A stretch of DNA of 64,000 bases from an alpha proteobacterium BAL199 (GTDB lineage Bacteria; Pseudomonadota; Alphaproteobacteria; Thalassobaculales; Thalassobaculaceae): contig ABHC01000010.1 of assembly GCA_000171835.1 (NCBI GenBank), forward strand, positions 1 to 64,000. Direction: 5' to 3'. Of this stretch, positions 1-64,000 are shown piece by piece. The notes under the pieces are model-generated. The model did not search any database and was not told where the DNA came from. It saw only the letters and a program-made list of their open reading frames with translations. A program made the translations under genes and the position numbers. The number at the start of each line of letters is the position of its first letter. Position 1 is the stretch's first letter.

Positions 1-376
1 AGAAGGCAGCCAGCGAGCCTTCCCGACCGGCCATCTCCCGCGCCCGTGCCGCGTTGTTGATGACCGCCTCGATCTTGCCGCGGTGCCGCACGATGCCGTC
101 GTCCGTCAGCAGTCGGTCGACATCGTGCGGGGTGAAACGCGCGATCCGGTCGAAGTCAAAGTGGAGGAACGACGTGCGGAAGTTGTCGCGCTTGGCCAGG
201 ATGGTCCGCCAACTGAGCCCCGATTGGAAGCTTTCCAGACAGAGCTTTTCGAACAGACGGTGATCGTCGTCGACTGGGAATCCCCATTCGGTGTCGTGGT
301 AGCCGAGGAACTCCGGCGCCGCCCCGCACCAACGGCAACGCGGCTCGCCGTCGGGACCCAGGATCGTGGCACTCAT
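1..376 (-). CDS. tag: DNA-3-methyladenine glycosylase I, partial
   Basis: This is a base-excision repair enzyme that removes 3-methyladenine from alkylated DNA. The first 125 residues are present and the C-terminal part lies beyond the left window edge. The N-terminus shows the Tag signature: YHDTEWG at residues 26-32, then DDHRLFEKL and ESFQSGLSWRTIL. Cys14 and His27 have the 13-residue spacing of the first two zinc ligands of E. coli Tag (Cys4, His17). The ATG at 376 overlaps the stop of the upstream yciI-like gene as ATGA, so the two are probably translationally coupled within the TetR operon. Confident at family level; the distal zinc ligands cannot be seen. Confidence 0.93.
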   Translation of the reverse strand, partial: MSATILGPDGEPRCRWCGAAPEFLGYHDTEWGFPVDDDHRLFEKLCLESFQSGLSWRTILAKRDNFRTSFLHFDFDRIARFTPHDVDRLLTDDGIVRHRGKIEAVINNAARAREMAGREGSLAAF

Positions 377-678
377 GCGCCGACCGTCTCGGGGTCGAGC
401 AGGAACTGCAGCCGCGGGTCGCTGCGGGCCGGCGTGATCTCCAGGATCTCGACGTCGACGACCTGCTCCGCGACGAACGGGTCGTCGTTCACCCGGCGCT
501 GCAGGTCCGGCAGCGAGGTGTTGTGGGCCACAATTCCACCGCCCTGGTTGGGCTGCAGGCTTCCGACGACCAGGAACACTCCGTCATCGAAGCCGCGCTG
601 GATCCACTGCTTGTGGCCCTCCATGAATTGGCCGGCCTGGGCTTTGTTGCCGGCAAACTTCAGCAGCACGACAAACAT
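373..678 (-). CDS. YciI-family protein
   Basis: A 101-residue protein of the YCII-related (dimeric alpha-beta barrel) family, a small soluble cytoplasmic fold. Members have no generally agreed reaction. The sequence opens MFVVLLKFAGNKAQAGQFMEGHKQWI, has the central GFDDGVFLVVGSLQP strand-turn, and includes the late DPFVAEQVVDVEILEI segment typical of the family. It is the middle gene of a three-gene set: the TetR regulator ends 48 bp upstream, and its own stop overlaps the tag start by four bases. The setting suggests a stress-inducible accessory role, but the substrate is unknown. Confidence 0.85.
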   Translation of the reverse strand: MFVVLLKFAGNKAQAGQFMEGHKQWIQRGFDDGVFLVVGSLQPNQGGGIVAHNTSLPDLQRRVNDDPFVAEQVVDVEILEITPARSDPRLQFLLDPETVGA

Positions 679-726
679 CGGGTTGATTCTCCTACAGGGT
701 GGGTGGGCCGCGCGTTCGGCGGCGCT

Positions 727-1302
727 TCAGGGCTTCCCGTCGATGCACGCGTCCAGCCAGTCGCACATCTGCTGAACTTCGTGCCGCACGAACGCCTCGT
801 CGCGGAATGCGCTGGATAGGGTGGCCACACCCTGACTGCGAGCCAGCAGGTGCATTGCCAGCGTGTCGGCGTCATCCGCGCGGTCAAGTTCGGCGAACTG
901 CCGGCTCAACCACGTCCGGAACAGCGTGAACAGGGTGCTGGCCTCGGCGTGCGAAGCGTGGTTCAGCTTGGCAAGCTCGGTGCTCAACGTGCCGACCGGG
1001 CAGCCGTAACGCTGAATGTCGGACCCGTTCACGATCAGGATCCGGATGAAGCTGCGGATGCGGTCCGCCGGCCCAGCGCCCTCGGCCTCCCACTGCTCCA
1101 GCATCCGGCGGGTGTTGGCCAGCCGCACGCCGATCACCGCGTCCAGGATCTCGTCCTTGGATTTGAAGTGATAGTAGAAGTTGCCCCGCGAGATCCGAAC
1201 CGCGCCGGCGATATCGGCAAACGAGGTGTGCTCGTATCCCTGCCGGTAGAACAGCGTATCGGCCGCCTCGACGATGTGGTCGCGGGTCGTTCCCTCGCTC
1301 AT
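727..1302 (-). CDS. TetR/AcrR-family transcriptional regulator
   Basis: A 191-residue one-component repressor. Residues about 5-50 form the TetR helix-turn-helix (DHIVEAADTLFYRQGYEHTSFADIAGAV, then RGNFYYHFKSKDEIL), and the rest is the helical ligand-binding and dimerisation domain. The ATG at 1302 is chosen because the HTH begins right after it; a reading frame open to 1365 would extend past the likely transcription start near 1359. A 22-bp perfect palindrome at 1367-1388 sits between the -35 and -10 elements of its promoter, which strongly suggests autorepression. The regulated set is this gene plus the yciI-like gene and tag. The inducer is unknown. Confidence 0.93.
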   Translation of the reverse strand: MSEGTTRDHIVEAADTLFYRQGYEHTSFADIAGAVRISRGNFYYHFKSKDEILDAVIGVRLANTRRMLEQWEAEGAGPADRIRSFIRILIVNGSDIQRYGCPVGTLSTELAKLNHASHAEASTLFTLFRTWLSRQFAELDRADDADTLAMHLLARSQGVATLSSAFRDEAFVRHEVQQMCDWLDACIDGKP

Positions 1303-1365
1303 AACAAACCTCACTCCGCCTTGCAGCACTGTCACGCAACCTGCGTCTAGGTTCTCTCGACACAA

Positions 1366-1394
1366 TAATTAGGACAATTGTCCTAATTCGTCAA
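1366..1394 (-). promoter_or_regulatory. Promoter of the tetR-yciI-tag operon
   Basis: Read on the minus strand, TTGACG (1394-1389) is followed by a 17-bp spacer and then TAATTA (1371-1366), a good sigma-70 arrangement. The palindromic operator at 1367-1388 fills the spacer and the -10. Transcription would begin near 1359, leaving a leader of about 57 nt before the regulator ATG. Confidence 0.65.
1367..1388. promoter_or_regulatory. Perfect 22-bp palindrome, probable TetR operator
   Basis: The half site AATTAGGACAA is followed immediately by its exact reverse complement. It lies upstream of the tetR gene and inside its predicted promoter spacer, so a bound repressor dimer would exclude RNA polymerase. 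It is also the only strong operator-like site on the side facing the divergent permease gene. Confidence 0.75.
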
Positions 1395-1457
1395 ACGGTG
1401 GATTGCGGGATGATGGCACCCAACAGACGCTATGGTGTGGCGTGACAACGAGACCGG

Positions 1458-1556
1458 AGGCTGGTCCGTCAATTGAGCTACCGCAAGGCAGCCTGCGCCG
1501 GCTTCCCCTAGTCCTGATGAGCAAGGGACGGGTCATGCTCCGGCAGGGAAGCCGGC
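1458..1556 (+). ncRNA. Structured 5' leader of the permease gene (candidate cis-regulatory RNA)
   Basis: Two adjacent stem-loops precede the permease. AGGCTG (1458-1463) pairs with CAGCCT (1489-1494). GCCGGCTTCCC (1497-1507) pairs perfectly over 11 bp with GGGAAGCCGGC (1546-1556). The 38-nt apical region of the second hairpin contains a nested GTCC/GGAC pair. No convincing small ORF occupies 1389-1584. I could not match the sequence to a riboswitch class I know. The fold is inferred by eye. Confidence 0.4.
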
Positions 1557-1584
1557 CCGTCGAACTGACGATAGGAACCGGTGC

Positions 1585-2793
1585 ATGACCGAACTCCGAC
1601 GCACCCTGTCGCTGCCGCTGGTCGTGCTCTACGGCATTGGCGTGACGATCGGTGCGGGGATCTACGCCCTTTTGGGAGTGACCGCCGGAAAGGCCGGGCT
1701 CCATGCGCCGATGTCCTTCGTCCTGGCAGCCGTCGTCATGGTGTTCAGTGCAGCGGCGTTCGCCGAACTGTCCTCACGCTTCCCGGTCAGTGCGGGGGAG
1801 GCGGAGTACGTCCGCTCCGGGTTTCGCTCAAAGCCTCTCGGCCTGCTGGTCGGCTGCCTGGTCATCGCCTCCGGAACGGTGTCGTCTGCTGCAATTACCG
1901 TTGGAAGCACCGGCTATATCCGGGAGTTCATCGACCTCGATACCTTGATCATCATGCCGGTTGTGGTGGTGCTCGTCGGCGGGCTCGCCGCATGGGGAAT
2001 CAAGGAGTCCGTGATGTTCGCAAGTGTGTTCACGCTGGTGGAGGTCGGCGCGCTTGTGGCCATCATCGTCTTTGGGTTCTGGCAGCGTCCCGGCATGATT
2101 GCCGAGGTCCCCGATGTGTTTCCGTCGCCAACCGAACTTGGTGCCTGGGTGGCCATCTCGAGCGCCAGTCTGCTCGCCTTCTTCGCCTTCATCGGGTTCG
2201 AGGACATCGTCAACCTGGCCGAGGAGGTTGAGGAGCCGAGCCGCGTTCTGCCCCGTGCGATCCTTGCCACCTTGGTGATCAGCACCGTGCTGTACTTCCT
2301 GGTGACCACCGTGGCGGTGCTGTCCGTCCCGCTTGACGATCTCGCGGCGTCGGACGCGCCGTTAAGCCTGGTGTTCGGCTCGATCACCGGAGCATCACCT
2401 GTAGTCATCACCTCGATCGCGATCGTCGCGACCCTGAACGGCGTGGTGATTCAGATGATCATGGCTTCGCGCGTGCTCTATGGGCTGGGCCGGCAAGGCG
2501 CGGTCCCGGCTGTCTTCGCCAGGGTCCATCCCAAGACGCAAACGCCCCTAGTCGCGACAGTGACGGTCATCGGGGTCGTTCTGGTGCTGGCGCTGATGTT
2601 CCCGATCGAGGCACTGGCAGAGTGGACAGCGCGGATCGTGTTGCTCGTCTTCACTCTGGCCAATGCCGCTCTTGTGCAGATGAAGCTCCGGGGCGAAGCC
2701 GCCCCCGCCGGCGTGTTCAGCGTCGGGGTCTGGGTTCCGATCGCCGGTGTCTTGAGCTGTATCGCTCTTCTCGCCGGCGATCTGTTCATCTAG
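1585..2793 (+). CDS. APC-family amino acid permease
   Basis: A 402-residue integral inner-membrane transporter of the amino acid-polyamine-organocation superfamily. It has about 11-12 hydrophobic helices. The first begins LSLPLVVLYGIGVTIGAGIYALLG, whose GIGVTIGAGIY stretch is the substrate-binding unwound TM1 motif of the family. The later FFAFIGFEDIVNLAEEVEEPSR corresponds to the conserved TM6 region. The likely substrate is an amino acid or amine, proton coupled; which one cannot be read from sequence. The ATG at 1585 follows an AGGAACC ribosome site. The gene is divergent from the TetR operon and preceded by a structured leader (1458-1556) that may regulate it. Confidence 0.88.
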   Translation: MTELRRTLSLPLVVLYGIGVTIGAGIYALLGVTAGKAGLHAPMSFVLAAVVMVFSAAAFAELSSRFPVSAGEAEYVRSGFRSKPLGLLVGCLVIASGTVSSAAITVGSTGYIREFIDLDTLIIMPVVVVLVGGLAAWGIKESVMFASVFTLVEVGALVAIIVFGFWQRPGMIAEVPDVFPSPTELGAWVAISSASLLAFFAFIGFEDIVNLAEEVEEPSRVLPRAILATLVISTVLYFLVTTVAVLSVPLDDLAASDAPLSLVFGSITGASPVVITSIAIVATLNGVVIQMIMASRVLYGLGRQGAVPAVFARVHPKTQTPLVATVTVIGVVLVLALMFPIEALAEWTARIVLLVFTLANAALVQMKLRGEAAPAGVFSVGVWVPIAGVLSCIALLAGDLFI

Positions 2794-2933
2794 ACGGATT
2801 GCGGATGCCGTGACCCGCCAGGCTTCGGCCGGTTGCAGTTGAAGCTTGGCGACACCTACTTTCCGGGGGTCCGATGGAAACGACCAGCCTCCGCGACCGT
2901 TGGTCGGCCGGGAACCGACCAGAGGAGCCGACC

Positions 2934-3035
2934 ATGCCCGACCCCGTCCCGAGTATCGCTTCCTACACCGGCGGGTGCCTGTGTGGCACCGTGCGCCTGG
3001 AGTGCCGAGCCGTATCGGGTCCAGCCCACCTATGA
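2934..3035 (+). pseudogene. Remnant of a GFA-family gene (N-terminal stub)
   Basis: An AGAGGAG ribosome site precedes a 33-codon frame containing GGCLCGTVRLE, the first zinc-binding block of GFA (glutathione-dependent formaldehyde-activating enzyme-like, CENP-V fold) proteins. The frame stops at TGA exactly where the next conserved block (HCxxC) would begin, and I see no continuation in other frames. A full-length GFA gene lies at 21515-22000, so the family exists in this genome. It is most likely a decayed or truncated gene. Confidence 0.45.
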
Positions 3036-3108
3036 GCTGTGGGTTCGTCGGCGCGAAGACTGGTTGCCGGCATTTGACGTGGCGCAGCGTCACGACGGCA
3101 ACCGGACG

Positions 3109-3146
3109 GACCGAGACTGGCTAGACCGAGACTGGCCGGACCGAGC
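3109..3146. repeat. Short 15-bp-period tandem repeat
   Basis: GACCGAGACTGGC occurs at 3109-3121 and 3124-3136, followed by a partial third copy GACCGAG at 3139-3145. It sits between the GFA stub and the 3' end of pseB. No coding role is visible; it may reflect local replication slippage. Confidence 0.6.
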
Positions 3147-3156
3147 CGTAGTCCGC

Positions 3157-4179
3157 CTACAGTTCCCTGACCATCCCGGCCAGTTCCTTGGTCGACAGCC
3201 ATTCGTCGTTGCTGTCGCTGGCGTAGCGGAACTCCGGGGCGACCGGGCGGGCACCGCGGGCAACCCATTCCTTGAACGGCCCGTCGGTGAACGCCGGCAG
3301 GACGATGTAGCGATCGTCGATCTCCACGGTGGTGCGCGAGTCGTCCTCCGGCACCATCACCTCGTGCAGTTTCTCGCCCGGACGGATGCCGACCACCTCG
3401 TGCGGCAGTCCGGGGCCCATGCATTCGGCGACATCCACGATCTTCATGCTGGGGATCTTCGGCACGAAGATCTCGCCGCCGCGCATCAACTCCATCGAGG
3501 TCAGCACGAAGTTCACGCCCTGCTGCAGGGTGATCCAGAACCGGGTCATGCGTGGGTCGGTGATCGGCAGCCGATCCTTCTTCTCGTCCACCAGCTTCTT
3601 GAAGAACGGCATCACGCTGCCGCGCGAGCCGATGACGTTGCCGTAGCGCACCACCGAGAACCGGCAACCGCCGGCGCCCGACAGGTTGTTGGCGGCGACG
3701 AAGATCTTGTCGGACGCCAGCTTGGTGGCACCGTACAGGTTGATCGGGTTGGCCGCCTTGTCGGTCGACAGCGCGATCACCTTGCGCACCCCGGTGCGGA
3801 TTGCCGCCTTCACCACGTTCTCGGCGCCGTCGATGTTGGTGCGCACGCATTCGAACGGGTTGTACTCGGCGGTCGGCACGTGCTTCAGGGCGGCGGCGTG
3901 AACCACGTAGTCGACGTCGCGCATCGCCATCTCCAGCCGATCGACGTCGCGCACGTCGCCGATGAAATAGCGGATCTCGCGGTGCTGGGTGTCGGGGAAC
4001 TCCTGCCCCATGTCGTACTGCTTCTGCTCGTCTCGCGAGAACACGATGCAGCGCTTGGTCTTGAACCGACCCAGCACGGTGCGGATGAACTGCTTACCGA
4101 ACGAGCCGGTGCCGCCGGTGACCAGCACCGTCTTGCCGTCGAGATCGAGGAAACCGGTGTCGAACTGTCGGATGGCCAT
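3157..4179 (-). CDS. pseB: UDP-N-acetylglucosamine 4,6-dehydratase (inverting), PseB type
   Basis: Converts UDP-GlcNAc to the 4-keto-6-deoxy sugar of the L-altrosamine series, the first step toward pseudaminic acid, a nine-carbon sugar of flagellin or surface glycans. At 340 residues it is a standard extended SDR. It has the Rossmann motif TGGTGSFG (residues 21-28), the HAAALKHVPTAEYNP block, STDKAANPINLYGATK with the catalytic region, and RYGNVIGSRGSVMPFF. The ATG at 4179 gives the family-typical N-terminus. The next pathway enzyme, a PseC-like aminotransferase, is on the same strand at 7059-8285, but two plus-strand genes separate them. Confidence 0.92.
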   Translation of the reverse strand: MAIRQFDTGFLDLDGKTVLVTGGTGSFGKQFIRTVLGRFKTKRCIVFSRDEQKQYDMGQEFPDTQHREIRYFIGDVRDVDRLEMAMRDVDYVVHAAALKHVPTAEYNPFECVRTNIDGAENVVKAAIRTGVRKVIALSTDKAANPINLYGATKLASDKIFVAANNLSGAGGCRFSVVRYGNVIGSRGSVMPFFKKLVDEKKDRLPITDPRMTRFWITLQQGVNFVLTSMELMRGGEIFVPKIPSMKIVDVAECMGPGLPHEVVGIRPGEKLHEVMVPEDDSRTTVEIDDRYIVLPAFTDGPFKEWVARGARPVAPEFRYASDSNDEWLSTKELAGMVREL

Positions 4180-4335
4180 GTGGTCCCCGCGGCGCCCCTG
4201 TCGATGGGTGGCGACTCGTCGATGCGTGGCGAATCATCCGGTATTGTCCCGCGCCAACGACCGCTTGTGAAGCACCACGGTAGTCCGGCACCGGAACCGT
4301 CGGTCCGGCCCGTGGTTGATCCGTCGTGCCCTGTC

Positions 4336-4353
4336 GCCCGCGGTACCGCGGGC
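4336..4353. promoter_or_regulatory. 18-bp perfect palindrome upstream of the YbaY-NlpE-META gene
   Basis: GCCCGCGGTACCGCGGGC is perfectly self-complementary and is extended by GTCG/CGAC arms with one unpaired base. It ends 25 bp before the ATG at 4379, within the divergent gap between pseB and the envelope-protein gene. It could be an operator or a hairpin in the 5' untranslated region; the sequence does not decide between them. Confidence 0.4.
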
Positions 4354-4378
4354 CGACGGCGAGCGGAGGGATGAGACG

Positions 4379-6049
4379 ATGCAGCTTTTCAACGGATCCG
4401 GCTGGCGACGCGCCACCACCTCGGCCGCGCTGGCCGCCGCCGTACTTCTGGGCGGTCCGACGCCCGACGCGGTGGCGCAGGCCCCGGTGCTGTACGGCAC
4501 CGCCACCTACTACGAGCGCATGGCGCTACCGCAGAACGCGGTGTTCGAGGCGACGGTCGAGGACGTAACCCCGACCGGCCGACCGGCCGAGCTGGTTGCG
4601 CGTACCCGGATCGACCCGGTCCAGGAACTGCCGATCCGCTTTGCCATCCCCTACGATCCCAAGCTGATCAAGTACGGCAATCGCTACAGCATCCAGGCGC
4701 GGATCGTCGCCGACGGCCGCCTGCTGTTCGCCACCACCGATCCGGTGCCGGTGTTCGTCGACGGTCGTCCGACCCAGGTCGATCTGGTACTGCCGCGCGC
4801 CTCGGGCGTGGCGACCAGCACCCTGCCGGCCCCGGCGCCGGTGTACACGCCGCCGCCCGCCGTCACGCGCGTACCGGCACCGCCTGTCGCCGGTCTGCCG
4901 TCCAGTCCGCTCGGCGCGTTGCCGGCGACCTTCACGGGCATGTTCCCCTGCGCCGACTGCAGCGGCATCCGGCACGAACTCGATCTGTCGCCCAACGGTA
5001 CCTTCGCCATGCGCACCGAGTATCTCGGCCGCCGCGGCGACCCCGGCTTTACCCTGCGCGGGCGCTGGCTGCTCGATCCGGCCGGCACCCTGACCCTGAG
5101 CGGCGACCGCGACCGCCCCCTGGCCTTCGCGATCAAGAGCCCGTCGACCCTGCGGCTGCTTGACGCCTCCGGGCAGGAGATCGTCTCCAACCTGAACTAC
5201 GACCTGACCCGTGTCGCCGGATACTCAGCGACGACGCCGCTGGGTGGCACCCCGCTGGGCGCACCGTCACAGAGCGCATCGCCGGTGACGACATACCCGA
5301 GCACATCGTCGGTGACGACGTACCCGTCAACCGCCGAGTCGGCCTATCGGCGGCGCGGCCTGTACCGCTCGGCCGGCGGCCCACCGCAGTTCTTTGAGTG
5401 CGCTGGCAACCAGCCGATCCTGGTAGCATCGGAGGGTGATGCCGCAGCACTGGAAGCCGCTTACCGGCGCGAACAGGGCCGTCCCGGTCAGGAGATCATG
5501 GCGGAGGTCGAGGGCCGCATCACCATCCAGCCGCTCGCCGACGGCAGCGGCCTCGGCCGGGTCCTGACGGTCGACCGCTTCATCGAGCTGCGGCCCGGCG
5601 AGTCCTGTGCCCCGCCGCCGGCCGCCGCCTGGACCCCGCCGACCCAGCTCGGCCCGGTCGCGTCACCGAGCGTGCCCGCCACGCCGGCGGCGAGCGCCGA
5701 CGCCCCGCTGCGCAACACCTACTGGAAACTCACCCGTCTCGGCTCTCAGCCGGTGACCGAGATCGCCGGTCGGATGGAGCCGCACCTGATCCTGAACCCG
5801 GACATCAGCCAGTTCAGTGGCAGCGGCGGCTGCAACGGCATCGGCGGCCGGTTCGTGCAGAACGACCGCTCCCTGACCCTGTCGCTCGGCCCCAGCACCC
5901 AGATGGCTTGCGCCACCGGCATGGAGCAGGAACAGTCGTTCATCCGCGACCTCGACCGCACCCGGACCTGGAAGACCGACGGCAACCGCCTGACCTTCTC
6001 CGACGCCTACGGCACCGCCCTGCTGACCTTCGAGGCGAAGTACCGGTAG
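4379..6049 (+). CDS. Envelope protein with YbaY/YscW, NlpE-like and META domains
   Basis: A predicted secreted protein of 556 residues. A signal peptide runs to about residue 34 (twin Arg, then a long Ala/Leu core ending VAQA). Next come a YbaY/YscW-type beta domain (YGTATYYERMALPQNAVFEA...), a proline-rich linker, and an NlpE-like domain with the CADC motif in GMFPCADCSGIRHELDL. A Thr/Pro/Ser linker with TTYPST repeats leads to a less clear middle region. The C-terminal META/HslJ domain is NTYWKLTRL...GSGGCNGIGGRF...MACATGMEQEQSFI. A CGGAGGG ribosome site fixes the ATG at 4379. The parts are known from envelope stress and metal or heat resistance proteins, which suggests a periplasmic stress or chaperone role; the actual function is unknown. 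Confidence 0.8.
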   Translation: MQLFNGSGWRRATTSAALAAAVLLGGPTPDAVAQAPVLYGTATYYERMALPQNAVFEATVEDVTPTGRPAELVARTRIDPVQELPIRFAIPYDPKLIKYGNRYSIQARIVADGRLLFATTDPVPVFVDGRPTQVDLVLPRASGVATSTLPAPAPVYTPPPAVTRVPAPPVAGLPSSPLGALPATFTGMFPCADCSGIRHELDLSPNGTFAMRTEYLGRRGDPGFTLRGRWLLDPAGTLTLSGDRDRPLAFAIKSPSTLRLLDASGQEIVSNLNYDLTRVAGYSATTPLGGTPLGAPSQSASPVTTYPSTSSVTTYPSTAESAYRRRGLYRSAGGPPQFFECAGNQPILVASEGDAAALEAAYRREQGRPGQEIMAEVEGRITIQPLADGSGLGRVLTVDRFIELRPGESCAPPPAAAWTPPTQLGPVASPSVPATPAASADAPLRNTYWKLTRLGSQPVTEIAGRMEPHLILNPDISQFSGSGGCNGIGGRFVQNDRSLTLSLGPSTQMACATGMEQEQSFIRDLDRTRTWKTDGNRLTFSDAYGTALLTFEAKYR

Positions 6050-6057
6050 GCGACCCC

Positions 6058-6176
6058 GCCCTTCGCGGCCGGCTCCGCCAGGCGCCTCGGGACGACAGGA
6101 TGTGGATTGTGTAACCCAACCACCCCTGCCTCTGTCGCCCTGAGGAGCCGGCCAGCAGCCGGCCACGAAGGGCCGC
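6058..6176. repeat. Imperfect long inverted repeat (REP/BIME-like)
   Basis: Arms of about 42 bp occur at 6058-6101 and 6133-6176. The left arm begins CCCTTCGCGGCCGGCT and ends GGGACGACAGG. The right arm, reverse complemented, begins CCCTTCGTGGCCGGCT and ends GGGCGACAG, with several mismatches between. It lies in the otherwise empty gap between two same-strand genes. This is the look of a dispersed intergenic palindromic repeat, though no other copy is in this window. Confidence 0.55.
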
Positions 6177-6260
6177 TCCGGCCCCATTCGTGACGGATAC
6201 CCTTCGACGCTACGCGGGTTCCTGCTACGACGTACCGATGGCGTCGTGACGGAGAGCCCT

Positions 6261-7049
6261 GTGAACACATCCCAAGCTGAGGAAGCCGCCGATCTGGTCT
6301 GGCAGCACTGGCAGGCTGGCACGGTGTTGGACGCCCTGCCTGACGGTCTGCGCCCGTCCACTCGCGCCGAGGGATACGCGATCCAGGCGCATCTTGAGGG
6401 CCGTTCGGCGTCCGCGCTGTACGGCTGGAAGATCGCCGCGACCAGCAGCGCCGGCCAGGGCCATATCGGGGTCGATGGGCCGCTGGCCGGGCGGATCCTG
6501 GCGGAGCGTGTGCACGCGCCGGGCACCACCGTGTCGCTGGCCGGCAACCGGATGCGGGTCGCCGAGCTGGAGTTCGCGTTCCGCTTCGCCCGCGACCTGC
6601 CGCCGCGCGCCGAACCGTACACCCAGGCCGCAGTGCTGGACGCTGTCGCGACCCTGCACCCGGCGATCGAGGTGCCGGACTCCCGGTTCGCCGAATTCGC
6701 CACCGCCGGCGGGCCGCAGCTGATCGCCGACAATGCCTGCGCGCACCAGTTCATGCTCGGACCGGAGGTCACCGCTGACTGGCGGTCACTCGACTTGGCC
6801 ACCCACCGGGTGACCGCCACACTGGCCGACGGCACGACCCGCGACGGCGTCGGCGCCAACGTGCTGGGCGACCCGCGCATCGCCCTGGCTTGGCTGGTCA
6901 ACGAGTTGTCGGCCCACGGCGTCCCCCTGCGCGCCGGACAGGTGGTAACCACCGGCACCTGCGTGGTGCCGATCGCGATCGCGCCAGGCGACCGGGTGTC
7001 GGGTGATTTCGGGGTTCTGGGCAAGGTGGTGGCGGGTTTCGCCGGCTGA
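6261..7049 (+). CDS. 2-keto-4-pentenoate hydratase-family protein
   Basis: A 262-residue member of the fumarylacetoacetase/hydratase fold (MhpD, DmpE type), metal-dependent enzymes that add water to 2-hydroxypentadienoates in meta-cleavage pathways. Visible blocks are YGWKIAATSSAGQ, RVAELEFAFRFARDLP with the acidic metal ligands, ATLHPAIEVPDSRF, LIADNACAHQFMLG and RAGQVVTTGTCVVPIAIAPGD. The GTG at 6261 is preferred over the GTG at 6246 because GGAGAG lies just before it. No neighbouring catabolic genes occur, so the substrate cannot be named. Confidence 0.85.
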   Translation: MNTSQAEEAADLVWQHWQAGTVLDALPDGLRPSTRAEGYAIQAHLEGRSASALYGWKIAATSSAGQGHIGVDGPLAGRILAERVHAPGTTVSLAGNRMRVAELEFAFRFARDLPPRAEPYTQAAVLDAVATLHPAIEVPDSRFAEFATAGGPQLIADNACAHQFMLGPEVTADWRSLDLATHRVTATLADGTTRDGVGANVLGDPRIALAWLVNELSAHGVPLRAGQVVTTGTCVVPIAIAPGDRVSGDFGVLGKVVAGFAG

Positions 7050-7058
7050 CGAGCTGCC

Positions 7059-8285
7059 TCAGCCCACCCCGGTGACCCTCGCCAGGGCGTCGACCACCCG
7101 GTCGACGTCGGCATTCGTCATAGTCGGGAACAGCGGCAGCGACAGGCAGCGGGCATAATACGCCGCCGCCCCCGGCAGCTCCGGCGTCGGATGCGTGGCC
7201 CGGTAGTAGGGCTGGAGGTGCACCGGCGCGTAGTGGACCTGGGTCCCGATGCCCTCGGCGCGCAGGGCGTTCATCACCGCCGCCCGCTCGATCCCCAGTG
7301 CTGCGAAGTCGACCAGCGCCACCGACAGATGCCAGGACGGCTCGCAACCCGCCGCAACCGGCAGGGCGCGGATGTGCGGGCAGAGCCGGTCAAGCCGGTC
7401 GGCGTAGCGCGCCCGCAGGGCCCGCCGGGCCGCCACGAAACGCGGCAGCTTGGCGAGTTGGCGGATGCCCAGGGCGGCGTGGATGTCGGACAGGCGGTAG
7501 TTGAAGCCCGGCTCCGGCATCTCGTAGTACCAGGGGTTCGCGGCACCCTTTGAGTCGAAAGCCCGGTCGCGCTCAGTGAAGCGCTCCGGATCGCGCACCA
7601 TGCCGTGGTTGCGCATCCGCCGCATCCGCTCGTCCAGCACCGGATCGCGGGTGGTCATCACCCCGCCCTCGCCGGTGGCGATGGTCTTGACCGGGTGGGT
7701 GGAGAACATCGCAATCGCGCTGTCCGGGCAAGCCCCGACGGTGTGCCAGGCCTGGTCGCCACCGCGCATCCGACCGCCGAGTGCGTGGCAGGCGTCCTCG
7801 ATGATTGGCACGCCGGGGAATGCCGACGCCAGGGCCGCCACGTCGACGCAGTGCCCGTTCAGGTGGACCGCGACGATCGCCTTGACCCGGTCGCGACCGG
7901 CCCGCGCGGCGGCCGCCTCGGCATGCGGCACCTCCATCAGCCCGGTATCGGAGTTCACGTCGGCAAACGCCACGTCGGCACCGACATAGGCGGCGCAATT
8001 GGCGCTGGCCAGAAACGTCACGCTCGGCACCACCACCGCGTCGCCGGGCCCGAGGCCGAGCGCCAGGGTCGCCAGGTGCAGGCCGGCGGTGCCGCTGGAG
8101 CAGGTCACGGCGTAAGGCACGTCGAGCGCCTTCGCGCACGCCGCCTCGAAGGCGTCGACGGTCGGCCCGGTGGTCAGGAAGTCGCCCTTCAGCACCTCGA
8201 CCACGGCGGCGATGTCGTCGTCTTCGATGACTTGGCGGCCGTAGGGCAGGAACGACGGCGACAGGCCGGGCGGGGGCACGCTCAC
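7059..8285 (-). CDS. pseC: DegT/DnrJ aminotransferase, PseC-like
   Basis: PLP-dependent sugar aminotransferase of 408 residues, probably forming UDP-4-amino-4,6-dideoxy-N-acetyl-altrosamine from the PseB product. Family features are the SGTAGLHLA phosphate-binding block, VVPSVTFLASANCAAYVGA, EDACHALGG, and the HPVKTIATGEGG segment whose lysine forms the internal aldimine. FNYRLSDIHAALGI follows. The GTG at 8285 has GGGAGAAG about 8 nt upstream and lies 4 nt after the secretion adaptor's stop, so it is probably in the same transcript as the type I secretion genes. The PseC assignment rests on pseB in the same region; another DegT sugar transaminase is possible. Confidence 0.82.
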   Translation of the reverse strand: MSVPPPGLSPSFLPYGRQVIEDDDIAAVVEVLKGDFLTTGPTVDAFEAACAKALDVPYAVTCSSGTAGLHLATLALGLGPGDAVVVPSVTFLASANCAAYVGADVAFADVNSDTGLMEVPHAEAAAARAGRDRVKAIVAVHLNGHCVDVAALASAFPGVPIIEDACHALGGRMRGGDQAWHTVGACPDSAIAMFSTHPVKTIATGEGGVMTTRDPVLDERMRRMRNHGMVRDPERFTERDRAFDSKGAANPWYYEMPEPGFNYRLSDIHAALGIRQLAKLPRFVAARRALRARYADRLDRLCPHIRALPVAAGCEPSWHLSVALVDFAALGIERAAVMNALRAEGIGTQVHYAPVHLQPYYRATHPTPELPGAAAYYARCLSLPLFPTMTNADVDRVVDALARVTGVG

Positions 8286-8289
8286 CGGA

Positions 8290-9642
8290 TCACTTCTCCC
8301 GAAGCGCGGTCTCAAGCGACCGGGCGATCGGCGAGATCAGGTAGTCGAGCATGGTCTGCTCGCCGGTCGCGATGATCGCCATCGCCGGCATGCCCGGCAC
8401 GATCTCGACATTGAGGCGCTTCATCATCTCGGCATCGAGCCGGATCCGTGCCTCGTAGAACGGCGGCCCCTTCTCCGGCTGGACCACGTCCGGCGAGATC
8501 TGGGTAACCGTGCCGTCGATCGGCTTGAAGGTCCGCTGGTTGAACGAAGTTAGTCGGACCGTCGCGGCGGCACCCTCCTTCACGGTGTCGATGTCGTTCG
8601 GGTCAAGCTGGACCTTGACGATCAGTTCCTCGTCGTCCGGCACCAGATTGAGGATCGCGTCGCCGGGCGCCACCACGCCGCCATGAGTGTGGAAGCGCAA
8701 GCCGTAGACCTTGCCGGCCTCCGGCGCGTCGATGGTGGTGCGGGTCAGCGCGTCCTGAGCGGCGGTCAACTGCTGGCGCAGGTCCTCCAACTCGATCTGG
8801 GCAGCCCGCAGATCGGTCTCAATCTCGGCGGTCGTGCTCTCAACCAACCCGGATTTCTGGAACTCGGTCTCCGATACCGCCTGGCCGGCCCGCGCCTTCA
8901 GCGCCTGGCGGTTGTCGATCGAGCCTTCCAGCTCAGCCTCGGTGCGTTGCAGGGCGAGCAGCCGCGGTTTGCGCTCCAGCCCTTTCTCGTACAGCTCGCG
9001 AACCCCGACGATCTCCTCGTTGATGATTGCCAGCTGACGACGGTCGGAGCGCTGCTGGGCGTTCAGCGCGGTGATCTCCTCGCGGGCTTTGTCGATCCGC
9101 CGGTCCAGCAGGCTCAACTGGCTGCTGACCGCGGCGCGCCGCCCGTCGAACAGCCGCTGCTCGCCATCGAGGATGTCGGCCACGCCGGGCTGGCCAGCGG
9201 CGCGGATCAGCTCTTCAGGAAATTTGATTACCGGTGTATCGGTGCGTTCTGCCAGCAACCGGGCCTCGCGGCCCAGGGCCGCCAGATACTGCTGGTGAAC
9301 CCGGTCGAACTGAGTTCGGGCGCGGGTGCCGTCGAGAACGACCAACGGCTGACCCTTCTTCACCCGCTCGCCTTCCCTGACCAGGATCTGCTTGATCAAT
9401 CCGCCCTCCAGATGCTGGACGACCCGCTGGTTGCCGACCACCTGGACCTGTCCCTGGGCAACCGCGCCGGACTCCAACGGCGCCAGCGCCGCCCACAGAC
9501 CGAACAACCCGAAGAACAGGAACACGATGCCGTAGCCGAGCCACAGCACGCCACGCCACCCGATCGGATTGGCCTCGTCCTCGCCGAGCGGATCGCTCCA
9601 GCGCGACAGATCGCGGTTTCCTTCGCTGCGTACCAGGGCCAT
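8290..9642 (-). CDS. Type I secretion membrane-fusion protein (HlyD/PrtE family)
   Basis: A 450-residue periplasmic adaptor linking an inner-membrane ABC exporter to a TolC-like channel. It has a short cytoplasmic N-terminus and one membrane helix near residues 32-52 (LWLGYGIVFLFFGLFGLWAAL). A biotinyl-lipoyl half motif follows (GGLIKQILVREGERVKKGQPLVVLDGT), then a long helical hairpin at residues about 110-290. The returning beta-barrel half contains APEAGKVYGLRFHTHGGVV. It lies 16 bp downstream of its ABC partner and just ahead of pseC. No TolC gene and no recognisable RTX substrate are in the window. Confidence 0.93.
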   Translation of the reverse strand: MALVRSEGNRDLSRWSDPLGEDEANPIGWRGVLWLGYGIVFLFFGLFGLWAALAPLESGAVAQGQVQVVGNQRVVQHLEGGLIKQILVREGERVKKGQPLVVLDGTRARTQFDRVHQQYLAALGREARLLAERTDTPVIKFPEELIRAAGQPGVADILDGEQRLFDGRRAAVSSQLSLLDRRIDKAREEITALNAQQRSDRRQLAIINEEIVGVRELYEKGLERKPRLLALQRTEAELEGSIDNRQALKARAGQAVSETEFQKSGLVESTTAEIETDLRAAQIELEDLRQQLTAAQDALTRTTIDAPEAGKVYGLRFHTHGGVVAPGDAILNLVPDDEELIVKVQLDPNDIDTVKEGAAATVRLTSFNQRTFKPIDGTVTQISPDVVQPEKGPPFYEARIRLDAEMMKRLNVEIVPGMPAMAIIATGEQTMLDYLISPIARSLETALREK

Positions 9643-9658
9643 GGGCAGACCGGTCTCC

Positions 9659-11737
9659 CTATCCCTGCTTGTTGGGTCGGGCGGAAATCGCCTGCACGTT
9701 CTGGACCTTCAGCGAAGTCGACTGCGCCTTGATTGCGCCGGGTGGGCGCACCACGACGCCAAGACCACCGACCGGACGCGGCGCCGGCGGAGGCACGATG
9801 CGACGCGGCGCCTCGTCGACGGCTTCCTCATCGCTGGTGATTTCCCGGTCGCCCGGATCGTCACGAAGGTCACGCACCATTTCCGATCCGTCATCCGGCG
9901 GAACAACCGCGGACGGATGGCGAGCAACCACCGAATCGGGCGTTCTTGCCGCCGGTGGCGCGGTCGACGCTCGCGGGGCTTCGGGCGGGGTCTGCCGGTT
10001 GGCTGGCGCATCGAGACGCGGCGGGGGTGCTCCGACCTGCGGCGGGCGCGGGGCGCTCGGCGGCAATGACGGCAGCACTTCTTCGCGAGGCCCAAACCGC
10101 TGCATCGTGCCGTTCTGCAGCACCAATACCTTGTCCATCAGCGACATGGTCTGCGGTCGGTGGGTGATCAGGACCACCGTCACCCCGGCGGCCTTCATCT
10201 CATGGACCGCGTGGATCAACGCGTCGTCGCCCTGAGTGTCCAGATTGGCGTTCGGCTCGTCCAGCACAACGACCCGTGGGTCGCCATACAGCGCGCGGGC
10301 CAGGGCGACACGCTGGCGCTGGCCGCCCGACAGGATCTGTCCGGCCCAGCCGATCTCGGTGTCGTAGCCGTCCGGCAGACGCAGGATCATCTCGTGCAGC
10401 CCGGCCAGCTTGGCCGCCTTGACGACCTTCTCCGGATCGGGGCTTTCCTCGAGCCGGGCGATGTTGTCGGCAACGGTTCCCGGGAACAGTTCGATGTCCT
10501 GGGGCATGAAGCCGACGTGCCGGCCGAGTTCCTCGCCATCCCACGTGAACACGTCGGCGCCGTCCAACCGCACATTGCCGATGGTCGGTTTGGCAACGCC
10601 GACCAGCAGCCGGGCCAAGGTCGATTTGCCGGCCGCCGACGGGCCGATTACCCCCAGCGACTCACCGGCCGGAAGGTCGAAACTGATGCGCTGCAGGATC
10701 GGCTTGGTCAGGCCGGGAGGCTGGAAATACAGGTTCTCCACCGACAGGTTACCCTCAGGCGGCGGCAGTTCCATCTTCTCCAGCCGGTCCTGCGCCGCTT
10801 CCAACACCTCTTCGACCGCCCGATAGGCCTGATAGGCCTCGATCGTGGAACGGGCCTGACCGACCCCAGCCTCGATCGGCTGCAGCGCACGACCGAGGAT
10901 CAGCACCGCCGCAATCATCAGTCCCGGCGTCATCGGGGTCGACGGATCGATGATCTGCGTGACCGATACCGTCATGATGACCATCTGGACCAGCATGCGC
11001 GCCGATTTCGAGATCGCCAGGAAGATCGCCGCGCGATCGCTGGCCTGGCCCTGCAGATCGAGGACCTTCTCGTTGGCGTGGTGATAGCGCCGCAGGATCG
11101 ACTGCCGCATGCCCATGCTTTCGACCACGGCGGCGTTGCGCACTGCCGAATCGGCCGACTGGAACGCGGTCGCGGAATGCTGCTGGGCCTCGGCCAGGGC
11201 CGGACGGGTCAAACGGTCGTTCACAATGCCAAGAATCAGCATGATCAGGGCACCGCCAAGCGCGGCTAGGCCCATTGGCGCGTTGACGTAAAAGATGATG
11301 ATCAGGAAGACCGGTACCCAAGGCAGGTCCAGCATGGTCAGCATGCCTGGGCCGGTCAGGAAGGTGCGCAGCACCGCCAGCTGCCGGAGCACCTGGATCG
11401 AACCGGTCTTGGAGCGGTCCAGTGCGTCGACCACGATCGCCGCCAGAAGCAGCGGGCCGATCCGCCGATCGATCCAGCGCGACACCCGAACGAACGCGAA
11501 CGCCCGGATGCTGTCCAGCGCCGCCTGCACGCCCAGCGCGACGGTTGCCATCAGCAACAGCAGGAACAGCGTCGCGGCACTGCGACTGGCCAGCACCCGG
11601 TCGAACACCTGGTACATGAACAGCGGCATCGTCAGCATCAGCAGATTGACGAAAAAGCTGAACGCCCCGCACGCGGCGAAGGCTGTGTAACAAGCCTTCA
11701 GAAGGCCATGTACGGTGACGGGACCGCGCGGCTGCAT
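9659..11737 (-). CDS. Type I secretion ABC transporter (PrtD-like)
   Basis: A 692-residue inner-membrane ABC exporter that energises one-step protein secretion. It has six membrane helices in residues about 15-290. The nucleotide-binding domain follows: Walker A GPSAAGKST, Q-loop VGFMPQDIELFPG, signature LSGGQRQR, Walker B VVVLDEPNANLD and H-loop ITHRP. There is no N-terminal C39 peptidase domain, so substrates would carry a C-terminal secretion signal. Unusually, about 130 residues rich in Pro, Ala and Arg extend beyond the ATPase. It heads a minus-strand run with the HlyD-like adaptor and pseC, and a 97-aa gene lies 90 bp upstream. Confidence 0.93.
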   Translation of the reverse strand: MQPRGPVTVHGLLKACYTAFAACGAFSFFVNLLMLTMPLFMYQVFDRVLASRSAATLFLLLLMATVALGVQAALDSIRAFAFVRVSRWIDRRIGPLLLAAIVVDALDRSKTGSIQVLRQLAVLRTFLTGPGMLTMLDLPWVPVFLIIIFYVNAPMGLAALGGALIMLILGIVNDRLTRPALAEAQQHSATAFQSADSAVRNAAVVESMGMRQSILRRYHHANEKVLDLQGQASDRAAIFLAISKSARMLVQMVIMTVSVTQIIDPSTPMTPGLMIAAVLILGRALQPIEAGVGQARSTIEAYQAYRAVEEVLEAAQDRLEKMELPPPEGNLSVENLYFQPPGLTKPILQRISFDLPAGESLGVIGPSAAGKSTLARLLVGVAKPTIGNVRLDGADVFTWDGEELGRHVGFMPQDIELFPGTVADNIARLEESPDPEKVVKAAKLAGLHEMILRLPDGYDTEIGWAGQILSGGQRQRVALARALYGDPRVVVLDEPNANLDTQGDDALIHAVHEMKAAGVTVVLITHRPQTMSLMDKVLVLQNGTMQRFGPREEVLPSLPPSAPRPPQVGAPPPRLDAPANRQTPPEAPRASTAPPAARTPDSVVARHPSAVVPPDDGSEMVRDLRDDPGDREITSDEEAVDEAPRRIVPPPAPRPVGGLGVVVRPPGAIKAQSTSLKVQNVQAISARPNKQG

Positions 11738-11827
11738 ATTCGCCTTCGCTAGACCGGGCTGACAGCGCGTCGTCGCGCTCCGGTCACCGTATCACAACGT
11801 CCGGTCGACGGCGACCGAACGCTCACC

Positions 11828-12121
11828 TCAGTCCTCAGTGAATTTGGCCAGATCGATTTCGCCATGACGGAACGGGATCCAATACTTGGTCTCGGTATTG
11901 TACTGGATTCCATAGATGTTTGTGCAGAACACCTTCTGGGGTGGCAAGGCGCCTCCCGCTTCCTTCTCGGTGCGTGACGAGTCAACCAGATCAGACGCCT
12001 TGAACTTCGCCCACGCCGACGCGACGTCACCGCGCTCCGCTTCCGGGAGATCGTTGATCTCCATGGCGAGATCCCACGTCTTCTCAAGGTCGTTCCAAAG
12101 ATCGTCCAGATAGGTTCCCAT
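11828..12121 (-). CDS. Small acidic protein of unknown function
   Basis: A 97-residue protein, net acidic, with no signal peptide or membrane helix. It starts MGTYLDDLWNDLEKTWDLAM, has a charged middle, and ends FRHGEIDLAKFTED. I do not recognise a family. It reads on the same strand as, and 90 bp upstream of, the type I secretion ABC gene, so it may be the first gene of that transcript. An acidic C-terminus is compatible with a secreted or adaptor protein of the system, but nothing in the sequence proves this. Its base composition (many A/T third positions) is less GC-rich than its neighbours. Confidence 0.65.
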   Translation of the reverse strand: MGTYLDDLWNDLEKTWDLAMEINDLPEAERGDVASAWAKFKASDLVDSSRTEKEAGGALPPQKVFCTNIYGIQYNTETKYWIPFRHGEIDLAKFTED

Positions 12122-12211
12122 GACCCTCGTCCGTCCCGCGTCTTGTTCGATCGCTCAGCTACGCCGGCTTATACCAAACGCTGCCGCGAGTTAAACCTGA
12201 AACTTCAGCCT

Positions 12212-12239
12212 TTGCCAGCCGGCGCGAGTGTCTTATGAA
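12212..12239 (+). promoter_or_regulatory. Possible sigma-70 promoter for the polysaccharide-export permease
   Basis: TTGCCA (12212-12217), a 16-bp spacer and TATGAA (12234-12239) lie about 60 bp before the permease ATG. The match is moderate and the spacer short. Confidence 0.3.
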
Positions 12240-12300
12240 ACGCCGGCCTTTGTAAACCGCCTGTCACTCTTCCCCGCCGGCGGGAACCTGCCGAGATGTG

Positions 12301-13107
12301 ATGATACCTGGTCCGATTCGCAGCTTCCTGAACAACCGCCACCTGATCTGGCAGCTGGCCAAGCGCGACGTGGTCGGTCGCTATCGTGGATCGGCGCTCG
12401 GGCTGGTCTGGTCGCTCATCCAGCCGTTGCTGATGCTCTGTGTCTATACCTACGTCTTCGGAGTCGTGCTGCAAGTGCGGTGGAGCGACCGGCTCCAGGA
12501 CCAGGGCGAGGTCGCGTTTGCCGTCATCCTGTTCTCGGGGCTGATCGTACACGGGCTGTTCACCGAATGCTTCACGCGCGCGCCGACCCTTGTGATCGAG
12601 AACGCCAACTTCGTTAAGAAGGTGATCTTCCCGCTGGAGATCCTGCCCTACACGGTGCTGCTGTCCGCCCTGTTCCACACCGCGGTCAGCATGGTGGTGC
12701 TGCTGGCGGCCCATGTGATCCTGGACCGCGATCTGGCGTGGACCGTTGTGCTCCTGCCGGTGACGGTCGCGCCCCTGCTGATCCTGATGGTCGGGATCAC
12801 CTGGCTGCTGGCATCGCTCGGCGTGTTCCTGCGGGATATCGGACAGGTCACGTCGGTCATCAGCACCGTCCTGCTGTTCGTCAGCCCGATCTTCTTTCCG
12901 GTCGAACGCCTGCCCGAGACCATGCGCGGCATCGTCTACCTCAACCCGCTCAGCCTGATCGTTGATCAGGTTCGCGCGGTGGTACTGTACGGGCGAATGC
13001 CGGACTGGCAGGCCCTCGGCCTGTACACTGCGATCGCGTTGGTCGTCGCTCAACTTGGCTACATGTGGTTCCAGCGCACCCGGCGCGGCTTTGCCGATGC
13101 GTTGTAG
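12301..13107 (+). CDS. ABC-2 polysaccharide export permease (Wzm/KpsM type)
   Basis: A 268-residue inner-membrane permease of exporters that flip finished O-antigen or capsule glycans. The amphipathic N-terminus (IRSFLNNRHLIWQLAKRDVVGRYRGSALGLVWSLIQPLLML) is diagnostic of this family, and about six helices follow. The conserved NPLSLIVDQVRAVVLYGR block precedes the last helix. The ATG at 12301 is used; an in-frame GTG directly precedes it. The expected ATPase partner (Wzt/KpsT) is not adjacent: the next gene is the sulfotransferase-glycosyltransferase fusion on the same strand. It must pair with an ATPase encoded elsewhere or be non-functional. Confidence 0.88.
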   Translation: MIPGPIRSFLNNRHLIWQLAKRDVVGRYRGSALGLVWSLIQPLLMLCVYTYVFGVVLQVRWSDRLQDQGEVAFAVILFSGLIVHGLFTECFTRAPTLVIENANFVKKVIFPLEILPYTVLLSALFHTAVSMVVLLAAHVILDRDLAWTVVLLPVTVAPLLILMVGITWLLASLGVFLRDIGQVTSVISTVLLFVSPIFFPVERLPETMRGIVYLNPLSLIVDQVRAVVLYGRMPDWQALGLYTAIALVVAQLGYMWFQRTRRGFADAL

Positions 13108-13192
13108 CGGCCGCCGGCAGTCGCGTTGACCGGCCTGTAACGAACCGGTATCCGACACCGGCGATACTGAGTACACGGGGAATACGGCGACC

Positions 13193-16100
13193 ATGGCCAC
13201 GACAACCACGCCCAAGGCCCGCGGGACATCCGATCCGGCCGTGCCGGAACGTGCGACCGCGGTCCTCATCCTCGGCATGCACCGAAGCGGCACCTCGGCC
13301 CTGACCCGTGCCTTGAACCTGCTCGGCGTCGCACTCGGCGACAATCTTCTGCCGCCGGCAGCCGGCAACAACGAAACCGGGTTCTGGGAACACCAGAGCG
13401 TCGTCGAACTGCACGAAGAACTGCTCGCCGAACTCGGCATGACCTGGGACGACCCTCGCGCCCTGGCGAGCGACTGGCTGGATCGACCGCAGACGGCCGA
13501 GATCAGGGCGCGTATCGCAACCCGCATGCGCGACGACTTCGGCAGCACGGCACTGTGGGGTGTCAAGGACCCGCGCATGTGCCGGTTCGTGCCGCTGTGG
13601 GAGCAGGTGGCCCACGAAACGGATGCCACACCGGCCTGGGTCATCATGCTGCGGCACCCGTTGGAAATCGTTCGCTCCCTGCAGCAGCGCGATGGCCTGT
13701 CGAGCGGACGAGGGTATCTGCTGTGGCTCCGCCACGCGCTCGAATCCGAGCGACATACCCGCGGTACACCCCGGGTCTTCGTCGACTACGCCTCTCTGAT
13801 GTCGGACTGGCGCGCGACACTGCAGCGGATCGCCGATGAACTCGGCCTGCCGCTCGCGCTGGACGACAGCGGAGCGTCGGATGCAATCGGTGTATTCCTG
13901 AAACCGCAGCTCCGCCACTTCTCGTTCCACGACGAACTGCTGAAGGAAGATGCCCGCCTGGCACGCTGGGTTGGCGCGGCCCACGATGCTTTCGGCAGAC
14001 TGCTGACCGGACCCGACGCCGAGGCCGAGGCCGCCCTTGATCTCCTGGCGGCGGAGCTCGACCTCGCGGGCTGGTACTACGACGACGTGGTGGGCGACGC
14101 CGCGCCGCGCGAGAAGCGGCTGGCCGACGAGATCAACGCATTGCATCAGCGGCTGCATGAACGGCAGATCTGGGCTTCCGAGCAGGAAAGCCGCGTCGGG
14201 GAGCGCGAGGCCCGGATCGCCGAACGCGACACCAGGATCGCCGAGCGCGATGCCATCATCGCCAATCTGCGATCAACGCACGACGAACTCGCGCGCTCGC
14301 AAGCGCGCGCAATAGACGACTTGCAGCAGATCATAAGCGGCAAGGAAGCCGAACAGCATGAACTGCGCAGCGAGATCGCCCGCCTGCACCAGAACTTCCG
14401 ATACGTCGCATCGACGTTTTCCTGGAAGGTGACGCGACCGCTCCGCCTAGTGACCCGGGTTGTATCGGGAATTCTCGGTGCGCTGCGCCTGCGCACGCTT
14501 GAACTGATGCCAATCAGTTTCGTCAATCTGCGTCCACTCGGTCACGGTCACTTCGAGGCCGAGTCGCTGCATCCTTACATGATTCTGGACACTCGGCGCG
14601 GACGCTTGCCGACGGGCTGGGTGGAGGTCGAGTACCGGATCGAGGCCAAGCGCGTCGCGTCTCCGTTCTTGTTCATCGACCAGGGCGCCGGCATCAAGGA
14701 ATCGGATCGGATCCGCCTTCCCCCGACGCGGAACGGCCATGGCAAGGTCATCGTCCGGTTGCCCGATCGGGTGACGGCAATCCGCTTCGATCCGGTGACA
14801 TTCATCGGCGAGTTCAAGCTGGAACCGATTCGCGTCCGTGAATTGAACAGCGTCATGCTTGGAATCCTCCTGGTCTGGCAGCGGATCAGGCCAGCGCTGA
14901 CCAACCGCGATTCCCGGATCCGCATCTGGAACGGCCTTCGGACCGCCTTGAAGCGGGGTGGCATCCGCGAGGTCAAACAGGGCCTGCTTCGTCAGGCCAC
15001 GACACCGCTTCCCGCCTATCACCAGTGGTGCGACGCGTACGCAACGCTGACTGAGGCCGACGTCCAGGCAATCGGCGACCACATCAAGAAGATGAAGGCC
15101 AAGCCGGTTCTGTCGGTGATCATGCCGACCTACAACACCGACCCGGAAGTCCTGGACCGCGCGATCCAGTCCGTTCGCAACCAGATCTATCCGCGATGGG
15201 AGCTGTGCATCGCGGACGACGCTTCGACGCACGGCGAAACTCAGGAAGTGATCCGCCGCCACGCCGGCGAGGACGACCGGATCAAGACGGTGTTCCGGGA
15301 GGTCAACGGTCACATCTCAGCAGCGTCAAACTCGGCGCTTGACCTTGCGACGGGCGATTTCGTGGTCCTGCTGGACCACGACGACGAATTAACGAGCCAC
15401 GCGCTCTACATGATCGCCAGCGAGTTGAACGACCACCCCAACGCCGACGTCATCTACAGCGACGAAGACAAGCTGGACGACAACGGCGAAGCCTATCAGC
15501 CCTACTTCAAGCCGGACTGGTCGCCGGACATGTTCCTGGCGCAGAACTACCTGAACCACGTGAGTGCTCACCGCCGGAGCCTTGTCGAAGTTGTCGGTCG
15601 GTTCCGGGAAGGCTTTGAAGGCAGCCAGGACTACGATCTGGCCTTGCGCGTGATCGAGCGGACGACTGCGGAGCGGATCCGACACATCCCGCATGTCCTG
15701 TATCACTGGCGCGCGGTGGCGGGATCGGTGGCCGGTGCCGATGAAGCCAAGGACTACGCATTGGAGGCCGCCCGGCGGGCGATCACCGAGCATCTCGAGC
15801 GGACCGGGATTGATGGCGAGGTCGTGCCGGGTGCCGACCGGTTCAGCCACCGGGTCATCTACGCGCTGCCGCATACGCTCCCGCTCGTCAGCTTGATCGT
15901 GCCGACACGCAACAAGGCCGAGGTGCTGAAGCTGTGCATCGACGGCATCCGGGAGCACAACGACTACCCCAACTGGGAACTGATCCTGGTCGACAACGGC
16001 AGCGACGAGGATGAGTCGCTCGAGTATCTCGAAGCGCTTGGGAAGGACCCAAGGATCACTGTCCTTCGCGACGACGGGCCGTTCAACTACTCGCGCCTCA

Positions 16101-16750
16101 ACAATCGCGCCGCGCGAATGGCCAAGGGCGAGATCCTCGGGCTTCTGAACAACGACATCGAGCCCATCAACCGGGACTGGCTGACCGAGATGGTCCGTCA
16201 GGTCGTACAGCCGGGAGTCGGGGCGGTCGGCGCCAAGTTGTACTATCCGAACGACACGCTGCAGCATGGCGGCGTGATCGTTGGCCTGGGCGGCGTGGCA
16301 GGGCATTTCGACAAGCGGTTGCCGCGGAACGAACGGGGCTATTTCGGGCGGGCCGGAATCGTCCAGAACTTCACGGCGGTCACCGCAGCCTGCATGCTGA
16401 TGCCGAAGACGGTCTGGGACGAAGTCGAAGGGCTGGACGAGCACCACCTCTCGGTGGCGTTCAACGACGTCGATCTTTGCCTGAAGGTCCGCAAGGCTGG
16501 CTACCGCATCGTCTGGAGCCCATACGCCGAGCTTTATCATCATGAGTCCGTGAGCCGCGGCCAGGACACGGAGCCCGAGAAGCTGGAGCGCTTCGCGTCG
16601 GAAGTCCGCACCATGCAGACCCGCTGGAACACGACGTTCGACGCCGACCCCTACTACAATCCCAATCTCACCCTGGACTACGAGACGCCCCATCTGGCAG
16701 ACCCGCCACGGGTCATCCGGCCTTGGGAAGAGTACTTCGCGGAGGACTGA
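13193..16750 (+). CDS. Sulfotransferase / coiled coil / double GT2 glycosyltransferase fusion
   Basis: A very large cytoplasmic protein of 1185 residues with three parts. Residues about 22-290 are a sulfotransferase-family P-loop domain: GMHRSGTSALTRAL near residue 28 binds the PAPS 5'-phosphate, and VKDPRMC and MLRHPLEIVRS follow. Residues about 305-400 are a coiled coil with repeated IAERDxxIAERD. After the SFSWKVTRPLR motif seen in many polysaccharide glycosyltransferases come two GT-A domains. The first (from about 637) has VIMPTYNTD and DHDDEL; the second (from about 899) has LIVPTRNKAEV, LLNNDIEP and FNDVDLCLKVRKAGYR. It likely builds, and perhaps sulfates, a surface glycan exported by the upstream permease. 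The modules are clear; acceptors are unknown. Confidence 0.9.
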   Translation: MATTTTPKARGTSDPAVPERATAVLILGMHRSGTSALTRALNLLGVALGDNLLPPAAGNNETGFWEHQSVVELHEELLAELGMTWDDPRALASDWLDRPQTAEIRARIATRMRDDFGSTALWGVKDPRMCRFVPLWEQVAHETDATPAWVIMLRHPLEIVRSLQQRDGLSSGRGYLLWLRHALESERHTRGTPRVFVDYASLMSDWRATLQRIADELGLPLALDDSGASDAIGVFLKPQLRHFSFHDELLKEDARLARWVGAAHDAFGRLLTGPDAEAEAALDLLAAELDLAGWYYDDVVGDAAPREKRLADEINALHQRLHERQIWASEQESRVGEREARIAERDTRIAERDAIIANLRSTHDELARSQARAIDDLQQIISGKEAEQHELRSEIARLHQNFRYVASTFSWKVTRPLRLVTRVVSGILGALRLRTLELMPISFVNLRPLGHGHFEAESLHPYMILDTRRGRLPTGWVEVEYRIEAKRVASPFLFIDQGAGIKESDRIRLPPTRNGHGKVIVRLPDRVTAIRFDPVTFIGEFKLEPIRVRELNSVMLGILLVWQRIRPALTNRDSRIRIWNGLRTALKRGGIREVKQGLLRQATTPLPAYHQWCDAYATLTEADVQAIGDHIKKMKAKPVLSVIMPTYNTDPEVLDRAIQSVRNQIYPRWELCIADDASTHGETQEVIRRHAGEDDRIKTVFREVNGHISAASNSALDLATGDFVVLLDHDDELTSHALYMIASELNDHPNADVIYSDEDKLDDNGEAYQPYFKPDWSPDMFLAQNYLNHVSAHRRSLVEVVGRFREGFEGSQDYDLALRVIERTTAERIRHIPHVLYHWRAVAGSVAGADEAKDYALEAARRAITEHLERTGIDGEVVPGADRFSHRVIYALPHTLPLVSLIVPTRNKAEVLKLCIDGIREHNDYPNWELILVDNGSDEDESLEYLEALGKDPRITVLRDDGPFNYSRLNNRAARMAKGEILGLLNNDIEPINRDWLTEMVRQVVQPGVGAVGAKLYYPNDTLQHGGVIVGLGGVAGHFDKRLPRNERGYFGRAGIVQNFTAVTAACMLMPKTVWDEVEGLDEHHLSVAFNDVDLCLKVRKAGYRIVWSPYAELYHHESVSRGQDTEPEKLERFASEVRTMQTRWNTTFDADPYYNPNLTLDYETPHLADPPRVIRPWEEYFAED

Positions 16751-16756
16751 CGCTCC

Positions 16757-19700
16757 CTACTCCGCCGCAGCGGCCCTGCCCGATCCCGACTGCCGGCTGA
16801 CCAACCGCGCGTACAGCCCTCCCTTGGCCAGCAACTCGTCGTGCCGCCCGATCTCGATCACCCGGCCGTGCTCCAGCACCACGATCCGGTCGGCCTCACG
16901 CACCGTCGACAGCCGATGGGCGATGACCACCGTCGTCCGACCCTGCTGCAGCCGTTCCAGCGCGCCGCGCACCAGCCGCTCGTTCACCGCGTCGAGATGC
17001 GAGGTCGCCTCGTCGAGGATCAGCAACGGCGCATCCTTCAGGAAGGCCCGGGCGATTGCCACCCGTTGCCGCTGACCGCCGGACAGGCTGGCTCCGCGCT
17101 CGCCGACCCGGGTCGCCAGGCCATCCGGCAGACTGTCGACCAGATCGCCGAGCGCCGCATGATCGACGGCGGCCCGCAACTCGGCATCGCTGGCATGCGG
17201 CTTGGCCATCCGGACGTTGGCCTCCAGCGTGTCGTTGAACAGGTAGGTGTCCTGGGCCACCAGGGCGACCCGGTCCAGCACCTGCTCCAGCCGGTGGGCC
17301 CGCAGGTCGAGGCCGTCGAGCAGGACGCGCCCGGACTCGGGATCCCAGAATCGCATCAGCATCTGCGCGGTGGTGGTCTTGCCGGCGCCGGATGGGCCGA
17401 CCAGCGCCACGGTCTGGCCTGGCTCGACCGCGAACGTCACACCGTCGAGCGCCGGCCGGTCGGTTCCGGGGTAGCGGAAGCGGACATCCTCCACCGACAG
17501 CGCGACACCGCCGGCCGGCCGAGCGGTCGTGACACCCGGGCCGTCCTGGACCACCGGGACCTCGACCTCGACCGCGTGGATCCGCCGGGTAGCGCCAAGC
17601 GTATCGGCAAGCTGCCGACCGATCTGCGCGATCTCCGACACCGGCAGGAATGCCGCCAGTGCCAGCAGGGTCAGCAGCGGCAGCAAGCCGGGATCGATGG
17701 CACCTGCCGCGGCGCGCGACGCTCCGGTCACAACGATCGCCAGACCGCCAAGGCCGGTCAAGACTTCCAGCAGGCTCTGCTGGGCGGTCAACTCCCGGAA
17801 GAACGGCATACGGTGCCCAACGTGGGCATCGGTCAGCCGATCAAGATCATCGCCACGCGCCGCCTCCTGGCGGTTGGCGACGATCTCGCCAAGACCCTGA
17901 ACCGAATCCACCGCATGGGCGGCCAGTTCGCCGGACGCTTCGCGCGCCTTGGAGCCAAGGCTGTCGACCCGGCCGCGCATCAGCCACGGGCACAAGCCGA
18001 CCGCCAGCAGGAACGGGGTCAAAGCGACCGCCAGCCAGACATCGGCCCAGCCCAGCGTCGCCAGCACCGCCGCCGGCACCAGCACCGCTACGAACGCCGG
18101 CGCCACGGTGTGGGCGAAGAAGTACTCGACCAGTTCCACGTCCTGGGTGGCGATGCCCATCAGGTCGCCGGTGCGCCGCCGCACCAGATAGGCCGGCGCC
18201 AGCTTGTCGAGCTTGTCGAACAACGCGATCCGCATCTCCGCCAGCAGCCGGAACGCCACGTCATGGGCCAACCAGGATTCCGCCCAATGCAGGATGCCGG
18301 CCAACGGCGCCGTCACGAACAGCCAGGGCAGCAGCGGCTCGAACGGCCGCCCTTCCTTCAGGGCCAGGACGATCAGCGCGCTGATCACCCCGACACCGAT
18401 GAACGCGATCACCCGCGTCACCCCGAACAGGAAGGTCAGGGTCATCCGTCCTTTCCAGGGGACGATCATCGCCATCAGCATGGCGACCAGCCGCATCCAG
18501 CCGAGGCCCTCGGCCGCGACGATCCCCTCGGTCGGCCCGCCCAGCACGTCGTAGCGCCGGGTCGACGCAGCCGCTTCGGTAGCCGCCGCAACAGGCGCCT
18601 CATCCAGATCGCCATCGCCAGCCGCGCGTTCGGAGTCGCGGACCTGCGCCGCCATCAGGGAGGCGTAGACCCCGCCCTTGGCCAGCAGTTCGCGATGCGG
18701 CCCTTCCTCTGCTACCCGACCGTCGTCGAGCACCAGGATGCGGTCGCAGTCGATCACGCTGGACAGCCGGTGCGCCAGGATCAGCGTGGTGCGCCCCTGC
18801 ATCAACCGATCGAGGGCCGCCTGGATGGTCGCCTCGTTCTCGGCATCGACCGCCGACAATGCCTCGTCCAGCACCAGGATCGGCGCGTCGCGCAGGATCG
18901 CCCTGGCGATTGCCACCCGCTGGCGCTGGCCACCCGACAACTTGATGCCCTTCTCGCCGACCGGGGTGTCGTAGCCCTGCGGCAGACCGCTTACGAAGCC
19001 GTGGATGTTGGCAGCCAGCGCCGCCTCGATCACCTCAGCCTCGGTCGCATCCGGCCGGCCCAGGCGGATGTTCTCGCCGATCGTGCCGTGGAATAGGAAG
19101 GCGTCCTGCTGGACTACCGCGATGCGCGAGCGGATCGCCTCGAACGGCAGGCTGCGCAGATCCTCGCCGCCGATCCGCACGGTGCCGGCCTCGGGGTCGT
19201 AGAACCGCAGCAGCAGCCGCACGATCGATGACTTGCCGACGCCGGACGGGCCGACCACGCCAATCCGCCCGCCCGGTCGCACCGCAAAGCTCAGATCTTC
19301 ATGAGTGACCCGCCGGCTGCCCGGATAGGCGAAGCGGACGCCTTCGAAGGCGATGCTCGGCTCCAACTCCGGCACGGCGCGCGCGGGCGCGTCGACCACC
19401 GGCGGCTGGGCGTCGAGCAACCGGTACAGCCCCTGGGCGGCCGACAGGCCGACCATCCCCTGGTGCAGCACGGTGCGCAGGTCGCGCATCGGCCGGAAGA
19501 TCTCCACGCCCATCATCAGGATGACCAGCAGTGCCGACAGTTCCATGGCGCCGGCCTCGACCCGCCACGCGCCGAGCGCGAGGGCAGCGGCGGCAGCGAT
19601 GGCGATCGAGGCGTCGGTGATGCCGCGCGCCGCGGTGTTGGTGCCAAGCACCCACATGGTGGTGCGGAACAGCTCGCGCGCCTTGTCAGCCAACATGCTC

Positions 19701-20353
19701 GCCCGGTCGCCGGACTGCCCGAATGCCTTCAGGGTGGCGAGGCCCTGGATCGAATCGAGCAACTCGGCGGCAAACGCGGCGTAGGCGCGCTGCCGGGCTT
19801 TGGAGTTCGCGGTGTCGCGCTTGTGCCACATCGCGGGCGCCAGCAGGGCGACCAGCGCAAAGCCGAGCAGCACCGCCGCCACCGGCAGGTCGAGCCAGGC
19901 GACGAAGGCGAAAATCAGGATCGGGGTCAGCACCGCCACCAGCAGCTGCGGCAGGTACTGGCCAAAATAGGTCTCCAGTTGCTCCACCCCGTCGATCAGC
20001 GCCAGGGTCAGGTCGCCGGACCGCTCGCTGCCGACATAGGCCGGGCCGAGCGCGGTCAGCCGCTCGAACAGCGCGCGCCGCAGGTGCTTCTGCACGATCG
20101 CCGCGGTCTCGTGGGCGATCATGGTGCGCCACTGTTCAAACACGCCACGCAGCACCATCACGACGGCAACACCCGCTGCTGCCGACAGCAGGTCCGTCAG
20201 GCTGTCGCCGGCGAACACCCGGGCGATCAACCAGCCGAGCAGCGCCAACCTCGCGACGCCGAGGCCGACGGCGACCAGCCCGACCAGAACCGCCCAGACG
20301 ATCCGCCCGCGAACACCTTCGGTGAAGGCCCAAAGACGAGGTTCGAAATGCAT
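16757..20353 (-). CDS. Tandem (full-length) ABC exporter, CydDC-like arrangement
   Basis: A single 1198-residue polypeptide with two complete halves, each a six-helix transmembrane domain followed by an ATPase. Half one has GPSGVGKSS near residue 370, LSGGQRQRVAIARAI and LVLDEALSAVD. Half two has GPSGAGKTTTAQ near residue 984, LSGGQRQRVAIARAF and LLILDEATSHLD. Both sites look catalytically complete. The layout recalls fused CydD-CydC thiol exporters and double multidrug exporters, but no cytochrome bd genes are nearby. The ATG at 20353 has GGAG 8 nt upstream and is preferred to a GTG at 20362. It is divergent from a LysR regulator, which probably controls it. Confidence 0.88.
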   Translation of the reverse strand: MHFEPRLWAFTEGVRGRIVWAVLVGLVAVGLGVARLALLGWLIARVFAGDSLTDLLSAAAGVAVVMVLRGVFEQWRTMIAHETAAIVQKHLRRALFERLTALGPAYVGSERSGDLTLALIDGVEQLETYFGQYLPQLLVAVLTPILIFAFVAWLDLPVAAVLLGFALVALLAPAMWHKRDTANSKARQRAYAAFAAELLDSIQGLATLKAFGQSGDRASMLADKARELFRTTMWVLGTNTAARGITDASIAIAAAAALALGAWRVEAGAMELSALLVILMMGVEIFRPMRDLRTVLHQGMVGLSAAQGLYRLLDAQPPVVDAPARAVPELEPSIAFEGVRFAYPGSRRVTHEDLSFAVRPGGRIGVVGPSGVGKSSIVRLLLRFYDPEAGTVRIGGEDLRSLPFEAIRSRIAVVQQDAFLFHGTIGENIRLGRPDATEAEVIEAALAANIHGFVSGLPQGYDTPVGEKGIKLSGGQRQRVAIARAILRDAPILVLDEALSAVDAENEATIQAALDRLMQGRTTLILAHRLSSVIDCDRILVLDDGRVAEEGPHRELLAKGGVYASLMAAQVRDSERAAGDGDLDEAPVAAATEAAASTRRYDVLGGPTEGIVAAEGLGWMRLVAMLMAMIVPWKGRMTLTFLFGVTRVIAFIGVGVISALIVLALKEGRPFEPLLPWLFVTAPLAGILHWAESWLAHDVAFRLLAEMRIALFDKLDKLAPAYLVRRRTGDLMGIATQDVELVEYFFAHTVAPAFVAVLVPAAVLATLGWADVWLAVALTPFLLAVGLCPWLMRGRVDSLGSKAREASGELAAHAVDSVQGLGEIVANRQEAARGDDLDRLTDAHVGHRMPFFRELTAQQSLLEVLTGLGGLAIVVTGASRAAAGAIDPGLLPLLTLLALAAFLPVSEIAQIGRQLADTLGATRRIHAVEVEVPVVQDGPGVTTARPAGGVALSVEDVRFRYPGTDRPALDGVTFAVEPGQTVALVGPSGAGKTTTAQMLMRFWDPESGRVLLDGLDLRAHRLEQVLDRVALVAQDTYLFNDTLEANVRMAKPHASDAELRAAVDHAALGDLVDSLPDGLATRVGERGASLSGGQRQRVAIARAFLKDAPLLILDEATSHLDAVNERLVRGALERLQQGRTTVVIAHRLSTVREADRIVVLEHGRVIEIGRHDELLAKGGLYARLVSRQSGSGRAAAAE

Positions 20354-20435
20354 ACCCGCCACTCCAGCGTTCCAATGATTGAAAGCACCCTACGTCGAAC
20401 GCTTTCGTTCGTCCGTGGACAATACCGAAGATCAG

Positions 20436-20453
20436 CCGTACAAAAACGTACGG
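20436..20453. promoter_or_regulatory. Dyad CCGTAC-N6-GTACGG between the ABC exporter and lysR
   Basis: An interrupted inverted repeat lies in the 134-bp divergent gap, 35 bp before the LysR start and 83 bp before the exporter start. The position suits a LysR-type regulator acting on both genes. The dyad is an observation; binding is inferred. Confidence 0.45.
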
Positions 20454-20487
20454 ATGATCCGTCAACGACAGCAACTAGTGTAGTTCC

Positions 20488-21417
20488 ATGATCGGTGATT
20501 GGGACAACCTGCGGACCTTCCTGGCGCTGGCCGAGGAAGGCAGCCTGACGGCGGCGGCAAAACGGCTGCGCGTCAGCCATCCGACCATCGCCCGCCGGAT
20601 CAAGACGCTTGAGGAGGAGTTGGGGACCCGGCTGTTCGACCGGCTGCCCGATCGCTTCCAGCCGACCGAACCGGCATTGGAACTGCTGCACGATGTCAAG
20701 GAGATGGAGCGCGCCTCGCAGTCCATCGACCGCCGAAGCGCCGGGCTGTCCGGCTCGCACCTCGGTACGGTGCGGATCTCGGTCGACGAAATCACCGCCG
20801 ACTTCCTCGGCCGGCATCTCGCCGCAATGCGCGCCAACCATCAGTGCATCGAGTTCGAAATCGTCGTCGCCCATATCTCGGCCAACCTGTCGCGCCGCGA
20901 AGCCGACCTGCTGGTGCGCTCACGGGTCCCGGACCTTGCCAGTCTGGTCGGCCGCAAGCTCGGTGCCTTTGCCTACGCCGTTTACGGTACCGCGGAGTTT
21001 GCCGCCGGCTGCGACGGTTCGACCATCGCGCTGAAAGAGCTTCCCTGGGTCGGCTTCGACGACGAGCACCAGTACATGCCCGGCCAGGCTTGGCAGACCA
21101 CGTTGCTCGGCAACCGACGCCCGGCAGTGCGCACCAACAACGGCATCGTGCTGGCCAATGCCGTCCGCGGCGGTAATGGCGTCGGGATCTTGCCCTGCTT
21201 CCTCGGTGACGCCGACCCGCTGTTGAGTCGGATCACGCCGATCCTGGACGAAGCCCGCGCCGAGCAGTGGCTGCTGGTGCATTCCGACCTGCGCCATGTG
21301 CCGCGCGTGCGGATCGTCATCGACGTGCTGGTGGACCTGTTCCGCCGCAGCCGGGCGGAGATCGAGGGCGAGACGGTCCCCGTGCCACTCCGCGAGGTAC
21401 CTCGCCTCACCGCCTAG
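20488..21417 (+). CDS. LysR-family transcriptional regulator
   Basis: A 309-residue regulator. The N-terminal winged helix is MIGDWDNLRTFLALAEEGSLTAAAKRLRVSHPTIARRIKTLEEELGTRLFDR, with the classic A-x-L-x-V-S-x-x-x-I-x-x-I-x-x-LE pattern. A linker helix and a periplasmic-binding-protein-like effector domain (residues about 90-300) follow. It belongs to the group resembling amino-acid or AmpR-type regulators in general shape, but the effector cannot be deduced. Divergent orientation to the tandem ABC exporter and an intervening dyad suggest that exporter is its target. Confidence 0.93.
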   Translation: MIGDWDNLRTFLALAEEGSLTAAAKRLRVSHPTIARRIKTLEEELGTRLFDRLPDRFQPTEPALELLHDVKEMERASQSIDRRSAGLSGSHLGTVRISVDEITADFLGRHLAAMRANHQCIEFEIVVAHISANLSRREADLLVRSRVPDLASLVGRKLGAFAYAVYGTAEFAAGCDGSTIALKELPWVGFDDEHQYMPGQAWQTTLLGNRRPAVRTNNGIVLANAVRGGNGVGILPCFLGDADPLLSRITPILDEARAEQWLLVHSDLRHVPRVRIVIDVLVDLFRRSRAEIEGETVPVPLREVPRLTA

Positions 21418-21434
21418 GTCATCACGACATCATT

Positions 21435-21470
21435 CACGGACGGCATCTTGTCCGACACCGGACAGCCGTG
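21435..21470. terminator. Hairpin after lysR
   Basis: TGTCCG (21449-21454) pairs with CGGACA (21459-21464) around an ACAC loop, within looser outer arms CACGG (21435-21439) and CCGTG (21466-21470). It follows the LysR stop at 21417. There is no T-tract, so it could equally be a structure in the leader of the next gene. Confidence 0.35.
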
Positions 21471-21514
21471 CCTATGATCCCTGCCGTCCGACCACGCGCC
21501 CAGGAGACTGCGCG

Positions 21515-22000
21515 ATGACCAACGTGACCGAGTTCACCGCCGAAGGCGGCTGCACCTGCCGGGCGGTACGATACCGCCTGACCAGCAAGCCGATGTTCGT
21601 GCACTGCTGCCACTGCAGCTGGTGCCAGCGCGAAACCGGGACAGCCTTCGCCCTGAACGCCATGATCGAGGCTGATCGAGTTGAGCTTCTGAGCGGTGCG
21701 CCCGAGGCGGTGAACACGCCGTCGAACAGCGGCAAGGGCCAGAAGATCAGCCGCTGTCCGACCTGCCGGGTCGCGGTGTGGAGCAACTATGCCGGCGCTG
21801 GCGACGCGGTGCGGTTCGTGCGGGTCGGCACGCTCGACCAGCCGAGTCGCCTGCCGCCCGACGTGCACATCTTCACCTCGACCAAGCAGCCCTGGGTGGC
21901 GCTGCCTGTCGGCACGCCGGCCTTCGAGGAATTCTACCGGCGCAGCGAGGTGTGGCCGGCCGAAAGCTTGGCCCGGCGCGAAGCCCTGCTCAACCGCTGA
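21515..22000 (+). CDS. GFA-family (CENP-V/GFA fold) zinc protein
   Basis: A 161-residue cytoplasmic protein of the glutathione-dependent formaldehyde-activating enzyme-like family. Zinc ligands are visible in three groups: GGCTCRAVRY at residues 11-20, HCCHCSWCQRETG at about 31-43, and CPTC at about 80-83. The ending FTSTKQPWVALPVGTPAFEEFY is typical. Most members are not formaldehyde enzymes and their reaction is unknown. The ATG at 21515 has GGAG at 21502-21505. It stands alone, between lysR and the convergent MFS gene. Confidence 0.87.
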   Translation: MTNVTEFTAEGGCTCRAVRYRLTSKPMFVHCCHCSWCQRETGTAFALNAMIEADRVELLSGAPEAVNTPSNSGKGQKISRCPTCRVAVWSNYAGAGDAVRFVRVGTLDQPSRLPPDVHIFTSTKQPWVALPVGTPAFEEFYRRSEVWPAESLARREALLNR

Positions 22001-22009
22001 ACCTGACGG

Positions 22010-23257
22010 CTACGAGACCGGGGCCGAGCCGGTTTCGCCACCGCCGGAGAACAACCGCAGCAGGATCACGATACTGACTACGATATAGGCGGCACACGCC
22101 AGCGCCAGCGCTTCCATCGGGATCCCGAGATCGAGCAACAGGCCCAGCAGAGCTGGTGACAACGCGCTCGCCACCACCGAGCAGGCCGTAACCAGGGCAC
22201 GGATCGCTCCGAGATGGCGTACCCCGTACAGCTCCGCCCACAGGGTGCCGAGCAGCGTCGCACTGACCCCAGCCGTAGCCCCGGCCGACATGAGGAAGAG
22301 ATATCCCGACCAGATCGGATCGAACGTCGCCAGGACCAACAGCCCGAGTCCGAGCGGTGCAAGATAAAACCGAGCGGTGCGCCGGGCCCCGACCCGATCG
22401 ATCACCGGCCCCGCGATCAAAGCGGTACTGACCTGACAGATTGCATAGCCGACATACCCGGCCGCGAAGGCTCCGAGGTCCCAGCCCTTGACCTCGGCAA
22501 GGTGCACTTGGTGGAACAGAATGCCGGTGACGATGAAGGACGGCGCCATCACCGCAATCAGAACGTGGCGGAACATCGGATCGCGTGCCACCTCGCCCCG
22601 GGTCCATTGCCGCTCGGCGTCGGCGTCCCCGGTCGACGACGTGCGTGCCAGAAAGGCTGCGTGCCGCCGGCCGTGGCTTGCCAGCAGCAGCAGCGCGACC
22701 GGCAGGATCAGGACGGCGGCAATCACCGCGGCGCCGCCGTAGGACTGACGCCAACCGAACGCGGCAATCGCCGCAACCGCCACGATCGGCCACAGCGCCT
22801 CGCCCGCGGGAAAGCCGAGGGTTGCCAGGCTGACCGCCTTGCCGCGTACCGCCGGTTCCGCGTAGCGAGCGGTTGCGGTCACCGCGGTGTGCGAGGCCAG
22901 GCCCTGGCCGAAGAAGCGCAGTAGAAAGATCCCGATACCGAGCGTCAGCGGGCCGACGGCCGAAGCCGCAACCATCGAGGCGAGGCCGATACCGAACAGA
23001 ACCACCGCCGCGAACAGCCGAAGATCAACCCGATCAATCAGTCCACCGGCCCAGATCAGCAGAAAGCCGCTGGCCAGAGTGGCTATCGAGTAAATCGCGC
23101 CGAAGCCGGCGTGACTCATTCCGAAATCGTCACGGAACTGCTGCGAGAACAACGAGATGAAATAGGTCTGCCCGGCGCTCGACGCAAAGGCCATCAGGAA
23201 CCCGAACGCCAGCAACCGCCAGTCTGCGCGCAGGGCTGCGAGACCTGGATAATTCAT
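22010..23257 (-). CDS. MFS transporter
   Basis: A 415-residue inner-membrane permease with 12 predicted helices. The TM2-3 region AGGLIDRVDLR fits the major facilitator G-x-x-x-D/R pattern, and GPVIDRVGARRTARF is the corresponding loop of the second half. It is the last gene of a three-gene minus-strand operon: its ATG at 23257 overlaps the cyclase stop as ATGA. Gene context (a Rieske oxygenase first) suggests uptake or efflux of an aromatic or organic-acid substrate. This is inference only. Confidence 0.88.
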   Translation of the reverse strand: MNYPGLAALRADWRLLAFGFLMAFASSAGQTYFISLFSQQFRDDFGMSHAGFGAIYSIATLASGFLLIWAGGLIDRVDLRLFAAVVLFGIGLASMVAASAVGPLTLGIGIFLLRFFGQGLASHTAVTATARYAEPAVRGKAVSLATLGFPAGEALWPIVAVAAIAAFGWRQSYGGAAVIAAVLILPVALLLLASHGRRHAAFLARTSSTGDADAERQWTRGEVARDPMFRHVLIAVMAPSFIVTGILFHQVHLAEVKGWDLGAFAAGYVGYAICQVSTALIAGPVIDRVGARRTARFYLAPLGLGLLVLATFDPIWSGYLFLMSAGATAGVSATLLGTLWAELYGVRHLGAIRALVTACSVVASALSPALLGLLLDLGIPMEALALACAAYIVVSIVILLRLFSGGGETGSAPVS

Positions 23258-24543
23258 CGCTCACCCTCATCCACGATTGCCAGCAACTCGGGCGGGTTCT
23301 CCACCCCCGGCAGCGGCAACGATCCACGTTCAACGGTTGCCACCCTCGTGCCGGCCGCATCCAACACCGCGCGGCTGGCCAGTATGGCATCGCCGGTGAC
23401 CTTGCAGGCCTGCTCGATGCGCGACGCCAGATTGACCACGTCGCCGATCACCGTGAACTCGAGGCGATCCGCACTGCCGACATTGCCGACCAGGGCCGGG
23501 CCGATGTGCAGGCCGATCCGCTGTTCCAATACCGGCTGACGGCGCACCGCCCGCTCGGCATTCAACTCGGCAAGCGCCCGAACCATGCCGATCGACGCCC
23601 GGATCGCACGCGACGGTGCGTCGGCACGAATGCCGGTGGCTCCAAAGGTCGCGAGAATTCCGTCGCCCAGAAATTTGTCGACCGATCCACCCTCAGCGAA
23701 AATCGCAGCGGTCATTCGTGCCTGGTACTCCGCCAGCAGCTTCAGCGTCGCGTCCGGCCCGAGCGCCCGCGACATTGGGGTGAACCCGGCAAGGTCCGAC
23801 ACCAGAACCACGATGTTGCGCACCCGCCCCCCGGGCCGCATGAAGTCGGCGTTCGCCTCGGCGATCCGCTGAGCGACATCGGGCGAGAAGTAGCGGCGCA
23901 ACTGGCTGTTGGCCTGCTCCAGCGCCACCGCCCGGCGCACCGTCTGGCGGGCGACCCACGCCACCAGGGCAATGCTCAGCCCGGTCACCGTCGTGAGCCC
24001 AAGGGAGTGGGCCACCTTCCCTAGGTGCACGTCCTGGTCCATCACGTGCTCTTGCCAGGTGGCTTGGGTGGCAAGGATGGTGCGCGGGTCATCCAGCGCA
24101 AGCGCCAGCAGGAACAGCTGATAGGCCAGCGTCAGGCCGGTAACCATCAGCGGGTACCGCGGTCGCAAGGTCAGCGCGCTGAGCGCACACACCACCAACG
24201 CCGCCGACAATCCGGTCTTTATCACATAGGCAGCCGGAACCCGGTCGATGCCGGCTGCCTGCCATTCCAGCAGCGGGGACGGGGCGATGGTCACGAACGC
24301 CACCATCACGGTGGCGAACCCGATCAATTCCAGTGCCCGACGCCGGGTCAGCAACAACAGCAGCGCGGCATTGATGGCTGCGGCGAACACGCCGGTGCCA
24401 AGCACAAAGGCCTTCCCGACCTCGCCGGTGATAAAGACCGCGCCGCCGATCCCCCAGACCAAGGTGGCGCCGATCATCGCGAACAGGAACCAACGCAGCC
24501 CCTGCACTTCGCGTTCGCGCAGCAGGGCGGCCGGATCGTCCAT
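23254..24543 (-). CDS. Membrane-bound class III adenylate cyclase
   Basis: A 429-residue protein. Residues about 20-205 contain roughly six hydrophobic helices. Residues about 240-400 form a class III cyclase catalytic domain with VLVSDLAGFTPMSR and DKFLGDGILATFG (the two metal aspartates; the lysine is one expected for adenine recognition). VIGDVVNLASRIEQACK supplies the transition-state Asn and Arg. All residues needed for cAMP synthesis appear present. The ATG at 24543 shares one base with the Rieske-gene stop (TGATG), and the 3' end overlaps the MFS start, so all three genes are coupled. A frame open to 24642 overlaps the upstream gene and is not needed. Confidence 0.88.
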   Translation of the reverse strand: MDDPAALLREREVQGLRWFLFAMIGATLVWGIGGAVFITGEVGKAFVLGTGVFAAAINAALLLLLTRRRALELIGFATVMVAFVTIAPSPLLEWQAAGIDRVPAAYVIKTGLSAALVVCALSALTLRPRYPLMVTGLTLAYQLFLLALALDDPRTILATQATWQEHVMDQDVHLGKVAHSLGLTTVTGLSIALVAWVARQTVRRAVALEQANSQLRRYFSPDVAQRIAEANADFMRPGGRVRNIVVLVSDLAGFTPMSRALGPDATLKLLAEYQARMTAAIFAEGGSVDKFLGDGILATFGATGIRADAPSRAIRASIGMVRALAELNAERAVRRQPVLEQRIGLHIGPALVGNVGSADRLEFTVIGDVVNLASRIEQACKVTGDAILASRAVLDAAGTRVATVERGSLPLPGVENPPELLAIVDEGER

Positions 24544-25616
24544 CAGCTCCGCCAGCGCAGCGTGGTCTCGCGGACCGGGTTCTCGAACGGCGTGCCTTCG
24601 GACCGCCATGCGGCATAGGCCTTCTTGAGCCGGAAGTACCATTTAGCCTGGACGTCGGAATCGTTGATCAGCATGAGCGTCGGGTTGTGCACCAGGCCAC
24701 GCTGCTGACGGACCACAACGTCGCGATCCTGGGCCAGGAACCGCCGCACGAACGGCGCCAGCACCGGCTTCAGGATACTCAACCAGGGGATCGACCAGAA
24801 CATCAACTGATGGATCTCGGTGGTGGTCGCGTCGATTGGCGTAACCGCGGTCAGGCCGCACACCCGGTGCCGGCCGATCTCGATGTCCTCCACCCGGATT
24901 CCCGGAAGGTGAAACCGGATCTCGGTGGTCGGCGCTCCGCCCAACAACCGGTAGGCGGCGGAATTCGACGACGGCTGATGCCGCAGCATGGCGAATCCCA
25001 GATCTACCGGCCCGAACCGCTTGGCCTTCTCGTGGATCGATTTGCGCGACCGCCACCACCAGCTGGTGTGCACGAACGGACCGTGCGCCGGGTCCATCAA
25101 GCCAATGACCGCATGGTCGATGTGGCACGGAAAGCTCATGCGCTGCACCATGCCCGGACCACGATTGGTAACCTCGGGCAGCACCGGCGGCGACACTGCG
25201 GGTTCGGCCGTCGAGCGCGGGTCGGCCGGCATGTAGACCCAGATCGCACCGTGACGATCCACGACCGGGTAGGTCCGCACCCGGATCTTGTCGACATCCA
25301 TCGTCTGGTCGACGGTCAGCGACGGGATCGCGGTGCAGCGGCCATCGGTGGCGAAGCGCCAACCGTGGTAGCAGCATTCGACCTCGCCCTGGTCGAACCG
25401 GCCGTCGGACAACGGGATGCCACGGTGCGGGCAGATGTCGCGCATCGCGAACACCGCGCCGCTATCGTCGCGACCGAACAGCACCGGCTCGCCCAGAAGG
25501 GTCTTCGGTCGCAATGCGCCACGGCCCAGTTCAGCCGACGGTAAGGCGAAATACCAGATGTCGCGCAGGAACGAATCGTCGGTACGCGGGGTATCGGATC
25601 GGGGGGATTCTGACAT
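24543..25616 (-). CDS. Rieske [2Fe-2S] ring-hydroxylating oxygenase, alpha subunit-like
   Basis: A 357-residue oxygenase. The Rieske cluster motif is C-P-H, 16 residues, then C-C-Y-H (CPHRGIPLSDG ... ECCYHGW) at about residues 65-87. The catalytic-domain region includes HIDHAVIGLMDPAHGPFVH, which resembles the mononuclear iron-binding histidine stretch of non-heme oxygenases such as vanillate demethylase-type enzymes. It would hydroxylate or demethylate an aromatic or related compound using an external reductase, none of which is nearby. The ATG at 25616 is the first consistent start. It is the first gene of an operon with a cyclase and an MFS transporter. Confidence 0.88.
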   Translation of the reverse strand: MSESPRSDTPRTDDSFLRDIWYFALPSAELGRGALRPKTLLGEPVLFGRDDSGAVFAMRDICPHRGIPLSDGRFDQGEVECCYHGWRFATDGRCTAIPSLTVDQTMDVDKIRVRTYPVVDRHGAIWVYMPADPRSTAEPAVSPPVLPEVTNRGPGMVQRMSFPCHIDHAVIGLMDPAHGPFVHTSWWWRSRKSIHEKAKRFGPVDLGFAMLRHQPSSNSAAYRLLGGAPTTEIRFHLPGIRVEDIEIGRHRVCGLTAVTPIDATTTEIHQLMFWSIPWLSILKPVLAPFVRRFLAQDRDVVVRQQRGLVHNPTLMLINDSDVQAKWYFRLKKAYAAWRSEGTPFENPVRETTLRWRS

Positions 25617-25672
25617 GGCGCGGACAGTGCCATCGCCTCCGAACGGAGGCAACAAGCCGCTTCAGAGCGACG

Positions 25673-26695
25673 CTAGAACACCAACTGGTCGTCGCCGCCG
25701 GAACCGCCGATGACGATCTCGCCGCGGTCGGACAGGTCCTTGGCCGACTGCACCATCGCCTGCTGCGCGTCCTCCACGTCCTTCAGGCGGATCGGCCCGA
25801 GCGACTGCATGTCCTCGCGCATCAGCTTGGCCGCGCGTTCCGACATGTTGGAGAAGAACAAGTCGCGCAGTTCCTCCGACGAGCCCTTCAGCGCGATCAC
25901 CAGCTTGTCCTTGTCGACCGCCCGCAGCAACGTCTGCACACCGGCCGGATCCAGCCGCGACAGGTCCTCGAAGGTGAACATCAGCGCGCGGATGCGCTCG
26001 GCGGCGTCCTTGTTGCGCTCTTCCAGCGCCGACAGGAACCGGCTCTCGGTCGCGCGGTCCAGGTTGTTGAAGATCTCCGCCATCATCTCGTGGCTGTCGC
26101 GCCGGTTGGTGCGCGCCAGGTTCGACATGAACTCGGTGCGCAGCACTCGCTCCACGTCCTTCTCGATGTCCTTGTTGACCGCCTCCATGCGCAGCATGCG
26201 CATGACCACTTCCATGGCGAAGTTCTCCGGCAGGGTCCCCAGCACCTTGGCGGCGTGGCCCTGCTGGATCTTGCCCAGGATGACGGCGACGGTCTGCGGG
26301 TACTCGTTCTTCAGGTAGTTCGCCAGAACCTGCTCGTTCACGTTGGCGAGCTTGTCCCACATCGTGCGGCCGGCCGGACCGCGGATTTCCTCCATAATGT
26401 CGCCGACCCGGTCCTCGCCCAGGACCTTGGTCAACAGCCGCTCGGTCGAATCCAGCGAGCCGACCAGCGAGCCGGTCGACGAGACCTGCTCGGCGAACTC
26501 GACGAACAGCCGCTCAACGATGTTGGACGACACGGTGCCGAGGCCGGCCATGACCTGGGAGATCTCCTTGATCTCCTCGTCGTCCATCTGCCCAAATAGC
26601 TTCGCCGCCTGTTCCTCGCCCAGCGACATCAACAGGATGGCCGCCTTTTCGGGGCCGGTGATGCTGCGGTAGTCCTCGCGAACGCGCATACCCAT
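25673..26695 (-). CDS. fliG: Flagellar motor switch protein FliG
   Basis: A 340-residue rotor protein of the flagellar C-ring that links the MS ring (FliF) to FliM and transmits torque from MotA. Landmarks are [15 protein letters not shown] at the N-terminus, [12 protein letters not shown] (the EHPQ-type motif region) in the middle domain, [12 protein letters not shown], and the C-terminal torque helix region [36 protein letters not shown]. The ATG at 26695 has GAGGA 8 nt upstream. No other flagellar gene is in the window, so here fliG is detached from fliF/fliH clusters. Confidence 0.96.
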
Positions 26696-26905
26696 GGCGC
26701 GGATCCTCGATCCTCGAGTGGGAGGGTGTTTCGACTCAGCAATATAGTCGAATCGCATCGCTTCTTACAGGGCTCTGTCTACACTCGGTATGTCGTGATC
26801 GAGGCACCCACACGACCCAGCGCCCGCCTCTTGCCGCAGAGCCGCACGCCGGTATGATGCCGTCGAATTCGCGAAGCGGCATTGGTCAATCGGAGGGTCT
26901 TGTCC

Positions 26906-27406
26906 GTGAATCGACTGTTGATTGGCGTTGCCGCTCTGTTCGTCGCCACGGCACCAGCCGTTGCCGAGGAACCCGCCTTCATCAGCATCGGTGCCGGCTA
27001 CTACGACCTGTTCGACGATCAGTCAGCCGGCGAAGCGCGCCTGGAGTATCGTTTCTCGGAAACGCAGAAGTTGTTCTTCTTCACGCCGTTCGTCGGTGTG
27101 ACGGCAACCACCGACGCCGCCACCTACGGCTATGCCGGCGTCGGGATCGACATCTTCTTCGGCAAGCGCTGGGTCGCCACCCCGAACTTCGCGGTCGGAT
27201 TGTATGGCGACGGCGACGGCAAGGACCTCGGCCATGCGGTCGAATTCCGGTCCGGGCTGGAGGTTGCGTATCGGTTCGACAATTATTCCCGACTGGGCCT
27301 GTCGTTCACCCATATCTCCAATGCCGGATTGGGCGAGCGCAACCCCGGAGTCGAATCCCTTGTGGTCGTATACTCCATGCCGTTCAACGCGTTGTTTCGC
27401 GAGTAA
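26906..27406 (+). CDS. Lipid A 3-O-deacylase, PagL-type outer-membrane beta barrel
   Basis: A 166-residue protein. The signal peptide is residues 1 to about 20 (ending AVAEE). The mature part is an 8-stranded-barrel-sized domain ending NALFRE. The active site is intact: in HISNAGLGERNPGVES the His, the Ser two residues later and the Glu twelve further on match the spacing of PagL His126-Ser128-Glu140. The enzyme would remove the 3-O acyl chain of lipid A at the outer membrane. A GTG start at 26906 is chosen because CGGAGGG lies 8 nt upstream; earlier in-frame starts have no ribosome site. Confidence 0.87.
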   Translation: MNRLLIGVAALFVATAPAVAEEPAFISIGAGYYDLFDDQSAGEARLEYRFSETQKLFFFTPFVGVTATTDAATYGYAGVGIDIFFGKRWVATPNFAVGLYGDGDGKDLGHAVEFRSGLEVAYRFDNYSRLGLSFTHISNAGLGERNPGVESLVVVYSMPFNALFRE

Positions 27407-27449
27407 CCTTGGTCTGGACGGCCGACGCCGTCTGCTCGACCGTACCTGA

Positions 27450-28103
27450 ATGCGCCACGTTCCAATCACCACAATCGCGCTGGGCCTGACGCTCTGCGGG
27501 CTGTTCGCCTGGCAGGTCAGTCTGGATGCCTACCACGACATGAATGTGGTGCTGAAATACGGTGTGGTGCCCGCGCAACTCTTAGGGTTCAGCATAGCGC
27601 TTCCAGGAATCGCGGAGGTTCCGCCGATCGCGACTTTGGTCACCGCCCAGGGTCTGCATGGCGGGTTCGGGCATCTGATCGGTAATCTGGCAGCCCTGGC
27701 CTTTGCCGGCCCGCCGGCGGAGGCTCAAACTGGCGCATGGCGCCTGCTGCTGGTGTTCCTGCTGGCTGGAGCAGCCGGCCTTGCCGTTGAAGCCGTCGCG
27801 TCGGCAACCTCGTCCGTGCCGATCATCGGAGCCAGCGCCGCGATCGCCGGCGTCATCGGCGCAGTCACCAGGCGCGATCCGCACGGTCATGTCCGAATGG
27901 CTATTCCAGCCAGGGGCTTCCGGCTCCGACGGATCGCCATACCGGTATTGCCCGTGGTCGCTGTCTGGCTGGTGGCGCAACTGGCCGGGATCGCGTTCGA
28001 GCAAGGTGAGCCGGTCGCGTTTCTGGCGCATGCCACCGGCTTCATCGTCGGGGTGTTGCTTGCAGGACCAGACAATCGCCGGCCACGTCTCCTCAAGCTT
28101 TGA
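27450..28103 (+). CDS. Rhomboid-family intramembrane serine protease
   Basis: A 217-residue membrane protein with about six helices. Rhomboid hallmarks are HGGFGHLIGNLAALAF (the HxxxN region), GASAAIAG with the catalytic serine where most members have GASGAIxG, and AHATGFIVGVLLA with the catalytic histidine. It would cleave transmembrane substrates within the bilayer. It sits 43 bp after the PagL gene on the same strand, possibly cotranscribed. Substrate unknown. Gly to Ala after the catalytic Ser and Gly to Ala/Thr near the His are mild departures. Confidence 0.8.
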   Translation: MRHVPITTIALGLTLCGLFAWQVSLDAYHDMNVVLKYGVVPAQLLGFSIALPGIAEVPPIATLVTAQGLHGGFGHLIGNLAALAFAGPPAEAQTGAWRLLLVFLLAGAAGLAVEAVASATSSVPIIGASAAIAGVIGAVTRRDPHGHVRMAIPARGFRLRRIAIPVLPVVAVWLVAQLAGIAFEQGEPVAFLAHATGFIVGVLLAGPDNRRPRLLKL

Positions 28104-28130
28104 GCGCGGCCTGACGAACTGGTTGCTCGG

Positions 28131-29177
28131 TTACATCGTGGTCGACGGGGCCGACTTCTCCAGACGCATCAACCGGTCAAGGCCCGGCGCCATCTCTCCG
28201 AGGATGAAATCCGCCCGTTTCTGCGGGCTGCCAGCGTGGTTCGGGAACTTCTGCTCCCACGAGTCGAGCTTGACGCTCAAGCCGCACAGCACGCCGCCGA
28301 TGGTCTCGTGATGGGCGGTAATCAGCCGGTGCAACGCCTGGAAACTGTCCATCGTGATGTTCTCCCAGAACGTCTGGGAGTTCCGGTCGAACGATTCAAA
28401 TCGACCGGTCACCGAGCTCAACACTTCGTTCAAGCCGTCGTTGACGAACAGGCACTTGTCCATGAGCTGACGGTTGTCGCGCAGGATCGTCGTCTTGATC
28501 TCCGCCATCCACTCGGTGAACTGATCGAACTTGGGAACGATTTCATCAAGGCAACGCCGGAAGTAGGAGAGCGACAGGTAGATGTCGCCGTACTTCTCGA
28601 GGAACGCCGGGATCTCGACAATGGTGATGCCCATCATCTGCGCGATCTTGCGCATGTTCCGCAGCGCAACATCACGGTCGATGTTGGTGAACATGTGGAT
28701 GATCTGGCCGGAGCTTTCGACAGCATCGTTGGGCGTGCCGAACACGTTGGTGACCAGCGGCCGCGTAAACGACTTCATGTACTCGGTCAGCCTGCCCTCC
28801 ATGGCGGGCGACAGCTGCAGATCGGTCGCGGACCGAACGTCAATCTTCAGATCCCGCAACGAGTTGCGCAACGAGAACACATCGAAGCTGTTCAGATCCG
28901 CCAGCGGATGCAGGATCTCAAGGTCCGCGGCGATGTCCGCCTCATCAGCCTGGATAAAGTCCGGCAGCGACTTGATGTCGATCAGGCCGGATCCGGCCGA
29001 GCTGTCCTTGAACAGCTCGATCACCGATTCCAGCTTGGAGGTCTTGATCATCCGGGCACGGCGCAACGCCGCCAGGCGCAACGGCACGATCTTCAATGGC
29101 AATGTATGCAAGGAATCCCGGTCGACCTCTTCCAGGTCGTCCTTTACCGGTTTCGCTTCGGCAGTCACTGCAGACAT
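28131..29177 (-). CDS. Conserved-looking protein of unknown function
   Basis: A 348-residue predicted cytoplasmic protein without signal peptide or membrane helix. It is rich in helix-forming residues. Notable stretches are RRARMIKTSKLESVIELFKD near residue 40, EADIAADLEILHPLADLNSFDVFSLR near 85, and IHMFTNIDRDVALRNMRKIAQMMGITIVEIPAFLEKYGDIYLSLSYFRRCLDEI at about 160-215. I do not recognise a family. Codon use and third-position GC match real genes. It is convergent with the rhomboid gene and divergent from copA, so context gives no clue. Confidence 0.8.
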   Translation of the reverse strand: MSAVTAEAKPVKDDLEEVDRDSLHTLPLKIVPLRLAALRRARMIKTSKLESVIELFKDSSAGSGLIDIKSLPDFIQADEADIAADLEILHPLADLNSFDVFSLRNSLRDLKIDVRSATDLQLSPAMEGRLTEYMKSFTRPLVTNVFGTPNDAVESSGQIIHMFTNIDRDVALRNMRKIAQMMGITIVEIPAFLEKYGDIYLSLSYFRRCLDEIVPKFDQFTEWMAEIKTTILRDNRQLMDKCLFVNDGLNEVLSSVTGRFESFDRNSQTFWENITMDSFQALHRLITAHHETIGGVLCGLSVKLDSWEQKFPNHAGSPQKRADFILGEMAPGLDRLMRLEKSAPSTTM

Positions 29178-29325
29178 CCCGGCTCCATCAGGTCAAATCG
29201 CCCTCTCTCCCAATCCATCAAAAGCACTCTGCATCCGGAAGGGTTAACGGACCGTGAACCCGCGGTATCTAAATGGCACCCTGTTGATCGCGTAATCCGC
29301 GCAATTTGATATGTATTTTCTGACC

Positions 29326-29356
29326 TTGACCTTCCAGTAACCGGAAGCCCCATATC
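29326..29356 (+). promoter_or_regulatory. CueR-type promoter of copA (19-bp spacer, MerR-family dyad)
   Basis: TTGACC (29326-29331) and CATATC (29351-29356) are separated by 19 bp, the lengthened spacer typical of promoters activated by MerR-family metal sensors. A dyad CTTCC-N7-GGAAG (29331-29347) fills the spacer, close to the known CueR/HmrR operator pattern. Transcription would start near 29363, so copA translation must begin at the ATG at 29382. Confidence 0.75.
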
Positions 29357-29381
29357 GTATGTGTCCTCACTGGAGAGCCAC

Positions 29382-31790
29382 ATGTCGACCGTCATTGCCC
29401 GATCCAAACCACACTCTGATCTCGGTGCCTCGATCCGTCTACCCGTTCAGGGAATGCGATGCGCCGGCTGCGCCAGTCGGCTTGACCGGACGCTGGTTGC
29501 AATCGATGGCGTCACGACGGCTGGCGTGAACTTCGCTACCGACAGCGCCGAGATCACATACAATCCCGCTCAGACCGACTTGGCTGCGATCGCGGCCGCT
29601 GTCATTGGTGCCGGGTTCACCGTCCCTTCCACCGATCTGACGCTGGATGTGCGGGGGATGACCTGCGTCGGCTGCGCCCGGCGGGTTGCAAATGCCCTGC
29701 GAGCCGTGCCCGGCGTGATCGAGGCAGACGTCAACCCTGCCACCGACTCCGCGACATTGCGACTCGCGGCTCCGGTCGCCGTCGATGCACTGGTCTCCGC
29801 CGTCGAAGCCGCCGGATACCGCGCGTCGATCCGCGGCGAGCCCGGCACGGCAGAACCGGAGGCGGCCGGTGGGTTGGACCGCGACGATATCATTCTGATC
29901 GGCGCAGTCGCACTGACCTTGCCGTTCGTCGCCCAGATGATCGCCATGGCGCTTGGATCGGACTGGCACCTGCCGGCCTGGATCCAATTGGCCCTCGCCG
30001 GGCCGGTCCAGGTGGTTGCCGGTGCCCGATTCTACGTGGGTGCCGCCAAGGCGCTTCGAGCCCGCGCCGCCAACATGGACGTGCTGGTGGCCCTCGGCAC
30101 CACCGCCGCGTTCGGCTACTCGTTGTACGCATTGGCGTCGGGTACCGGTCATCTCTATTTCGAAGCGTCGGCCGCCGTCGTCACACTAGTGATGCTCGGC
30201 AAACGGCTGGAGGCGCGGGCGAAACGCGGCACTACCCACGCGGTGCGCGCGCTGATGGCCCTGCGACCGGAGACCGCCCGGATCGAGCGGGATGGCGAAA
30301 CGCTCGAACGCCCCGTGGCCGAAGTCAGGGTGGGCGATGTGGTTCGGGTCCGGCCGGGCGAACGGGTTCCGGTCGACGGCGTCATCGTCGAAGGCCGCAG
30401 CGCCCTCGACGAATCGCTGATCACCGGCGAGAGCCTGCCGGTCGAACGCACGGAGGCCGATACGGTCATCTCCGGCGCGATCAACGGTACCGGCCACCTT
30501 CGCGTTCAGGCCACCGCCGTCGGAGCCGACACCACGCTGGCCCGCATCGCGCGCCTGGTCGAGCAGGCCCAGGCCGGCAAGGCGCCGATCCAGCAGTTGG
30601 TCGACCGGGTGTCGGCGGTGTTCGTGCCGGTGGTTCTGGTGCTGGCGATCGCCACCTTCGGCGGCTGGCTGATGGCCGGACAGGGTCTCGAGCCTGCCCT
30701 GGTCGCCGCCGTCTCGGTGCTGGTCATTGCCTGTCCCTGCGCACTCGGGCTGGCCACTCCCGCGGCGATCGTCGCCGGTACCGGGACCGCTGCGCGGGCC
30801 GGCATCCTGATCAAGGATGTCGCTGCATTGGAGCGTGCCCATGCCGTCGATGTGGTGTTGTTCGACAAGACCGGTACTTTGACCGAGGGCCGGTTGCGCG
30901 TCGCCCTGGTCGAAGCGTCGGCCGATGGTTGGAACGAAGACGACGTGCTTCGAATCGCGGCCAGCGCACAGGCCCTCAGTGAGCATCCGATTGCGACCGC
31001 CGTGGTCGAAGCCGCGCGCGGCCGGAACCTGTCCATTCAGCCCGCCACCGAGTTTGACAGCCGACCCGGTGCGGGAATTGCCGCGACCGTAGATGGCAGG
31101 CGAGTGGTCATCGGCAACGCCGCCCTGATGGCGACCGAACATCTTCAAGATCCCACCAGCACCCGGCGCGCCGACACGATCGAAGCAACGGCTCAGACCG
31201 TCGTCAGGGTTGCGGTCGACGGCGGGATCGTTGGCCTGATTGCCGTCGCCGACACGGTGCGGCCGAATGCGGCCGCCGCGGTTGCGACACTCCGAGCGCG
31301 CGGCATCGAGACTTGGATGCTGTCCGGCGACGTCCGGAGTGTCGCCGACGCCATCGGAGCCGAGGTGGGCATCGACCGGGTTCTGGCGCCGGTTCGTCCC
31401 GAGGACAAAGCGGCCGAGATCGACCGGCTGCGCGCCGCCGGCCGGGTGGTCGCAATGGTCGGCGATGGCGTCAACGACGCGCCGGCACTCGCCTCCGCCG
31501 ACCTCGGGATCGCCATGGGATCGGGAACCGACGTGGCCTTGGCGACCGCCGGTATCGTGTTGCTGCGCCCAGATCCGCGATTGGTCACGGCCGCTCTCGC
31601 GGTAGCCACACGAACCCGCGCCAAGATCCGCCAGAACCTGTTCTGGGCCTTCGCCTACAACGTGGTCGGCCTGCCACTGGCCTCGCTTGGCCTGCTGTCG
31701 CCGGCATTCGCCGGCGCCGCCATGGCCCTGAGTTCGGCCTGCGTGGTCGCCAATGCCCTCACCCTCACCCGATGGAAGCCCGATGCGTGA
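29382..31790 (+). CDS. copA: Copper-exporting P1B-type ATPase
   Basis: An 802-residue inner-membrane pump that extrudes Cu(I). Two N-terminal heavy-metal-associated domains carry GMRCAGC and GMTCVGC. The membrane metal site is the CPC of VIACPCALGLATPAA near residue 450. The phosphorylation site DKTGTLTEG is near 495, with SEHPIATAVV for ATP binding and GDGVNDAPALASADLGIAMGSG at the hinge. The ATG at 29382 follows GGAGAG and lies after the predicted transcription start. It is followed by a CueR-like gene that overlaps it by 8 bp, and preceded by a CueR-type promoter, so expression should be copper-inducible. Confidence 0.95.
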   Translation: MSTVIARSKPHSDLGASIRLPVQGMRCAGCASRLDRTLVAIDGVTTAGVNFATDSAEITYNPAQTDLAAIAAAVIGAGFTVPSTDLTLDVRGMTCVGCARRVANALRAVPGVIEADVNPATDSATLRLAAPVAVDALVSAVEAAGYRASIRGEPGTAEPEAAGGLDRDDIILIGAVALTLPFVAQMIAMALGSDWHLPAWIQLALAGPVQVVAGARFYVGAAKALRARAANMDVLVALGTTAAFGYSLYALASGTGHLYFEASAAVVTLVMLGKRLEARAKRGTTHAVRALMALRPETARIERDGETLERPVAEVRVGDVVRVRPGERVPVDGVIVEGRSALDESLITGESLPVERTEADTVISGAINGTGHLRVQATAVGADTTLARIARLVEQAQAGKAPIQQLVDRVSAVFVPVVLVLAIATFGGWLMAGQGLEPALVAAVSVLVIACPCALGLATPAAIVAGTGTAARAGILIKDVAALERAHAVDVVLFDKTGTLTEGRLRVALVEASADGWNEDDVLRIAASAQALSEHPIATAVVEAARGRNLSIQPATEFDSRPGAGIAATVDGRRVVIGNAALMATEHLQDPTSTRRADTIEATAQTVVRVAVDGGIVGLIAVADTVRPNAAAAVATLRARGIETWMLSGDVRSVADAIGAEVGIDRVLAPVRPEDKAAEIDRLRAAGRVVAMVGDGVNDAPALASADLGIAMGSGTDVALATAGIVLLRPDPRLVTAALAVATRTRAKIRQNLFWAFAYNVVGLPLASLGLLSPAFAGAAMALSSACVVANALTLTRWKPDA

Positions 31791-32190
31791 CGATGCCACC
31801 GTGACGGTTGGCGAGGCCGGCGATGCCGCCGGCCTGCCGGCCAAGACCCTGCGCTACTACGAGCAGATCGGCCTAGTGATCCCGGACCGGCGCGGCAACG
31901 GCTACCGCGCCTACCGGCCAAGCGACGTGCACCGGCTCCGATTCCTCAAACGAGCCCGCTCACTCGGGTTCTCGATCGAGGACTGCCGCCTGCTGCTGTC
32001 GTTGTACCGCGACCCCGACCGATCGAGCGCGGAGGTCAAGTCCCTCGCCACCCAACACTGCGACGCCATCGACCTGAAAATCGCTGAATTGCGCAGTCTA
32101 CGCGCCGAACTTGGCCGGCTGATCGAAGCCTGCCACGGCGACCACCGACCCGATTGCCCGATCCTGGACGAGTTGGCGAGCCGTGACTAA
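31783..32190 (+). CDS. cueR: Copper-sensing MerR-family regulator, CueR type
   Basis: A 135-residue dimeric activator. The N-terminal winged helix is TVGEAGDAAGLPAKTLRYYEQIGLVIPDRR, followed by the long dimerisation helix. The metal-binding loop CHGDHRPDCPI holds two cysteines eight residues apart, as Cys112 and Cys120 in E. coli CueR. This spacing is diagnostic for Cu(I)/Ag(I)/Au(I) sensing. Its ATG at 31783 lies inside the end of copA, so the two are cotranscribed and the sensor controls its own operon through the promoter at 29326-29356. Confidence 0.92.
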   Translation: MRDDATVTVGEAGDAAGLPAKTLRYYEQIGLVIPDRRGNGYRAYRPSDVHRLRFLKRARSLGFSIEDCRLLLSLYRDPDRSSAEVKSLATQHCDAIDLKIAELRSLRAELGRLIEACHGDHRPDCPILDELASRD

Positions 32191-32202
32191 TCAGAGTCGC
32201 AC

Positions 32203-32226
32203 GCAATCATTGAATTGCCAGATTGC
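32203..32226. promoter_or_regulatory. Dyad GCAATC-N12-GATTGC upstream of the EmrA-like gene
   Basis: A six-base inverted repeat in the AT-richer 72-bp gap between cueR and the efflux pair, with a nearby TTGAATT direct repeat. It is a possible operator for an efflux regulator, but no regulator gene is adjacent. Confidence 0.3.
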
Positions 32227-32262
32227 TTGAATTAGCGAACACTGACGGCGGAAACGCCCGCC

Positions 32263-33447
32263 ATGAATGAACTGTCCCCAAAGCCGGCAAACCCGGCCAG
32301 CCTGTCAGACAGGATTGTACCTTCGGCCGCCACGCCGCGCAGGTTGCGGGTGAGTGCGCGCTGGATCCGGCTGACGCTGTTTCTGGTAGTGCTCCTCGGA
32401 CTGCTGGCGCTCGCGGCACATTGGGGCCGCGCCGCGGTGCTGTTCGTCCATGAGACCGACGCCCGCATCAAAGCCGACCTGATCGCCGTGGCCAGCGAGG
32501 TGGATGGCCGGGCGACCGATCGTCCGGTGACGGATGGCCAGGCCGTCACGAAGGGGCAAGTCCTGGTGCGGTTCGACGACCGCGAGGCCCTGCTGAGGCT
32601 GGAGGAGACCGACGCACAGCAAGCCACGCTGCTGGCCGAAATCAGTCGGCTCGAAGCGGAGATCGTCATGATCCGCGAGCGCACCGAAAGCCGGGTCGCG
32701 CGGGCCAAGTCGCAGCTGACGGAAATGACCGCCGGCCACGAGTTGTACGAACACGAACTGTCGTTTGCCAAAGCGGACTATGAGCGAGCTCGGGCACTGT
32801 CGACGACCGGGGCGATTTCGTCGTCGCGCCTGGAGCGTTCGCACACTGACTACCTCAAGGCCCGCCAGGAACTGAGCCGCGCCCAGGCCGAGATCGCCAT
32901 GGCCCAGGCCGGCATCGACGAGGCCAATGCTGATCTGGCGGAGGTGTCCGTCAAGCGGGCCGAACGAACACGGCTGGAAGCGGAACTCGCTGAAATTGCG
33001 GCCCGGCGTGAGCGCCTGCGGATCGATCTGGAACACCGCACCATCGTCAGCCCGATCGACGGAGTCGTCGGACGAACCTTCGTATCCGCTGGCGAACGGG
33101 TCGAAAAGGGCCAGCGGTTGATGTCGCTGCACAACCCGGCCGAGATCTGGGTTGAGGCCAACATCCGCGAAACCGAAGTCGGGCGCGTCGCCATCGGGCA
33201 GACAGTATCGATCCACGTCGATGCCTATCCCGGCGAGACCTTCGAGGGCCGGGTGGAACGGGTCGGCCACGCCGCCAACAGCCAGTACGCCCTGCTGCCA
33301 CGCCTGAACGAGTCCGGAACCTTCACCAAGGTAACCCAGCGCATCGAGGTTCGGGTGGCCGTCGAACAACGCGATGGGCGCCTGCGCCCGGGCATGATGG
33401 TCGAAGTGTCGATCAACGCGCCGCGGGCCGGGTTCTGGCCGTTCTGA
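32263..33447 (+). CDS. emrA: HlyD/EmrA-family efflux adaptor
   Basis: A 394-residue periplasmic membrane-fusion protein anchored by one helix near residues 37-60 (LTLFLVVLLGLLALAAHWGRAAVLF). It contains a biotinyl-lipoyl half (ATDRPVTDGQAVTKGQVLVRFDD), a long alpha hairpin (about 105-255), and the returning half (VSPIDGVVGRTFVSAGERVEKGQRLMSLHNPAEIWVEANIRET) characteristic of EmrA. It bridges the MFS pump encoded next to an outer-membrane channel for drug or toxic-compound export. Its stop overlaps the ribosome site of the pump gene, 7 bp apart. Confidence 0.9.
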   Translation: MNELSPKPANPASLSDRIVPSAATPRRLRVSARWIRLTLFLVVLLGLLALAAHWGRAAVLFVHETDARIKADLIAVASEVDGRATDRPVTDGQAVTKGQVLVRFDDREALLRLEETDAQQATLLAEISRLEAEIVMIRERTESRVARAKSQLTEMTAGHELYEHELSFAKADYERARALSTTGAISSSRLERSHTDYLKARQELSRAQAEIAMAQAGIDEANADLAEVSVKRAERTRLEAELAEIAARRERLRIDLEHRTIVSPIDGVVGRTFVSAGERVEKGQRLMSLHNPAEIWVEANIRETEVGRVAIGQTVSIHVDAYPGETFEGRVERVGHAANSQYALLPRLNESGTFTKVTQRIEVRVAVEQRDGRLRPGMMVEVSINAPRAGFWPF

Positions 33448-33454
33448 GGCCGGC

Positions 33455-35011
33455 GTGACCGCAGCCGCCGACGCCCTGCCCCACGCCGAACCACCGGCCA
33501 TCAGCAAGATCGGCGTCACCGTCACGACCATGATCGCGATGATCTCGATGATCATGTCGTCGACCATGGTGAACGTCGCGATCCCGGACATCATGGGCGC
33601 GTTCGGCATCGGCCAGGATCAGGCGCATTGGATGTCGACCGGATTCCTGTCGGCAATGACCGTCTCGATGCTGCTCAATGCCTGGCTGGTTGGGCGGTTT
33701 GGGCCGCGGGCTTCCTTTCTCGGAGCCGTGGCGATTTTCGTCGCCGCGTCCTTCATCGGTCAGCTCTCGCCGACCTATGGCGGGCTGATCCTGGCAAGAG
33801 TGGCCCAGGGCGTCTGCGCCGGCATCATCCAGCCGCTGGCCATGAGCACCGTGTTCCTGGTCTACCCACCGGAGGAGCGCGGTCGGGCCATGGGCTGGTT
33901 CGGCATGGGCATCGTGCTCGGCCCGACCATCGGGCCGACCCTCGGCGGCATTGTCGTGGATACTGTGGCCTGGCCGTGGGTGTTCTCGGCGCCGGTACCG
34001 ATTATGGCCATATCGGCGGCTCTGGCCTGGGTGTACCTGCCGCCTCGCGATCCGAACGCCCGGAAGGTCGGAGTCAATCTGGTCAGCTTCGCGCTGATCA
34101 CCGCAGCCATCGGCCTGTTTCTGAACGGTATCACCGAAGGCCAGCGCGACGGCTGGGATACCGACCGCTGCTTTCTGCTGCTGATCGGCTCGGCCGCCAG
34201 CTTCGCCTGCTTCCTGTACCGCGAGATGAGCCATCCGGCGCCGCTGATCCAGCTCAAGCTGTTCTCGGTCTGGCACTACACGGCATCGGCGATCGTCGGC
34301 TTTATTTTCGGCGCCGGCATGTTCGGTACGCTGTTCCTGATCCCGATCATGGTGCAGACCGTTCAGGGCTTCACCGCGACCAAGGCCGGGCTGATGCTGC
34401 TGCCGGGCGGCATGGTGGCGATGGCGGTGTTCCCGATCGCCGGGCGGATTTCGCAGACGGTTCCCGCGATCTGGACCATCTCGATCGGACTGTCGGTGTT
34501 CAGCGTGTCGTGCTTCTGGCTGATGTCGGCGGAGATCGCGACGGGATTCTGGACGCTGGCGCTGCTGGTCGCGTTCGGCCGGATCGGCCTCGGCCTTGTC
34601 ATGCCAGCGCTTAACCTCGGCGCGCTGGCGTCGGTGCCGCGGGAACTGGTGCCCTCGGCCGCCGGCACGCTGAACTTCATCCGCATGACCGGGGCGGCGA
34701 TCGGCGTCAACGCGCTGGCCATCATCATCGACGGGCGGATCGCGTCGCACTCCGCCGCCCTGGCAGTGACGCAGACGCCGGGAAACGTTCCACTAGCAGA
34801 ACTGCTCGGGGCGTTGTCGGCGCGGTTCGCGGCGGCCGGCGTGCCGGAGGGCGAGCGGCACGGAGCCGCTCTGGCCTATGTCCGGCAACTGGTCGACCTG
34901 AAAGCCCACGAACTGGCGTTCCACGACGGCTTCGCCGCCCTGACAGCAGCCTTCGGAATCGGGCTGATCACCACGCTGGTCCTGATGCGCAGCCAGGCCG
35001 GCCGCAGTTGA
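33455..35011 (+). CDS. emrB: DHA2-family MFS drug efflux pump, EmrB type
   Basis: A 518-residue proton antiporter with about 14 helices. DHA2 features are STMVNVAIPDIMGAFGIGQDQAHWMSTGFL in TM1, LILARVAQGVCAGIIQPLAMSTVFLVYPPEERGRAMGWFGMGIVLGPTIGPTLGG (motif C) in TM4-5, and the extra central helices. Translation starts at the GTG at 33455, preceded by GAGG that overlaps the emrA stop. It functions with the adaptor upstream. Substrates cannot be predicted. A strong hairpin covers its stop codon. Confidence 0.9.
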   Translation: MTAAADALPHAEPPAISKIGVTVTTMIAMISMIMSSTMVNVAIPDIMGAFGIGQDQAHWMSTGFLSAMTVSMLLNAWLVGRFGPRASFLGAVAIFVAASFIGQLSPTYGGLILARVAQGVCAGIIQPLAMSTVFLVYPPEERGRAMGWFGMGIVLGPTIGPTLGGIVVDTVAWPWVFSAPVPIMAISAALAWVYLPPRDPNARKVGVNLVSFALITAAIGLFLNGITEGQRDGWDTDRCFLLLIGSAASFACFLYREMSHPAPLIQLKLFSVWHYTASAIVGFIFGAGMFGTLFLIPIMVQTVQGFTATKAGLMLLPGGMVAMAVFPIAGRISQTVPAIWTISIGLSVFSVSCFWLMSAEIATGFWTLALLVAFGRIGLGLVMPALNLGALASVPRELVPSAAGTLNFIRMTGAAIGVNALAIIIDGRIASHSAALAVTQTPGNVPLAELLGALSARFAAAGVPEGERHGAALAYVRQLVDLKAHELAFHDGFAALTAAFGIGLITTLVLMRSQAGRS

Positions 35012-35021
35012 GCGGCCGGCC
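34996..35021. terminator. Hairpin terminator at the end of emrB
   Basis: GGCCGGCCGC (34996-35005) and GCGGCCGGCC (35012-35021) form a perfect 10-bp stem with a 6-nt loop containing the emrB stop codon. No T-tract follows. It lies between two convergent genes and could act on either strand. Confidence 0.55.
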
Positions 35022-35042
35022 CAAGGCGCCGTCCTCTTGCGG

Positions 35043-35420
35043 TCAAGGCTCGGTTCCGCAGTACGCCTCGATCCGATAGCCATCCGGATCGATCGCGAAG
35101 GCAGCGTAGTAGTTGGCGCTGTAGTCGGCCCGCAGTCCCGGCTTGCCATTGTCCCGGCCGCCTTTCGCCAGGGCTGCCGCGTGGAAAGCGTCGACCGCGG
35201 CGCGGCTCGGCGCCTTGAAGCAGAAATGCAAACCCGACTGTTCGTCGGCCGGTACCGGTCGCGGGCTCCTCGATATCCAGAACGCCACCGAGCCGCGGCC
35301 GTAGCCGAGCGAGTCCGCCCCATCGCTGAGACAGGTGTAGTCGAGCGGCGCGAGGGCCGCGTCATAGAAGCGGCGTGTCGCAGCAATATCCCGAACCCCG
35401 ATGGAAACGTGATCGAGCAT
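35043..35420 (-). CDS. VOC-family (glyoxalase/bleomycin resistance-like) protein
   Basis: A 125-residue single-domain vicinal-oxygen-chelate protein that would act as a dimer. MLDHVSIGVRDIAATRRFYDAAL at the N-terminus supplies a metal-type His, SGLHFCFKA the central strand with a second His, and FAIDPDGYRIEAY the terminal Glu ligand. The reaction is unknown; relatives are dioxygenases, isomerases or binding proteins. GGGAGG precedes the ATG at 35420. It is divergent from the CGNR regulator gene, and its promoter (TTGACA/TTATAT) is flanked by two copies of the AACCNNCATGNNRGTT site, so it is probably that regulator's target. Confidence 0.88.
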   Translation of the reverse strand: MLDHVSIGVRDIAATRRFYDAALAPLDYTCLSDGADSLGYGRGSVAFWISRSPRPVPADEQSGLHFCFKAPSRAAVDAFHAAALAKGGRDNGKPGLRADYSANYYAAFAIDPDGYRIEAYCGTEP

Positions 35421-35469
35421 GGACGTCCTCCCTTACCGGATGCGGCCGGTCGATGCTGACCGCATGTAT

Positions 35470-35485
35470 AACCTTCATGCCAGTT
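35470..35485. promoter_or_regulatory. Operator copy 1 (AACCTTCATGCCAGTT)
   Basis: First of three matches to AACCNNCATGNNRGTT. It adjoins the -10 element of the minus-strand VOC promoter on its downstream side, covering the expected start site. Confidence 0.55.
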
Positions 35486-35514
35486 ATATAATTTCGAACA
35501 CCATTTCATGTCAA
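35486..35514 (-). promoter_or_regulatory. Promoter of the VOC gene
   Basis: On the minus strand TTGACA (35514-35509) is followed by 17 bp and TTATAT (35491-35486); with an 18-bp spacer the -10 reads TATATA. This is one of the best sigma-70 matches in the window. Operator copy 2 touches the -35 and copy 1 touches the -10. Confidence 0.7.
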
Positions 35515-35528
35515 CCATCATGATGGTT
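35513..35528. promoter_or_regulatory. Operator copy 2 (AACCATCATGATGGTT, perfect palindrome)
   Basis: Second copy and a perfect 16-bp palindrome, with GTC before it and AGT after it as in copy 3. It overlaps the -35 element of the VOC promoter. Confidence 0.7.
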
Positions 35529-35567
35529 AGTCGTACGAAAGCCGAGAACGCGACCTGAAGTCTTGTC

Positions 35568-35583
35568 AACCGACATGACGGTT
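35568..35583. promoter_or_regulatory. Operator copy 3 (AACCGACATGACGGTT)
   Basis: Third copy, 55 bp from copy 2 centre to centre, with the same GTC and AGT flanks. It occupies the spacer of a possible plus-strand promoter, TTGTCA (35563-35568) and TACTAC (35586-35591), that would start the CGNR gene near 35598. Confidence 0.65.
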
Positions 35584-35598
35584 AGTACTACTGGAGCG

Positions 35599-36234
35599 AT
35601 GAATAGCCCGGTCCCGTCCCCCGCCTCCGGTCCGACCCTCCCCGCACCGCGCGACGATCTCTGCCTGGACTTCGCCAATACCCGCTACTGGCGTGGCAGC
35701 GATCCAGCGACCGAAACCCTGCACGACCCGGTCGGCCTGCTGGCCTGGGTGCGATCCTCCGGCAGCGTCGACCCTGCCCTGCTGGCTCGGCTGGAAGCCG
35801 CCTGGCGCGACTGGCCCGATACCGCCGGCCCGGCATTCGGCCAGGCGATTGTTCTGCGCGAGGCGCTCTACGCCGTGTTCGCCACCCTGACCGCCGGAGC
35901 CGAGCCTTCGGTGGCGGACCTCGACACCGTGAACGCGGCATTGCGGCGGACGCCGGCCCGAACCACCCTGGACCGGCGCGACGGTCGCTTCGTCTGGCGG
36001 CTCGGCCCGGCCGACGCCGTGGACGGCCTGCTGGCGCCGGTGCTGTGGTCGGCGGGCGACTTATTGAGCGGCACCCGGCTCGGGCGGGTCCGGCGCTGCG
36101 CCAACGACCGCTGCGGCTGGTTGTTTCTGGACGACAGTAAGAGCGCCAACCGGCGTTGGTGTTCGATGAGCCAATGCGGCAACCGCGCCAAGGCGCACCG
36201 CCACTACGCCAAGCGCCGGCAGGCCGAGGGATGA
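35599..36234 (+). CDS. ABATE / CGNR zinc-finger transcriptional regulator
   Basis: A 211-residue protein. The N-terminal ABATE domain starts at DDLCLDFANTRYWRG. The C-terminal CGNR zinc finger is RRCANDRCGWLFLDDS, then RRWCSMSQCGNRAKAHRHYAKRR, with four cysteines and the name-giving CGNR. The family is regarded as a putative stress-type transcription regulator. The ATG at 35599 is chosen because a weak promoter would start transcription at about that base, implying a leaderless message; GGAG is only 2 nt from it. An ATG at 35575 lies inside operator copy 3 and lacks a ribosome site. It likely represses itself and the divergent VOC gene. Confidence 0.88.
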   Translation: MNSPVPSPASGPTLPAPRDDLCLDFANTRYWRGSDPATETLHDPVGLLAWVRSSGSVDPALLARLEAAWRDWPDTAGPAFGQAIVLREALYAVFATLTAGAEPSVADLDTVNAALRRTPARTTLDRRDGRFVWRLGPADAVDGLLAPVLWSAGDLLSGTRLGRVRRCANDRCGWLFLDDSKSANRRWCSMSQCGNRAKAHRHYAKRRQAEG

Positions 36235-37100
36235 TCGAAGACAACATGCCGAGCGAAACCGACCATCCGGATACCCCGGCGCTGATCGAGCGCCTGAGTA
36301 CCCGCTGGGGCCCGATGCATGGTTTCACCAACGATGAAGGGGTCTCTGCGGCGCTGCGACAGTTCGGCGAGTATGCGGTCGCCGAGATCGACCTCTATGA
36401 CCGCTTGGCGGACCCGGGCGACACCGTCATCGACGTCGGCTGCAACATCGGGGTCGTCGCCAGGGCACTGGCCGTCAGCCCGACGCGGCGAACGGTCATC
36501 GGCTTCGAACCGCAGCCGCAATGCTTCCGGCTGGCATCGGCCAACACCTTTGCTCATGACAACGTGTCGCTCTACCCGCTCGCCGTCGCCGATCAGGCCG
36601 GAATGGTGGACATCGACGAGATCGACCTCCGGCGCCCGGGCAACTACGGCGGGTTCGGCCTGGATCCCGACCGCCGGTCGGCACGACGGGTTCCCTGCCC
36701 GACCGTCCGTCTGGATGCCTTCCTGGCCACCCGCGCACCGCGGCCGCGTCTGGTGAAGGTCGATGCCGAGGGCATGGAAGCGACAGTACTGCGGGGCATG
36801 CTCGGGCTGGCGCACGACCGTCTGGTGATTTCCGCGGAGGCCGACCGTCGGGCACGGGTGCCGGAAATCCTGAACGAGTTGCAGGCGATCTGCGGGACCT
36901 GCTTCGTCGGGTTCTTCCGGCCGATCGATCCCGGCAATCCGCGCTTCGACCCGGCGGACCGTCATTGCCGGAACCTGCACGTGCATCTGGTCGGGTTTGC
37001 CGGCAACCCGCCCGACTGGATCGACAAGGTCAGAGGCGTCTGGCCGATCCAGAGCATCACCGACTTCGACCGGTTGTGTGTAGCGCGCAAACCTGATTGA
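36231..37100 (+). CDS. FkbM-family SAM-dependent methyltransferase
   Basis: A 289-residue methyltransferase of the FkbM type, which O-methylates sugars or natural products. The SAM-binding region is DTVIDVGCNIGVVARALAVSP (motif I) and GFEPQPQCFRLASAN (acidic end of strand 2). The family's KVDAEGMEATVLRGM block is present near residue 180. The ATG at 36231 overlaps the regulator stop as ATGA, so it is translationally coupled to the CGNR gene and probably shares its control. The acceptor is unknown. Confidence 0.87.
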   Translation: MIEDNMPSETDHPDTPALIERLSTRWGPMHGFTNDEGVSAALRQFGEYAVAEIDLYDRLADPGDTVIDVGCNIGVVARALAVSPTRRTVIGFEPQPQCFRLASANTFAHDNVSLYPLAVADQAGMVDIDEIDLRRPGNYGGFGLDPDRRSARRVPCPTVRLDAFLATRAPRPRLVKVDAEGMEATVLRGMLGLAHDRLVISAEADRRARVPEILNELQAICGTCFVGFFRPIDPGNPRFDPADRHCRNLHVHLVGFAGNPPDWIDKVRGVWPIQSITDFDRLCVARKPD

Positions 37101-37138
37101 GCACTTGCGCAAGGCTATTTGAGCACACGCTGAAGCAA

Positions 37139-38194
37139 TCAGGAACGACGGGCGACGACTGTCACATCAACCCTGCGACCGGACCAATTCGGCAGCCCGA
37201 GAATTGAATCCGACGTCTGCAGTGGCGCACTGCCGTCATCGGACTTTATGTCGACCACAGATAGCCCCTGAGCCTCAATATGACGCCGTAGTGAGGCAGT
37301 ATCGAATCCGATTAGATGATCCCCGCCCATTTCGACCGCTTCACCCGTCGAGCGGATGACGACATTGGGAACCGAGATGACCAGATAACCACCTGGTCGA
37401 AGCACGCTGGTCATCGATGACAACCAGGAGTCAACTTGGATCAGATGCTCCAGAGTGTGGTACGAGACTAGAACATCTACTGATTCAGTGGCTTGGTGAT
37501 CGATTGCGTCAGGTCGTTCATCAATTCCAGTAAGCCCAAACACCTGGCGAGCATAGGCAACCTTGCCCCGGTCAACGTCTGAGCCAATCACATGCGCGCC
37601 CAGGTGGCGAAACGCCTCCATCATAATCCCTTCTGCACAGCCAAGATCGAAGACGGTCTTGCCTCGAAGGGATCCAACCAGCGCTTCGACATGCAACGGA
37701 AGGGCGATCTTGCTGTAAACAAATGTCGCGATGTGCCCTCGCCCAGACACCTCGACACCATTCAGCATTATTCCATTGGTTTCCCGGCTTGCATAAAACT
37801 CATCAACTCTGCCCTGATCGTACGGCCAATCGACATAGAACAAATCACAATTTGCGCACCGTGCGACGGGCGCTCGCATATTTCGCTGTAGCATCAAATG
37901 AGCTACGAGCAGATCCAGTTCGAGGCGAGTTGCCTCGATCGGCCATGGTGCCAGCAACCGGTCTAGATCGAAGTAGATACGCCCATAGGGCTGACCTCGC
38001 CCGACCAAGGGCGCGGCTGCGACCCGCGTCCCCATCCCGCCGCAGGACGGGCATGGCCAGCGACGAGCAACCACTGATCCACCATGCTCGAGAAGCGCCT
38101 TTGTGATCCCCTGAAGGTCTGCATTGGTCACACGTACATGGTCTAGCGATGGGGCGCGTCCAAACTCTGAAGCCAGTCCGACAGGAACCGACAT
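37139..38194 (-). CDS. Class I SAM-dependent methyltransferase with N-terminal CxxC pairs
   Basis: A 351-residue protein. The N-terminal part has two CxxC pairs (CPSC and CANC), which may bind zinc. The methyltransferase domain from about residue 185 has TVFDLGCAEGIMMEAFRHLGAHVIGSDVD (motif I) and VDVLVSYHTLEHL...LRPGGYLVISVPN, as in ubiquinone- and sugar-type C-methyltransferases. The ATG at 38194 is the first start outside insertion-sequence DNA; an IS630 end lies 25 bp upstream, so the native promoter or N-terminus may be lost. Its base composition is visibly more AT-rich than neighbours, suggesting horizontal origin. Confidence 0.78.
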   Translation of the reverse strand: MSVPVGLASEFGRAPSLDHVRVTNADLQGITKALLEHGGSVVARRWPCPSCGGMGTRVAAAPLVGRGQPYGRIYFDLDRLLAPWPIEATRLELDLLVAHLMLQRNMRAPVARCANCDLFYVDWPYDQGRVDEFYASRETNGIMLNGVEVSGRGHIATFVYSKIALPLHVEALVGSLRGKTVFDLGCAEGIMMEAFRHLGAHVIGSDVDRGKVAYARQVFGLTGIDERPDAIDHQATESVDVLVSYHTLEHLIQVDSWLSSMTSVLRPGGYLVISVPNVVIRSTGEAVEMGGDHLIGFDTASLRRHIEAQGLSVVDIKSDDGSAPLQTSDSILGLPNWSGRRVDVTVVARRS

Positions 38195-38218
38195 CTCGCG
38201 AATCCGCGCGACTGCCGC

Positions 38219-38341
38219 TAGTGGATAGAATCCAACACTTGGTGCCCACGCCTGACGGCGGCGATGATTTTGTCGGGATCGGCTGTCCAGTTGAAGGGCT
38301 TCGGATCTGAGGCGTTGTGCTCGTCGAGGAAGCGGTTGATG
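38219..38341 (-). mobile_element. IS630-family element, 3' end remnant
   Basis: The 121 bp at 38221-38341 match, in reverse complement, the last 121 bp of the complete IS630 element at 59413-60561, including the terminal GTGGATAGAATCC. The TA at 38219-38220 is the target dinucleotide. The element has lost everything inward of this point, where the IS6-family copy begins at 38342. The stump therefore records an IS630 insertion later cut by IS6. Confidence 0.88.
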
Positions 38342-39159
38342 GGGTGTTGTCACGTTAACGTGCCTGAGGTTGCGGGTTCAATGATCCGGGCGTAGGCGGT
38401 GTCGATGCAAACAGAGAAAATCAGCTACAAGCGCCACCGCTTTCCGCCTCAGATCATTTCTCATGTTGTCTGGCTCTACGCCCGGTTCAACTTGAGCCTG
38501 CGCGAGGTCGAGGAGCTTATGCTGGAACGTGGTGTGGACGTTTCGTATGAGACGATCCGGCGCTGGACCGTCAAGTTCGGTCCCCGGATCGCCCACGTTC
38601 TGCGGCGACGGCAGCCTCGCCCTGGTGATGTTTGGCATCTGGACGAAGTCGTCGTGAAGATCGCGGGCCGGTCATACTGGCTGTGGCGCGCCGTCGACCA
38701 ACACGGTGTCGTTCTTGAGGAAATCTTACAATCGAAGCGAGACAAGCGCGCTGCAAAGCGGCTTTTGATCAAGCTGATGAAACGTTGGGGCTTCGTGCCC
38801 AAAAGGATCATTACGGACAAACTGCGCTCATATGGGGCCGCCAAGCGCGAGGTCGCGCCTGGCCTTGATCATTGGTCACACAAGGGGCTCAATAACCGCG
38901 CCGAGAACAGCCACTTGCCCTTCCGAAAACGAGAGCGGGTGATGCAAGGCTTCCGATCACCGGGTGGATTACAACGCTTCGTGTCTATGCAATCCGCAAC
39001 CCGCAATCGTTACTCTGTCCCAGCCCGCCGTCGTTCCGCCCTCACCATTCGCTACCATCGGCTCGAAGCGTTCGAAGCTTGGAAATCCGCGGCACATGCC
39101 GCTTGATCAACGACCGGCATGCCAACTTGCTAACTCGACGAGTTAACGTGACAACACCC
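38342..39159 (+). mobile_element. IS6-family insertion sequence, copy 1
   Basis: An 818-bp element with perfect 18-bp terminal inverted repeats, GGGTGTTGTCACGTTAAC at the left and its complement at the right. It carries one transposase gene. The 8-bp flanks are GGTTGATG (left) and ATGCCGCG (right), so there is no target duplication. It apparently matches copy 2 at 44136-44953 base for base and lies in the same orientation. Confidence 0.93.
38405..39106 (+). CDS. IS6-family transposase (copy 1)
   Basis: A 233-residue DDE transposase catalysing replicative transposition and cointegrate formation. The N-terminal helix-turn-helix is HRFPPQIISHVVWLYARFNLSLREVEELMLERGV. The DDE triad is visible as HLDEVVVKI, ITDKLRSYG and NRAENSH. 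Residues KISYKRHRFPP directly after the start are family-typical. The ATG at 38405 is preferred over a GTG at 38399. It looks intact. Lower GC than the chromosome around it fits acquired DNA. Confidence 0.93.
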   Translation: MQTEKISYKRHRFPPQIISHVVWLYARFNLSLREVEELMLERGVDVSYETIRRWTVKFGPRIAHVLRRRQPRPGDVWHLDEVVVKIAGRSYWLWRAVDQHGVVLEEILQSKRDKRAAKRLLIKLMKRWGFVPKRIITDKLRSYGAAKREVAPGLDHWSHKGLNNRAENSHLPFRKRERVMQGFRSPGGLQRFVSMQSATRNRYSVPARRRSALTIRYHRLEAFEAWKSAAHAA

Positions 39160-39485
39160 ATGCCGCGCTTGTCGATGTTGGTCATGTGGACCTCGACATA
39201 GGGCATCGACACCGCCTTGATGCAGTCGCGCAGCGCATAGCCGGCGTACAGGAAACCGGCCGGGTTCATCAGCAAGCCGTCGGTGCCGCCGCGTTCGGCC
39301 TCGTAGATCCAGCCAATCGCCTCGCCCTCCAGGTTGGTGTAGCGGATGTCGAGGGTCTGGCCGTATTTCCGGGCTTCCTCGTGCATGGCCGCATCGAGTT
39401 CGGCGGTCGTCGTCGTGCCATAGAGTTCCGGCTGGCGGCGGCCGAGAAACTACATGTTGGCACCCTGGATCACCAGTACGTTCAT
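39160..39485 (-). pseudogene. aroQ: Type II 3-dehydroquinate dehydratase-like gene, broken
   Basis: The frame begins MNVLVIQGANM, then hits a TAG at codon 12, then continues FLGRRQPELYG. Downstream motifs are NLEGEAIGWIYEA, MNPAGF and EVHMTNIDKR, all typical of AroQ. The TAG replaces a residue near the usual NxLG loop, probably by a one-base change. The C-terminal third is removed at the IS6 copy 1 boundary (39159). Two independent lesions make it non-functional. Adjacent same-strand SnoaL-like and SDR genes suggest it once belonged to a small catabolic cluster rather than the shikimate pathway. Confidence 0.85.
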
Positions 39486-39498
39486 AATGTTACGAACC

Positions 39499-40017
39499 TC
39501 ACGCGGTGGCGGTGTCGAGCCAGTTCGGGTCGGCGGCCAGCAGGTCGTGGCGCATCGGCGGGAAATCGTCCGGCAGCGGGTCGAGGCGCAGACGGGTCAG
39601 CCGCAGGAAGCAGAACTTCCAGCGCCTACCGTCGCGCCGGTACTCCTCTTGGTAATGCCCGTAGCCGCGGAACCCTCGGCTGTTCGGAGCCTCCTTCGGT
39701 CGCATGCCGGGGGCCAGTTCGACCAGATCGGTCATCGCCCAGATGCCGCGGGCCCGGTCGGGGCCGAGGAACGCGATCTCCGGGTTGCAGACATGGTGGA
39801 TGGTGACGGCACCCTTCATACGGTGCGAGATGCCCTTGATGAAGTCCCGAGCGGTCGAACCCGTTGGGGCGGACCCGAAGCCCTCGAACACCGTCTCCTC
39901 GGCAAACAGCGCGAACAGCCGGTCCCACTGCTTGGTGTCAACGAAGCGGCAATATTCCGCCTTCAGTTGCTTGATGGCTTCGATGTCGAGCAGCCGGTTG
40001 GTGCCAGTGGTCGCCAT
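39499..40017 (-). CDS. SnoaL-like / NTF2-fold protein
   Basis: A 172-residue protein of the SnoaL-like cone-shaped alpha+beta barrel fold, related to small dehydratases and isomerases. Characteristic segments are IEAIKQLKAEYCRFVDTKQWDRLFALFAEETVFEG at the N-terminus, HHVCNPEIAFLGPDRARGIWAMTDLVE, and GYGHYQEEYRRDGRRWKFCFLRLTRLRLDPL. It lies between the broken aroQ-like gene and an SDR gene on the same strand, inside the IS6-bracketed segment. The substrate is unknown. Confidence 0.85.
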   Translation of the reverse strand: MATTGTNRLLDIEAIKQLKAEYCRFVDTKQWDRLFALFAEETVFEGFGSAPTGSTARDFIKGISHRMKGAVTIHHVCNPEIAFLGPDRARGIWAMTDLVELAPGMRPKEAPNSRGFRGYGHYQEEYRRDGRRWKFCFLRLTRLRLDPLPDDFPPMRHDLLAADPNWLDTATA

Positions 40018-40047
40018 TTAAATTCCTTCGGGTGGACAGACTCGGCG

Positions 40048-41091
40048 TCAGGGGATCAGGCGGGCTTGCCGGTACCGGTCGAACAGGTTGAAGAACATGG
40101 TCTGCGATTTGACAACGTCGTGGAAGCCGAACTGCCGGGCCTTGGTGGTGTCGGAAACGATGTCCCAGGTCGGCCGGAACACGTAGTCGGCGTAGTTCCA
40201 CAAGGCCATATCTTCATAGGGGGTCGGATGCAGCCCGCGCTCGGCGGCGATTCGGTCCCACACCGGCGCGTGCTCGGGCATGGTCTCGGCCAGCGAGATG
40301 CCCAGTGGTGAGCCGACTTCCATTCCGAAATACCCGGCGAAGCGATGCCACATGGGCTCCCACCGGAAGATGTCGCCGTTGCTGATATTGAACGCCTGGT
40401 TGGCGCAGCCCTCGTCGCTTGCCATCCACACCGACGCCTTGGCGACGTGCACCGCTTCGGCGCACTCGGCGAGGCACTGGTAGGCGGTCTCGGTCCCCGG
40501 GAAGCTGAACGGCAGGCCGAGCTCCCGGCGGATCGCGGCGTAGACTGCGATCACCGACACCAGGTTGCGCGGCTTGCCCGGGGTGAAGTCGAACACCAGC
40601 GGCGGCCGCACCACGCTCCACGACCACCCGGCGTTCCGTCCGACCACGTAGTCCTGCTGATCGTAGTAGAAGTTCGGCGAGTCTGGGCGCGGGTCGTCCT
40701 CCTCGGCCGGGGTCTTATAGGTGCCGAGATGGTTGCCGTAGTACTTGGTCCCGTGCACCAGATGGACATGGCGCAGGCGAGGTGAAGCAGCCTCGATCGC
40801 CTCCACCGCGTTGACCAGCATGGCGAGGTTGTCCGCCACCGACTCGATGCCGCCTTCGCCGTGCGGGGCGCGTCCGGCGTAGAACACGTGGGTGATGTCG
40901 GTTTGAGTGGCGAAGGCACGCCGGCAGTCGGCGGGGTCCAGCAGGTCGACCGCGACGTGGGGCACCGCCGGCCCGTTTGTCGGTGCCCGGCGGCTGGCTA
41001 TCACCACCGGCCAGCCTTCGGCCTGCAGCCGCTGAGTGATCAGCGTGCCGACCATGCCGGTCGCTCCCAGAACCAATGCTTTGCGCGACAC
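40048..41091 (-). CDS. PRISE-type short-chain dehydrogenase/reductase
   Basis: A 347-residue NAD(P)H-dependent extended SDR resembling progesterone 5-beta-reductase/iridoid synthase (PRISE) enzymes, which reduce enones. Visible are ALVLGATGMVGTLITQRL (cofactor Rossmann loop), VHGTKYYGNHLG with the family's unusual lysine, NFYYDQQDYV with the catalytic tyrosine, and WSVVRPPLVFDF. The GTG at 41091 is chosen because GGGAGA lies about 8 nt upstream and the Rossmann strand follows at once; the frame is open to 41181. It is probably cotranscribed with the SnoaL-like gene. Confidence 0.82.
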   Translation of the reverse strand: MSRKALVLGATGMVGTLITQRLQAEGWPVVIASRRAPTNGPAVPHVAVDLLDPADCRRAFATQTDITHVFYAGRAPHGEGGIESVADNLAMLVNAVEAIEAASPRLRHVHLVHGTKYYGNHLGTYKTPAEEDDPRPDSPNFYYDQQDYVVGRNAGWSWSVVRPPLVFDFTPGKPRNLVSVIAVYAAIRRELGLPFSFPGTETAYQCLAECAEAVHVAKASVWMASDEGCANQAFNISNGDIFRWEPMWHRFAGYFGMEVGSPLGISLAETMPEHAPVWDRIAAERGLHPTPYEDMALWNYADYVFRPTWDIVSDTTKARQFGFHDVVKSQTMFFNLFDRYRQARLIP

Positions 41092-41252
41092 GTCGGCGTC
41101 TCCCGTGCTGGCGTAGCCCGGCGCAACACTAGCGGCAGGGCGGCGGTCGCTGCAAAGCCGGAGCGCTGCACTTCTGATCAAGAGTGAATGCCGATAGGAT
41201 GGCTTGACGGTTTGCGCCCCGATGAGCCGTCCACCTGAACAAAGGGACCATC

Positions 41253-41765
41253 GTGGCCGATCAGCCGACCAGAGGACGACCGTCGGAATCCGGGGAGAGT
41301 CGAGCAGCGCGGCGACGTGCGCTGGACCGACCCAAGCTGATCGACCGGATCCTCGACTATCCGTACAGCCGGCTGTTCGGCCTGAAGGGCAAGCTGGTGA
41401 TTGTCGCGATCGTGCTGATCGGGCTGGTGGTCAAGTTCGTGACCGGCATCAATACGGTCACTGTCGACCCGACGACATGCGAACTGGGCTGGGCCGACGA
41501 AATCTACCGGGTCACGCACAAGCAACGGGTCGTCGCCAACAGCCAACGCGAACTGGGCCGGCTGACCGGCGAGAAGCAGACGGTCCTGTGGGCGATCCAG
41601 GCGGGGCGCGATCCATTCCCGTCCAAGGCCGGTGGCAACGTTGCGCGCATCCAGCGCATCGACAAGGACAAGTTCTTCTGGCGGTCTTACGCCGGCAATC
41701 TGGAGAAGGACTTGGCGGCGATCAGCGCCTGCCTGCAGCGCCTGTCGACTAGCGGGATCGACTGA
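41253..41765 (+). CDS. Membrane-anchored protein of unknown function
   Basis: A 170-residue protein with a basic cytoplasmic N-terminus (SRAARRRALDRPKLIDRIL), one membrane helix near residues 47-65 (KLVIVAIVLIGLVVKFV) and a periplasmic remainder containing two cysteines. The start is a GTG at 41253 with GGGA upstream. I do not recognise a family. It is divergent from the SDR gene and convergent with the amino-acid ABC genes, 18 bp apart, inside the IS6-bracketed segment. Confidence 0.68.
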   Translation: MADQPTRGRPSESGESRAARRRALDRPKLIDRILDYPYSRLFGLKGKLVIVAIVLIGLVVKFVTGINTVTVDPTTCELGWADEIYRVTHKQRVVANSQRELGRLTGEKQTVLWAIQAGRDPFPSKAGGNVARIQRIDKDKFFWRSYAGNLEKDLAAISACLQRLSTSGID

Positions 41766-41783
41766 CCATCCGGTACCGCTGCT

Positions 41784-42542
41784 TCAAAGGATCTGGCTGA
41801 GGAATTCCTGGGTGCGCGGGTCTCTCGGGTTCGAGAAGAACTCCTTCGGCGGCCCGTGCTCGACGATCACGCCCCGGTCGGTGAAGTACATGTGGTCTGC
41901 CAGTTCGCGGGCGAACCCCATTTCGTGCGTTACCAAAAGACAGGTCATGCCTTCCTCGGCCAGGTCGCGGATGGTGACCAGCACCTCCTTGACGGTCTCC
42001 GGATCCAAGGCGGCGGTGACCTCGTCGAACAGCATCACGTCGGGGTTCATCGCCAGCGAGCGGGCGATCGCGACGCGCTGCTGCTGTCCGCCGGACAACT
42101 CTCCGGGGTAGCTGTGCTCCTTGCCTTCCAGACGGACCTTCTTCATCAGGACGCGAGCCCGCACCTCGACCTCGGCCTTGTCCTGCTTCAGCACGGTGAC
42201 CGGGGCCATCATGATGTTCTGCAGGGCGGTCTTGTGCGGGAACAGGTTGTACTGCTGGAATACCATGCCGACTTTCTTGCGCAGTTCCAGCTTGTTCAGC
42301 TTCGGGTCGTGGGTTTCCAGGCCCTCGACCTGAATCGAGCCGCGGTCGATCGGCACCAGCGCGTTGATGCAGCGTAGCAGGGTCGACTTGCCCGATCCCG
42401 ACGGACCGATGATGCAGATCACCTCGCCCTTCATGACGTTGAGCGAGACGCCCTTGAGCACCTCGACGGCGCCGAAGGACTTGTAGACGTCGGCGATGCG
42501 GACGATCGGCTGATCGGGAGTCCAGGGTTGGCTGGCGGTCAT
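41784..42542 (-). CDS. Polar amino acid ABC transporter ATPase (GlnQ/AapP type)
   Basis: A 252-residue ATPase subunit powering periplasmic-binding-protein-dependent amino acid uptake. It has Walker A GPSGSGKST, Q-loop VGMVFQQYNLFPH, signature LSGGQQQRVAIARSLA, Walker B VMLFDEVTAALDPE and H-loop THEMGFAREL. The VFQQYNLFPH and THEMGFA blocks are typical of this subfamily. It is the last of three transporter genes on the minus strand, 22 bp after a permease gene. No solute-binding protein gene is present. Confidence 0.93.
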   Translation of the reverse strand: MTASQPWTPDQPIVRIADVYKSFGAVEVLKGVSLNVMKGEVICIIGPSGSGKSTLLRCINALVPIDRGSIQVEGLETHDPKLNKLELRKKVGMVFQQYNLFPHKTALQNIMMAPVTVLKQDKAEVEVRARVLMKKVRLEGKEHSYPGELSGGQQQRVAIARSLAMNPDVMLFDEVTAALDPETVKEVLVTIRDLAEEGMTCLLVTHEMGFARELADHMYFTDRGVIVEHGPPKEFFSNPRDPRTQEFLSQIL

Positions 42543-42564
42543 GGCGGCGCGGGCCTTTCCGGGT

Positions 42565-43431
42565 TCAGGACTTGACCGCGAAGCGGCGCTCGAGGCGCAC
42601 GGTCAGCAGCGCGATCGGATAGCAGTACAGGAAGAACCACAGCAGGATGTAGCTGTAGAACGGCACCAGCAGGTCGGTTCGCCCGCCCTCCGCGCTCAGC
42701 ACCCGGCCGGTCAGGGTCATCACTTCCGACACCCCGACCACCGAGGCCAGAACGGTCGCCATGGTCAGGATGGCGTACAGGTTCATCCACGGCGGCAGCA
42801 TGCGCTTCACGCATTGCGGCAGGATGATCATCCACAAGGTCTGGCGGCGGTTGAACGCTAGGGATTCCGCCGACTCCCACTGTCCGGACGGGATCGACTG
42901 GATGGCACCGCGCACCAGTTCCGAGACGTTGGCCATCACCGGCAACGCCAGCCCGAAGGTCGCCTTGACCCAATCTGGCAGCGGGATGACTAGGCCGAAG
43001 ATCTTGATCTGGAACGGCATCAGGAACATGCAGAAGAACAGCAGCACCAGCCAGGGCGCGTTGCGGAAGAACTGGGTGACCAGCCAGGACCCGGCGCGCA
43101 CCGGCGGCAGCAATGAGATCTGCCACAGCCCGAGCGCGGTACCGACGGCGGTGCCGCCGGCCATCGCCAGGAAACTGATGGCGAGATTAAAGATGAAGCC
43201 CTGGAACAGCAGCGGCGTCCATTTCAGCAGGATGGCCAGGACCGACTCGGTCGCAGCACCGGTTTGCGCCTGGGCGACACCGGCGCTCAGCACCAGGATG
43301 CCGACCAGCCACACGCCGTGCCGGGCGCGCAGCTGCGGGATCGGTGCCCCGACCTCGCGCTCGCGGCGCACCCGCTCGGCCAGCCGGTCGGCGGCCGGCA
43401 GCAGCACCGGCAGGTCGGTGCCTCGCCTCAC
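42565..43431 (-). CDS. Amino acid ABC transporter permease (HisM/GlnP family)
   Basis: A 288-residue inner-membrane subunit. A short cytoplasmic start and a first helix (GVWLVGILVLSAGVAQA) are followed by helices carrying TQFFRNAPWLVLLFF. The EAA-loop region ESAESLAFNRRQTLWMIILPQCVKRMLPPW contacts the ATPase. The GTG at 43431 overlaps the upstream permease stop as GTGA, and the frame before it is not needed. It pairs with the other permease and the ATPase. Confidence 0.87.
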   Translation of the reverse strand: MRRGTDLPVLLPAADRLAERVRREREVGAPIPQLRARHGVWLVGILVLSAGVAQAQTGAATESVLAILLKWTPLLFQGFIFNLAISFLAMAGGTAVGTALGLWQISLLPPVRAGSWLVTQFFRNAPWLVLLFFCMFLMPFQIKIFGLVIPLPDWVKATFGLALPVMANVSELVRGAIQSIPSGQWESAESLAFNRRQTLWMIILPQCVKRMLPPWMNLYAILTMATVLASVVGVSEVMTLTGRVLSAEGGRTDLLVPFYSYILLWFFLYCYPIALLTVRLERRFAVKS

Positions 43432-44147
43432 GTGCCGTACCCCGGCACGCGGATCGCCCGCTCCCATCGATGCATGCCCCAGACCAGCAGTCCGACCAGG
43501 GCGACGTACAGGACCAGCAGGGTGACCATCATCTCCGGCACGTTGACGCTGTCCGACCAGATCTGATTGGAGACGTACAGCAGCTCCGGGACAGCGATGG
43601 CGTAGGCAAGGGTGGTGGTCTTGACCAGATTGACCAGGTTGTTGTTCAGCGCCGGCAGGCAGACCCGGAACGCCAGTGGCAGCACGATGTACAGATAGGC
43701 CTGCAGCCGGTTGTAGCCGAGCGCCTCGGCCGCCTCGCGGGTCGATTCCGGGACCGCCTCGATGCCCGAGCGGAAGATCTCCACGTTGAAGGCGCCGGCG
43801 AAGAACGACAGCGAGACCGCCGCCCAGGTGAAATTGTCGAACAACGGCTCCAGGTAGCCGTACTCGTTCTTGACCCGGGGCAGCAGGTTGCCCAGGGCGA
43901 AGAAGAAGAAATACATCTGTACGAGCGGCGGGGTGTTGCGGAACAGCTGGATGTAGCCCTGGGCGATCCGCCGGGTCCACACGAAGCGCGATCCCTGCAG
44001 CCAGGCGCCGACCACGCCGATGATGGTCGAGAAGAACAGGCAGACCAGCGACAGCCAGATGGTCATGAAGAACCCGCCGATCATGCGCGCACGATCGAAC
44101 GAATCGTAGAAATAGGTGAGGTTTATGCCGGTCTCGGGTGTTGTCAC
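43428..44147 (-). CDS. Amino acid ABC transporter permease, 5' end replaced by IS6
   Basis: A 239-residue permease of the HisM/GlnP family. Blocks are IWLSLVCLFFSTIIGVVGAWLQ (first helix), LFRNTPPLVQMYFFFF, and the EAA loop ESTREAAEALGYNRLQAYLYIVLPLAFRVCLPALNN. The only available start, the GTG at 44147, lies inside the terminal repeat of IS6 copy 2: residues MTTP come from the element and ETGINLTYFYDSF from the gene. The native start, its promoter and any upstream solute-binding protein gene are therefore gone. The membrane part looks complete, so a residual product is conceivable. Confidence 0.82.
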   Translation of the reverse strand: MTTPETGINLTYFYDSFDRARMIGGFFMTIWLSLVCLFFSTIIGVVGAWLQGSRFVWTRRIAQGYIQLFRNTPPLVQMYFFFFALGNLLPRVKNEYGYLEPLFDNFTWAAVSLSFFAGAFNVEIFRSGIEAVPESTREAAEALGYNRLQAYLYIVLPLAFRVCLPALNNNLVNLVKTTTLAYAIAVPELLYVSNQIWSDSVNVPEMMVTLLVLYVALVGLLVWGMHRWERAIRVPGYGT

Positions 44148-44953
44148 GTTAACGTGCCTGAGGTTGCGGGTTCAATGATCCGGGCGTAGGCGGTGTCGAT
44201 GCAAACAGAGAAAATCAGCTACAAGCGCCACCGCTTTCCGCCTCAGATCATTTCTCATGTTGTCTGGCTCTACGCCCGGTTCAACTTGAGCCTGCGCGAG
44301 GTCGAGGAGCTTATGCTGGAACGTGGTGTGGACGTTTCGTATGAGACGATCCGGCGCTGGACCGTCAAGTTCGGTCCCCGGATCGCCCACGTTCTGCGGC
44401 GACGGCAGCCTCGCCCTGGTGATGTTTGGCATCTGGACGAAGTCGTCGTGAAGATCGCGGGCCGGTCATACTGGCTGTGGCGCGCCGTCGACCAACACGG
44501 TGTCGTTCTTGAGGAAATCTTACAATCGAAGCGAGACAAGCGCGCTGCAAAGCGGCTTTTGATCAAGCTGATGAAACGTTGGGGCTTCGTGCCCAAAAGG
44601 ATCATTACGGACAAACTGCGCTCATATGGGGCCGCCAAGCGCGAGGTCGCGCCTGGCCTTGATCATTGGTCACACAAGGGGCTCAATAACCGCGCCGAGA
44701 ACAGCCACTTGCCCTTCCGAAAACGAGAGCGGGTGATGCAAGGCTTCCGATCACCGGGTGGATTACAACGCTTCGTGTCTATGCAATCCGCAACCCGCAA
44801 TCGTTACTCTGTCCCAGCCCGCCGTCGTTCCGCCCTCACCATTCGCTACCATCGGCTCGAAGCGTTCGAAGCTTGGAAATCCGCGGCACATGCCGCTTGA
44901 TCAACGACCGGCATGCCAACTTGCTAACTCGACGAGTTAACGTGACAACACCC
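44136..44953 (+). mobile_element. IS6-family insertion sequence, copy 2
   Basis: An 818-bp element with the same terminal repeats and orientation as copy 1 at 38342-39159, apparently identical since translations agree in all frames. The flanks are CCGGTCTC (left) and CTGACGGC (right), again not duplicated and not matching the flanks of copy 1. It has truncated the amino-acid permease on its left and abuts the Pot-type operon on its right. Confidence 0.93.
44199..44900 (+). CDS. IS6-family transposase (copy 2)
   Basis: Identical in sequence to the transposase at 38405-39106: 233 residues with the same helix-turn-helix and intact DDE triad (HLDE, ITDKL, NRAENSH). Two identical, intact transposase genes imply recent duplication or transposition and potential for further cointegrate formation or adjacent deletion. 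The ATG at 44199 is used. Confidence 0.93.
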   Translation: MQTEKISYKRHRFPPQIISHVVWLYARFNLSLREVEELMLERGVDVSYETIRRWTVKFGPRIAHVLRRRQPRPGDVWHLDEVVVKIAGRSYWLWRAVDQHGVVLEEILQSKRDKRAAKRLLIKLMKRWGFVPKRIITDKLRSYGAAKREVAPGLDHWSHKGLNNRAENSHLPFRKRERVMQGFRSPGGLQRFVSMQSATRNRYSVPARRRSALTIRYHRLEAFEAWKSAAHAA

Positions 44954-44974
44954 CTGACGGCACTGATGTGATCG

Positions 44975-45006
44975 GACGGGCCGCGGACATCGTGCCGCGG
45001 CCCGTC
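44975..45006. terminator. Strong hairpin between IS6 copy 2 and the Pot-type operon
   Basis: GACGGGCCGCGG (44975-44986) and CCGCGGCCCGTC (44995-45006) form a perfect 12-bp stem with an 8-nt loop. It lies 22 bp past the IS6 end and 44 bp before the ATPase gene. Such hairpins often follow the solute-binding-protein gene of an ABC operon, so it may be what remains of one deleted by IS6. No T-tract follows. Confidence 0.55.
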
Positions 45007-45049
45007 AGTCCCCGGCACGGGGCACGGAACCGGCGGAGAACCGACAGCG

Positions 45050-46141
45050 ATGCGCGGCAATGACGTAGTGCTCTCGGACGTGTCGATGCGCTTCGGCGAT
45101 TTCACGGCCGTTCATCCGACCGATCTGACGGTGCGGGAAGGCGAGTTCTTCTCGATCCTCGGCCCGTCGGGCTGCGGCAAGACCACGATCCTGCGGATGA
45201 TCTCCGGCTTTCTGGATCCCAGTTCCGGCGGCATCGCCATCGGCGGCGTGCCGATGGCGGGACTCGGTCCGAACCGGCGGCCAACCGCGCTGATCTTTCA
45301 GAATCTTGCGCTGTTTCCGCTGATGACCGTCTGGGAGAATGTCGCCTTCGGCCTTGAGGCACGCGGTGTCCCGATCGTCGAGCGCAAGCGCCGCGCCAGC
45401 GAGCTTCTGTCTCTGGTGGCGCTGGACGATCAGGGCCACAAGAAGCCGACCGAGCTGTCCGGCGGCCAGCGCCAGCGGGTCGCGGTGGCGCGCGCGCTCG
45501 CGGTTGAGCCGGCGGTCCTGCTGCTGGATGAGCCGCTGTCGGCGCTCGACCTCAAGCTGCGCCAGCACATGCGCGCCGAGTTGAAAGACATCCAGCGCCG
45601 CACCGGCGTCACCTTCATCTACATCACCCACGACCAGGGCGAGGCCCTGACCATGTCCGACCGGATCGCGGTGATGAACCAGGGTCGGGTCCAGCAGGTC
45701 GGCACCGGCGACGAGATCTATGACCGCCCCGCGACGCCGTTTGTCGCGACTTTCGTCGGCGAGCAGAATGTCTTCCAAGGTCGGGTCACCGCCACGAACG
45801 ACGGCCAGGCGGTTGTCGATACCGCCGTCGGTCCGTTGCGCGGAACTTCACAGGGGACGCTGTCGATCGGCGACGAGGCCCTCCTGTTCGTACGCCCGGA
45901 ACGGGTCTCGCTGATGAATGGCGCGACGGCCAGCCCGGACAACCGGATCGACGCCGAGGTGGAGCGACGCGACCTTGAAGGGTCGTTCGTGAACCTGCAC
46001 CTGCGGGCCGGCAACCATCCGATTTCCGTGCACCTGACCAACGCGGGCAGCGGGCGCGACGTGGTGTCCGGCGGCCAGCGCGTAAGTTTCCAGGCAGACG
46101 ACGCGGTCGTCATGCGCGCCGGGGAGTTCGCCCGTGAGTGA
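45050..46141 (+). CDS. potA: Spermidine/putrescine-type ABC transporter ATPase
   Basis: A 363-residue ATPase. It has Walker A GPSGCGKTT, Q-loop TALIFQNLALFPLMTVWENVAFGLE, signature LSGGQRQRVAVARALA, Walker B LLLDEPLSALD and H-loop THDQGEALTMSD. A C-terminal TOBE regulatory domain (about 240-363) includes FVGEQNVFQG. These are the features of PotA/UgpC-like importers. GGAGAA precedes the ATG at 45050. The next gene starts 8 bp before its stop. Polyamine is the usual substrate of this architecture, but without the binding protein it cannot be confirmed. Confidence 0.9.
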   Translation: MRGNDVVLSDVSMRFGDFTAVHPTDLTVREGEFFSILGPSGCGKTTILRMISGFLDPSSGGIAIGGVPMAGLGPNRRPTALIFQNLALFPLMTVWENVAFGLEARGVPIVERKRRASELLSLVALDDQGHKKPTELSGGQRQRVAVARALAVEPAVLLLDEPLSALDLKLRQHMRAELKDIQRRTGVTFIYITHDQGEALTMSDRIAVMNQGRVQQVGTGDEIYDRPATPFVATFVGEQNVFQGRVTATNDGQAVVDTAVGPLRGTSQGTLSIGDEALLFVRPERVSLMNGATASPDNRIDAEVERRDLEGSFVNLHLRAGNHPISVHLTNAGSGRDVVSGGQRVSFQADDAVVMRAGEFARE

Positions 46142-47309
46142 CCTGATCCGGATCTACGGCAAGAGCCTGACGACGATCTTCCTGGGACTGACCGCCCTGT
46201 GGATCGTGGCGCTGATCGTGGTGCCCCAGTTGCGGATGATCGAGCGGGCCTTCGTGGTCGACCGCTACAGCGACGAGGCCGCCCGGGTCGGGGTCGAGAT
46301 CAACCGCTCCTACACCCGCGTGTTCACCATCGACCAGGAACTGGACCGGGCTGCGGCCGGTCCGACGGCACCGACCGCCCCGTCGCCGTTCAGTCCGTCA
46401 CCATCATCGGCCAAGCCGTCGACACCCTCCGCCTTCGCCACCCCGTCCGCGTCATCGGGCGGTGCCGTCAGCACCGATCCCGATCGGACTGCCACCCTGA
46501 AAGCCGAAAAGGCAGAGTTGCAGGCCCGGATTGCCGAGCTGGAGGTTCGGGAGAAGGAGGTCAAAGCCGGCGGCACCGGCTACGCGCTCGGCAACTTCAC
46601 CAGCATGAGCGCGATCCACGCCAAGATCTTCCTGTCGACGCTCATGTACGCGCTGTGCGTGACGATATTGGCGTTCCTGGCCTGCTACCCGGTGGCCTAT
46701 GCGGTGGCGACGTCGCGCAGCAGCGAGCGGGTTGCCCTGCTGATGCTCGGGCTGGTGATTCCCTATGCCATCAACGAGCTGCTGCGGATCTTCTCGTGGA
46801 TCATGATCCTGGAGAAGCACGGCGTGCTGAACCGTCTGCTCGACAGTCTCGGCCTGATCGACCTCGCCGCCGGCGAGGGCATGCGGTTCGTGGCGTCGAA
46901 CGGCGCGGTCTTCGCGGTCATGGTCTACGCCTACATCCTGTTCATGGTGTTCCCGATCTACAACACGATCGAGACCCTCGACCGCAACCAGATCGAGGCG
47001 GCGCGCGACCTGGGTGCGTCGACCTGGCGGATCCATTGGCGGGTGGTGCTGCCGCACGCCAAGCCCGGCATCGCAGTCGGCGCCGTGATGACCTTCATGC
47101 TGTCGGCCGGCTCGATCGCGGCACCGGAGATCGTCGGGCGAGGCCTGCATCCAGACTGGTTCAGCCAAGTGATCTATCAGCGCTTCTTCGAGTCCAACAA
47201 CTGGAACCAGGGCTCGGCCTACGCGCTGGTGCTGCTGGTTGCCTGCGTGGTGTTCGTGCTCGGGGTCATGGGCCTGTTCAAGGTCGGCATCCGGGACATC
47301 GCGAAATGA
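46134..47309 (+). CDS. potB: Spermidine/putrescine-type ABC permease with periplasmic insertion
   Basis: A 391-residue inner-membrane permease. The core is PotB-like: LSTLMYALCVTILAFLACYPVAYA, IPYAINELLRIFSWIMIL, and the EAA loop IEAARDLGASTWRIHWRVVLPHAKPGIAVG. Between the first helix (IFLGLTALWIVALIVVPQL) and the second is an insertion of about 90 residues. This consists of a Pro/Ser/Thr-rich stretch followed by a short charged helix (LKAEKAELQARIAELEVREKEVK), facing the periplasm. The GTG at 46134 overlaps the ATPase stop, and its own stop overlaps the next permease start as ATGA. Confidence 0.88.
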   Translation: MSDLIRIYGKSLTTIFLGLTALWIVALIVVPQLRMIERAFVVDRYSDEAARVGVEINRSYTRVFTIDQELDRAAAGPTAPTAPSPFSPSPSSAKPSTPSAFATPSASSGGAVSTDPDRTATLKAEKAELQARIAELEVREKEVKAGGTGYALGNFTSMSAIHAKIFLSTLMYALCVTILAFLACYPVAYAVATSRSSERVALLMLGLVIPYAINELLRIFSWIMILEKHGVLNRLLDSLGLIDLAAGEGMRFVASNGAVFAVMVYAYILFMVFPIYNTIETLDRNQIEAARDLGASTWRIHWRVVLPHAKPGIAVGAVMTFMLSAGSIAAPEIVGRGLHPDWFSQVIYQRFFESNNWNQGSAYALVLLVACVVFVLGVMGLFKVGIRDIAK

Positions 47310-48163
47310 CCGCCGAGACCGCCACCCCGGCCGCTGCGGTTCCCGCCGCCCGCCCGTCCAGCGGCCGGGACTGGAGCGATGCGATCCTGAATGTCTACCT
47401 GGCGGTGTTCTTCGCTTATCTGTTCCTGCCCCTGCTGTTGATGGTGGCGGCCGCCTTCAACGCCTCGCCGACACCATCCGCCACCGACTGGCAGGGATTC
47501 ACCCTGGAGTGGTTCCGGCAGTTGCCGCGCGATCAGCGGTTCGTGCAGGGACTCGGGCATTCACTGTTGATCGCCACCGGGGTGATCGTGCTGGCCATTC
47601 CGCTCGGCCTGTCCGGCGCGCTGATCCTGACCCGGCTGCGGTCGCGCTCCACCACGACGCTGTACACCATCCTGGTGTCGCCGATTCTGACCCCCGGCAT
47701 CGTGCTCGGCGTGACCACCATGATCTTCTGGCGCGACACCTTCGGGGTCGAGGCCGGTCTGTTCACCGCCACCGTCGCCCAGGCGACCTTCATCGCCTCG
47801 TACTGCATGCTGATGTTCATGGCCCGACTGCAGCGCCAGGACCGGGTGCTGGAGGAGGCGGCGCTCGATCTTGGTGCTTCGCCGGTGCTTGTGTTCCGCC
47901 GGATCACCCTGCCGTTCCTGATGCCGACCATCCTGACCGCCGCGTTCATCTCATTCCTGCAGTCGATCGAGAACTACAACACGACCTTCTTCGCGATCGG
48001 CAGTTCCTGGACCCTGGTGACCGAGATCGGCTCGCGCATGCGCTTCGGCCTGTCGCCGATGGTCAACGCGATCGGTGTGCTGTTCGTGGTGCTGACGGTG
48101 ATCGCCGCCCTGATCTGGGCCGCCGCCCGTCGACGCGAACTGGCCCGCCTCGCCGCCGGTTGA
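47306..48163 (+). CDS. potC: Spermidine/putrescine-type ABC permease
   Basis: A 285-residue second permease of the same importer, with about six helices. A short Ala/Pro-rich cytoplasmic leader precedes LNVYLAVFFAYLFLPLLLMVAAAFN. The EAA loop is EEAALDLGASPVLVFRRITLPFLMPTIL, and SFLQSIENYNTTFFAIG follows in the typical place. The ATG at 47306 overlaps the potB stop. No potD gene follows; a DUF6065 gene comes next. Confidence 0.9.
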   Translation: MTAETATPAAAVPAARPSSGRDWSDAILNVYLAVFFAYLFLPLLLMVAAAFNASPTPSATDWQGFTLEWFRQLPRDQRFVQGLGHSLLIATGVIVLAIPLGLSGALILTRLRSRSTTTLYTILVSPILTPGIVLGVTTMIFWRDTFGVEAGLFTATVAQATFIASYCMLMFMARLQRQDRVLEEAALDLGASPVLVFRRITLPFLMPTILTAAFISFLQSIENYNTTFFAIGSSWTLVTEIGSRMRFGLSPMVNAIGVLFVVLTVIAALIWAAARRRELARLAAG

Positions 48164-48195
48164 CCGCAACGCCGCCGGCTGGTCCAGTGCCGGTC

Positions 48196-48903
48196 ATGCG
48201 GTTCGTGGTGCGCTGCCTGCCCGGGTTTTCCTCGCACGTGCCGGCCCCGGTGCCGGCCCGCTCGGTTTTGCCCGATTGGCTGAAGTCGATGCCATCGACG
48301 GCACCGGCGGACGCGCTGGCCGGGGCGGAGGTGCGCACGCTCAAGCATTGCCCGCCATTGATCGACGCGCTTGGCACCGGGGTGCTGTTCCCGCTGGCGG
48401 CCGACCTGACGGTACGCGGCGGTGAGTTGTCCTGGGACTGGGACGCACCCCGCCACCCCGAGGTCGGCCACACCCGCTCGCCGATCGGATTCCATCTGCC
48501 CGAGCAGGCGACCGGCGTGCCGCTCCGCCTGCCGCCAGGCCGGTTCGTGATCAAGTTCACCAACTTCTGGACGGTCGAGGTGCCCGATGGCTGGTCGGTG
48601 CTGTTCACCCATCCGCTGAACCGCGAGGATCTACCGTTCCGCACCCTGTCGGGTCTGGTGGACTGTGATCGGTGGCGCGACGGGTTGGTGCATTTTCCCG
48701 CACTGTGGATCGACCCGAACTTCGAGGGCGTGTTGCCCGCTGGCACGCCAGTGGCCCAGGCGATTCCGATCCGGCGCGAGACGCTCGATCTGGTGATCGA
48801 GGAGATGGATGCCGAACGGGTGGACGCCTACCGCGACATCGAGCAGGCACTGGCAGATGATCCGGGTGTCTACCGCAAGCAATATCGAGGAGGCGCGCCG
48901 TGA
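48196..48903 (+). CDS. DUF6065-family protein
   Basis: A 235-residue protein that resembles DUF6065 members: CPPLIDALGTGVLFPL, RFVIKFTNFWTVEVPDGWSVLFTHPLNREDLPFRTLSGLVDCDRW, then FPALWIDPNFEGVLPAGTPVAQAIPIRRE. This block order is characteristic, but no biochemical role is established. No signal or membrane segment is seen. The ATG at 48196 is 33 bp after potC; a GTG at 48187 is an alternative. Its stop overlaps the start of the NTF2-like gene as GTGA, so both probably ride on the pot transcript. Confidence 0.72.
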   Translation: MRFVVRCLPGFSSHVPAPVPARSVLPDWLKSMPSTAPADALAGAEVRTLKHCPPLIDALGTGVLFPLAADLTVRGGELSWDWDAPRHPEVGHTRSPIGFHLPEQATGVPLRLPPGRFVIKFTNFWTVEVPDGWSVLFTHPLNREDLPFRTLSGLVDCDRWRDGLVHFPALWIDPNFEGVLPAGTPVAQAIPIRRETLDLVIEEMDAERVDAYRDIEQALADDPGVYRKQYRGGAP

Positions 48904-49271
48904 GCATTGAGCAGGTCGTCGCCACCTACGCCGCGGCCTGGGACGAACCCGGCCGGGAAAAGCGAAAAGCGTTGCTGGAAGCCTCGATCACGGCCGATGC
49001 GGTCTATGTCGACCCCACGGTTGAGACGCGGGGCATCCCGGCGCTCATGGATCACATCGATACGGTCGCGGCGCGCTATCCGGGCTCGTGCCTGCAACTC
49101 ACGAGCGCCGTTGACGTTCACCACGGACTTGGCCGCTTCGGCTGGCGCAAGGTCCTCGCCGACGGAACTGAGTTGCCGGAGTGCATTGACATCGTCGAGC
49201 TTGCCGACGACGGCAAGCTTGCCCGCGTAATCGGTTTCTTCGGCCCTCTACGACCGCGGACCGGCCCATAA
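48900..49271 (+). CDS. SnoaL/NTF2-like small protein
   Basis: A 123-residue single-domain protein of the NTF2-like superfamily. IEQVVATYAAAWDEPGREKRKALLEASITADAVYVDPTVETRGIPALMDHID is the typical helix-helix-strand opening, and FGWRKVLADGTELPECIDIVELADDGKLARVIGFFG the closing sheet. The reaction is unknown. It begins at a GTG that overlaps the preceding DUF6065 stop. It is unrelated in detail to the SnoaL-like gene at 39499. Confidence 0.82.
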   Translation: MSIEQVVATYAAAWDEPGREKRKALLEASITADAVYVDPTVETRGIPALMDHIDTVAARYPGSCLQLTSAVDVHHGLGRFGWRKVLADGTELPECIDIVELADDGKLARVIGFFGPLRPRTGP

Positions 49272-49313
49272 GCCGGGACCCGAGGCGTCAACGCTGCCAC
49301 AGACCCCGAAACG

Positions 49314-49694
49314 TCAGTCGGACCCGGCAACCCAGCGCCGGGCGGCACCCATGTCGGTGAAGTAGCGGCGTTCCATTCCGACCGAACTCGGGGCGGCGGA
49401 TTGCCAGAGGTGGAGAATCAAGCCGTCCGGAACTCTGGAGAATACCGACGCGACCCGGAGGTCGGTCCGAGACGGCTGGATCGATTGCGATGACCAGACC
49501 GATTGCATCCCGCTGAGAGTCATGGAACTGAGATCAGCAGAGCGAAAGTCCCAAACAGCGCCGAGCATTGTCTTGTAATGCTCACTTTCCCGCATGCCTT
49601 TGATTATCTGGGCAATCACATCGGTGTCGACCTCGCCCAAGTATCGAACCACGTAAAAGCCGGCCGCTTCGTCAAACTCCAGCTCAACACTCAT
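49314..49694 (-). CDS. STAS/SpoIIAA-like domain protein
   Basis: A 126-residue protein without membrane segments. The pattern MSVELEFDEAAGFYVVRYLGEVDTDVIAQIIKGMRESEHYKTMLGAVWDFRSADLS followed by a late MERRYFTDMGAARRWV recalls the SpoIIAA/STAS-like fold of small proteins that read regulatory or membrane states. The assignment is by pattern only. The ATG at 49694 lies 4 bp after the TPR gene's stop, making it the last gene of a four-gene operon with cytochrome c, flavodoxin and TPR proteins. Confidence 0.65.
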   Translation of the reverse strand: MSVELEFDEAAGFYVVRYLGEVDTDVIAQIIKGMRESEHYKTMLGAVWDFRSADLSSMTLSGMQSVWSSQSIQPSRTDLRVASVFSRVPDGLILHLWQSAAPSSVGMERRYFTDMGAARRWVAGSD

Positions 49695-49698
49695 CGGA

Positions 49699-50271
49699 TC
49701 AAGTCTCTCCGTCCAACCGCAGCCGACCGACCGCTCCTTGAGTGCGCAGCTTCAGGGCGGCCGCTCGGAACCCGGGCTCGTCACCCGGCAAAGGGGCCAG
49801 CGACGCTTCCGCTTCGTTCAGCCGCCGCAGGTCGCGCAGGGCTTCGGCGCGAGCCAGGCGGACGGCCGGCCCGGAATCGTCGAGACCGCTCAGATCCTGC
49901 AGGGCATCATCCGGTCGCCCGAGCCGCAACGCGATGCGGGCCCGATTCAGCCGGGCGTCGGGATCGTCGGGAACCTGTTTCAGGTAGTCACCGAATCCGA
50001 TCTCAGCGTCACCCAACCGACCGAGATCCAGCAGACAGGCCGCCCGTTCAAAGGCGGCGTTGGTATGGTCGGGCGCACGAGCCAGTGCCGCGTCATGGGC
50101 AGCGACCGCCTCCTCCAGCCGCCCCATCCGGCGGCACACTAGGCCACGGTTGTAAAGCAGCACCGGGTTGTCCGGATCGGTGTACAGCAACGCGTCCAGT
50201 GCACGATCCGCCGCCGCCCAGTCGCCGGCCTGAACGGCTGCCGCGAACACCAAGGCCGGGTCGACCGTCAT
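49699..50271 (-). CDS. Tetratricopeptide-repeat protein
   Basis: A 190-residue soluble protein built mostly of TPR units. Examples are NPVLLYNRGLVCRRMGRLEEAVAAHDAALARAPDH, followed by two further 34-residue repeats to about residue 140. It probably scaffolds protein interactions. The ATG at 50271 is 2 bp after the flavodoxin stop; a frame open to 50379 would overlap that gene and is not needed. Confidence 0.85.
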   Translation of the reverse strand: MTVDPALVFAAAVQAGDWAAADRALDALLYTDPDNPVLLYNRGLVCRRMGRLEEAVAAHDAALARAPDHTNAAFERAACLLDLGRLGDAEIGFGDYLKQVPDDPDARLNRARIALRLGRPDDALQDLSGLDDSGPAVRLARAEALRDLRRLNEAEASLAPLPGDEPGFRAAALKLRTQGAVGRLRLDGET

Positions 50272-50273
50272 GC

Positions 50274-50753
50274 TCAGAACACTCCCGCATCGAGTCCGGC
50301 GGCCATCAAAGCGCCGAGTTCGCGGCACTGGTTGACGAACTCTTCCTTGAAATCGCCTCGGCACAGTACCGGTTCGCACACCGCCCGCCAGCGCAGGCCG
50401 GTAACGATCGTCTCGACACCGCGACGTGTCCCAGTGCCGTCGTGCCCGGCCCGGATGTACAGCGCGTAGGGCAGGCCCTGGGTTTTCTCCAGCACCGGAT
50501 AGTAGGTGCGGTCGAAGAAATCCTTCAACGCTCCGCTCATGTAGCCGAGGTTCTCGGTGGTGCCGAGGATCACGGCGCGGGCCGCCAGAACATCGTCCGG
50601 CCCGGCTTCCAGCGGCGGCAGCACCCGAACCTCCACGGCCTCGGCGCCCGCGTCTTCGGTGCCCGCCACCACAGCGTCGCGCAGTCGGCGGGTGTTCGCC
50701 GACGGTGCGTGCGCCACGATCAACAGCCGCCGGGCATCGGCCAAGTTCGGCAT
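50274..50753 (-). CDS. Flavodoxin-family / NAD(P)H-dependent FMN reductase-like protein
   Basis: A 159-residue flavoprotein. RRLLIVAHAPSANTRRLRDAVVAG is the phosphate-binding loop after strand 1. AVILGTTENLGYMSGALKDFFDRTYYP is the FMN isoalloxazine region, matching the GTPxYxGxxxxxxKxFxDR pattern of the family. It likely carries electrons or reduces quinones. Its ATG shares a base with the cytochrome stop (TGATG), linking it translationally to a c-type cytochrome. Confidence 0.82.
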   Translation of the reverse strand: MPNLADARRLLIVAHAPSANTRRLRDAVVAGTEDAGAEAVEVRVLPPLEAGPDDVLAARAVILGTTENLGYMSGALKDFFDRTYYPVLEKTQGLPYALYIRAGHDGTGTRRGVETIVTGLRWRAVCEPVLCRGDFKEEFVNQCRELGALMAAGLDAGVF

Positions 50754-51589
50754 CAGTCTGCCGACTTCAGCGACCGTAACCAGGCGACCAGCGCGCCCAG
50801 GTCCTCGTCGGTCATCTTGGCGTAGAAACCGTAGCCCATCGGCGGCATCAATCGAGAACCGTCACGGCTGACGCCCGTGGTGATCGCCTGCTTGATCTCG
50901 GCATCGGTCCAGTCGCCGAGTGCGGCCGGCGTGATGTTGCGCGAGATCGACACGCCCCAAGGCCCGGCAAACTCCCGGGTGCCCGCGCCAAGCCGCGCCA
51001 ACTGCAACTCGCCCTTGGCGCTGATCGGGGTATGGCATTCCACGCAGTGCCCGACCGGCCCGGCGAGGTAGGCCCCATACGCCACCAGATCGGAGAGCGC
51101 GGGCGCCTGAACCCCAGCCACCGGCGGCCCCCAACTGTCGGGCAACGGCATCCGGTAGACGGTGGCGGGCACCTTGTTGACGACCGGTTTGACGGTACGC
51201 AGATAGGCGACGATGGCCTTCACGTCGTCGTCGGCGATCCCACGGTACAGCCCGAACGGCATCGGTGGCCCCATGATCCGTCCGTCACGGCTGCGTCCTT
51301 CGCGGACCGCCCGGACGATCTCCTCGTCGCTCCAGCCGCCCAGGCCGGTTTCCCGGTCCGGTGTCAGGTTCGGCGGATACGCCTCGAACACCGCCTCCTT
51401 CATCGGTGGACCGCCGGCCAACTCCTTACCCGGGACCGGCCCATTGGCGTCCTGCAGCGAGTGGCAGTTGCCGCAGCCGGCAATCGACTCCACCAGATAT
51501 CGGCCGCGTTCCACCGGCGTATCGGCAGCCGCGCTCATGCTCAATCCGGCGATCATGACGCCGGCTACCAACGACAGACCTCTCATCAT
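50753..51589 (-). CDS. Diheme cytochrome c
   Basis: A 278-residue exported electron carrier. The signal peptide is residues 1 to about 22 (ending SAAA). Two class I heme sites follow: CGNCH at about residue 38 and CVECH at about 182. Each is followed by an axial-methionine candidate (GPPMPFGLYRG and MPPMGYGFYAKM). The paired layout resembles cytochrome subunits of periplasmic alcohol or aldehyde dehydrogenases. The ATG at 51589 has GGAG 6 nt upstream and is preferred to the ATG at 51601. It heads the cytochrome-flavodoxin-TPR-STAS operon. Confidence 0.88.
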   Translation of the reverse strand: MMRGLSLVAGVMIAGLSMSAAADTPVERGRYLVESIAGCGNCHSLQDANGPVPGKELAGGPPMKEAVFEAYPPNLTPDRETGLGGWSDEEIVRAVREGRSRDGRIMGPPMPFGLYRGIADDDVKAIVAYLRTVKPVVNKVPATVYRMPLPDSWGPPVAGVQAPALSDLVAYGAYLAGPVGHCVECHTPISAKGELQLARLGAGTREFAGPWGVSISRNITPAALGDWTDAEIKQAITTGVSRDGSRLMPPMGYGFYAKMTDEDLGALVAWLRSLKSAD

Positions 51590-51738
51590 CCTCGGCTCCA
51601 TGCCCCCACCTGAAGCGCATGGTAGTGCGCACTAAATCGGCCGTGGACGCAATCGCCTTGGGTCCAATCCGCCGTAAGAGTCGCCGCGACCCGCGCTGCA
51701 TGATACCCACCCGCGATGTTCGCCCCACCGGAGCCCTC

Positions 51739-52947
51739 ATGACCCAGACCGCTTCGCCCGCCGCCCCCGGCCGGTCGCTCATCGTCCTGCTCGGATCGCT
51801 GGTCATGGTCGGCCCGTTGGCCGTCGACATGTACCTGCCCAGCCTTCCGGACATCGCGGTCGGCCTGTCGGCCCATCCGGCCGAGGTGCAGCAGACGATC
51901 ACCGTGTTCCTGCTTGGGTTCGCCGTCGGCATGCTCGTGTACGGGCCGATCTCCGACCGATACGGGCGTCGGCCGATCATCGCGGCGGGACTGGCGCTGT
52001 TCATGCTGGCCTCGATCCTGTGCGCGGTCGCGGACGGCATCGGCATGCTGACGCTTGGCCGGGTGCTGCAGGCGATCGGCGGCGGTGCGGCGTCGGCCTT
52101 GGCGCGCGCGGTCGCCAAGGACATGTTCTCCACCGAGGGTGCCGCTCGAGTGCTGTCGCTGATGGCGATGGTGATGGCGGTCGCCCCGCTGGCAGCACCA
52201 ACGGTCGGCGGCCAGATCTTGCTGGTGGCCGACTGGCGCGCAATCTTTTACGTGCTGGCGGCGTTCGGTGCCGCCGGATTGTTCGCCACAGTGACGCTGC
52301 TGCCGGAATCGCTGCCGCCGTCGGCCCGGGTCGGCATCCGCCTGCTCGGTGCGTTCGCCGCCTATGGCCGGATCCTGGCCGACCGGCGCGCGTTGGCCGA
52401 TCTGTCGTCCGGCAGCTTCAACAGCGCCGCGATGTTCGCCTACATCACCGGTACGCCGTTCGTGTACATCGAATACTACAGCGTGCCGGCGCAGTGGTAT
52501 GGCGCGTTGTTCGGCATCAATGTCGTCGCCCTGGTGATCGCGTCGTTCCTGAACGCCCGCTATGTCGGGCGGTTCGGCGTGCTGCCGCTGACCCGGCTGT
52601 CGATCGCGATCGGCGCGGTCGGCGGCGCCGGGCTGCTGTTCGCCGGGTTGACCGGCATCGGCGGGTTGTGGGGCGTGGCGCTGCCGCTGCTGCTGGTGAT
52701 CGGCGTCCAGGCTCCGGTCGGCGCCAACTGCACTGCGCGCCTGATGGGATTGTTTCCAGCCAGCGCCGGTGCGGCATCCGCCCTGTTCGGCGCCATCCGC
52801 TTCGGTGCCGGTGCCGTCGCCAGCGCCCTGGTCGGCCTGCTGCACGATGCGACTCCGCTTGCCATGTGCGCGGTGGTAGCGGCCTGCTGCTTCCTGGCGC
52901 TGGTCTGCCGGTTCGGCTTCGATCGACTTGAAGCTCCGGCAAGCTGA
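51739..52947 (+). CDS. Bcr/CflA-family MFS drug efflux transporter
   Basis: A 402-residue 12-helix proton antiporter. VGPLAVDMYLPSLPDIAVGLSA is the TM1 signature of the Bcr/CflA subfamily. GPISDRYGRRPIIAAGLALFMLAS is the TM2-3 motif A, and GRVLQAIGGGAASALARAVAKDMF the TM4 region. It would export antibiotics such as bicyclomycin-type compounds or metabolites. The ATG at 51739 has GGAG upstream; the longer frame from 51619 lies in the divergent promoter region of the cytochrome gene. Confidence 0.9.
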   Translation: MTQTASPAAPGRSLIVLLGSLVMVGPLAVDMYLPSLPDIAVGLSAHPAEVQQTITVFLLGFAVGMLVYGPISDRYGRRPIIAAGLALFMLASILCAVADGIGMLTLGRVLQAIGGGAASALARAVAKDMFSTEGAARVLSLMAMVMAVAPLAAPTVGGQILLVADWRAIFYVLAAFGAAGLFATVTLLPESLPPSARVGIRLLGAFAAYGRILADRRALADLSSGSFNSAAMFAYITGTPFVYIEYYSVPAQWYGALFGINVVALVIASFLNARYVGRFGVLPLTRLSIAIGAVGGAGLLFAGLTGIGGLWGVALPLLLVIGVQAPVGANCTARLMGLFPASAGAASALFGAIRFGAGAVASALVGLLHDATPLAMCAVVAACCFLALVCRFGFDRLEAPAS

Positions 52948-52951
52948 CGGT

Positions 52952-53152
52952 TCAGCGGCGACACCGCGCAGCGACCGGACGGCCGTCGAGGGTCGAGCCA
53001 TCCGCACATACCGCGGTGCATGCGTCCATGCCGCGACAGGCACTGCTCGCCAAGTCGCCAATCGTGCGGTTCCAGTCAGTACCAGCCCCGCTGCAGCCGC
53101 CAACCGCCAGACCCAGTCCGATGACTGCCAAGATTGTCGCGCTGTATCTCAC
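52952..53152 (-). CDS. Small predicted lipoprotein
   Basis: A 66-residue protein with a lipoprotein signal: MRYSATILAVIGLGLAVGGC, so Cys20 would be lipidated. The short mature part has four further cysteines (SACRGMDACTAVCADG...ARC), enough for two disulfides. It starts at a GTG at 53152 with GAGGA upstream. It is nearly convergent with the efflux gene, 4 bp apart. Function unknown. Confidence 0.68.
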   Translation of the reverse strand: MRYSATILAVIGLGLAVGGCSGAGTDWNRTIGDLASSACRGMDACTAVCADGSTLDGRPVAARCRR

Positions 53153-53234
53153 GGAATGGATTCCTCAGGCTCGATATCGAGCAGATTGCCCATCACACAG
53201 CCCAAGCCCCCGCACAACCGCTCAAGCGTCCCGT

Positions 53235-53471
53235 TCAGTCCGGGTCGTTGGCGCAGCGCACCGGCCGGTCGAAGTAGTTGTAGTCCGAGCACGACCGACC
53301 GAGATACTTGTCGATGTGATAGAACGTGTTGCGTCCGGTGACGGCCTGCGGGCCGGCAAACGCGGCCACTCCGCTCCAGACATACGGGTTGCATCCGCCC
53401 AACGCTGTCAGGGCGACCACGGCCGCAGCAACACGGACCAAGGTGATAAATGGCGTTGAAGGTAAGGACAT
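53235..53471 (-). CDS. Small predicted lipoprotein
   Basis: A 78-residue protein. The signal sequence reads TLVRVAAAVVALTALGGC, giving lipidation at a cysteine near residue 27. The mature part NPYVWSGVAAFAGPQAVTGRNTFYHIDKYLGRSCSDYNYFDRPVRCANDPD has two cysteines. I know no family for it. The ATG at 53471 gives a normal-length signal; a frame open to 53516 adds a charged stretch not expected before it. It lies upstream of the other lipoprotein gene on the same strand. Confidence 0.7.
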   Translation of the reverse strand: MSLPSTPFITLVRVAAAVVALTALGGCNPYVWSGVAAFAGPQAVTGRNTFYHIDKYLGRSCSDYNYFDRPVRCANDPD

Positions 53472-53703
53472 CGCGCGTCTCCGAACTTCTTTCGGGGTCG
53501 GGCCGCGTCGAAACATCTTCTCGCCGGTCGCCCGCCTGGGTCCGCCGTTCTGACGAACCGCAGCAGTTTACCCGAGCCGCTGCTTTTTCGCCACGGCCTG
53601 TTCACCAGCAAACGCGTAATCCGTCGAATTGAGCAATGCGGCGTCTTTGAACCGGAGCCGCAAGACCCTATGTTCGCGCGGAACCCGATGGAGATCGCCC
53701 ACG

Positions 53704-54282
53704 ATGGATACCCTCGACCTGCTCCTCACCCGCCGCTCGGTCGTCGCCAAGGACATGGGCGAGCCGGGGCCGGACGACGCCACCCTGAACAAGATCCTGG
53801 CCGCCGGCATCCGTGTGCCCGACCACGGCAAGCTCGGACCCTGGCGCATCCAGGTGCTGCGCAAGCCGGGTCAGGCCGCGCTGGGAGAGGTGCTGGCGCG
53901 GGTGTTCGCGCAGGAACACCCTGAAGCCGAGGACCGGCAAATCGAGTTGGAACGTCAGCGCCCGCAGCGCGCGCCGATCCTGCTCGCGGTAACGGCGCGG
54001 ATCGATCCGCACCATCCCAAGATCCCGCTGATGGAACAGCAGTTGTCCGGCGGCGCGCTCTGCCAGAACATCCTGGTGGCGTCCCACGCCAGCGGCTTCG
54101 TGGCGCAATGGCTGACCGAGTGGCCGTCCTACCACCCGGCGGTCCGCCAGACCCTCGGCCACGATGCGGAAACCCAGATCATCGGCTTCATCTACATCGG
54201 CACCCCGACCACCCCGCCGAACGAGCGCCCGCGTCCGACCTTCGAGCAGGTGGTCAGCGAATGGACCGGTCCCGCCGCCTGA
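53704..54282 (+). CDS. Nitroreductase-family flavoprotein (YdjA-like)
   Basis: A 192-residue FMN-dependent oxidoreductase. LLLTRRSVVAKDMGEPGPD opens with the FMN-phosphate arginines, and AGIRVPDHGKLGPWRIQVL is the minimal YdjA-type second block. GGALCQNILVASHASGFVAQWLTEWP and IIGFIYIGTP close the fold. Small size and the DHGKLxPWR motif point to the YdjA subgroup. It reduces nitro or quinone compounds with NAD(P)H in related enzymes; the natural substrate is unknown. GGAG lies 10 nt before the ATG at 53704. Confidence 0.87.
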   Translation: MDTLDLLLTRRSVVAKDMGEPGPDDATLNKILAAGIRVPDHGKLGPWRIQVLRKPGQAALGEVLARVFAQEHPEAEDRQIELERQRPQRAPILLAVTARIDPHHPKIPLMEQQLSGGALCQNILVASHASGFVAQWLTEWPSYHPAVRQTLGHDAETQIIGFIYIGTPTTPPNERPRPTFEQVVSEWTGPAA

Positions 54283-54288
54283 CCTGAT

Positions 54289-56694
54289 TCACGCGTCGTC
54301 TTCGTCGGTGTCGCCCAGAAACCGCCGCCGAGCCACGGCGAAGCCGATCAGGCGGTCCTCGACGAGGCGGTTGACGCTACCGTCCGGAAACAGTCCGCCC
54401 TCGCCGCGCTCTCCGGCCGGTACTCCGGTCAGCACCTCGATGCCCTCGTCGATGGTGTCGATCGGCCAGATCCGGAAGGCGCCGCGCCGGCAGGCTTCGA
54501 CCACTTCGCTCTTCAGCATCAGGTGCTCGACGTTGGCACGCGGGATCATCACGCCGTGCTCGCCGCTCAACCCCCTGGCGTTGCAGATGTCGAAGTAGCC
54601 CTCGATCTTCTCGTTGACGCCTCCGATCGCCTGGACCCGGCCCATCTGGTCGACCGAGCCGGTCACCGCGATACCCTGGCGGATCGGCAACTCGGACAAT
54701 GCCGAGAGTAAGGCATACAGTTCGGTCGACGATGCGCTGTCGCCGTCGACACCCCCGTAGGACTGCTCGAACACCACGCTGGCCTGCAGTGCCACCGGAA
54801 TGTCCGTGGCGTAGGTGCCGGCGAGGAAGCCCTGCAGGATCAGCATGCCCTTTGAGTGCAGCGGCCCGCCGAGCTCGACCTCGCGCTCGATGTCGATCAC
54901 CCGGCCGCGCCCGACCCGCACGCGGGCCGAGATCCGGGTCGGCCGGCCGAAGGCGTGGGCGCCGATCTGCAGCACCGACAGGCCGTTGACCTGCCCGACC
55001 GCCGTACCGTCGGTGGTGATACGGATGGTCTCGCGCAGGATCTGCTCGCGCATCCGACGCTCAATCCGGTCGGACCGGTAGAGTTGTGCCGCCAACGCGT
55101 CGTCGACATCGTCGGCGCGGATCACCTTGTGGTTCTTGTCGCGCCCGACATGATCGGCCTCGCGCATCACGTCGGCGATCAGGCCAACCCGCGCCGTCAC
55201 CTTGCGGGTGTCCGATACCAGGCGCGAACAGTGCTCGATCACCCGTTCCACCGCCTTTCGATCGAACGGCCGCAAGCCGGCGCGGCGCTGGATCGTCGCG
55301 ACCAGCCGGGCGTACATAACGTCGTGCTCTGGATCGCGGTCCATCATGTCGTCGAAGTCGGCCGCCACCTTGAACAGGTCGCCGAAATCCGGGTCCATCG
55401 CCGACAGCGCAGCATAGACCTGCTGGTCGCCGAACAGCACGACCTTGACCGAAATCGGGATCGGGCAGGGCTGGATCGAGACGGCCAATGCTGTGGCAGC
55501 AGAGTCCATCGGCCCTTCGATCATAACCTGCTCGGCATACAGCGCCCGCTTCAAGGCGTCCCAGGCGTAGGCGTTGTTGAGCAGTTTGCCGGCGTCCAGC
55601 AGCAGGTATCCGCCGTTCGCCGCATGCAGCGCACCCGGCCGGATCAAGGTAAAGTCGGTCAGCATCGCCCCCATGTAGGCGCGGTGTTCGATCCGGCCGA
55701 TCAGACGGCCCAAAGTCGGGTGATCCTCGCTGACCACCGGTGCCCCGGCGTCCGGATCATGGGCGATCAGGACGTTGACCTCCCAGCGCCGGAACCGGCG
55801 TTCGGCCGGCTCGGCGGCGGATCCTGCCGCCGCCTCCTCGCCGGTCGGGCGAGCAAAGCGGGCGATGTTGTCGATCAGGTCGTCGCGCAACCGATCGAAC
55901 CACGCAGCCACCGGGCGCGGCAGATCGAGGCCATCGCGCGCTTCGACAATCTGCAGATCGACCAGGGCCGAGGCCTCGCGACGATCGAGATCGCGGACCG
56001 CGATCTGCCGCTCCCGCTCCAGGATCGGCGCCTGATGCAGGGCCGCGCGCAGATGCACCTGCACTTCGTCGATCGCTGCCGCCAAGGTCTCGCGTTGTTC
56101 CTGCGGCAGTTCGGCGAACCGCTCCTGCGGCATCGGCTTGCCGTTCTCCACCGGCGCCACGACAAGTCCTTGGGGCGTGCGCACCAACGCAAGGCCGCGC
56201 TTGGTGGCCTCATCGGCCACTTCCTTGAAACCGTTCTCGCCGCGTTCGCCGAAGCTCTTCTCCAGGGCTTCACGCTTCAGCCGGTAGTCCTCGCCCTCGA
56301 ACAAGCTCGGCAAGGTGTCGCTGAGATCCTTCACCAGTTCAGCCACGCGCCGCGCAAACACCGCACCGACACCCGACGGCAGGCGCAGGCAGCGGGGACG
56401 GTGCAGGTCATCGAAATCGTTGACGTACACCCAGTCGTCCGGCGACGGAAAAGTCGCGGCCCGCTCCGTCAGATAGGAGCGGACGGCGGTATGTTTGCCC
56501 GACCCCTTCGGCCCGATGACGAACACGTTGTACCCGCGTGAGCGCATCCGGGCGGCGAAGCGCACCGCGTCGAGCGCCCGGTCCTGCCCGACCAGCGTAT
56601 CCACATCGGCCAGATCCTTCGTGGTTCGAAAGTCCAACGCGGACAGATCAGTGGAGCGATACAGAGCATTGGCGTGCAGCGGTTCGGGCGCCAT
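54289..56694 (-). CDS. Lon-family ATP-dependent serine protease (LonB/YcbZ-like)
   Basis: An 801-residue AAA+ protease. Residues about 25-70 begin an AAA domain with LVGQDRALDAVRFAARM and Walker A GPKGSGKHT. There is a long helical insertion, then Walker B/sensor-like blocks (GGYLLLDAGKLL, DFDDMMDRD). The C-terminal S16 domain holds the Ser-Lys dyad: GDSASSTELYALLSAL (Ser) and GGVNEKIEGYFDIC (Lys). It is the type lacking the classical Lon N-terminal domain. It degrades damaged or specific proteins in the cytoplasm. GAGGA lies just before the ATG at 56694. It is divergent from pcaD. Confidence 0.92.
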   Translation of the reverse strand: MAPEPLHANALYRSTDLSALDFRTTKDLADVDTLVGQDRALDAVRFAARMRSRGYNVFVIGPKGSGKHTAVRSYLTERAATFPSPDDWVYVNDFDDLHRPRCLRLPSGVGAVFARRVAELVKDLSDTLPSLFEGEDYRLKREALEKSFGERGENGFKEVADEATKRGLALVRTPQGLVVAPVENGKPMPQERFAELPQEQRETLAAAIDEVQVHLRAALHQAPILERERQIAVRDLDRREASALVDLQIVEARDGLDLPRPVAAWFDRLRDDLIDNIARFARPTGEEAAAGSAAEPAERRFRRWEVNVLIAHDPDAGAPVVSEDHPTLGRLIGRIEHRAYMGAMLTDFTLIRPGALHAANGGYLLLDAGKLLNNAYAWDALKRALYAEQVMIEGPMDSAATALAVSIQPCPIPISVKVVLFGDQQVYAALSAMDPDFGDLFKVAADFDDMMDRDPEHDVMYARLVATIQRRAGLRPFDRKAVERVIEHCSRLVSDTRKVTARVGLIADVMREADHVGRDKNHKVIRADDVDDALAAQLYRSDRIERRMREQILRETIRITTDGTAVGQVNGLSVLQIGAHAFGRPTRISARVRVGRGRVIDIEREVELGGPLHSKGMLILQGFLAGTYATDIPVALQASVVFEQSYGGVDGDSASSTELYALLSALSELPIRQGIAVTGSVDQMGRVQAIGGVNEKIEGYFDICNARGLSGEHGVMIPRANVEHLMLKSEVVEACRRGAFRIWPIDTIDEGIEVLTGVPAGERGEGGLFPDGSVNRLVEDRLIGFAVARRRFLGDTDEDDA

Positions 56695-56812
56695 CGTTTC
56701 CTCCGGTCGGGATGAATCATTCGAACCGACCAAGAGACCGGTGTCGAGAGGTGGACTTGCGGCCCGGTCGGCAGTGCGCTCGAATGCCGCCGACCCGCCT
56801 TAGGAGATTCCC

Positions 56813-57598
56813 ATGCCGCATGCGACCATCAATGGAATTCAGCTGCATTACAAAGTCTCCGGCAACGCTGATGGACCGACGCTGCTGCTGTCGAACTCGC
56901 TGGCCTCCACATTGAACATGTGGGATCCGCAGATGCCGGCGTTCGAGAAGCGCTTCCGGGTGGTCCGTTACGACAGCCGCGGCCATGGTCAGTCGGAAGC
57001 ACCCGACGGGGCCTACTCCATCGACACGCTGACCGCCGACGCCGTCGGCCTGCTCGACCATCTGGATATCGCCAAGACCCATTTCTGCGGCCTGTCCAAG
57101 GGCGGCATGGTCGGCCAACGGCTGGCCACGCTGCATCCGGGCCGCGTCGACCGGCTGATCCTGTGCGACACCGCCAGCTACATGGGCCCTGCCGAGCTGT
57201 GGGAGGGGCGCATCCAGTTGGCCGAAGATAAGGGTATGGCCGGTGTGGTCGACGCCACCATCGAACGCTGGTTTACCGAGAGTTTCCGGGTCAACGACCC
57301 GACGGCGGTGGCGACGGTCCGGGCGATGATCCTGGGCACTCCGGTTGCGGGCTTCGCCGGTTGCTGCCGGGCGATCCAGGCCATGGACCAGCGCGAAAGC
57401 ATTCGGTCGATCGCGGCACCGACCCTGATCATTGTCGGCGCCGACGACCCCAGCACCACACCGGACAAGGCGCGCGAGATCCAGGAACAGATTCGCGGTT
57501 CCAAGCTGGTCGTGCTGCCGGAGGCGGCACATCTGTCGAACATCGAGCAACCAGAGAAGTTTGATCAGGCCGTCCTGCATTTTCTCGGGGTCAACTGA
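56813..57598 (+). CDS. pcaD: 3-oxoadipate enol-lactonase
   Basis: A 261-residue alpha/beta hydrolase that hydrolyses beta-ketoadipate enol-lactone in protocatechuate/catechol degradation. The opening TINGIQLHYKVSGNADGPTLLLSNSLASTLNMWDPQMP is typical PcaD. The nucleophile is Ser in CGLSKGGMVGQRLA, the acid is in IIVGADDPSTTP, and the His in EAAHLSNIEQPE. It has the standard length. No other pca gene is nearby, so it is detached from a pathway operon or serves another lactone. Its 3' end overlaps the convergent methyltransferase gene by 8 bp. Confidence 0.88.
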   Translation: MPHATINGIQLHYKVSGNADGPTLLLSNSLASTLNMWDPQMPAFEKRFRVVRYDSRGHGQSEAPDGAYSIDTLTADAVGLLDHLDIAKTHFCGLSKGGMVGQRLATLHPGRVDRLILCDTASYMGPAELWEGRIQLAEDKGMAGVVDATIERWFTESFRVNDPTAVATVRAMILGTPVAGFAGCCRAIQAMDQRESIRSIAAPTLIIVGADDPSTTPDKAREIQEQIRGSKLVVLPEAAHLSNIEQPEKFDQAVLHFLGVN

Positions 57599-58688
57599 CC
57601 TCGCGGAGGTTCGCTTGAGCTGGCGGCGGACCATCGGTTCGGGGTTGGTCTCGGCAGCGCTCGAACCCTAGAAACTCCGGGCGGCGCGGGTCGTCCTGCC
57701 GCGGCCGGTCGTGGTGGAGCACCTTGTCGAGATCCGGAAACGCCAGCTTCTGATTCCAGCGCTCCTGCAGGTCCTGTAGCGCCGCCCCCAACAGCGCGTC
57801 GTAGCGCCGTTTCAGGGCCGGATCCGTGGCCAACGCCCGGTTGAATTTACCGCTGCCGAACGTCCCGCCGTAACCGGCCTGGCGAGCCAGATTCTGCAGG
57901 TTGGCGTTTTCGATCCCGGGTCGGAACATCCCGTCGCCCTTCTGAAGCAGGACGACGAACTCCATGTCGTGGAATTCGGTCGGTTCGAACGCCTTGCAGC
58001 GGTAGGGAAACAGATTCAGTGTCCGCAACCCTCGGCACAGTTCGACGAACTGATAGGGGGTGAACACGCTGCAATGTGAATCGACGTAACGCTGTTCGCC
58101 AACGGACCCGACCGCAAAATCCAGCGCCTCCGACATCTGATGAATGTTGCCCGCCCCACAGTAAGAGGGGTCGTCCCAAACCTCAGCGGACGATACGTCT
58201 CGGACGTTCGAAAAATGATCAAACACCTGCCTCGGGGACGGGCGCTCCAGCTTCTCGAGGTACCAGCCGATCCAGTCGGACAGGATCGTGTTGCGCCGGT
58301 CGAGGTCGAAGGTGAACCGCTTGTCCGGCAGCATCAGACAGATGCACCCGTCGTCCTTCAGGATGTTCGGGACGTCCAGCAGCCAGCCGACCGGGTTCGG
58401 AAAATGCTCAAACACATGGCTGGCCAATACCAGGTCGAACTTCTGCCGATCAACCACGGAATCCGCGATACTTCCGCCGTGCCAGACATACCGGACATCG
58501 ACGATCTTGCTCGCGTCCACGGACGGGTCGGATTCGTACTTACGACGCAGTTCTGCGGTACTCAGATGATCCAGGTAACAGACGTCAAAAGCGTCCGGCG
58601 GCAGCACCGGCTTGTCCAGCGCCCCCATCTCCAACATTGAAAGGCCCTGCAGATCCAGGTGCTTTGTCAGAAAGGCCATTCGATCCAT
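57591..58688 (-). CDS. SAM-dependent methyltransferase-like protein
   Basis: A 365-residue protein. SMLEMGALDKPVLPPDAFDVCYLDHLS is a degenerate SAM motif I and acidic-loop region, and LASHVFEHFPNPVGWLLDVPNILKDDGCICLMLPDKRFTFD gives the post-motif strands of a class I methyltransferase. The rest is a poorly characterised helical extension with FHDMEFVVLLQKGDGMF. Similar proteins occur in glycan clusters, where they may modify sugars or lipids. Context here (pcaD, broken lpxR) gives no pathway. Confidence 0.75.
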   Translation of the reverse strand: MDRMAFLTKHLDLQGLSMLEMGALDKPVLPPDAFDVCYLDHLSTAELRRKYESDPSVDASKIVDVRYVWHGGSIADSVVDRQKFDLVLASHVFEHFPNPVGWLLDVPNILKDDGCICLMLPDKRFTFDLDRRNTILSDWIGWYLEKLERPSPRQVFDHFSNVRDVSSAEVWDDPSYCGAGNIHQMSEALDFAVGSVGEQRYVDSHCSVFTPYQFVELCRGLRTLNLFPYRCKAFEPTEFHDMEFVVLLQKGDGMFRPGIENANLQNLARQAGYGGTFGSGKFNRALATDPALKRRYDALLGAALQDLQERWNQKLAFPDLDKVLHHDRPRQDDPRRPEFLGFERCRDQPRTDGPPPAQANLREVS

Positions 58689-59412
58689 CGAAAGGCTCCG
58701 AAGTCGCCTTAACTTTCCCCAAAAATTGAAGAGTCAGCGTGTTCGCAGCACCCCACCGCGACGTCGCCACCGCTCTACCGGTGACCGTGTTGTTTCCTAG
58801 AAGCGGTAGCCCGCACTGAAGCCCCCGAACAGGCTCGGACCCTCCTAGCCATCGAACTCCTTGGTGCGCATCACCTGCACGTAGGTCAGGCGCAAGTCAC
58901 CGAAGGTCACGACGGCGCCGGCTGACAGATCGCCGACCAGCAGTTCCTTGTCGACGCTGCGGCTGTCACGGAAGGTGTTGCCGTCCAGGAAGATGTTCCG
59001 GGCCACCGCGCGGCCCTCGATGCCGGCGAACAGATACCAGCCGATCGCATCGTCATCGTCGCCCGGCGGCGCGAAGTACTCCGACCCCGGAGTGTGCGGC
59101 TGCAGACGCGGCGGCCCGTAGTCGAACTTCGGCGGCTTGCCGAACCGCACCGTCAGACCGGCGGCGGCGTGGGTGAACACGTTGCCGAGGGCCGCCCCGA
59201 CATGCGGCGACACGTCGGCGAGCAGATCGCTGAAGATCGTCTCCGATGGAACCACCCAGCGTCGCTCGACGTTCAGAAGCACGGCCGGTTCGTCGTGAAG
59301 CTGATGATCCCAACCCTGCGGCTCCGGCGAGTTGATGACCTCATGCACGGTCTTCTGCGCCAGTTCGCCCTGGGCCGACGGGCCGATCACGCCAAGCGAC
59401 AACTGCACGCTA

Positions 59413-60561
59413 GTGGATAAAATCCGACATTAGAATCCCGCTCAGGATTCCCGCGGGTTCGGTGGCGTGCGAGTCTGGGGCATGCGCACCGGGATCAGCT
59501 TCACCGTCAGTACCGCCGATCGCGCCCGCCTGGAGGCGATCGTGGCGGACCGCAACAGCCCGCAAAAGCACGTCTGGCGCTGCCGGATCGTGCTGCTCAC
59601 CGCCGCGGGCCTGGGCACCAACGCGATCATGCGCGAGGCCGGGGTCGCCAAGACGGCGGTCTGGCGCTGGCAGGAGCGCTTCGCCGCCGAAGGCGTGGAC
59701 GGGCTGCTGCGGGACAAGACGCGCCCGTCGCGGATCCCGCCGCTGGACCCCTCGGTGGCCGAGCGCGTCGTCGCCCTGACCCTGACCGATCCGCCCGGCG
59801 AGACGACCCACTGGACCGCCGCAACGATGGCGGCACAGACCGGCATCTCGGTTAGTTCGGTGCAGCGGATCTGGCGTGCTCACGGTTTGGCCCCGCATCG
59901 GATCCGGCAGTTCAAGCTCTCGAACGACCCGGAGTTCGTGACCAAGCTGCGCGACGTGGTCGGGCTCTATGTCGACCCGCCGGCCCACGCCATCGTGCTC
60001 AGCGTCGACGAGAAGAGCCAGATCCAGGCGCTCGACCGCACCCAGCCCGGCCTGCCGCTGAAGAAGGGCCGCGCCGGCACCATGACCCACGACTACAAGC
60101 GCCATGGCACCACCACCTTGTTCGCTGCCCTCAACGTGCTCGACGGCACCGTCATCGGCCGCAACATGCAGCGTCACCGCCACCAGGAGTTCATCCGCTT
60201 CCTCAACCACATCGAGGCCCAGGTTCCGGCCGGCAAGGTGATCCACGCCGTCCTCGACAACTACGCCGCCCACAAGCACCCCAAGGTCCGCGCCTGGCTG
60301 CACCGCCATCCCCGCTGGACCTTCCACTTCGTGCCGACCTCATGTTCCTGGCTCAACGCCGTCGAAAGCTTCTTCGCCAGGCTCGCCAAGCGCCGCCTCA
60401 AGCGCGGCGTCTTCCGCTCTGTCGCCGACCTCCAGGCCGCCATCAACCGCTTCCTCGACGAGCACAACGCCTCAGATCCGAAGCCCTTCAACTGGACAGC
60501 CGATCCCGACAAAATCATCGCCGCCGTCAGGCGTGGGCACCAAGTGTTGGATTCTATCCAC
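59413..60561 (+). mobile_element. IS630-family insertion sequence, complete
   Basis: A 1149-bp element flanked by TA at 59411-59412 and 60562-60563, the TA duplication typical of IS630/Tc1 elements. The ends GTGGATAAAATCC and GGATTCTATCCAC are imperfect inverted repeats. It carries one intact transposase gene and splits an lpxR-like gene. The flanking gene frame is restored on excision, so the insertion looks recent. The 3' end of a second copy is at 38219-38341. Confidence 0.93.
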
Positions 60562-60564
60562 TAG
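59482..60564 (+). CDS. IS630-family transposase
   Basis: A 360-residue transposase. The N-terminal helix-turn-helix region reads NAIMREAGVAKTAVWRWQERFAAEG. The DDE catalytic domain has SVDEKSQIQALDR, VLDNYAAHKHPKV and SWLNAVESFFARLAKRRL. It appears intact. The ATG at 59482 is taken; a GTG at 59467 is possible. The stop codon TAG at 60562-60564 is formed by the duplicated target TA plus the next host base, so the element borrows its stop from the target site. Confidence 0.93.
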   Translation: MRTGISFTVSTADRARLEAIVADRNSPQKHVWRCRIVLLTAAGLGTNAIMREAGVAKTAVWRWQERFAAEGVDGLLRDKTRPSRIPPLDPSVAERVVALTLTDPPGETTHWTAATMAAQTGISVSSVQRIWRAHGLAPHRIRQFKLSNDPEFVTKLRDVVGLYVDPPAHAIVLSVDEKSQIQALDRTQPGLPLKKGRAGTMTHDYKRHGTTTLFAALNVLDGTVIGRNMQRHRHQEFIRFLNHIEAQVPAGKVIHAVLDNYAAHKHPKVRAWLHRHPRWTFHFVPTSCSWLNAVESFFARLAKRRLKRGVFRSVADLQAAINRFLDEHNASDPKPFNWTADPDKIIAAVRRGHQVLDSIH

Positions 60565-60991
60565 TTTGGGTCCGCTTGCCATCCCCGGTCGCCAGATCGT
60601 TCAGCAAGCCGACGCTGCCGTACAGCCAGGCCGCGTAGGGCTGGTCGCCCGGGTCGGGGTTCTTAACCGTGATGTCCGACGGCGAGTACATGTTCTGGCC
60701 GATCGACGCAGTCCACCGGACGGTTCCGACTGTACCGATCAGTGGTTGTACGAAGTCGATCACCGACTCCGGAACATCGCCGACCGGGCTGGTGCGGGAC
60801 AGCCGGATACCGTTGGTGAAATACCGGTCGGTATCGTTGGTCAAATCGTTCTCAAGCGTCAGGGTCCAGACCGGCCGATCGGTCTTGTCCGACGGTTGTC
60901 CGACCTTCGGTTCCTCGGCCTGAGCAAACGCAGGCCACAGGATGGTCGCAGCGAGCAGCGGGAGAAGTCGGATCCGAGGATTTGTTAGCAT

Positions 60992-61399
60992 GGCAATAGT
61001 ATGCGCCCGCGATCGCTTCGCCGCCACTGTCTGTTGTCGAACGTGTCCTGCGGCCAAACGACCACGACCGCTTGACCCGAAGGCGGGCTTGTGGCTCAAA
61101 TCCGTCCCATGATGTTCGGAACCTGGACGCCCGGCCTTCGACTTACGGACCCGGCTCTCTGACGAGAGACCGGGAGTTATCCGTTCGCCGTTCGCGTCCA
61201 CCCCATGGGTTCCACCGCCGATGACTGTCGGCACGCTTGTCATCCCCGCCCCTCCCAACGTTGCGACCCGAACAACGCGGCACGCACGGGGTGGGTTCCC
61301 ATCGGGACAACTCGGACGGCATGCAGACGCAGCACGCCCACACCGCATGACGATACGTGCCCGCCGGGAACGGCTCGGAGCGCGTGACAGGAGACCCAG
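60992..61399 (+). promoter_or_regulatory. leuA upstream region with a hairpin
   Basis: These 408 bp hold no convincing gene. They separate the lpxR start from leuA. A hairpin at 61150-61174 pairs CCCGG/CCGGG and TCTCT/AGAGA around GACG with one bulged C. CACCCC (61199-61204) could pair at distance with GGGGTG (61288-61293). A leader peptide rich in leucine codons, expected for classical leu attenuation, was not found. Promoter position unclear. Confidence 0.35.
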
Positions 61400-63073
61400 A
61401 TGAAAGTTCCTCCAACCAACAAATACCGGCCTTACGCGACCATCGCGCTGCCTGACCGAAGCTGGCCGGGGAAGGTCATCGACAAGGCGCCGATCTGGTG
61501 CTCGGTCGACTTGCGCGACGGCAACCAGGCGCTGGTCGATCCGATGGATGGGCCACGCAAGCGGCGGATGTTCGAGACCCTCGTCAAGATGGGCTTCAAG
61601 CAGATTGAGGTTGGCTTTCCTTCAGCCTCCGATACCGATTTCAACTTCGTACGGCAACTGATCGAAGACCGGATGATCCCGGACGACGTCACGATCCAGG
61701 TATTGACCCAGGCGCGCGAGCATCTGGTCGACCGCACCATCGACAGCGTGATGGGGGCCAAGAACGTCATCCTGCACCTGTACAATTCGACCTCCGAGTT
61801 GCAGCGCCGCGTGGTGTTCCAGCAGGATCAGGCTGGGGTGAAACAGATCGCGGTCGAAGGTGCCGAGATGGTGAGATCCCGCCTCGACCGACTGAAAGGC
61901 ACCAACGTCCAGCTGCAGTACTCGCCGGAAAGCTTCACCGGCACCGAGTTGGACTACGCGCTCGAGGTCTGCGAGGCGGTGATGGGCGTCTGGTTTCCGG
62001 TCACCGACAACCCGATCATCATCAACCTGCCGTCGACCGTCGAGATGTCGACCCCGAACATCTTCGCCGACCAGATCGAATGGATGCACCGCCGGTTCAC
62101 CCGACGCGACCGCATCGTGCTGTCGGTCCATCCGCACAACGACCGGGGAACCGGCGTCGCCGCCGCCGAACTGGCCGTGATGGCCGGCGCCGACCGGGTC
62201 GAGGGCACGCTGTTCGGCAATGGTGAGCGCACCGGCAACGTCGACATCGTGACCCTCGGCTTGAACCTGCTGACCCAGGGCGTCCATCCGATGCTCGACT
62301 TCTCCGACATCAACGGGCTGATGGAGGTAGCCGAGTACTGCAACCAGTTGCCGATCCACCCGCGCCATCCCTACGCCGGCGAATTGGTGCACACCGCGTT
62401 CTCCGGCTCGCATCAGGACGCCATCAACAAGGGCATGAAGGCGATCCAGGCCTCGAACTCCGGCCTGTGGGAGGTGCCGTACCTGCCGATCGATCCGCAC
62501 GACATCGGCCGATCCTACGAGGCGGTGATCCGGGTCAACTCGCAGTCCGGCAAGGGCGGGATCGCCTATGTCCTGGAGCACGACCACCACATCCGGCTAC
62601 CTAAGGAATGGCAGGCCCAGTTCAGCCAGGTGATCCAGCGCTTGACCGATGCCTCCTCGCAGGAGATCTCCAGCCAGGAAATCTGGAACGCCTTCGAGAC
62701 CGAGTACGTCACCCAGCCGAACGGCGAATTCGACCTGATGTCGTTCGAGGCGGCGCGGGTGCCGGGCTCGAACCAGACCGTCCGCATTGAGGCGGTGGTG
62801 AAGCGCAACGGCGTCGAGCACACCATTGAGGCCGAAGGCAACGGACCCGTGAACGCGTTCTCGCGGGCCATGCGGGTGGCGTTCGACCTCAAGTTCAAGC
62901 TGAAGGATTACGCCGAGCACACCCGCTCGGTCGGCTCCGACGCCGAAGCTGCGGCCTATATCGAACTGAAGGCGCCGGACGAGAACGGGCGCAGCGTCTT
63001 CGGGGTCGGCATCGCCACCGACATCACGCTGGCCCCGGTGAAGGCGGTGGTCAGCGCTTGCAACCGCTTGTGA
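61400..63073 (+). CDS. leuA: 2-isopropylmalate synthase
   Basis: A 557-residue enzyme that condenses acetyl-CoA with 2-oxoisovalerate, the first committed step of leucine synthesis. The TIM-barrel opens with PIWCSVDLRDGNQALVDPM (catalytic Arg-Asp and metal Asp). The second metal site is HPHNDRGTGVAAAELAVMAGADRVEGTLFGNGERTGN, with both histidine and asparagine ligands. The C-terminal LeuA regulatory domain (from about 430) ends with AYIELKAPDENGRSVFGVGIATDI and would bind leucine for feedback inhibition. Length and N-terminus match the LeuA type 2 group. GGAGA precedes the ATG at 61400. Confidence 0.95.
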   Translation: MKVPPTNKYRPYATIALPDRSWPGKVIDKAPIWCSVDLRDGNQALVDPMDGPRKRRMFETLVKMGFKQIEVGFPSASDTDFNFVRQLIEDRMIPDDVTIQVLTQAREHLVDRTIDSVMGAKNVILHLYNSTSELQRRVVFQQDQAGVKQIAVEGAEMVRSRLDRLKGTNVQLQYSPESFTGTELDYALEVCEAVMGVWFPVTDNPIIINLPSTVEMSTPNIFADQIEWMHRRFTRRDRIVLSVHPHNDRGTGVAAAELAVMAGADRVEGTLFGNGERTGNVDIVTLGLNLLTQGVHPMLDFSDINGLMEVAEYCNQLPIHPRHPYAGELVHTAFSGSHQDAINKGMKAIQASNSGLWEVPYLPIDPHDIGRSYEAVIRVNSQSGKGGIAYVLEHDHHIRLPKEWQAQFSQVIQRLTDASSQEISSQEIWNAFETEYVTQPNGEFDLMSFEAARVPGSNQTVRIEAVVKRNGVEHTIEAEGNGPVNAFSRAMRVAFDLKFKLKDYAEHTRSVGSDAEAAAYIELKAPDENGRSVFGVGIATDITLAPVKAVVSACNRL

Positions 63074-63083
63074 CACTCCGAAC

Positions 63084-63121
63084 GGGGCGGACATCAACGC
63101 TCACGACACTGTGTCCGCCCC
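63084..63121 (+). terminator. leuA terminator hairpin
   Basis: GGGGCGGACA (63084-63093) pairs perfectly with TGTCCGCCCC (63112-63121), followed by the T-containing TCATTCGTTTC. It starts 10 bp after the leuA stop. The loop is long at 18 nt. Confidence 0.65.
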
Positions 63122-63383
63122 TCATTCGTTTCACCTCTGGTTCTGTGCCCAGGGCGATACCACATGTTATCCACACCCGGACCGGCGTGGCGGCGCACCC
63201 TGCCCCCGCGCCGCGCTACTCCTAGGCTCCTCTCGACGGTCCGGGCCGCTTGAGTGAGGCTTACGCCTCTTCTCGCGCGAACGGGCCGATCCGCTCCATG
63301 CCCCCGGAGCCGGGTCGGCCCAACCCCCCCGCCATTCCCAGGTTCCCCTTGCACGTCGCTCGTTCCTACGGTTTCGTGACGGC
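63122..63383. other. Intergenic region between leuA and the phosphatase gene
   Basis: No gene is supported here. The stretch contains a single perfect DnaA box, TTATCCACA at 63167-63175, and GC-rich sequence with runs of C. No second DnaA box or AT-rich unwinding region is near, so it is not an origin. Confidence 0.5.
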
Positions 63384-64000
63384 ATGGTGACAATCGAACA
63401 CAGTGATTGGACGGATGCGCCCAAACCGCTTCACACGGACCATCTGATCTGCGCGGTCGGCGACGTCCACGGTCGCGCCGATCTGCTTGATCCGCTGCTG
63501 GAGACGCTCGCCGACGACGCTCGGGTGCCGGGCGTTTCCCATGTGACCTGCGTGTTTCTCGGCGACCTGATCGACCGCGGCGACCAGTCGCTGGAGGTGC
63601 TGGGCCTCGCCGCCGGTGGTCTCGGTGCCTATCTCGGCGACCGTCTTCCGGTCGACGACGTCCTGCTTCTCGGCAACCACGACGCCTGGCTGAAGGCTGC
63701 GTTCGAGGACGCGCTGACGCCGGAAATGATCGAACTGTGGGCCGCCAATGGCGGACAGCCGACCTGGCAGTCTTTGCGGATTCCACCGATGACGCCACCG
63801 AGCAAGCTGGCCGCCGCCCTGCGCAGATCGGTGCCAGATTTCGTGCAGGAGGCGGTGCGCGGCATGCAGGGATACCGGCAGATCGGCGACTACGTGTTCG
63901 TTCATGCCGGGCTCGATCCGCGCCGGCCGTTCGATGATCAGCCGCTCGAGATTATCACCTGGATCCGTCACCCGTTCCTGCACCCGGCCGAGCCGTGGCC
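63384..64000 (+). CDS. Metallophosphoesterase (PPP-type serine/threonine phosphatase-like), partial
   Basis: The first 205 residues are present and the gene runs off the window. The PPP/ApaH metal-binding signature is complete in order: AVGDVHGRADLLDPLL (GDxHG), FLGDLIDRGDQSLEV (GDxxDRG), LLGNHDAWLKA (GNHD), and VFVHAGLDPRRP with the later histidine. Such proteins dephosphorylate Ser/Thr-phosphates or diadenosine polyphosphates. The ATG at 63384 is immediately followed by a GTG, and no clear ribosome site is seen. Confidence 0.9.
   Translation, partial: MVTIEHSDWTDAPKPLHTDHLICAVGDVHGRADLLDPLLETLADDARVPGVSHVTCVFLGDLIDRGDQSLEVLGLAAGGLGAYLGDRLPVDDVLLLGNHDAWLKAAFEDALTPEMIELWAANGGQPTWQSLRIPPMTPPSKLAAALRRSVPDFVQEAVRGMQGYRQIGDYVFVHAGLDPRRPFDDQPLEIITWIRHPFLHPAEPW

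Follow-up and report, generated by a model that had tools for sequence, protein, structure and literature searches.

A PAPS-type sulfotransferase joined by a coiled coil to two glycosyltransferases: a candidate self-terminating glycan polymerase

Domain order of the fusion gene

The window, by which we mean the whole 64,000-nucleotide stretch of DNA analysed here from the alpha proteobacterium BAL199, contains a single open frame on the forward strand (13193-16750) that encodes an 1185-residue protein. The original prediction of a sulfotransferase, a coiled coil and two glycosyltransferases in one protein of this length was borne out by the frame, Pfam, a structural model and fold search. It had overlooked a carbohydrate-binding module (CBM)-like domain that precedes the glycosyltransferases. 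The gene, its parts and the exporter permease before it are as follows.

12298..13107, +: Wzm-type ABC exporter permease (PF01061), 85 bases upstream of the fusion and on the same strand
13193..16750, +: whole gene; sulfotransferase - coiled coil - amphipathic segment - CBM-like domain - GT2 - GT2, 1185 aa
13250..14092, +: PAPS-type sulfotransferase domain, residues 20-300, from model and fold search
13274..13300, +: 5'-phosphosulfate-binding loop GMHRSGTSA, residues 28-36; 28-35 invariant in 71 sequences
13388..13390, +: Glu66 of the NETGFWEH motif, invariant in 71 sequences; candidate catalytic base
13565..13576, +: KDPR motif, residues 125-128; K125, P127 and R128 invariant in 71 sequences
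13652..13678, +: 3'-phosphate-binding motif R154...S162, both invariant in 71 sequences; aligned with SULT1A3
14108..14410, +: coiled coil, proposed molecular ruler, residues about 306-406, called by a heuristic
14201..14263, +: three 21-bp tandem repeats encoding IAERD heptads
14414..14488, +: junction TFSWKVTRPLRLVTRVVSGILGALR, residues 408-432, proposed membrane contact
14495..14842, +: CBM-like beta-sandwich (CBM6/29/35/86), residues 435-550
15113..15511, +: first GT2 (GT-A) domain core, residues 641-773 (Pfam Glycos_transf_2)
15887..16543, +: second GT2 (GT-A) domain, residues 899-1117

Both glycosyltransferase domains scored over the Pfam cut-offs: Glycos_transf_2 matched two stretches (E 1.3e-50), the best being 641-773, and the best stretch of Glyco_tranf_2_3 was 899-1117. 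BLAST matches to the sulfotransferase, the coil, the middle domain and the two glycosyltransferases lay in this order and in one frame in nine genomes of the bacterial family, including that of the window, and in a tenth (L052) every piece except the middle domain was matched in order; the ten frames span 1177-1254 codons from stop to stop. Because the ordered pieces recur in one frame across family genomes, the fusion is not a chance product, and the full architecture is conserved within the family.

The IAERD-repeat coiled coil that had been described from the sequence was recovered, its heptads encoded by the three tandem repeats, and the SFSWKVTRPLR motif was present at the junction. The coil was called with a heuristic of our own, and coils of relatives span 78-127 residues in the 11 of 14 proteins measured; on the heuristic call, the non-polymerase enzyme domain sits at the coil end distal to the polymerase modules. 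Residues 415-432, which overlap the SFSWKVTRPLR motif, ranked first in hydrophobic moment among the 1168 windows scored along the protein.

Site and fold of the sulfotransferase domain

The Pfam family Sulfotransfer_3 matched residues 24-221 in the protein search at E 8.9e-6 and 26.5 bits, just below the cut-off of 27, and was listed over the cut-off in the genome search at 29.1 bits. We settled the identity of the domain with an AlphaFold2 model of residues 1-305 (mean pLDDT 91.9) and a fold search. All 14 Foldseek matches at E<=0.001 were PAPS-type sulfotransferases or their domains, with moderate TM-scores of about 0.4-0.5 for the best. In VIA the top match was human TPST1 (Z 16.1, rmsd 3.9, 208 aligned residues); TPST entries scored Z 15.2-16.1 and were followed by P-loop kinases at about 10.4-11.0. 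Sequence searches against solved structures gave one unrelated match (E 0.96) with profile A1, and mostly sulfotransferases, weakly (E 0.024-1.2), with profile A2.

The putative PAPS site was compared across an alignment of 71 sequences, comprising the window and 70 of 80 relatives' loci (all but L071, L081, L097, L112, L123, L124, L125, L134, L140 and L143), in which GMHRSGTS, R154 and S162 showed no variation. The GMHRSGTSA loop corresponds to the 5'-phosphosulfate-binding (5'-PSB) motif, and R154 and S162 to the 3'-PB Arg/Ser pair; the R154...S162 stretch aligns, with a weak score, with RNPKDVAVS of SULT1A3. The window's domain thus has both the 5'-PSB P-loop and the 3'-PB Arg/Ser, and by site and modelled fold it is assigned to the PAPS-dependent sulfotransferases. 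The P-loop sulfotransferase of the original prediction therefore stands, and the PAPS-binding residues, whose loss had been named as grounds for rejecting it, are kept.

Genomic company of the sulfotransferase

The fusion is widespread, with at least 587 relatives, and the best-scoring 80 of these were taken as named loci; counts on them are therefore not those of a random sample. Architecture was read for 79 of the 80, the sulfotransferase frame of L081 being missing, and of 53 C-terminal parts that qualified 50 were scanned (L067, L078 and L109 were dropped for size). Among these best 80 of at least 587 relatives, wzt lies on the same strand and ends less than 1 kb before sulfotransferase homology begins at 19 loci; wzm or wzt lies within the fetched stretch at 26 and was not found there at 54. 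One of the loci (L064) has the order wzm-wzt-sulfotransferase-coil-CBM-GT-GT, the same as in the window, and in Dyella and Rhodanobacter (L075, L084, L086, L112) a sulfotransferase-coil protein of 423-496 aa follows wzt with no glycosyltransferase detected, Pfam having been run on L075 and L112. The sulfotransferase thus often adjoins Wzt and sometimes a PAPS-making gene: cysC, which encodes APS kinase, lies about 30-70 bases downstream of the fusion at four Pseudomonas loci (L091, L097, L130, L134), two of which (L130, L134) gave no wzm or wzt match, and with the CysNC-like genes of L133 and L139 such genes occur at 6 of the best 80.

The domain could have ceased to transfer sulfate and instead bind a glycan end or a nucleotide in a structural role, as might be suggested by the O antigen of Aeromonas salmonicida A450, whose authors describe it as apparently without sulfate although a 216-aa sulfotransferase-domain protein is encoded between Wzt and WbbB (PMC4483657). 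We consider such a loss of activity improbable, given that the PAPS-site residues are invariant and that cysC adjoins the fusion at the four loci above. The A. salmonicida protein also counts against a sulfate cap, and it is set beside the window's domain by domain label only.

The sulfotransferase was found in 42 of 398 Pseudomonadota genomes, a sample that includes the window's own. It occurred together with Wzt_C in 14 genomes versus 6.9 expected (Fisher p 0.003), or in 15 versus 9.0 expected (p 0.017) when weak Wzt_C matches were included. Among 20 near-complete genomes of the family, 17 had both and 3 had neither; the 17 include genomes with other sulfotransferase arrangements (G010, G019, G013, G021), and the search for Wzm covered 19 of the family's 20 sulfotransferase genomes (all but G011). 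Relatedness within a family makes its genomes non-independent, and Fisher values serve as a guide only. The main rival to a terminal role is that the domain sulfates sugars inside every repeat while the GT2 domains polymerize, which would yield a decorated polysaccharide with no cap, the coil merely tethering modifier to polymerase. Consistent with this, 28 of the 42 sulfotransferase-positive genomes lack Wzt_C over the cut-off, so the family has other uses, and a sulfated capsule is described in Vibrio sp. KMM 8419, where a single cluster holds the genes for sulfotransferase, PAPS synthesis and ABC exporter (PMC11641403). However, in the near-complete family genomes the sulfotransferase co-occurs with Wzt_C, a cap-reading kind of domain, and its position at the coil end far from the glycosyltransferases is that described for characterized terminators (PMC11231755). 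On balance we regard internal sulfation as a possible but unlikely reading.

At the locus itself, the Wzm-type permease was correctly predicted to lie directly before the gene, and it is the sole strong Wzm match in the genome. The original prediction had overlooked genes for type I secretion, PseC and PseB, which are conserved neighbours on the opposite strand: PrtD, HlyD, PseC and usually PseB recur among 13 orthologous loci. Wzm adjacency as a conserved context was rejected, as Wzm was found only in L052 among the 13. Two forward-strand gene models without a Pfam match (16841-19096 and 19301-20491) were treated as non-genes because both overlap the ABC gene at 16757-20362 (-); the model at 5663-7114 (-) had no Pfam match. 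In the window's genome wzm and wzt are on separate contigs, eight other Sulfotransfer_3 matches lie on contigs other than these, and APS kinase matches are present. Wzm/Wzt with a Wzt C-terminal carbohydrate-binding domain, as expected of terminator-type systems, is present as genome context only, with Wzt_C elsewhere in the genome; the solved-structure match of Wzt was to its ATPase part.

These neighbours raise the possibility that the domain acts as RaxST does in Xanthomonas, which has been linked with a type I-secreted peptide (PMC3071791), its substrate being a protein or peptide that the adjacent system exports. PrtD-type ATPase and HlyD genes adjoin the gene at 11 of the 13 orthologous loci, only one of which also has Wzm, and the top VIA matches are tyrosylprotein sulfotransferases. 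TPST1, TPST2 and RaxST act on tyrosine. They share the PAPS sulfotransferase fold with our domain, but we know of none fused to glycosyltransferases, whereas here the sulfotransferase shares one chain with a CBM-like domain and a pair of GT2 domains. It also follows Wzt at the 19 loci counted above, and about 7 kb of 5' flank at one orthologous locus, L053, held no match to the type I secretion genes. Two reduced genomes, Candidatus Endolissoclinum (G013), which carries CBM-GT-GT, and its inferred sister (G021), gave no match of the PrtD type at E<=1e-80 (0/2) yet keep the sulfotransferase, Wzm and Wzt_C; that search covered the PrtD type only, and function in such symbionts is uncertain. RTX-like repeats (at least three GGxGxD per frame), which might point to a type I substrate, were absent from the window and from L043-L062. 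We give sulfation of a secreted protein or peptide very little weight.

A proposed sulfate terminator

We somewhat favour a model of the protein as a self-terminating glycan polymerase with a sulfate cap, a length set by the coil and export by Wzm/Wzt. Elongation of a lipid-linked chain would take place at the inner membrane and be carried out by the two C-terminal GT2 domains, which the CBM-like domain would assist and the amphipathic segment following the coil would keep at the membrane. The coil would keep the sulfotransferase away from the polymerase, so that a chain would be sulfated only once it had grown long enough to meet the sulfotransferase; with PAPS as donor, the enzyme would modify the non-reducing end, and the terminal sulfate would stop growth and mark the chain for export, being read by the carbohydrate-binding domain of Wzt. 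A role for the coil as locator had been predicted; from the layout, we judge spacer or ruler to be more likely.

The layout matches that of characterized polymerase/terminator/ruler proteins, with the sulfotransferase replacing a methyltransferase or kinase. ORF6 of Klebsiella pneumoniae O7 (methyltransferase-kinase-CBM-coil-GT2-GT2) also combines terminator, coil and polymerase modules in one chain, with an N-terminal modifying enzyme, a CBM-like domain, two C-terminal GT2 domains and Wzm/Wzt export; in contrast, its terminator makes a methylphosphate end and its CBM lies before rather than after the coil (PMC11231755). The string 'sulf' is absent from the main text of that paper. WbdD of E. 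coli O9a has an N-terminal terminator enzyme and a C-terminal coiled coil, a layout that the sulfotransferase-coil proteins after wzt resemble, but it is a kinase-methyltransferase and its polymerase, WbdA, is a separate protein (PMC3482155). WsaE of Geobacillus stearothermophilus likewise carries a capping enzyme N-terminal to two GT domains and is encoded beside wzm-wzt, although the enzyme is a 2-O-methyltransferase and the product an S-layer glycan of a Gram-positive bacterium (PMC2943079).

What would be new is thus the sulfotransferase as terminator, the layout being known. We found neither a characterized member of the sulfotransferase-coil-GT2 fusion nor an earlier description of sulfate as a chain-end cap in the open literature, and to our knowledge no chemistry is known for any member of the family. 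The N-terminal sulfotransferase, singled out earlier as the unusual part, is therefore unusual as a characterized enzyme but not as a gene architecture, and of the other objection raised in advance, that the fusion might be widespread and already characterized, the first half applies. Context (PAPS residues, PAPS fold and the company of Wzm/Wzt) favours the view that sulfation and sugar transfer are coupled on one surface glycan, and the activity is something we infer.

Known export caps are few, comprising methylation, (methyl)phosphorylation and unique sugars such as Kdo in the account of a 2022 structural paper (PMC9445017). We tentatively suggest, with rather less confidence than the model itself, that sulfate is a further class of cap for the export of surface glycans and O antigens beside methyl, (methyl)phosphate and Kdo, that a widespread sulfotransferase-coiled-coil family installs it and the carbohydrate-binding domains of Wzt recognize it, and that chain length can be retuned in evolution through the number of 21-bp heptad repeats in the coil. 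If true, a sulfotransferase in the terminator's place would present Wzt with a charged cap and so with a recognition problem of a new kind. Relatives vary in natural coil length, and the family therefore offers a test of the proposed coiled-coil ruler. A terminator role could also account for 'sulfotransferase' genes beside wzm-wzt. Some proteins of the family are encoded by short, stand-alone genes.

Domain architecture and sulfotransferase fold

13193-16750, + strand: ST-coil-CBM-like-GT2-GT2 gene, single open frame, 1185 residues

The original prediction of a sulfotransferase, a coiled coil and two glycosyltransferases in one 1185-residue protein was borne out by this single frame, by Pfam, by a coiled-coil heuristic and by a model of the N-terminal sulfotransferase (ST) domain. 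Pfam gave a borderline Sulfotransfer_3 match at residues 24-221 and two GT2 glycosyltransferase (GT) domains, with best stretches at 641-773 and 899-1117; the heuristic placed the coiled coil at 306-406. The IAERD heptads derive from three 21-bp tandem repeats (14201-14263), and a relative, L052, has 5.5 copies. The hydrophobic moment, calculated over 1168 windows of the protein, was maximal at residues 415-432, a segment with a net charge of +4. Overlooked in the predicted domain list was a carbohydrate-binding module (CBM)-like beta-sandwich at about residues 435-550. A model of residues 425-640, built using six sequences, had a mean pLDDT of 77 and scored best in its beta part; the top PDB matches of the modelled sandwich were mostly carbohydrate-binding modules (CBM6, 29, 35 and 86; best E 1e-5). 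This gives the domain order ST, coil, amphipathic segment, CBM-like, GT2 and GT2.

The AlphaFold2 model of ST had a mean pLDDT of 91.9, and all 14 Foldseek matches at E ≤ 0.001 were sulfotransferases, with moderate TM-scores (about 0.4-0.5). In VIA, TPST1 reached Z 16.1 (rmsd 3.9, 208 aligned), and P-loop kinases ranked after the sulfotransferases (Z about 10.4-11.0). APS kinase matches are present in the window's genome. We aligned 71 ST sequences, from the window and 70 of the best 80 loci of named genomes (35-50% identity to the window). Among others, GMHRSGTS (28-35), E66, K125, P127, R128, R154 and S162 were invariant. R154 and S162, spaced by eight, line up, at a weak score, with the part of SULT1A3 that binds the 3'-phosphate. 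The residues for binding the sulfate donor PAPS, whose loss had been named as evidence against the original prediction, are thus retained.

Distribution of the fusion

ST was found in 20 of the 36 genomes of the window's family, and nine family genomes, including the window's, carry all five pieces in a single frame. The L052 frame has all pieces except the middle domain, those of L053 and L055 are truncated by contig ends, and the L054 fusion is divided among frames. L048 covers ST, the coil and some of the middle domain in 597 codons, and its 20 kb of fetched sequence gave no GT hit. At least 587 relatives came from a profile scan across named genomes, and ST was present at E ≤ 1e-10 in 42 of 398 genomes drawn evenly from Pseudomonadota. 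Among 50 C-terminal parts scanned, Glycos_transf_2 was found in 28, Glyco_trans_1_4 in 21, RgpF in 8 and WbsX in 5 (overlapping tallies), and ST-glycosyltransferase fusion is thus common. The N-terminal sulfotransferase had been called unusual, which does not hold for the gene architecture and does hold for a described chain terminator: we found no report of a sulfotransferase in that role in the open-access literature, most subscription papers lying outside this scope.

In Candidatus Endolissoclinum faulkneri L5, a reduced-genome tunicate symbiont, the fusion is split, with no coil frame between the parts (locus L066; also L059):

L066 9932-10819: ST frame, 296 aa
L066 11188-13506: CBM-GT-GT frame, 772 aa

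A published study of this symbiont lists a 'putative glycosyl transferase', P856_104, shortened by 34.8% (PMC3851785); its length fits this split, and from length only we infer its identity. The authors of the study describe late LPS genes as absent and allow that the shortened genes may be in decay, so ST, Wzm and Wzt_C in this symbiont are no proof of function.

Exporter context and a proposed role in capping

The exporter permease gene wzm adjoins the ST gene in the window and L052, and ST, wzm and the ATPase gene wzt lie inside about 10 kb in L056, L057 and L061, family loci with other ST arrangements. Each of the 19 ST genomes tested (of 20 in the family) has exactly one strong Wzm match, and 18 have Wzt_C, the cap-reading kind of Wzt domain. 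Of the family's genomes, 20 are at least 90% complete; ST and Wzt_C are both present in 17 of these and both absent from 3. Across all 36, 19 had both, 1 ST only, 4 Wzt_C only and 12 neither, and the genomes behind the five mismatches are 69-88% complete. Eight other Sulfotransfer_3 matches in the window's genome all lie off the wzm and wzt contigs. The usually adjacent wzm and wzt are on separate contigs in this genome (C60 and C41) and in G004 and G005, whose Wzm proteins are 65% and 74% identical to the window's (others tested, 40-48%).

Outside the family the ST-Wzt link is physical: in 19 of the best 80 of at least 587 loci, Wzt lies upstream on the same strand and ends within 1 kb of the point where ST homology begins. 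Either wzm or wzt was in the fetched stretch of 26 of these 80, and neither was found in that of 54. L064, from a Lake Baikal alphaproteobacterial MAG, has the order wzm-wzt-ST-coil-CBM-GT-GT. In four Pseudomonas loci cysC follows the fusion by about 30-70 bases, two of them (L091 and L097) with wzm-wzt directly upstream; CysNC-like genes occur in L133 and L139. Across the phylum sample, 14 genomes combined ST with a Wzt_C over cut-off, against 6.9 expected (p 0.003), or 15 against 9.0 (p 0.017) with weak Wzt_C matches added; the two lay within 1.5 kb in four of those 15 and within 7 kb in seven.

According to published work, the terminating enzyme of Klebsiella O antigens sits at the end of a coiled coil distal from the polymerase, the coil acting as a molecular ruler, and O7 ORF6 is a single protein that runs from a methyltransferase-kinase through a CBM and a coil to two GT2 modules (PMC11231755); methylphosphate added by WbdD ends the chain and is required for export (PMC3482155); and in WsaE a domain that caps with methyl is fused to two GTs, with wzm-wzt as neighbours (PMC2943079). 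The protein under study follows this plan, except that a sulfotransferase occupies the terminator position. WbdD is located after wzt, a format resembled in Dyella and Rhodanobacter by an ST-coil protein after wzt with no GT detected (L075, L084, L086 and L112). On the basis of this shared plan and format, we propose that ST would cap the chain with sulfate while its length is controlled, a role that we consider somewhat probable. Wzt_C over cut-off was missing from 28 of the 42 ST genomes of the phylum sample, which counts against capping and favours sulfation of internal repeat units by ST, a reading that we judge rather unlikely. In A. salmonicida, a sulfotransferase-domain gene lies between wzt and wbbB, and sulfate was reportedly not seen in the O antigen (PMC4483657); we argue that a single capping residue on each chain could escape detection.

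Neighbouring genes

Window 3157-4179, 7059-8315, 8290-9642 and 9659-11737, - strand: conserved arrangement of pseudaminic acid (PseB, PseC) and type I secretion (ATPase, HlyD) genes

Genes for HlyD, PseC and a type I secretion ATPase of the PrtD type, in most cases joined by PseB, lie beside the gene in 11 of the 13 orthologous loci (L043-L055); the two exceptions are L055, a contig of 4.5 kb, and L053, whose 5' flank of about 7 kb lacks them. PseB and PseC, which catalyse pseudaminic acid steps, both exceeded NCBIfam cut-offs. That ST serves type I secretion is a weakened explanation, as the reduced genomes of E. faulkneri L5 and its inferred sister (G021) have no PrtD match at E ≤ 1e-80 yet carry ST, Wzm and Wzt_C. 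The link between a type I system and pseudaminic acid genes deserves separate study. PseI, cytidylyltransferase and GNAT genes are grouped on contig C53.

In L044 (7842-8702), L046 and L047 the ST-coil-GT gene is immediately preceded by one for a second Sulfotransfer_3 protein with a GGSGT loop; in L061 (4404-5321) such a protein is encoded between wzt and ST. Pfam was run on those of L044 and L061 only. A second two-GT homologue in the window's genome (contig C63, about 113.9-115.7 kb; L002/L003) is in two pieces, the second with one in-frame TAG, and is possibly a decaying gene. Window 16757-20362 (-) encodes a protein of 1201 aa that combines two ABC exporter halves on a single chain, and both CydD and CydC models exceeded cut-off on it.
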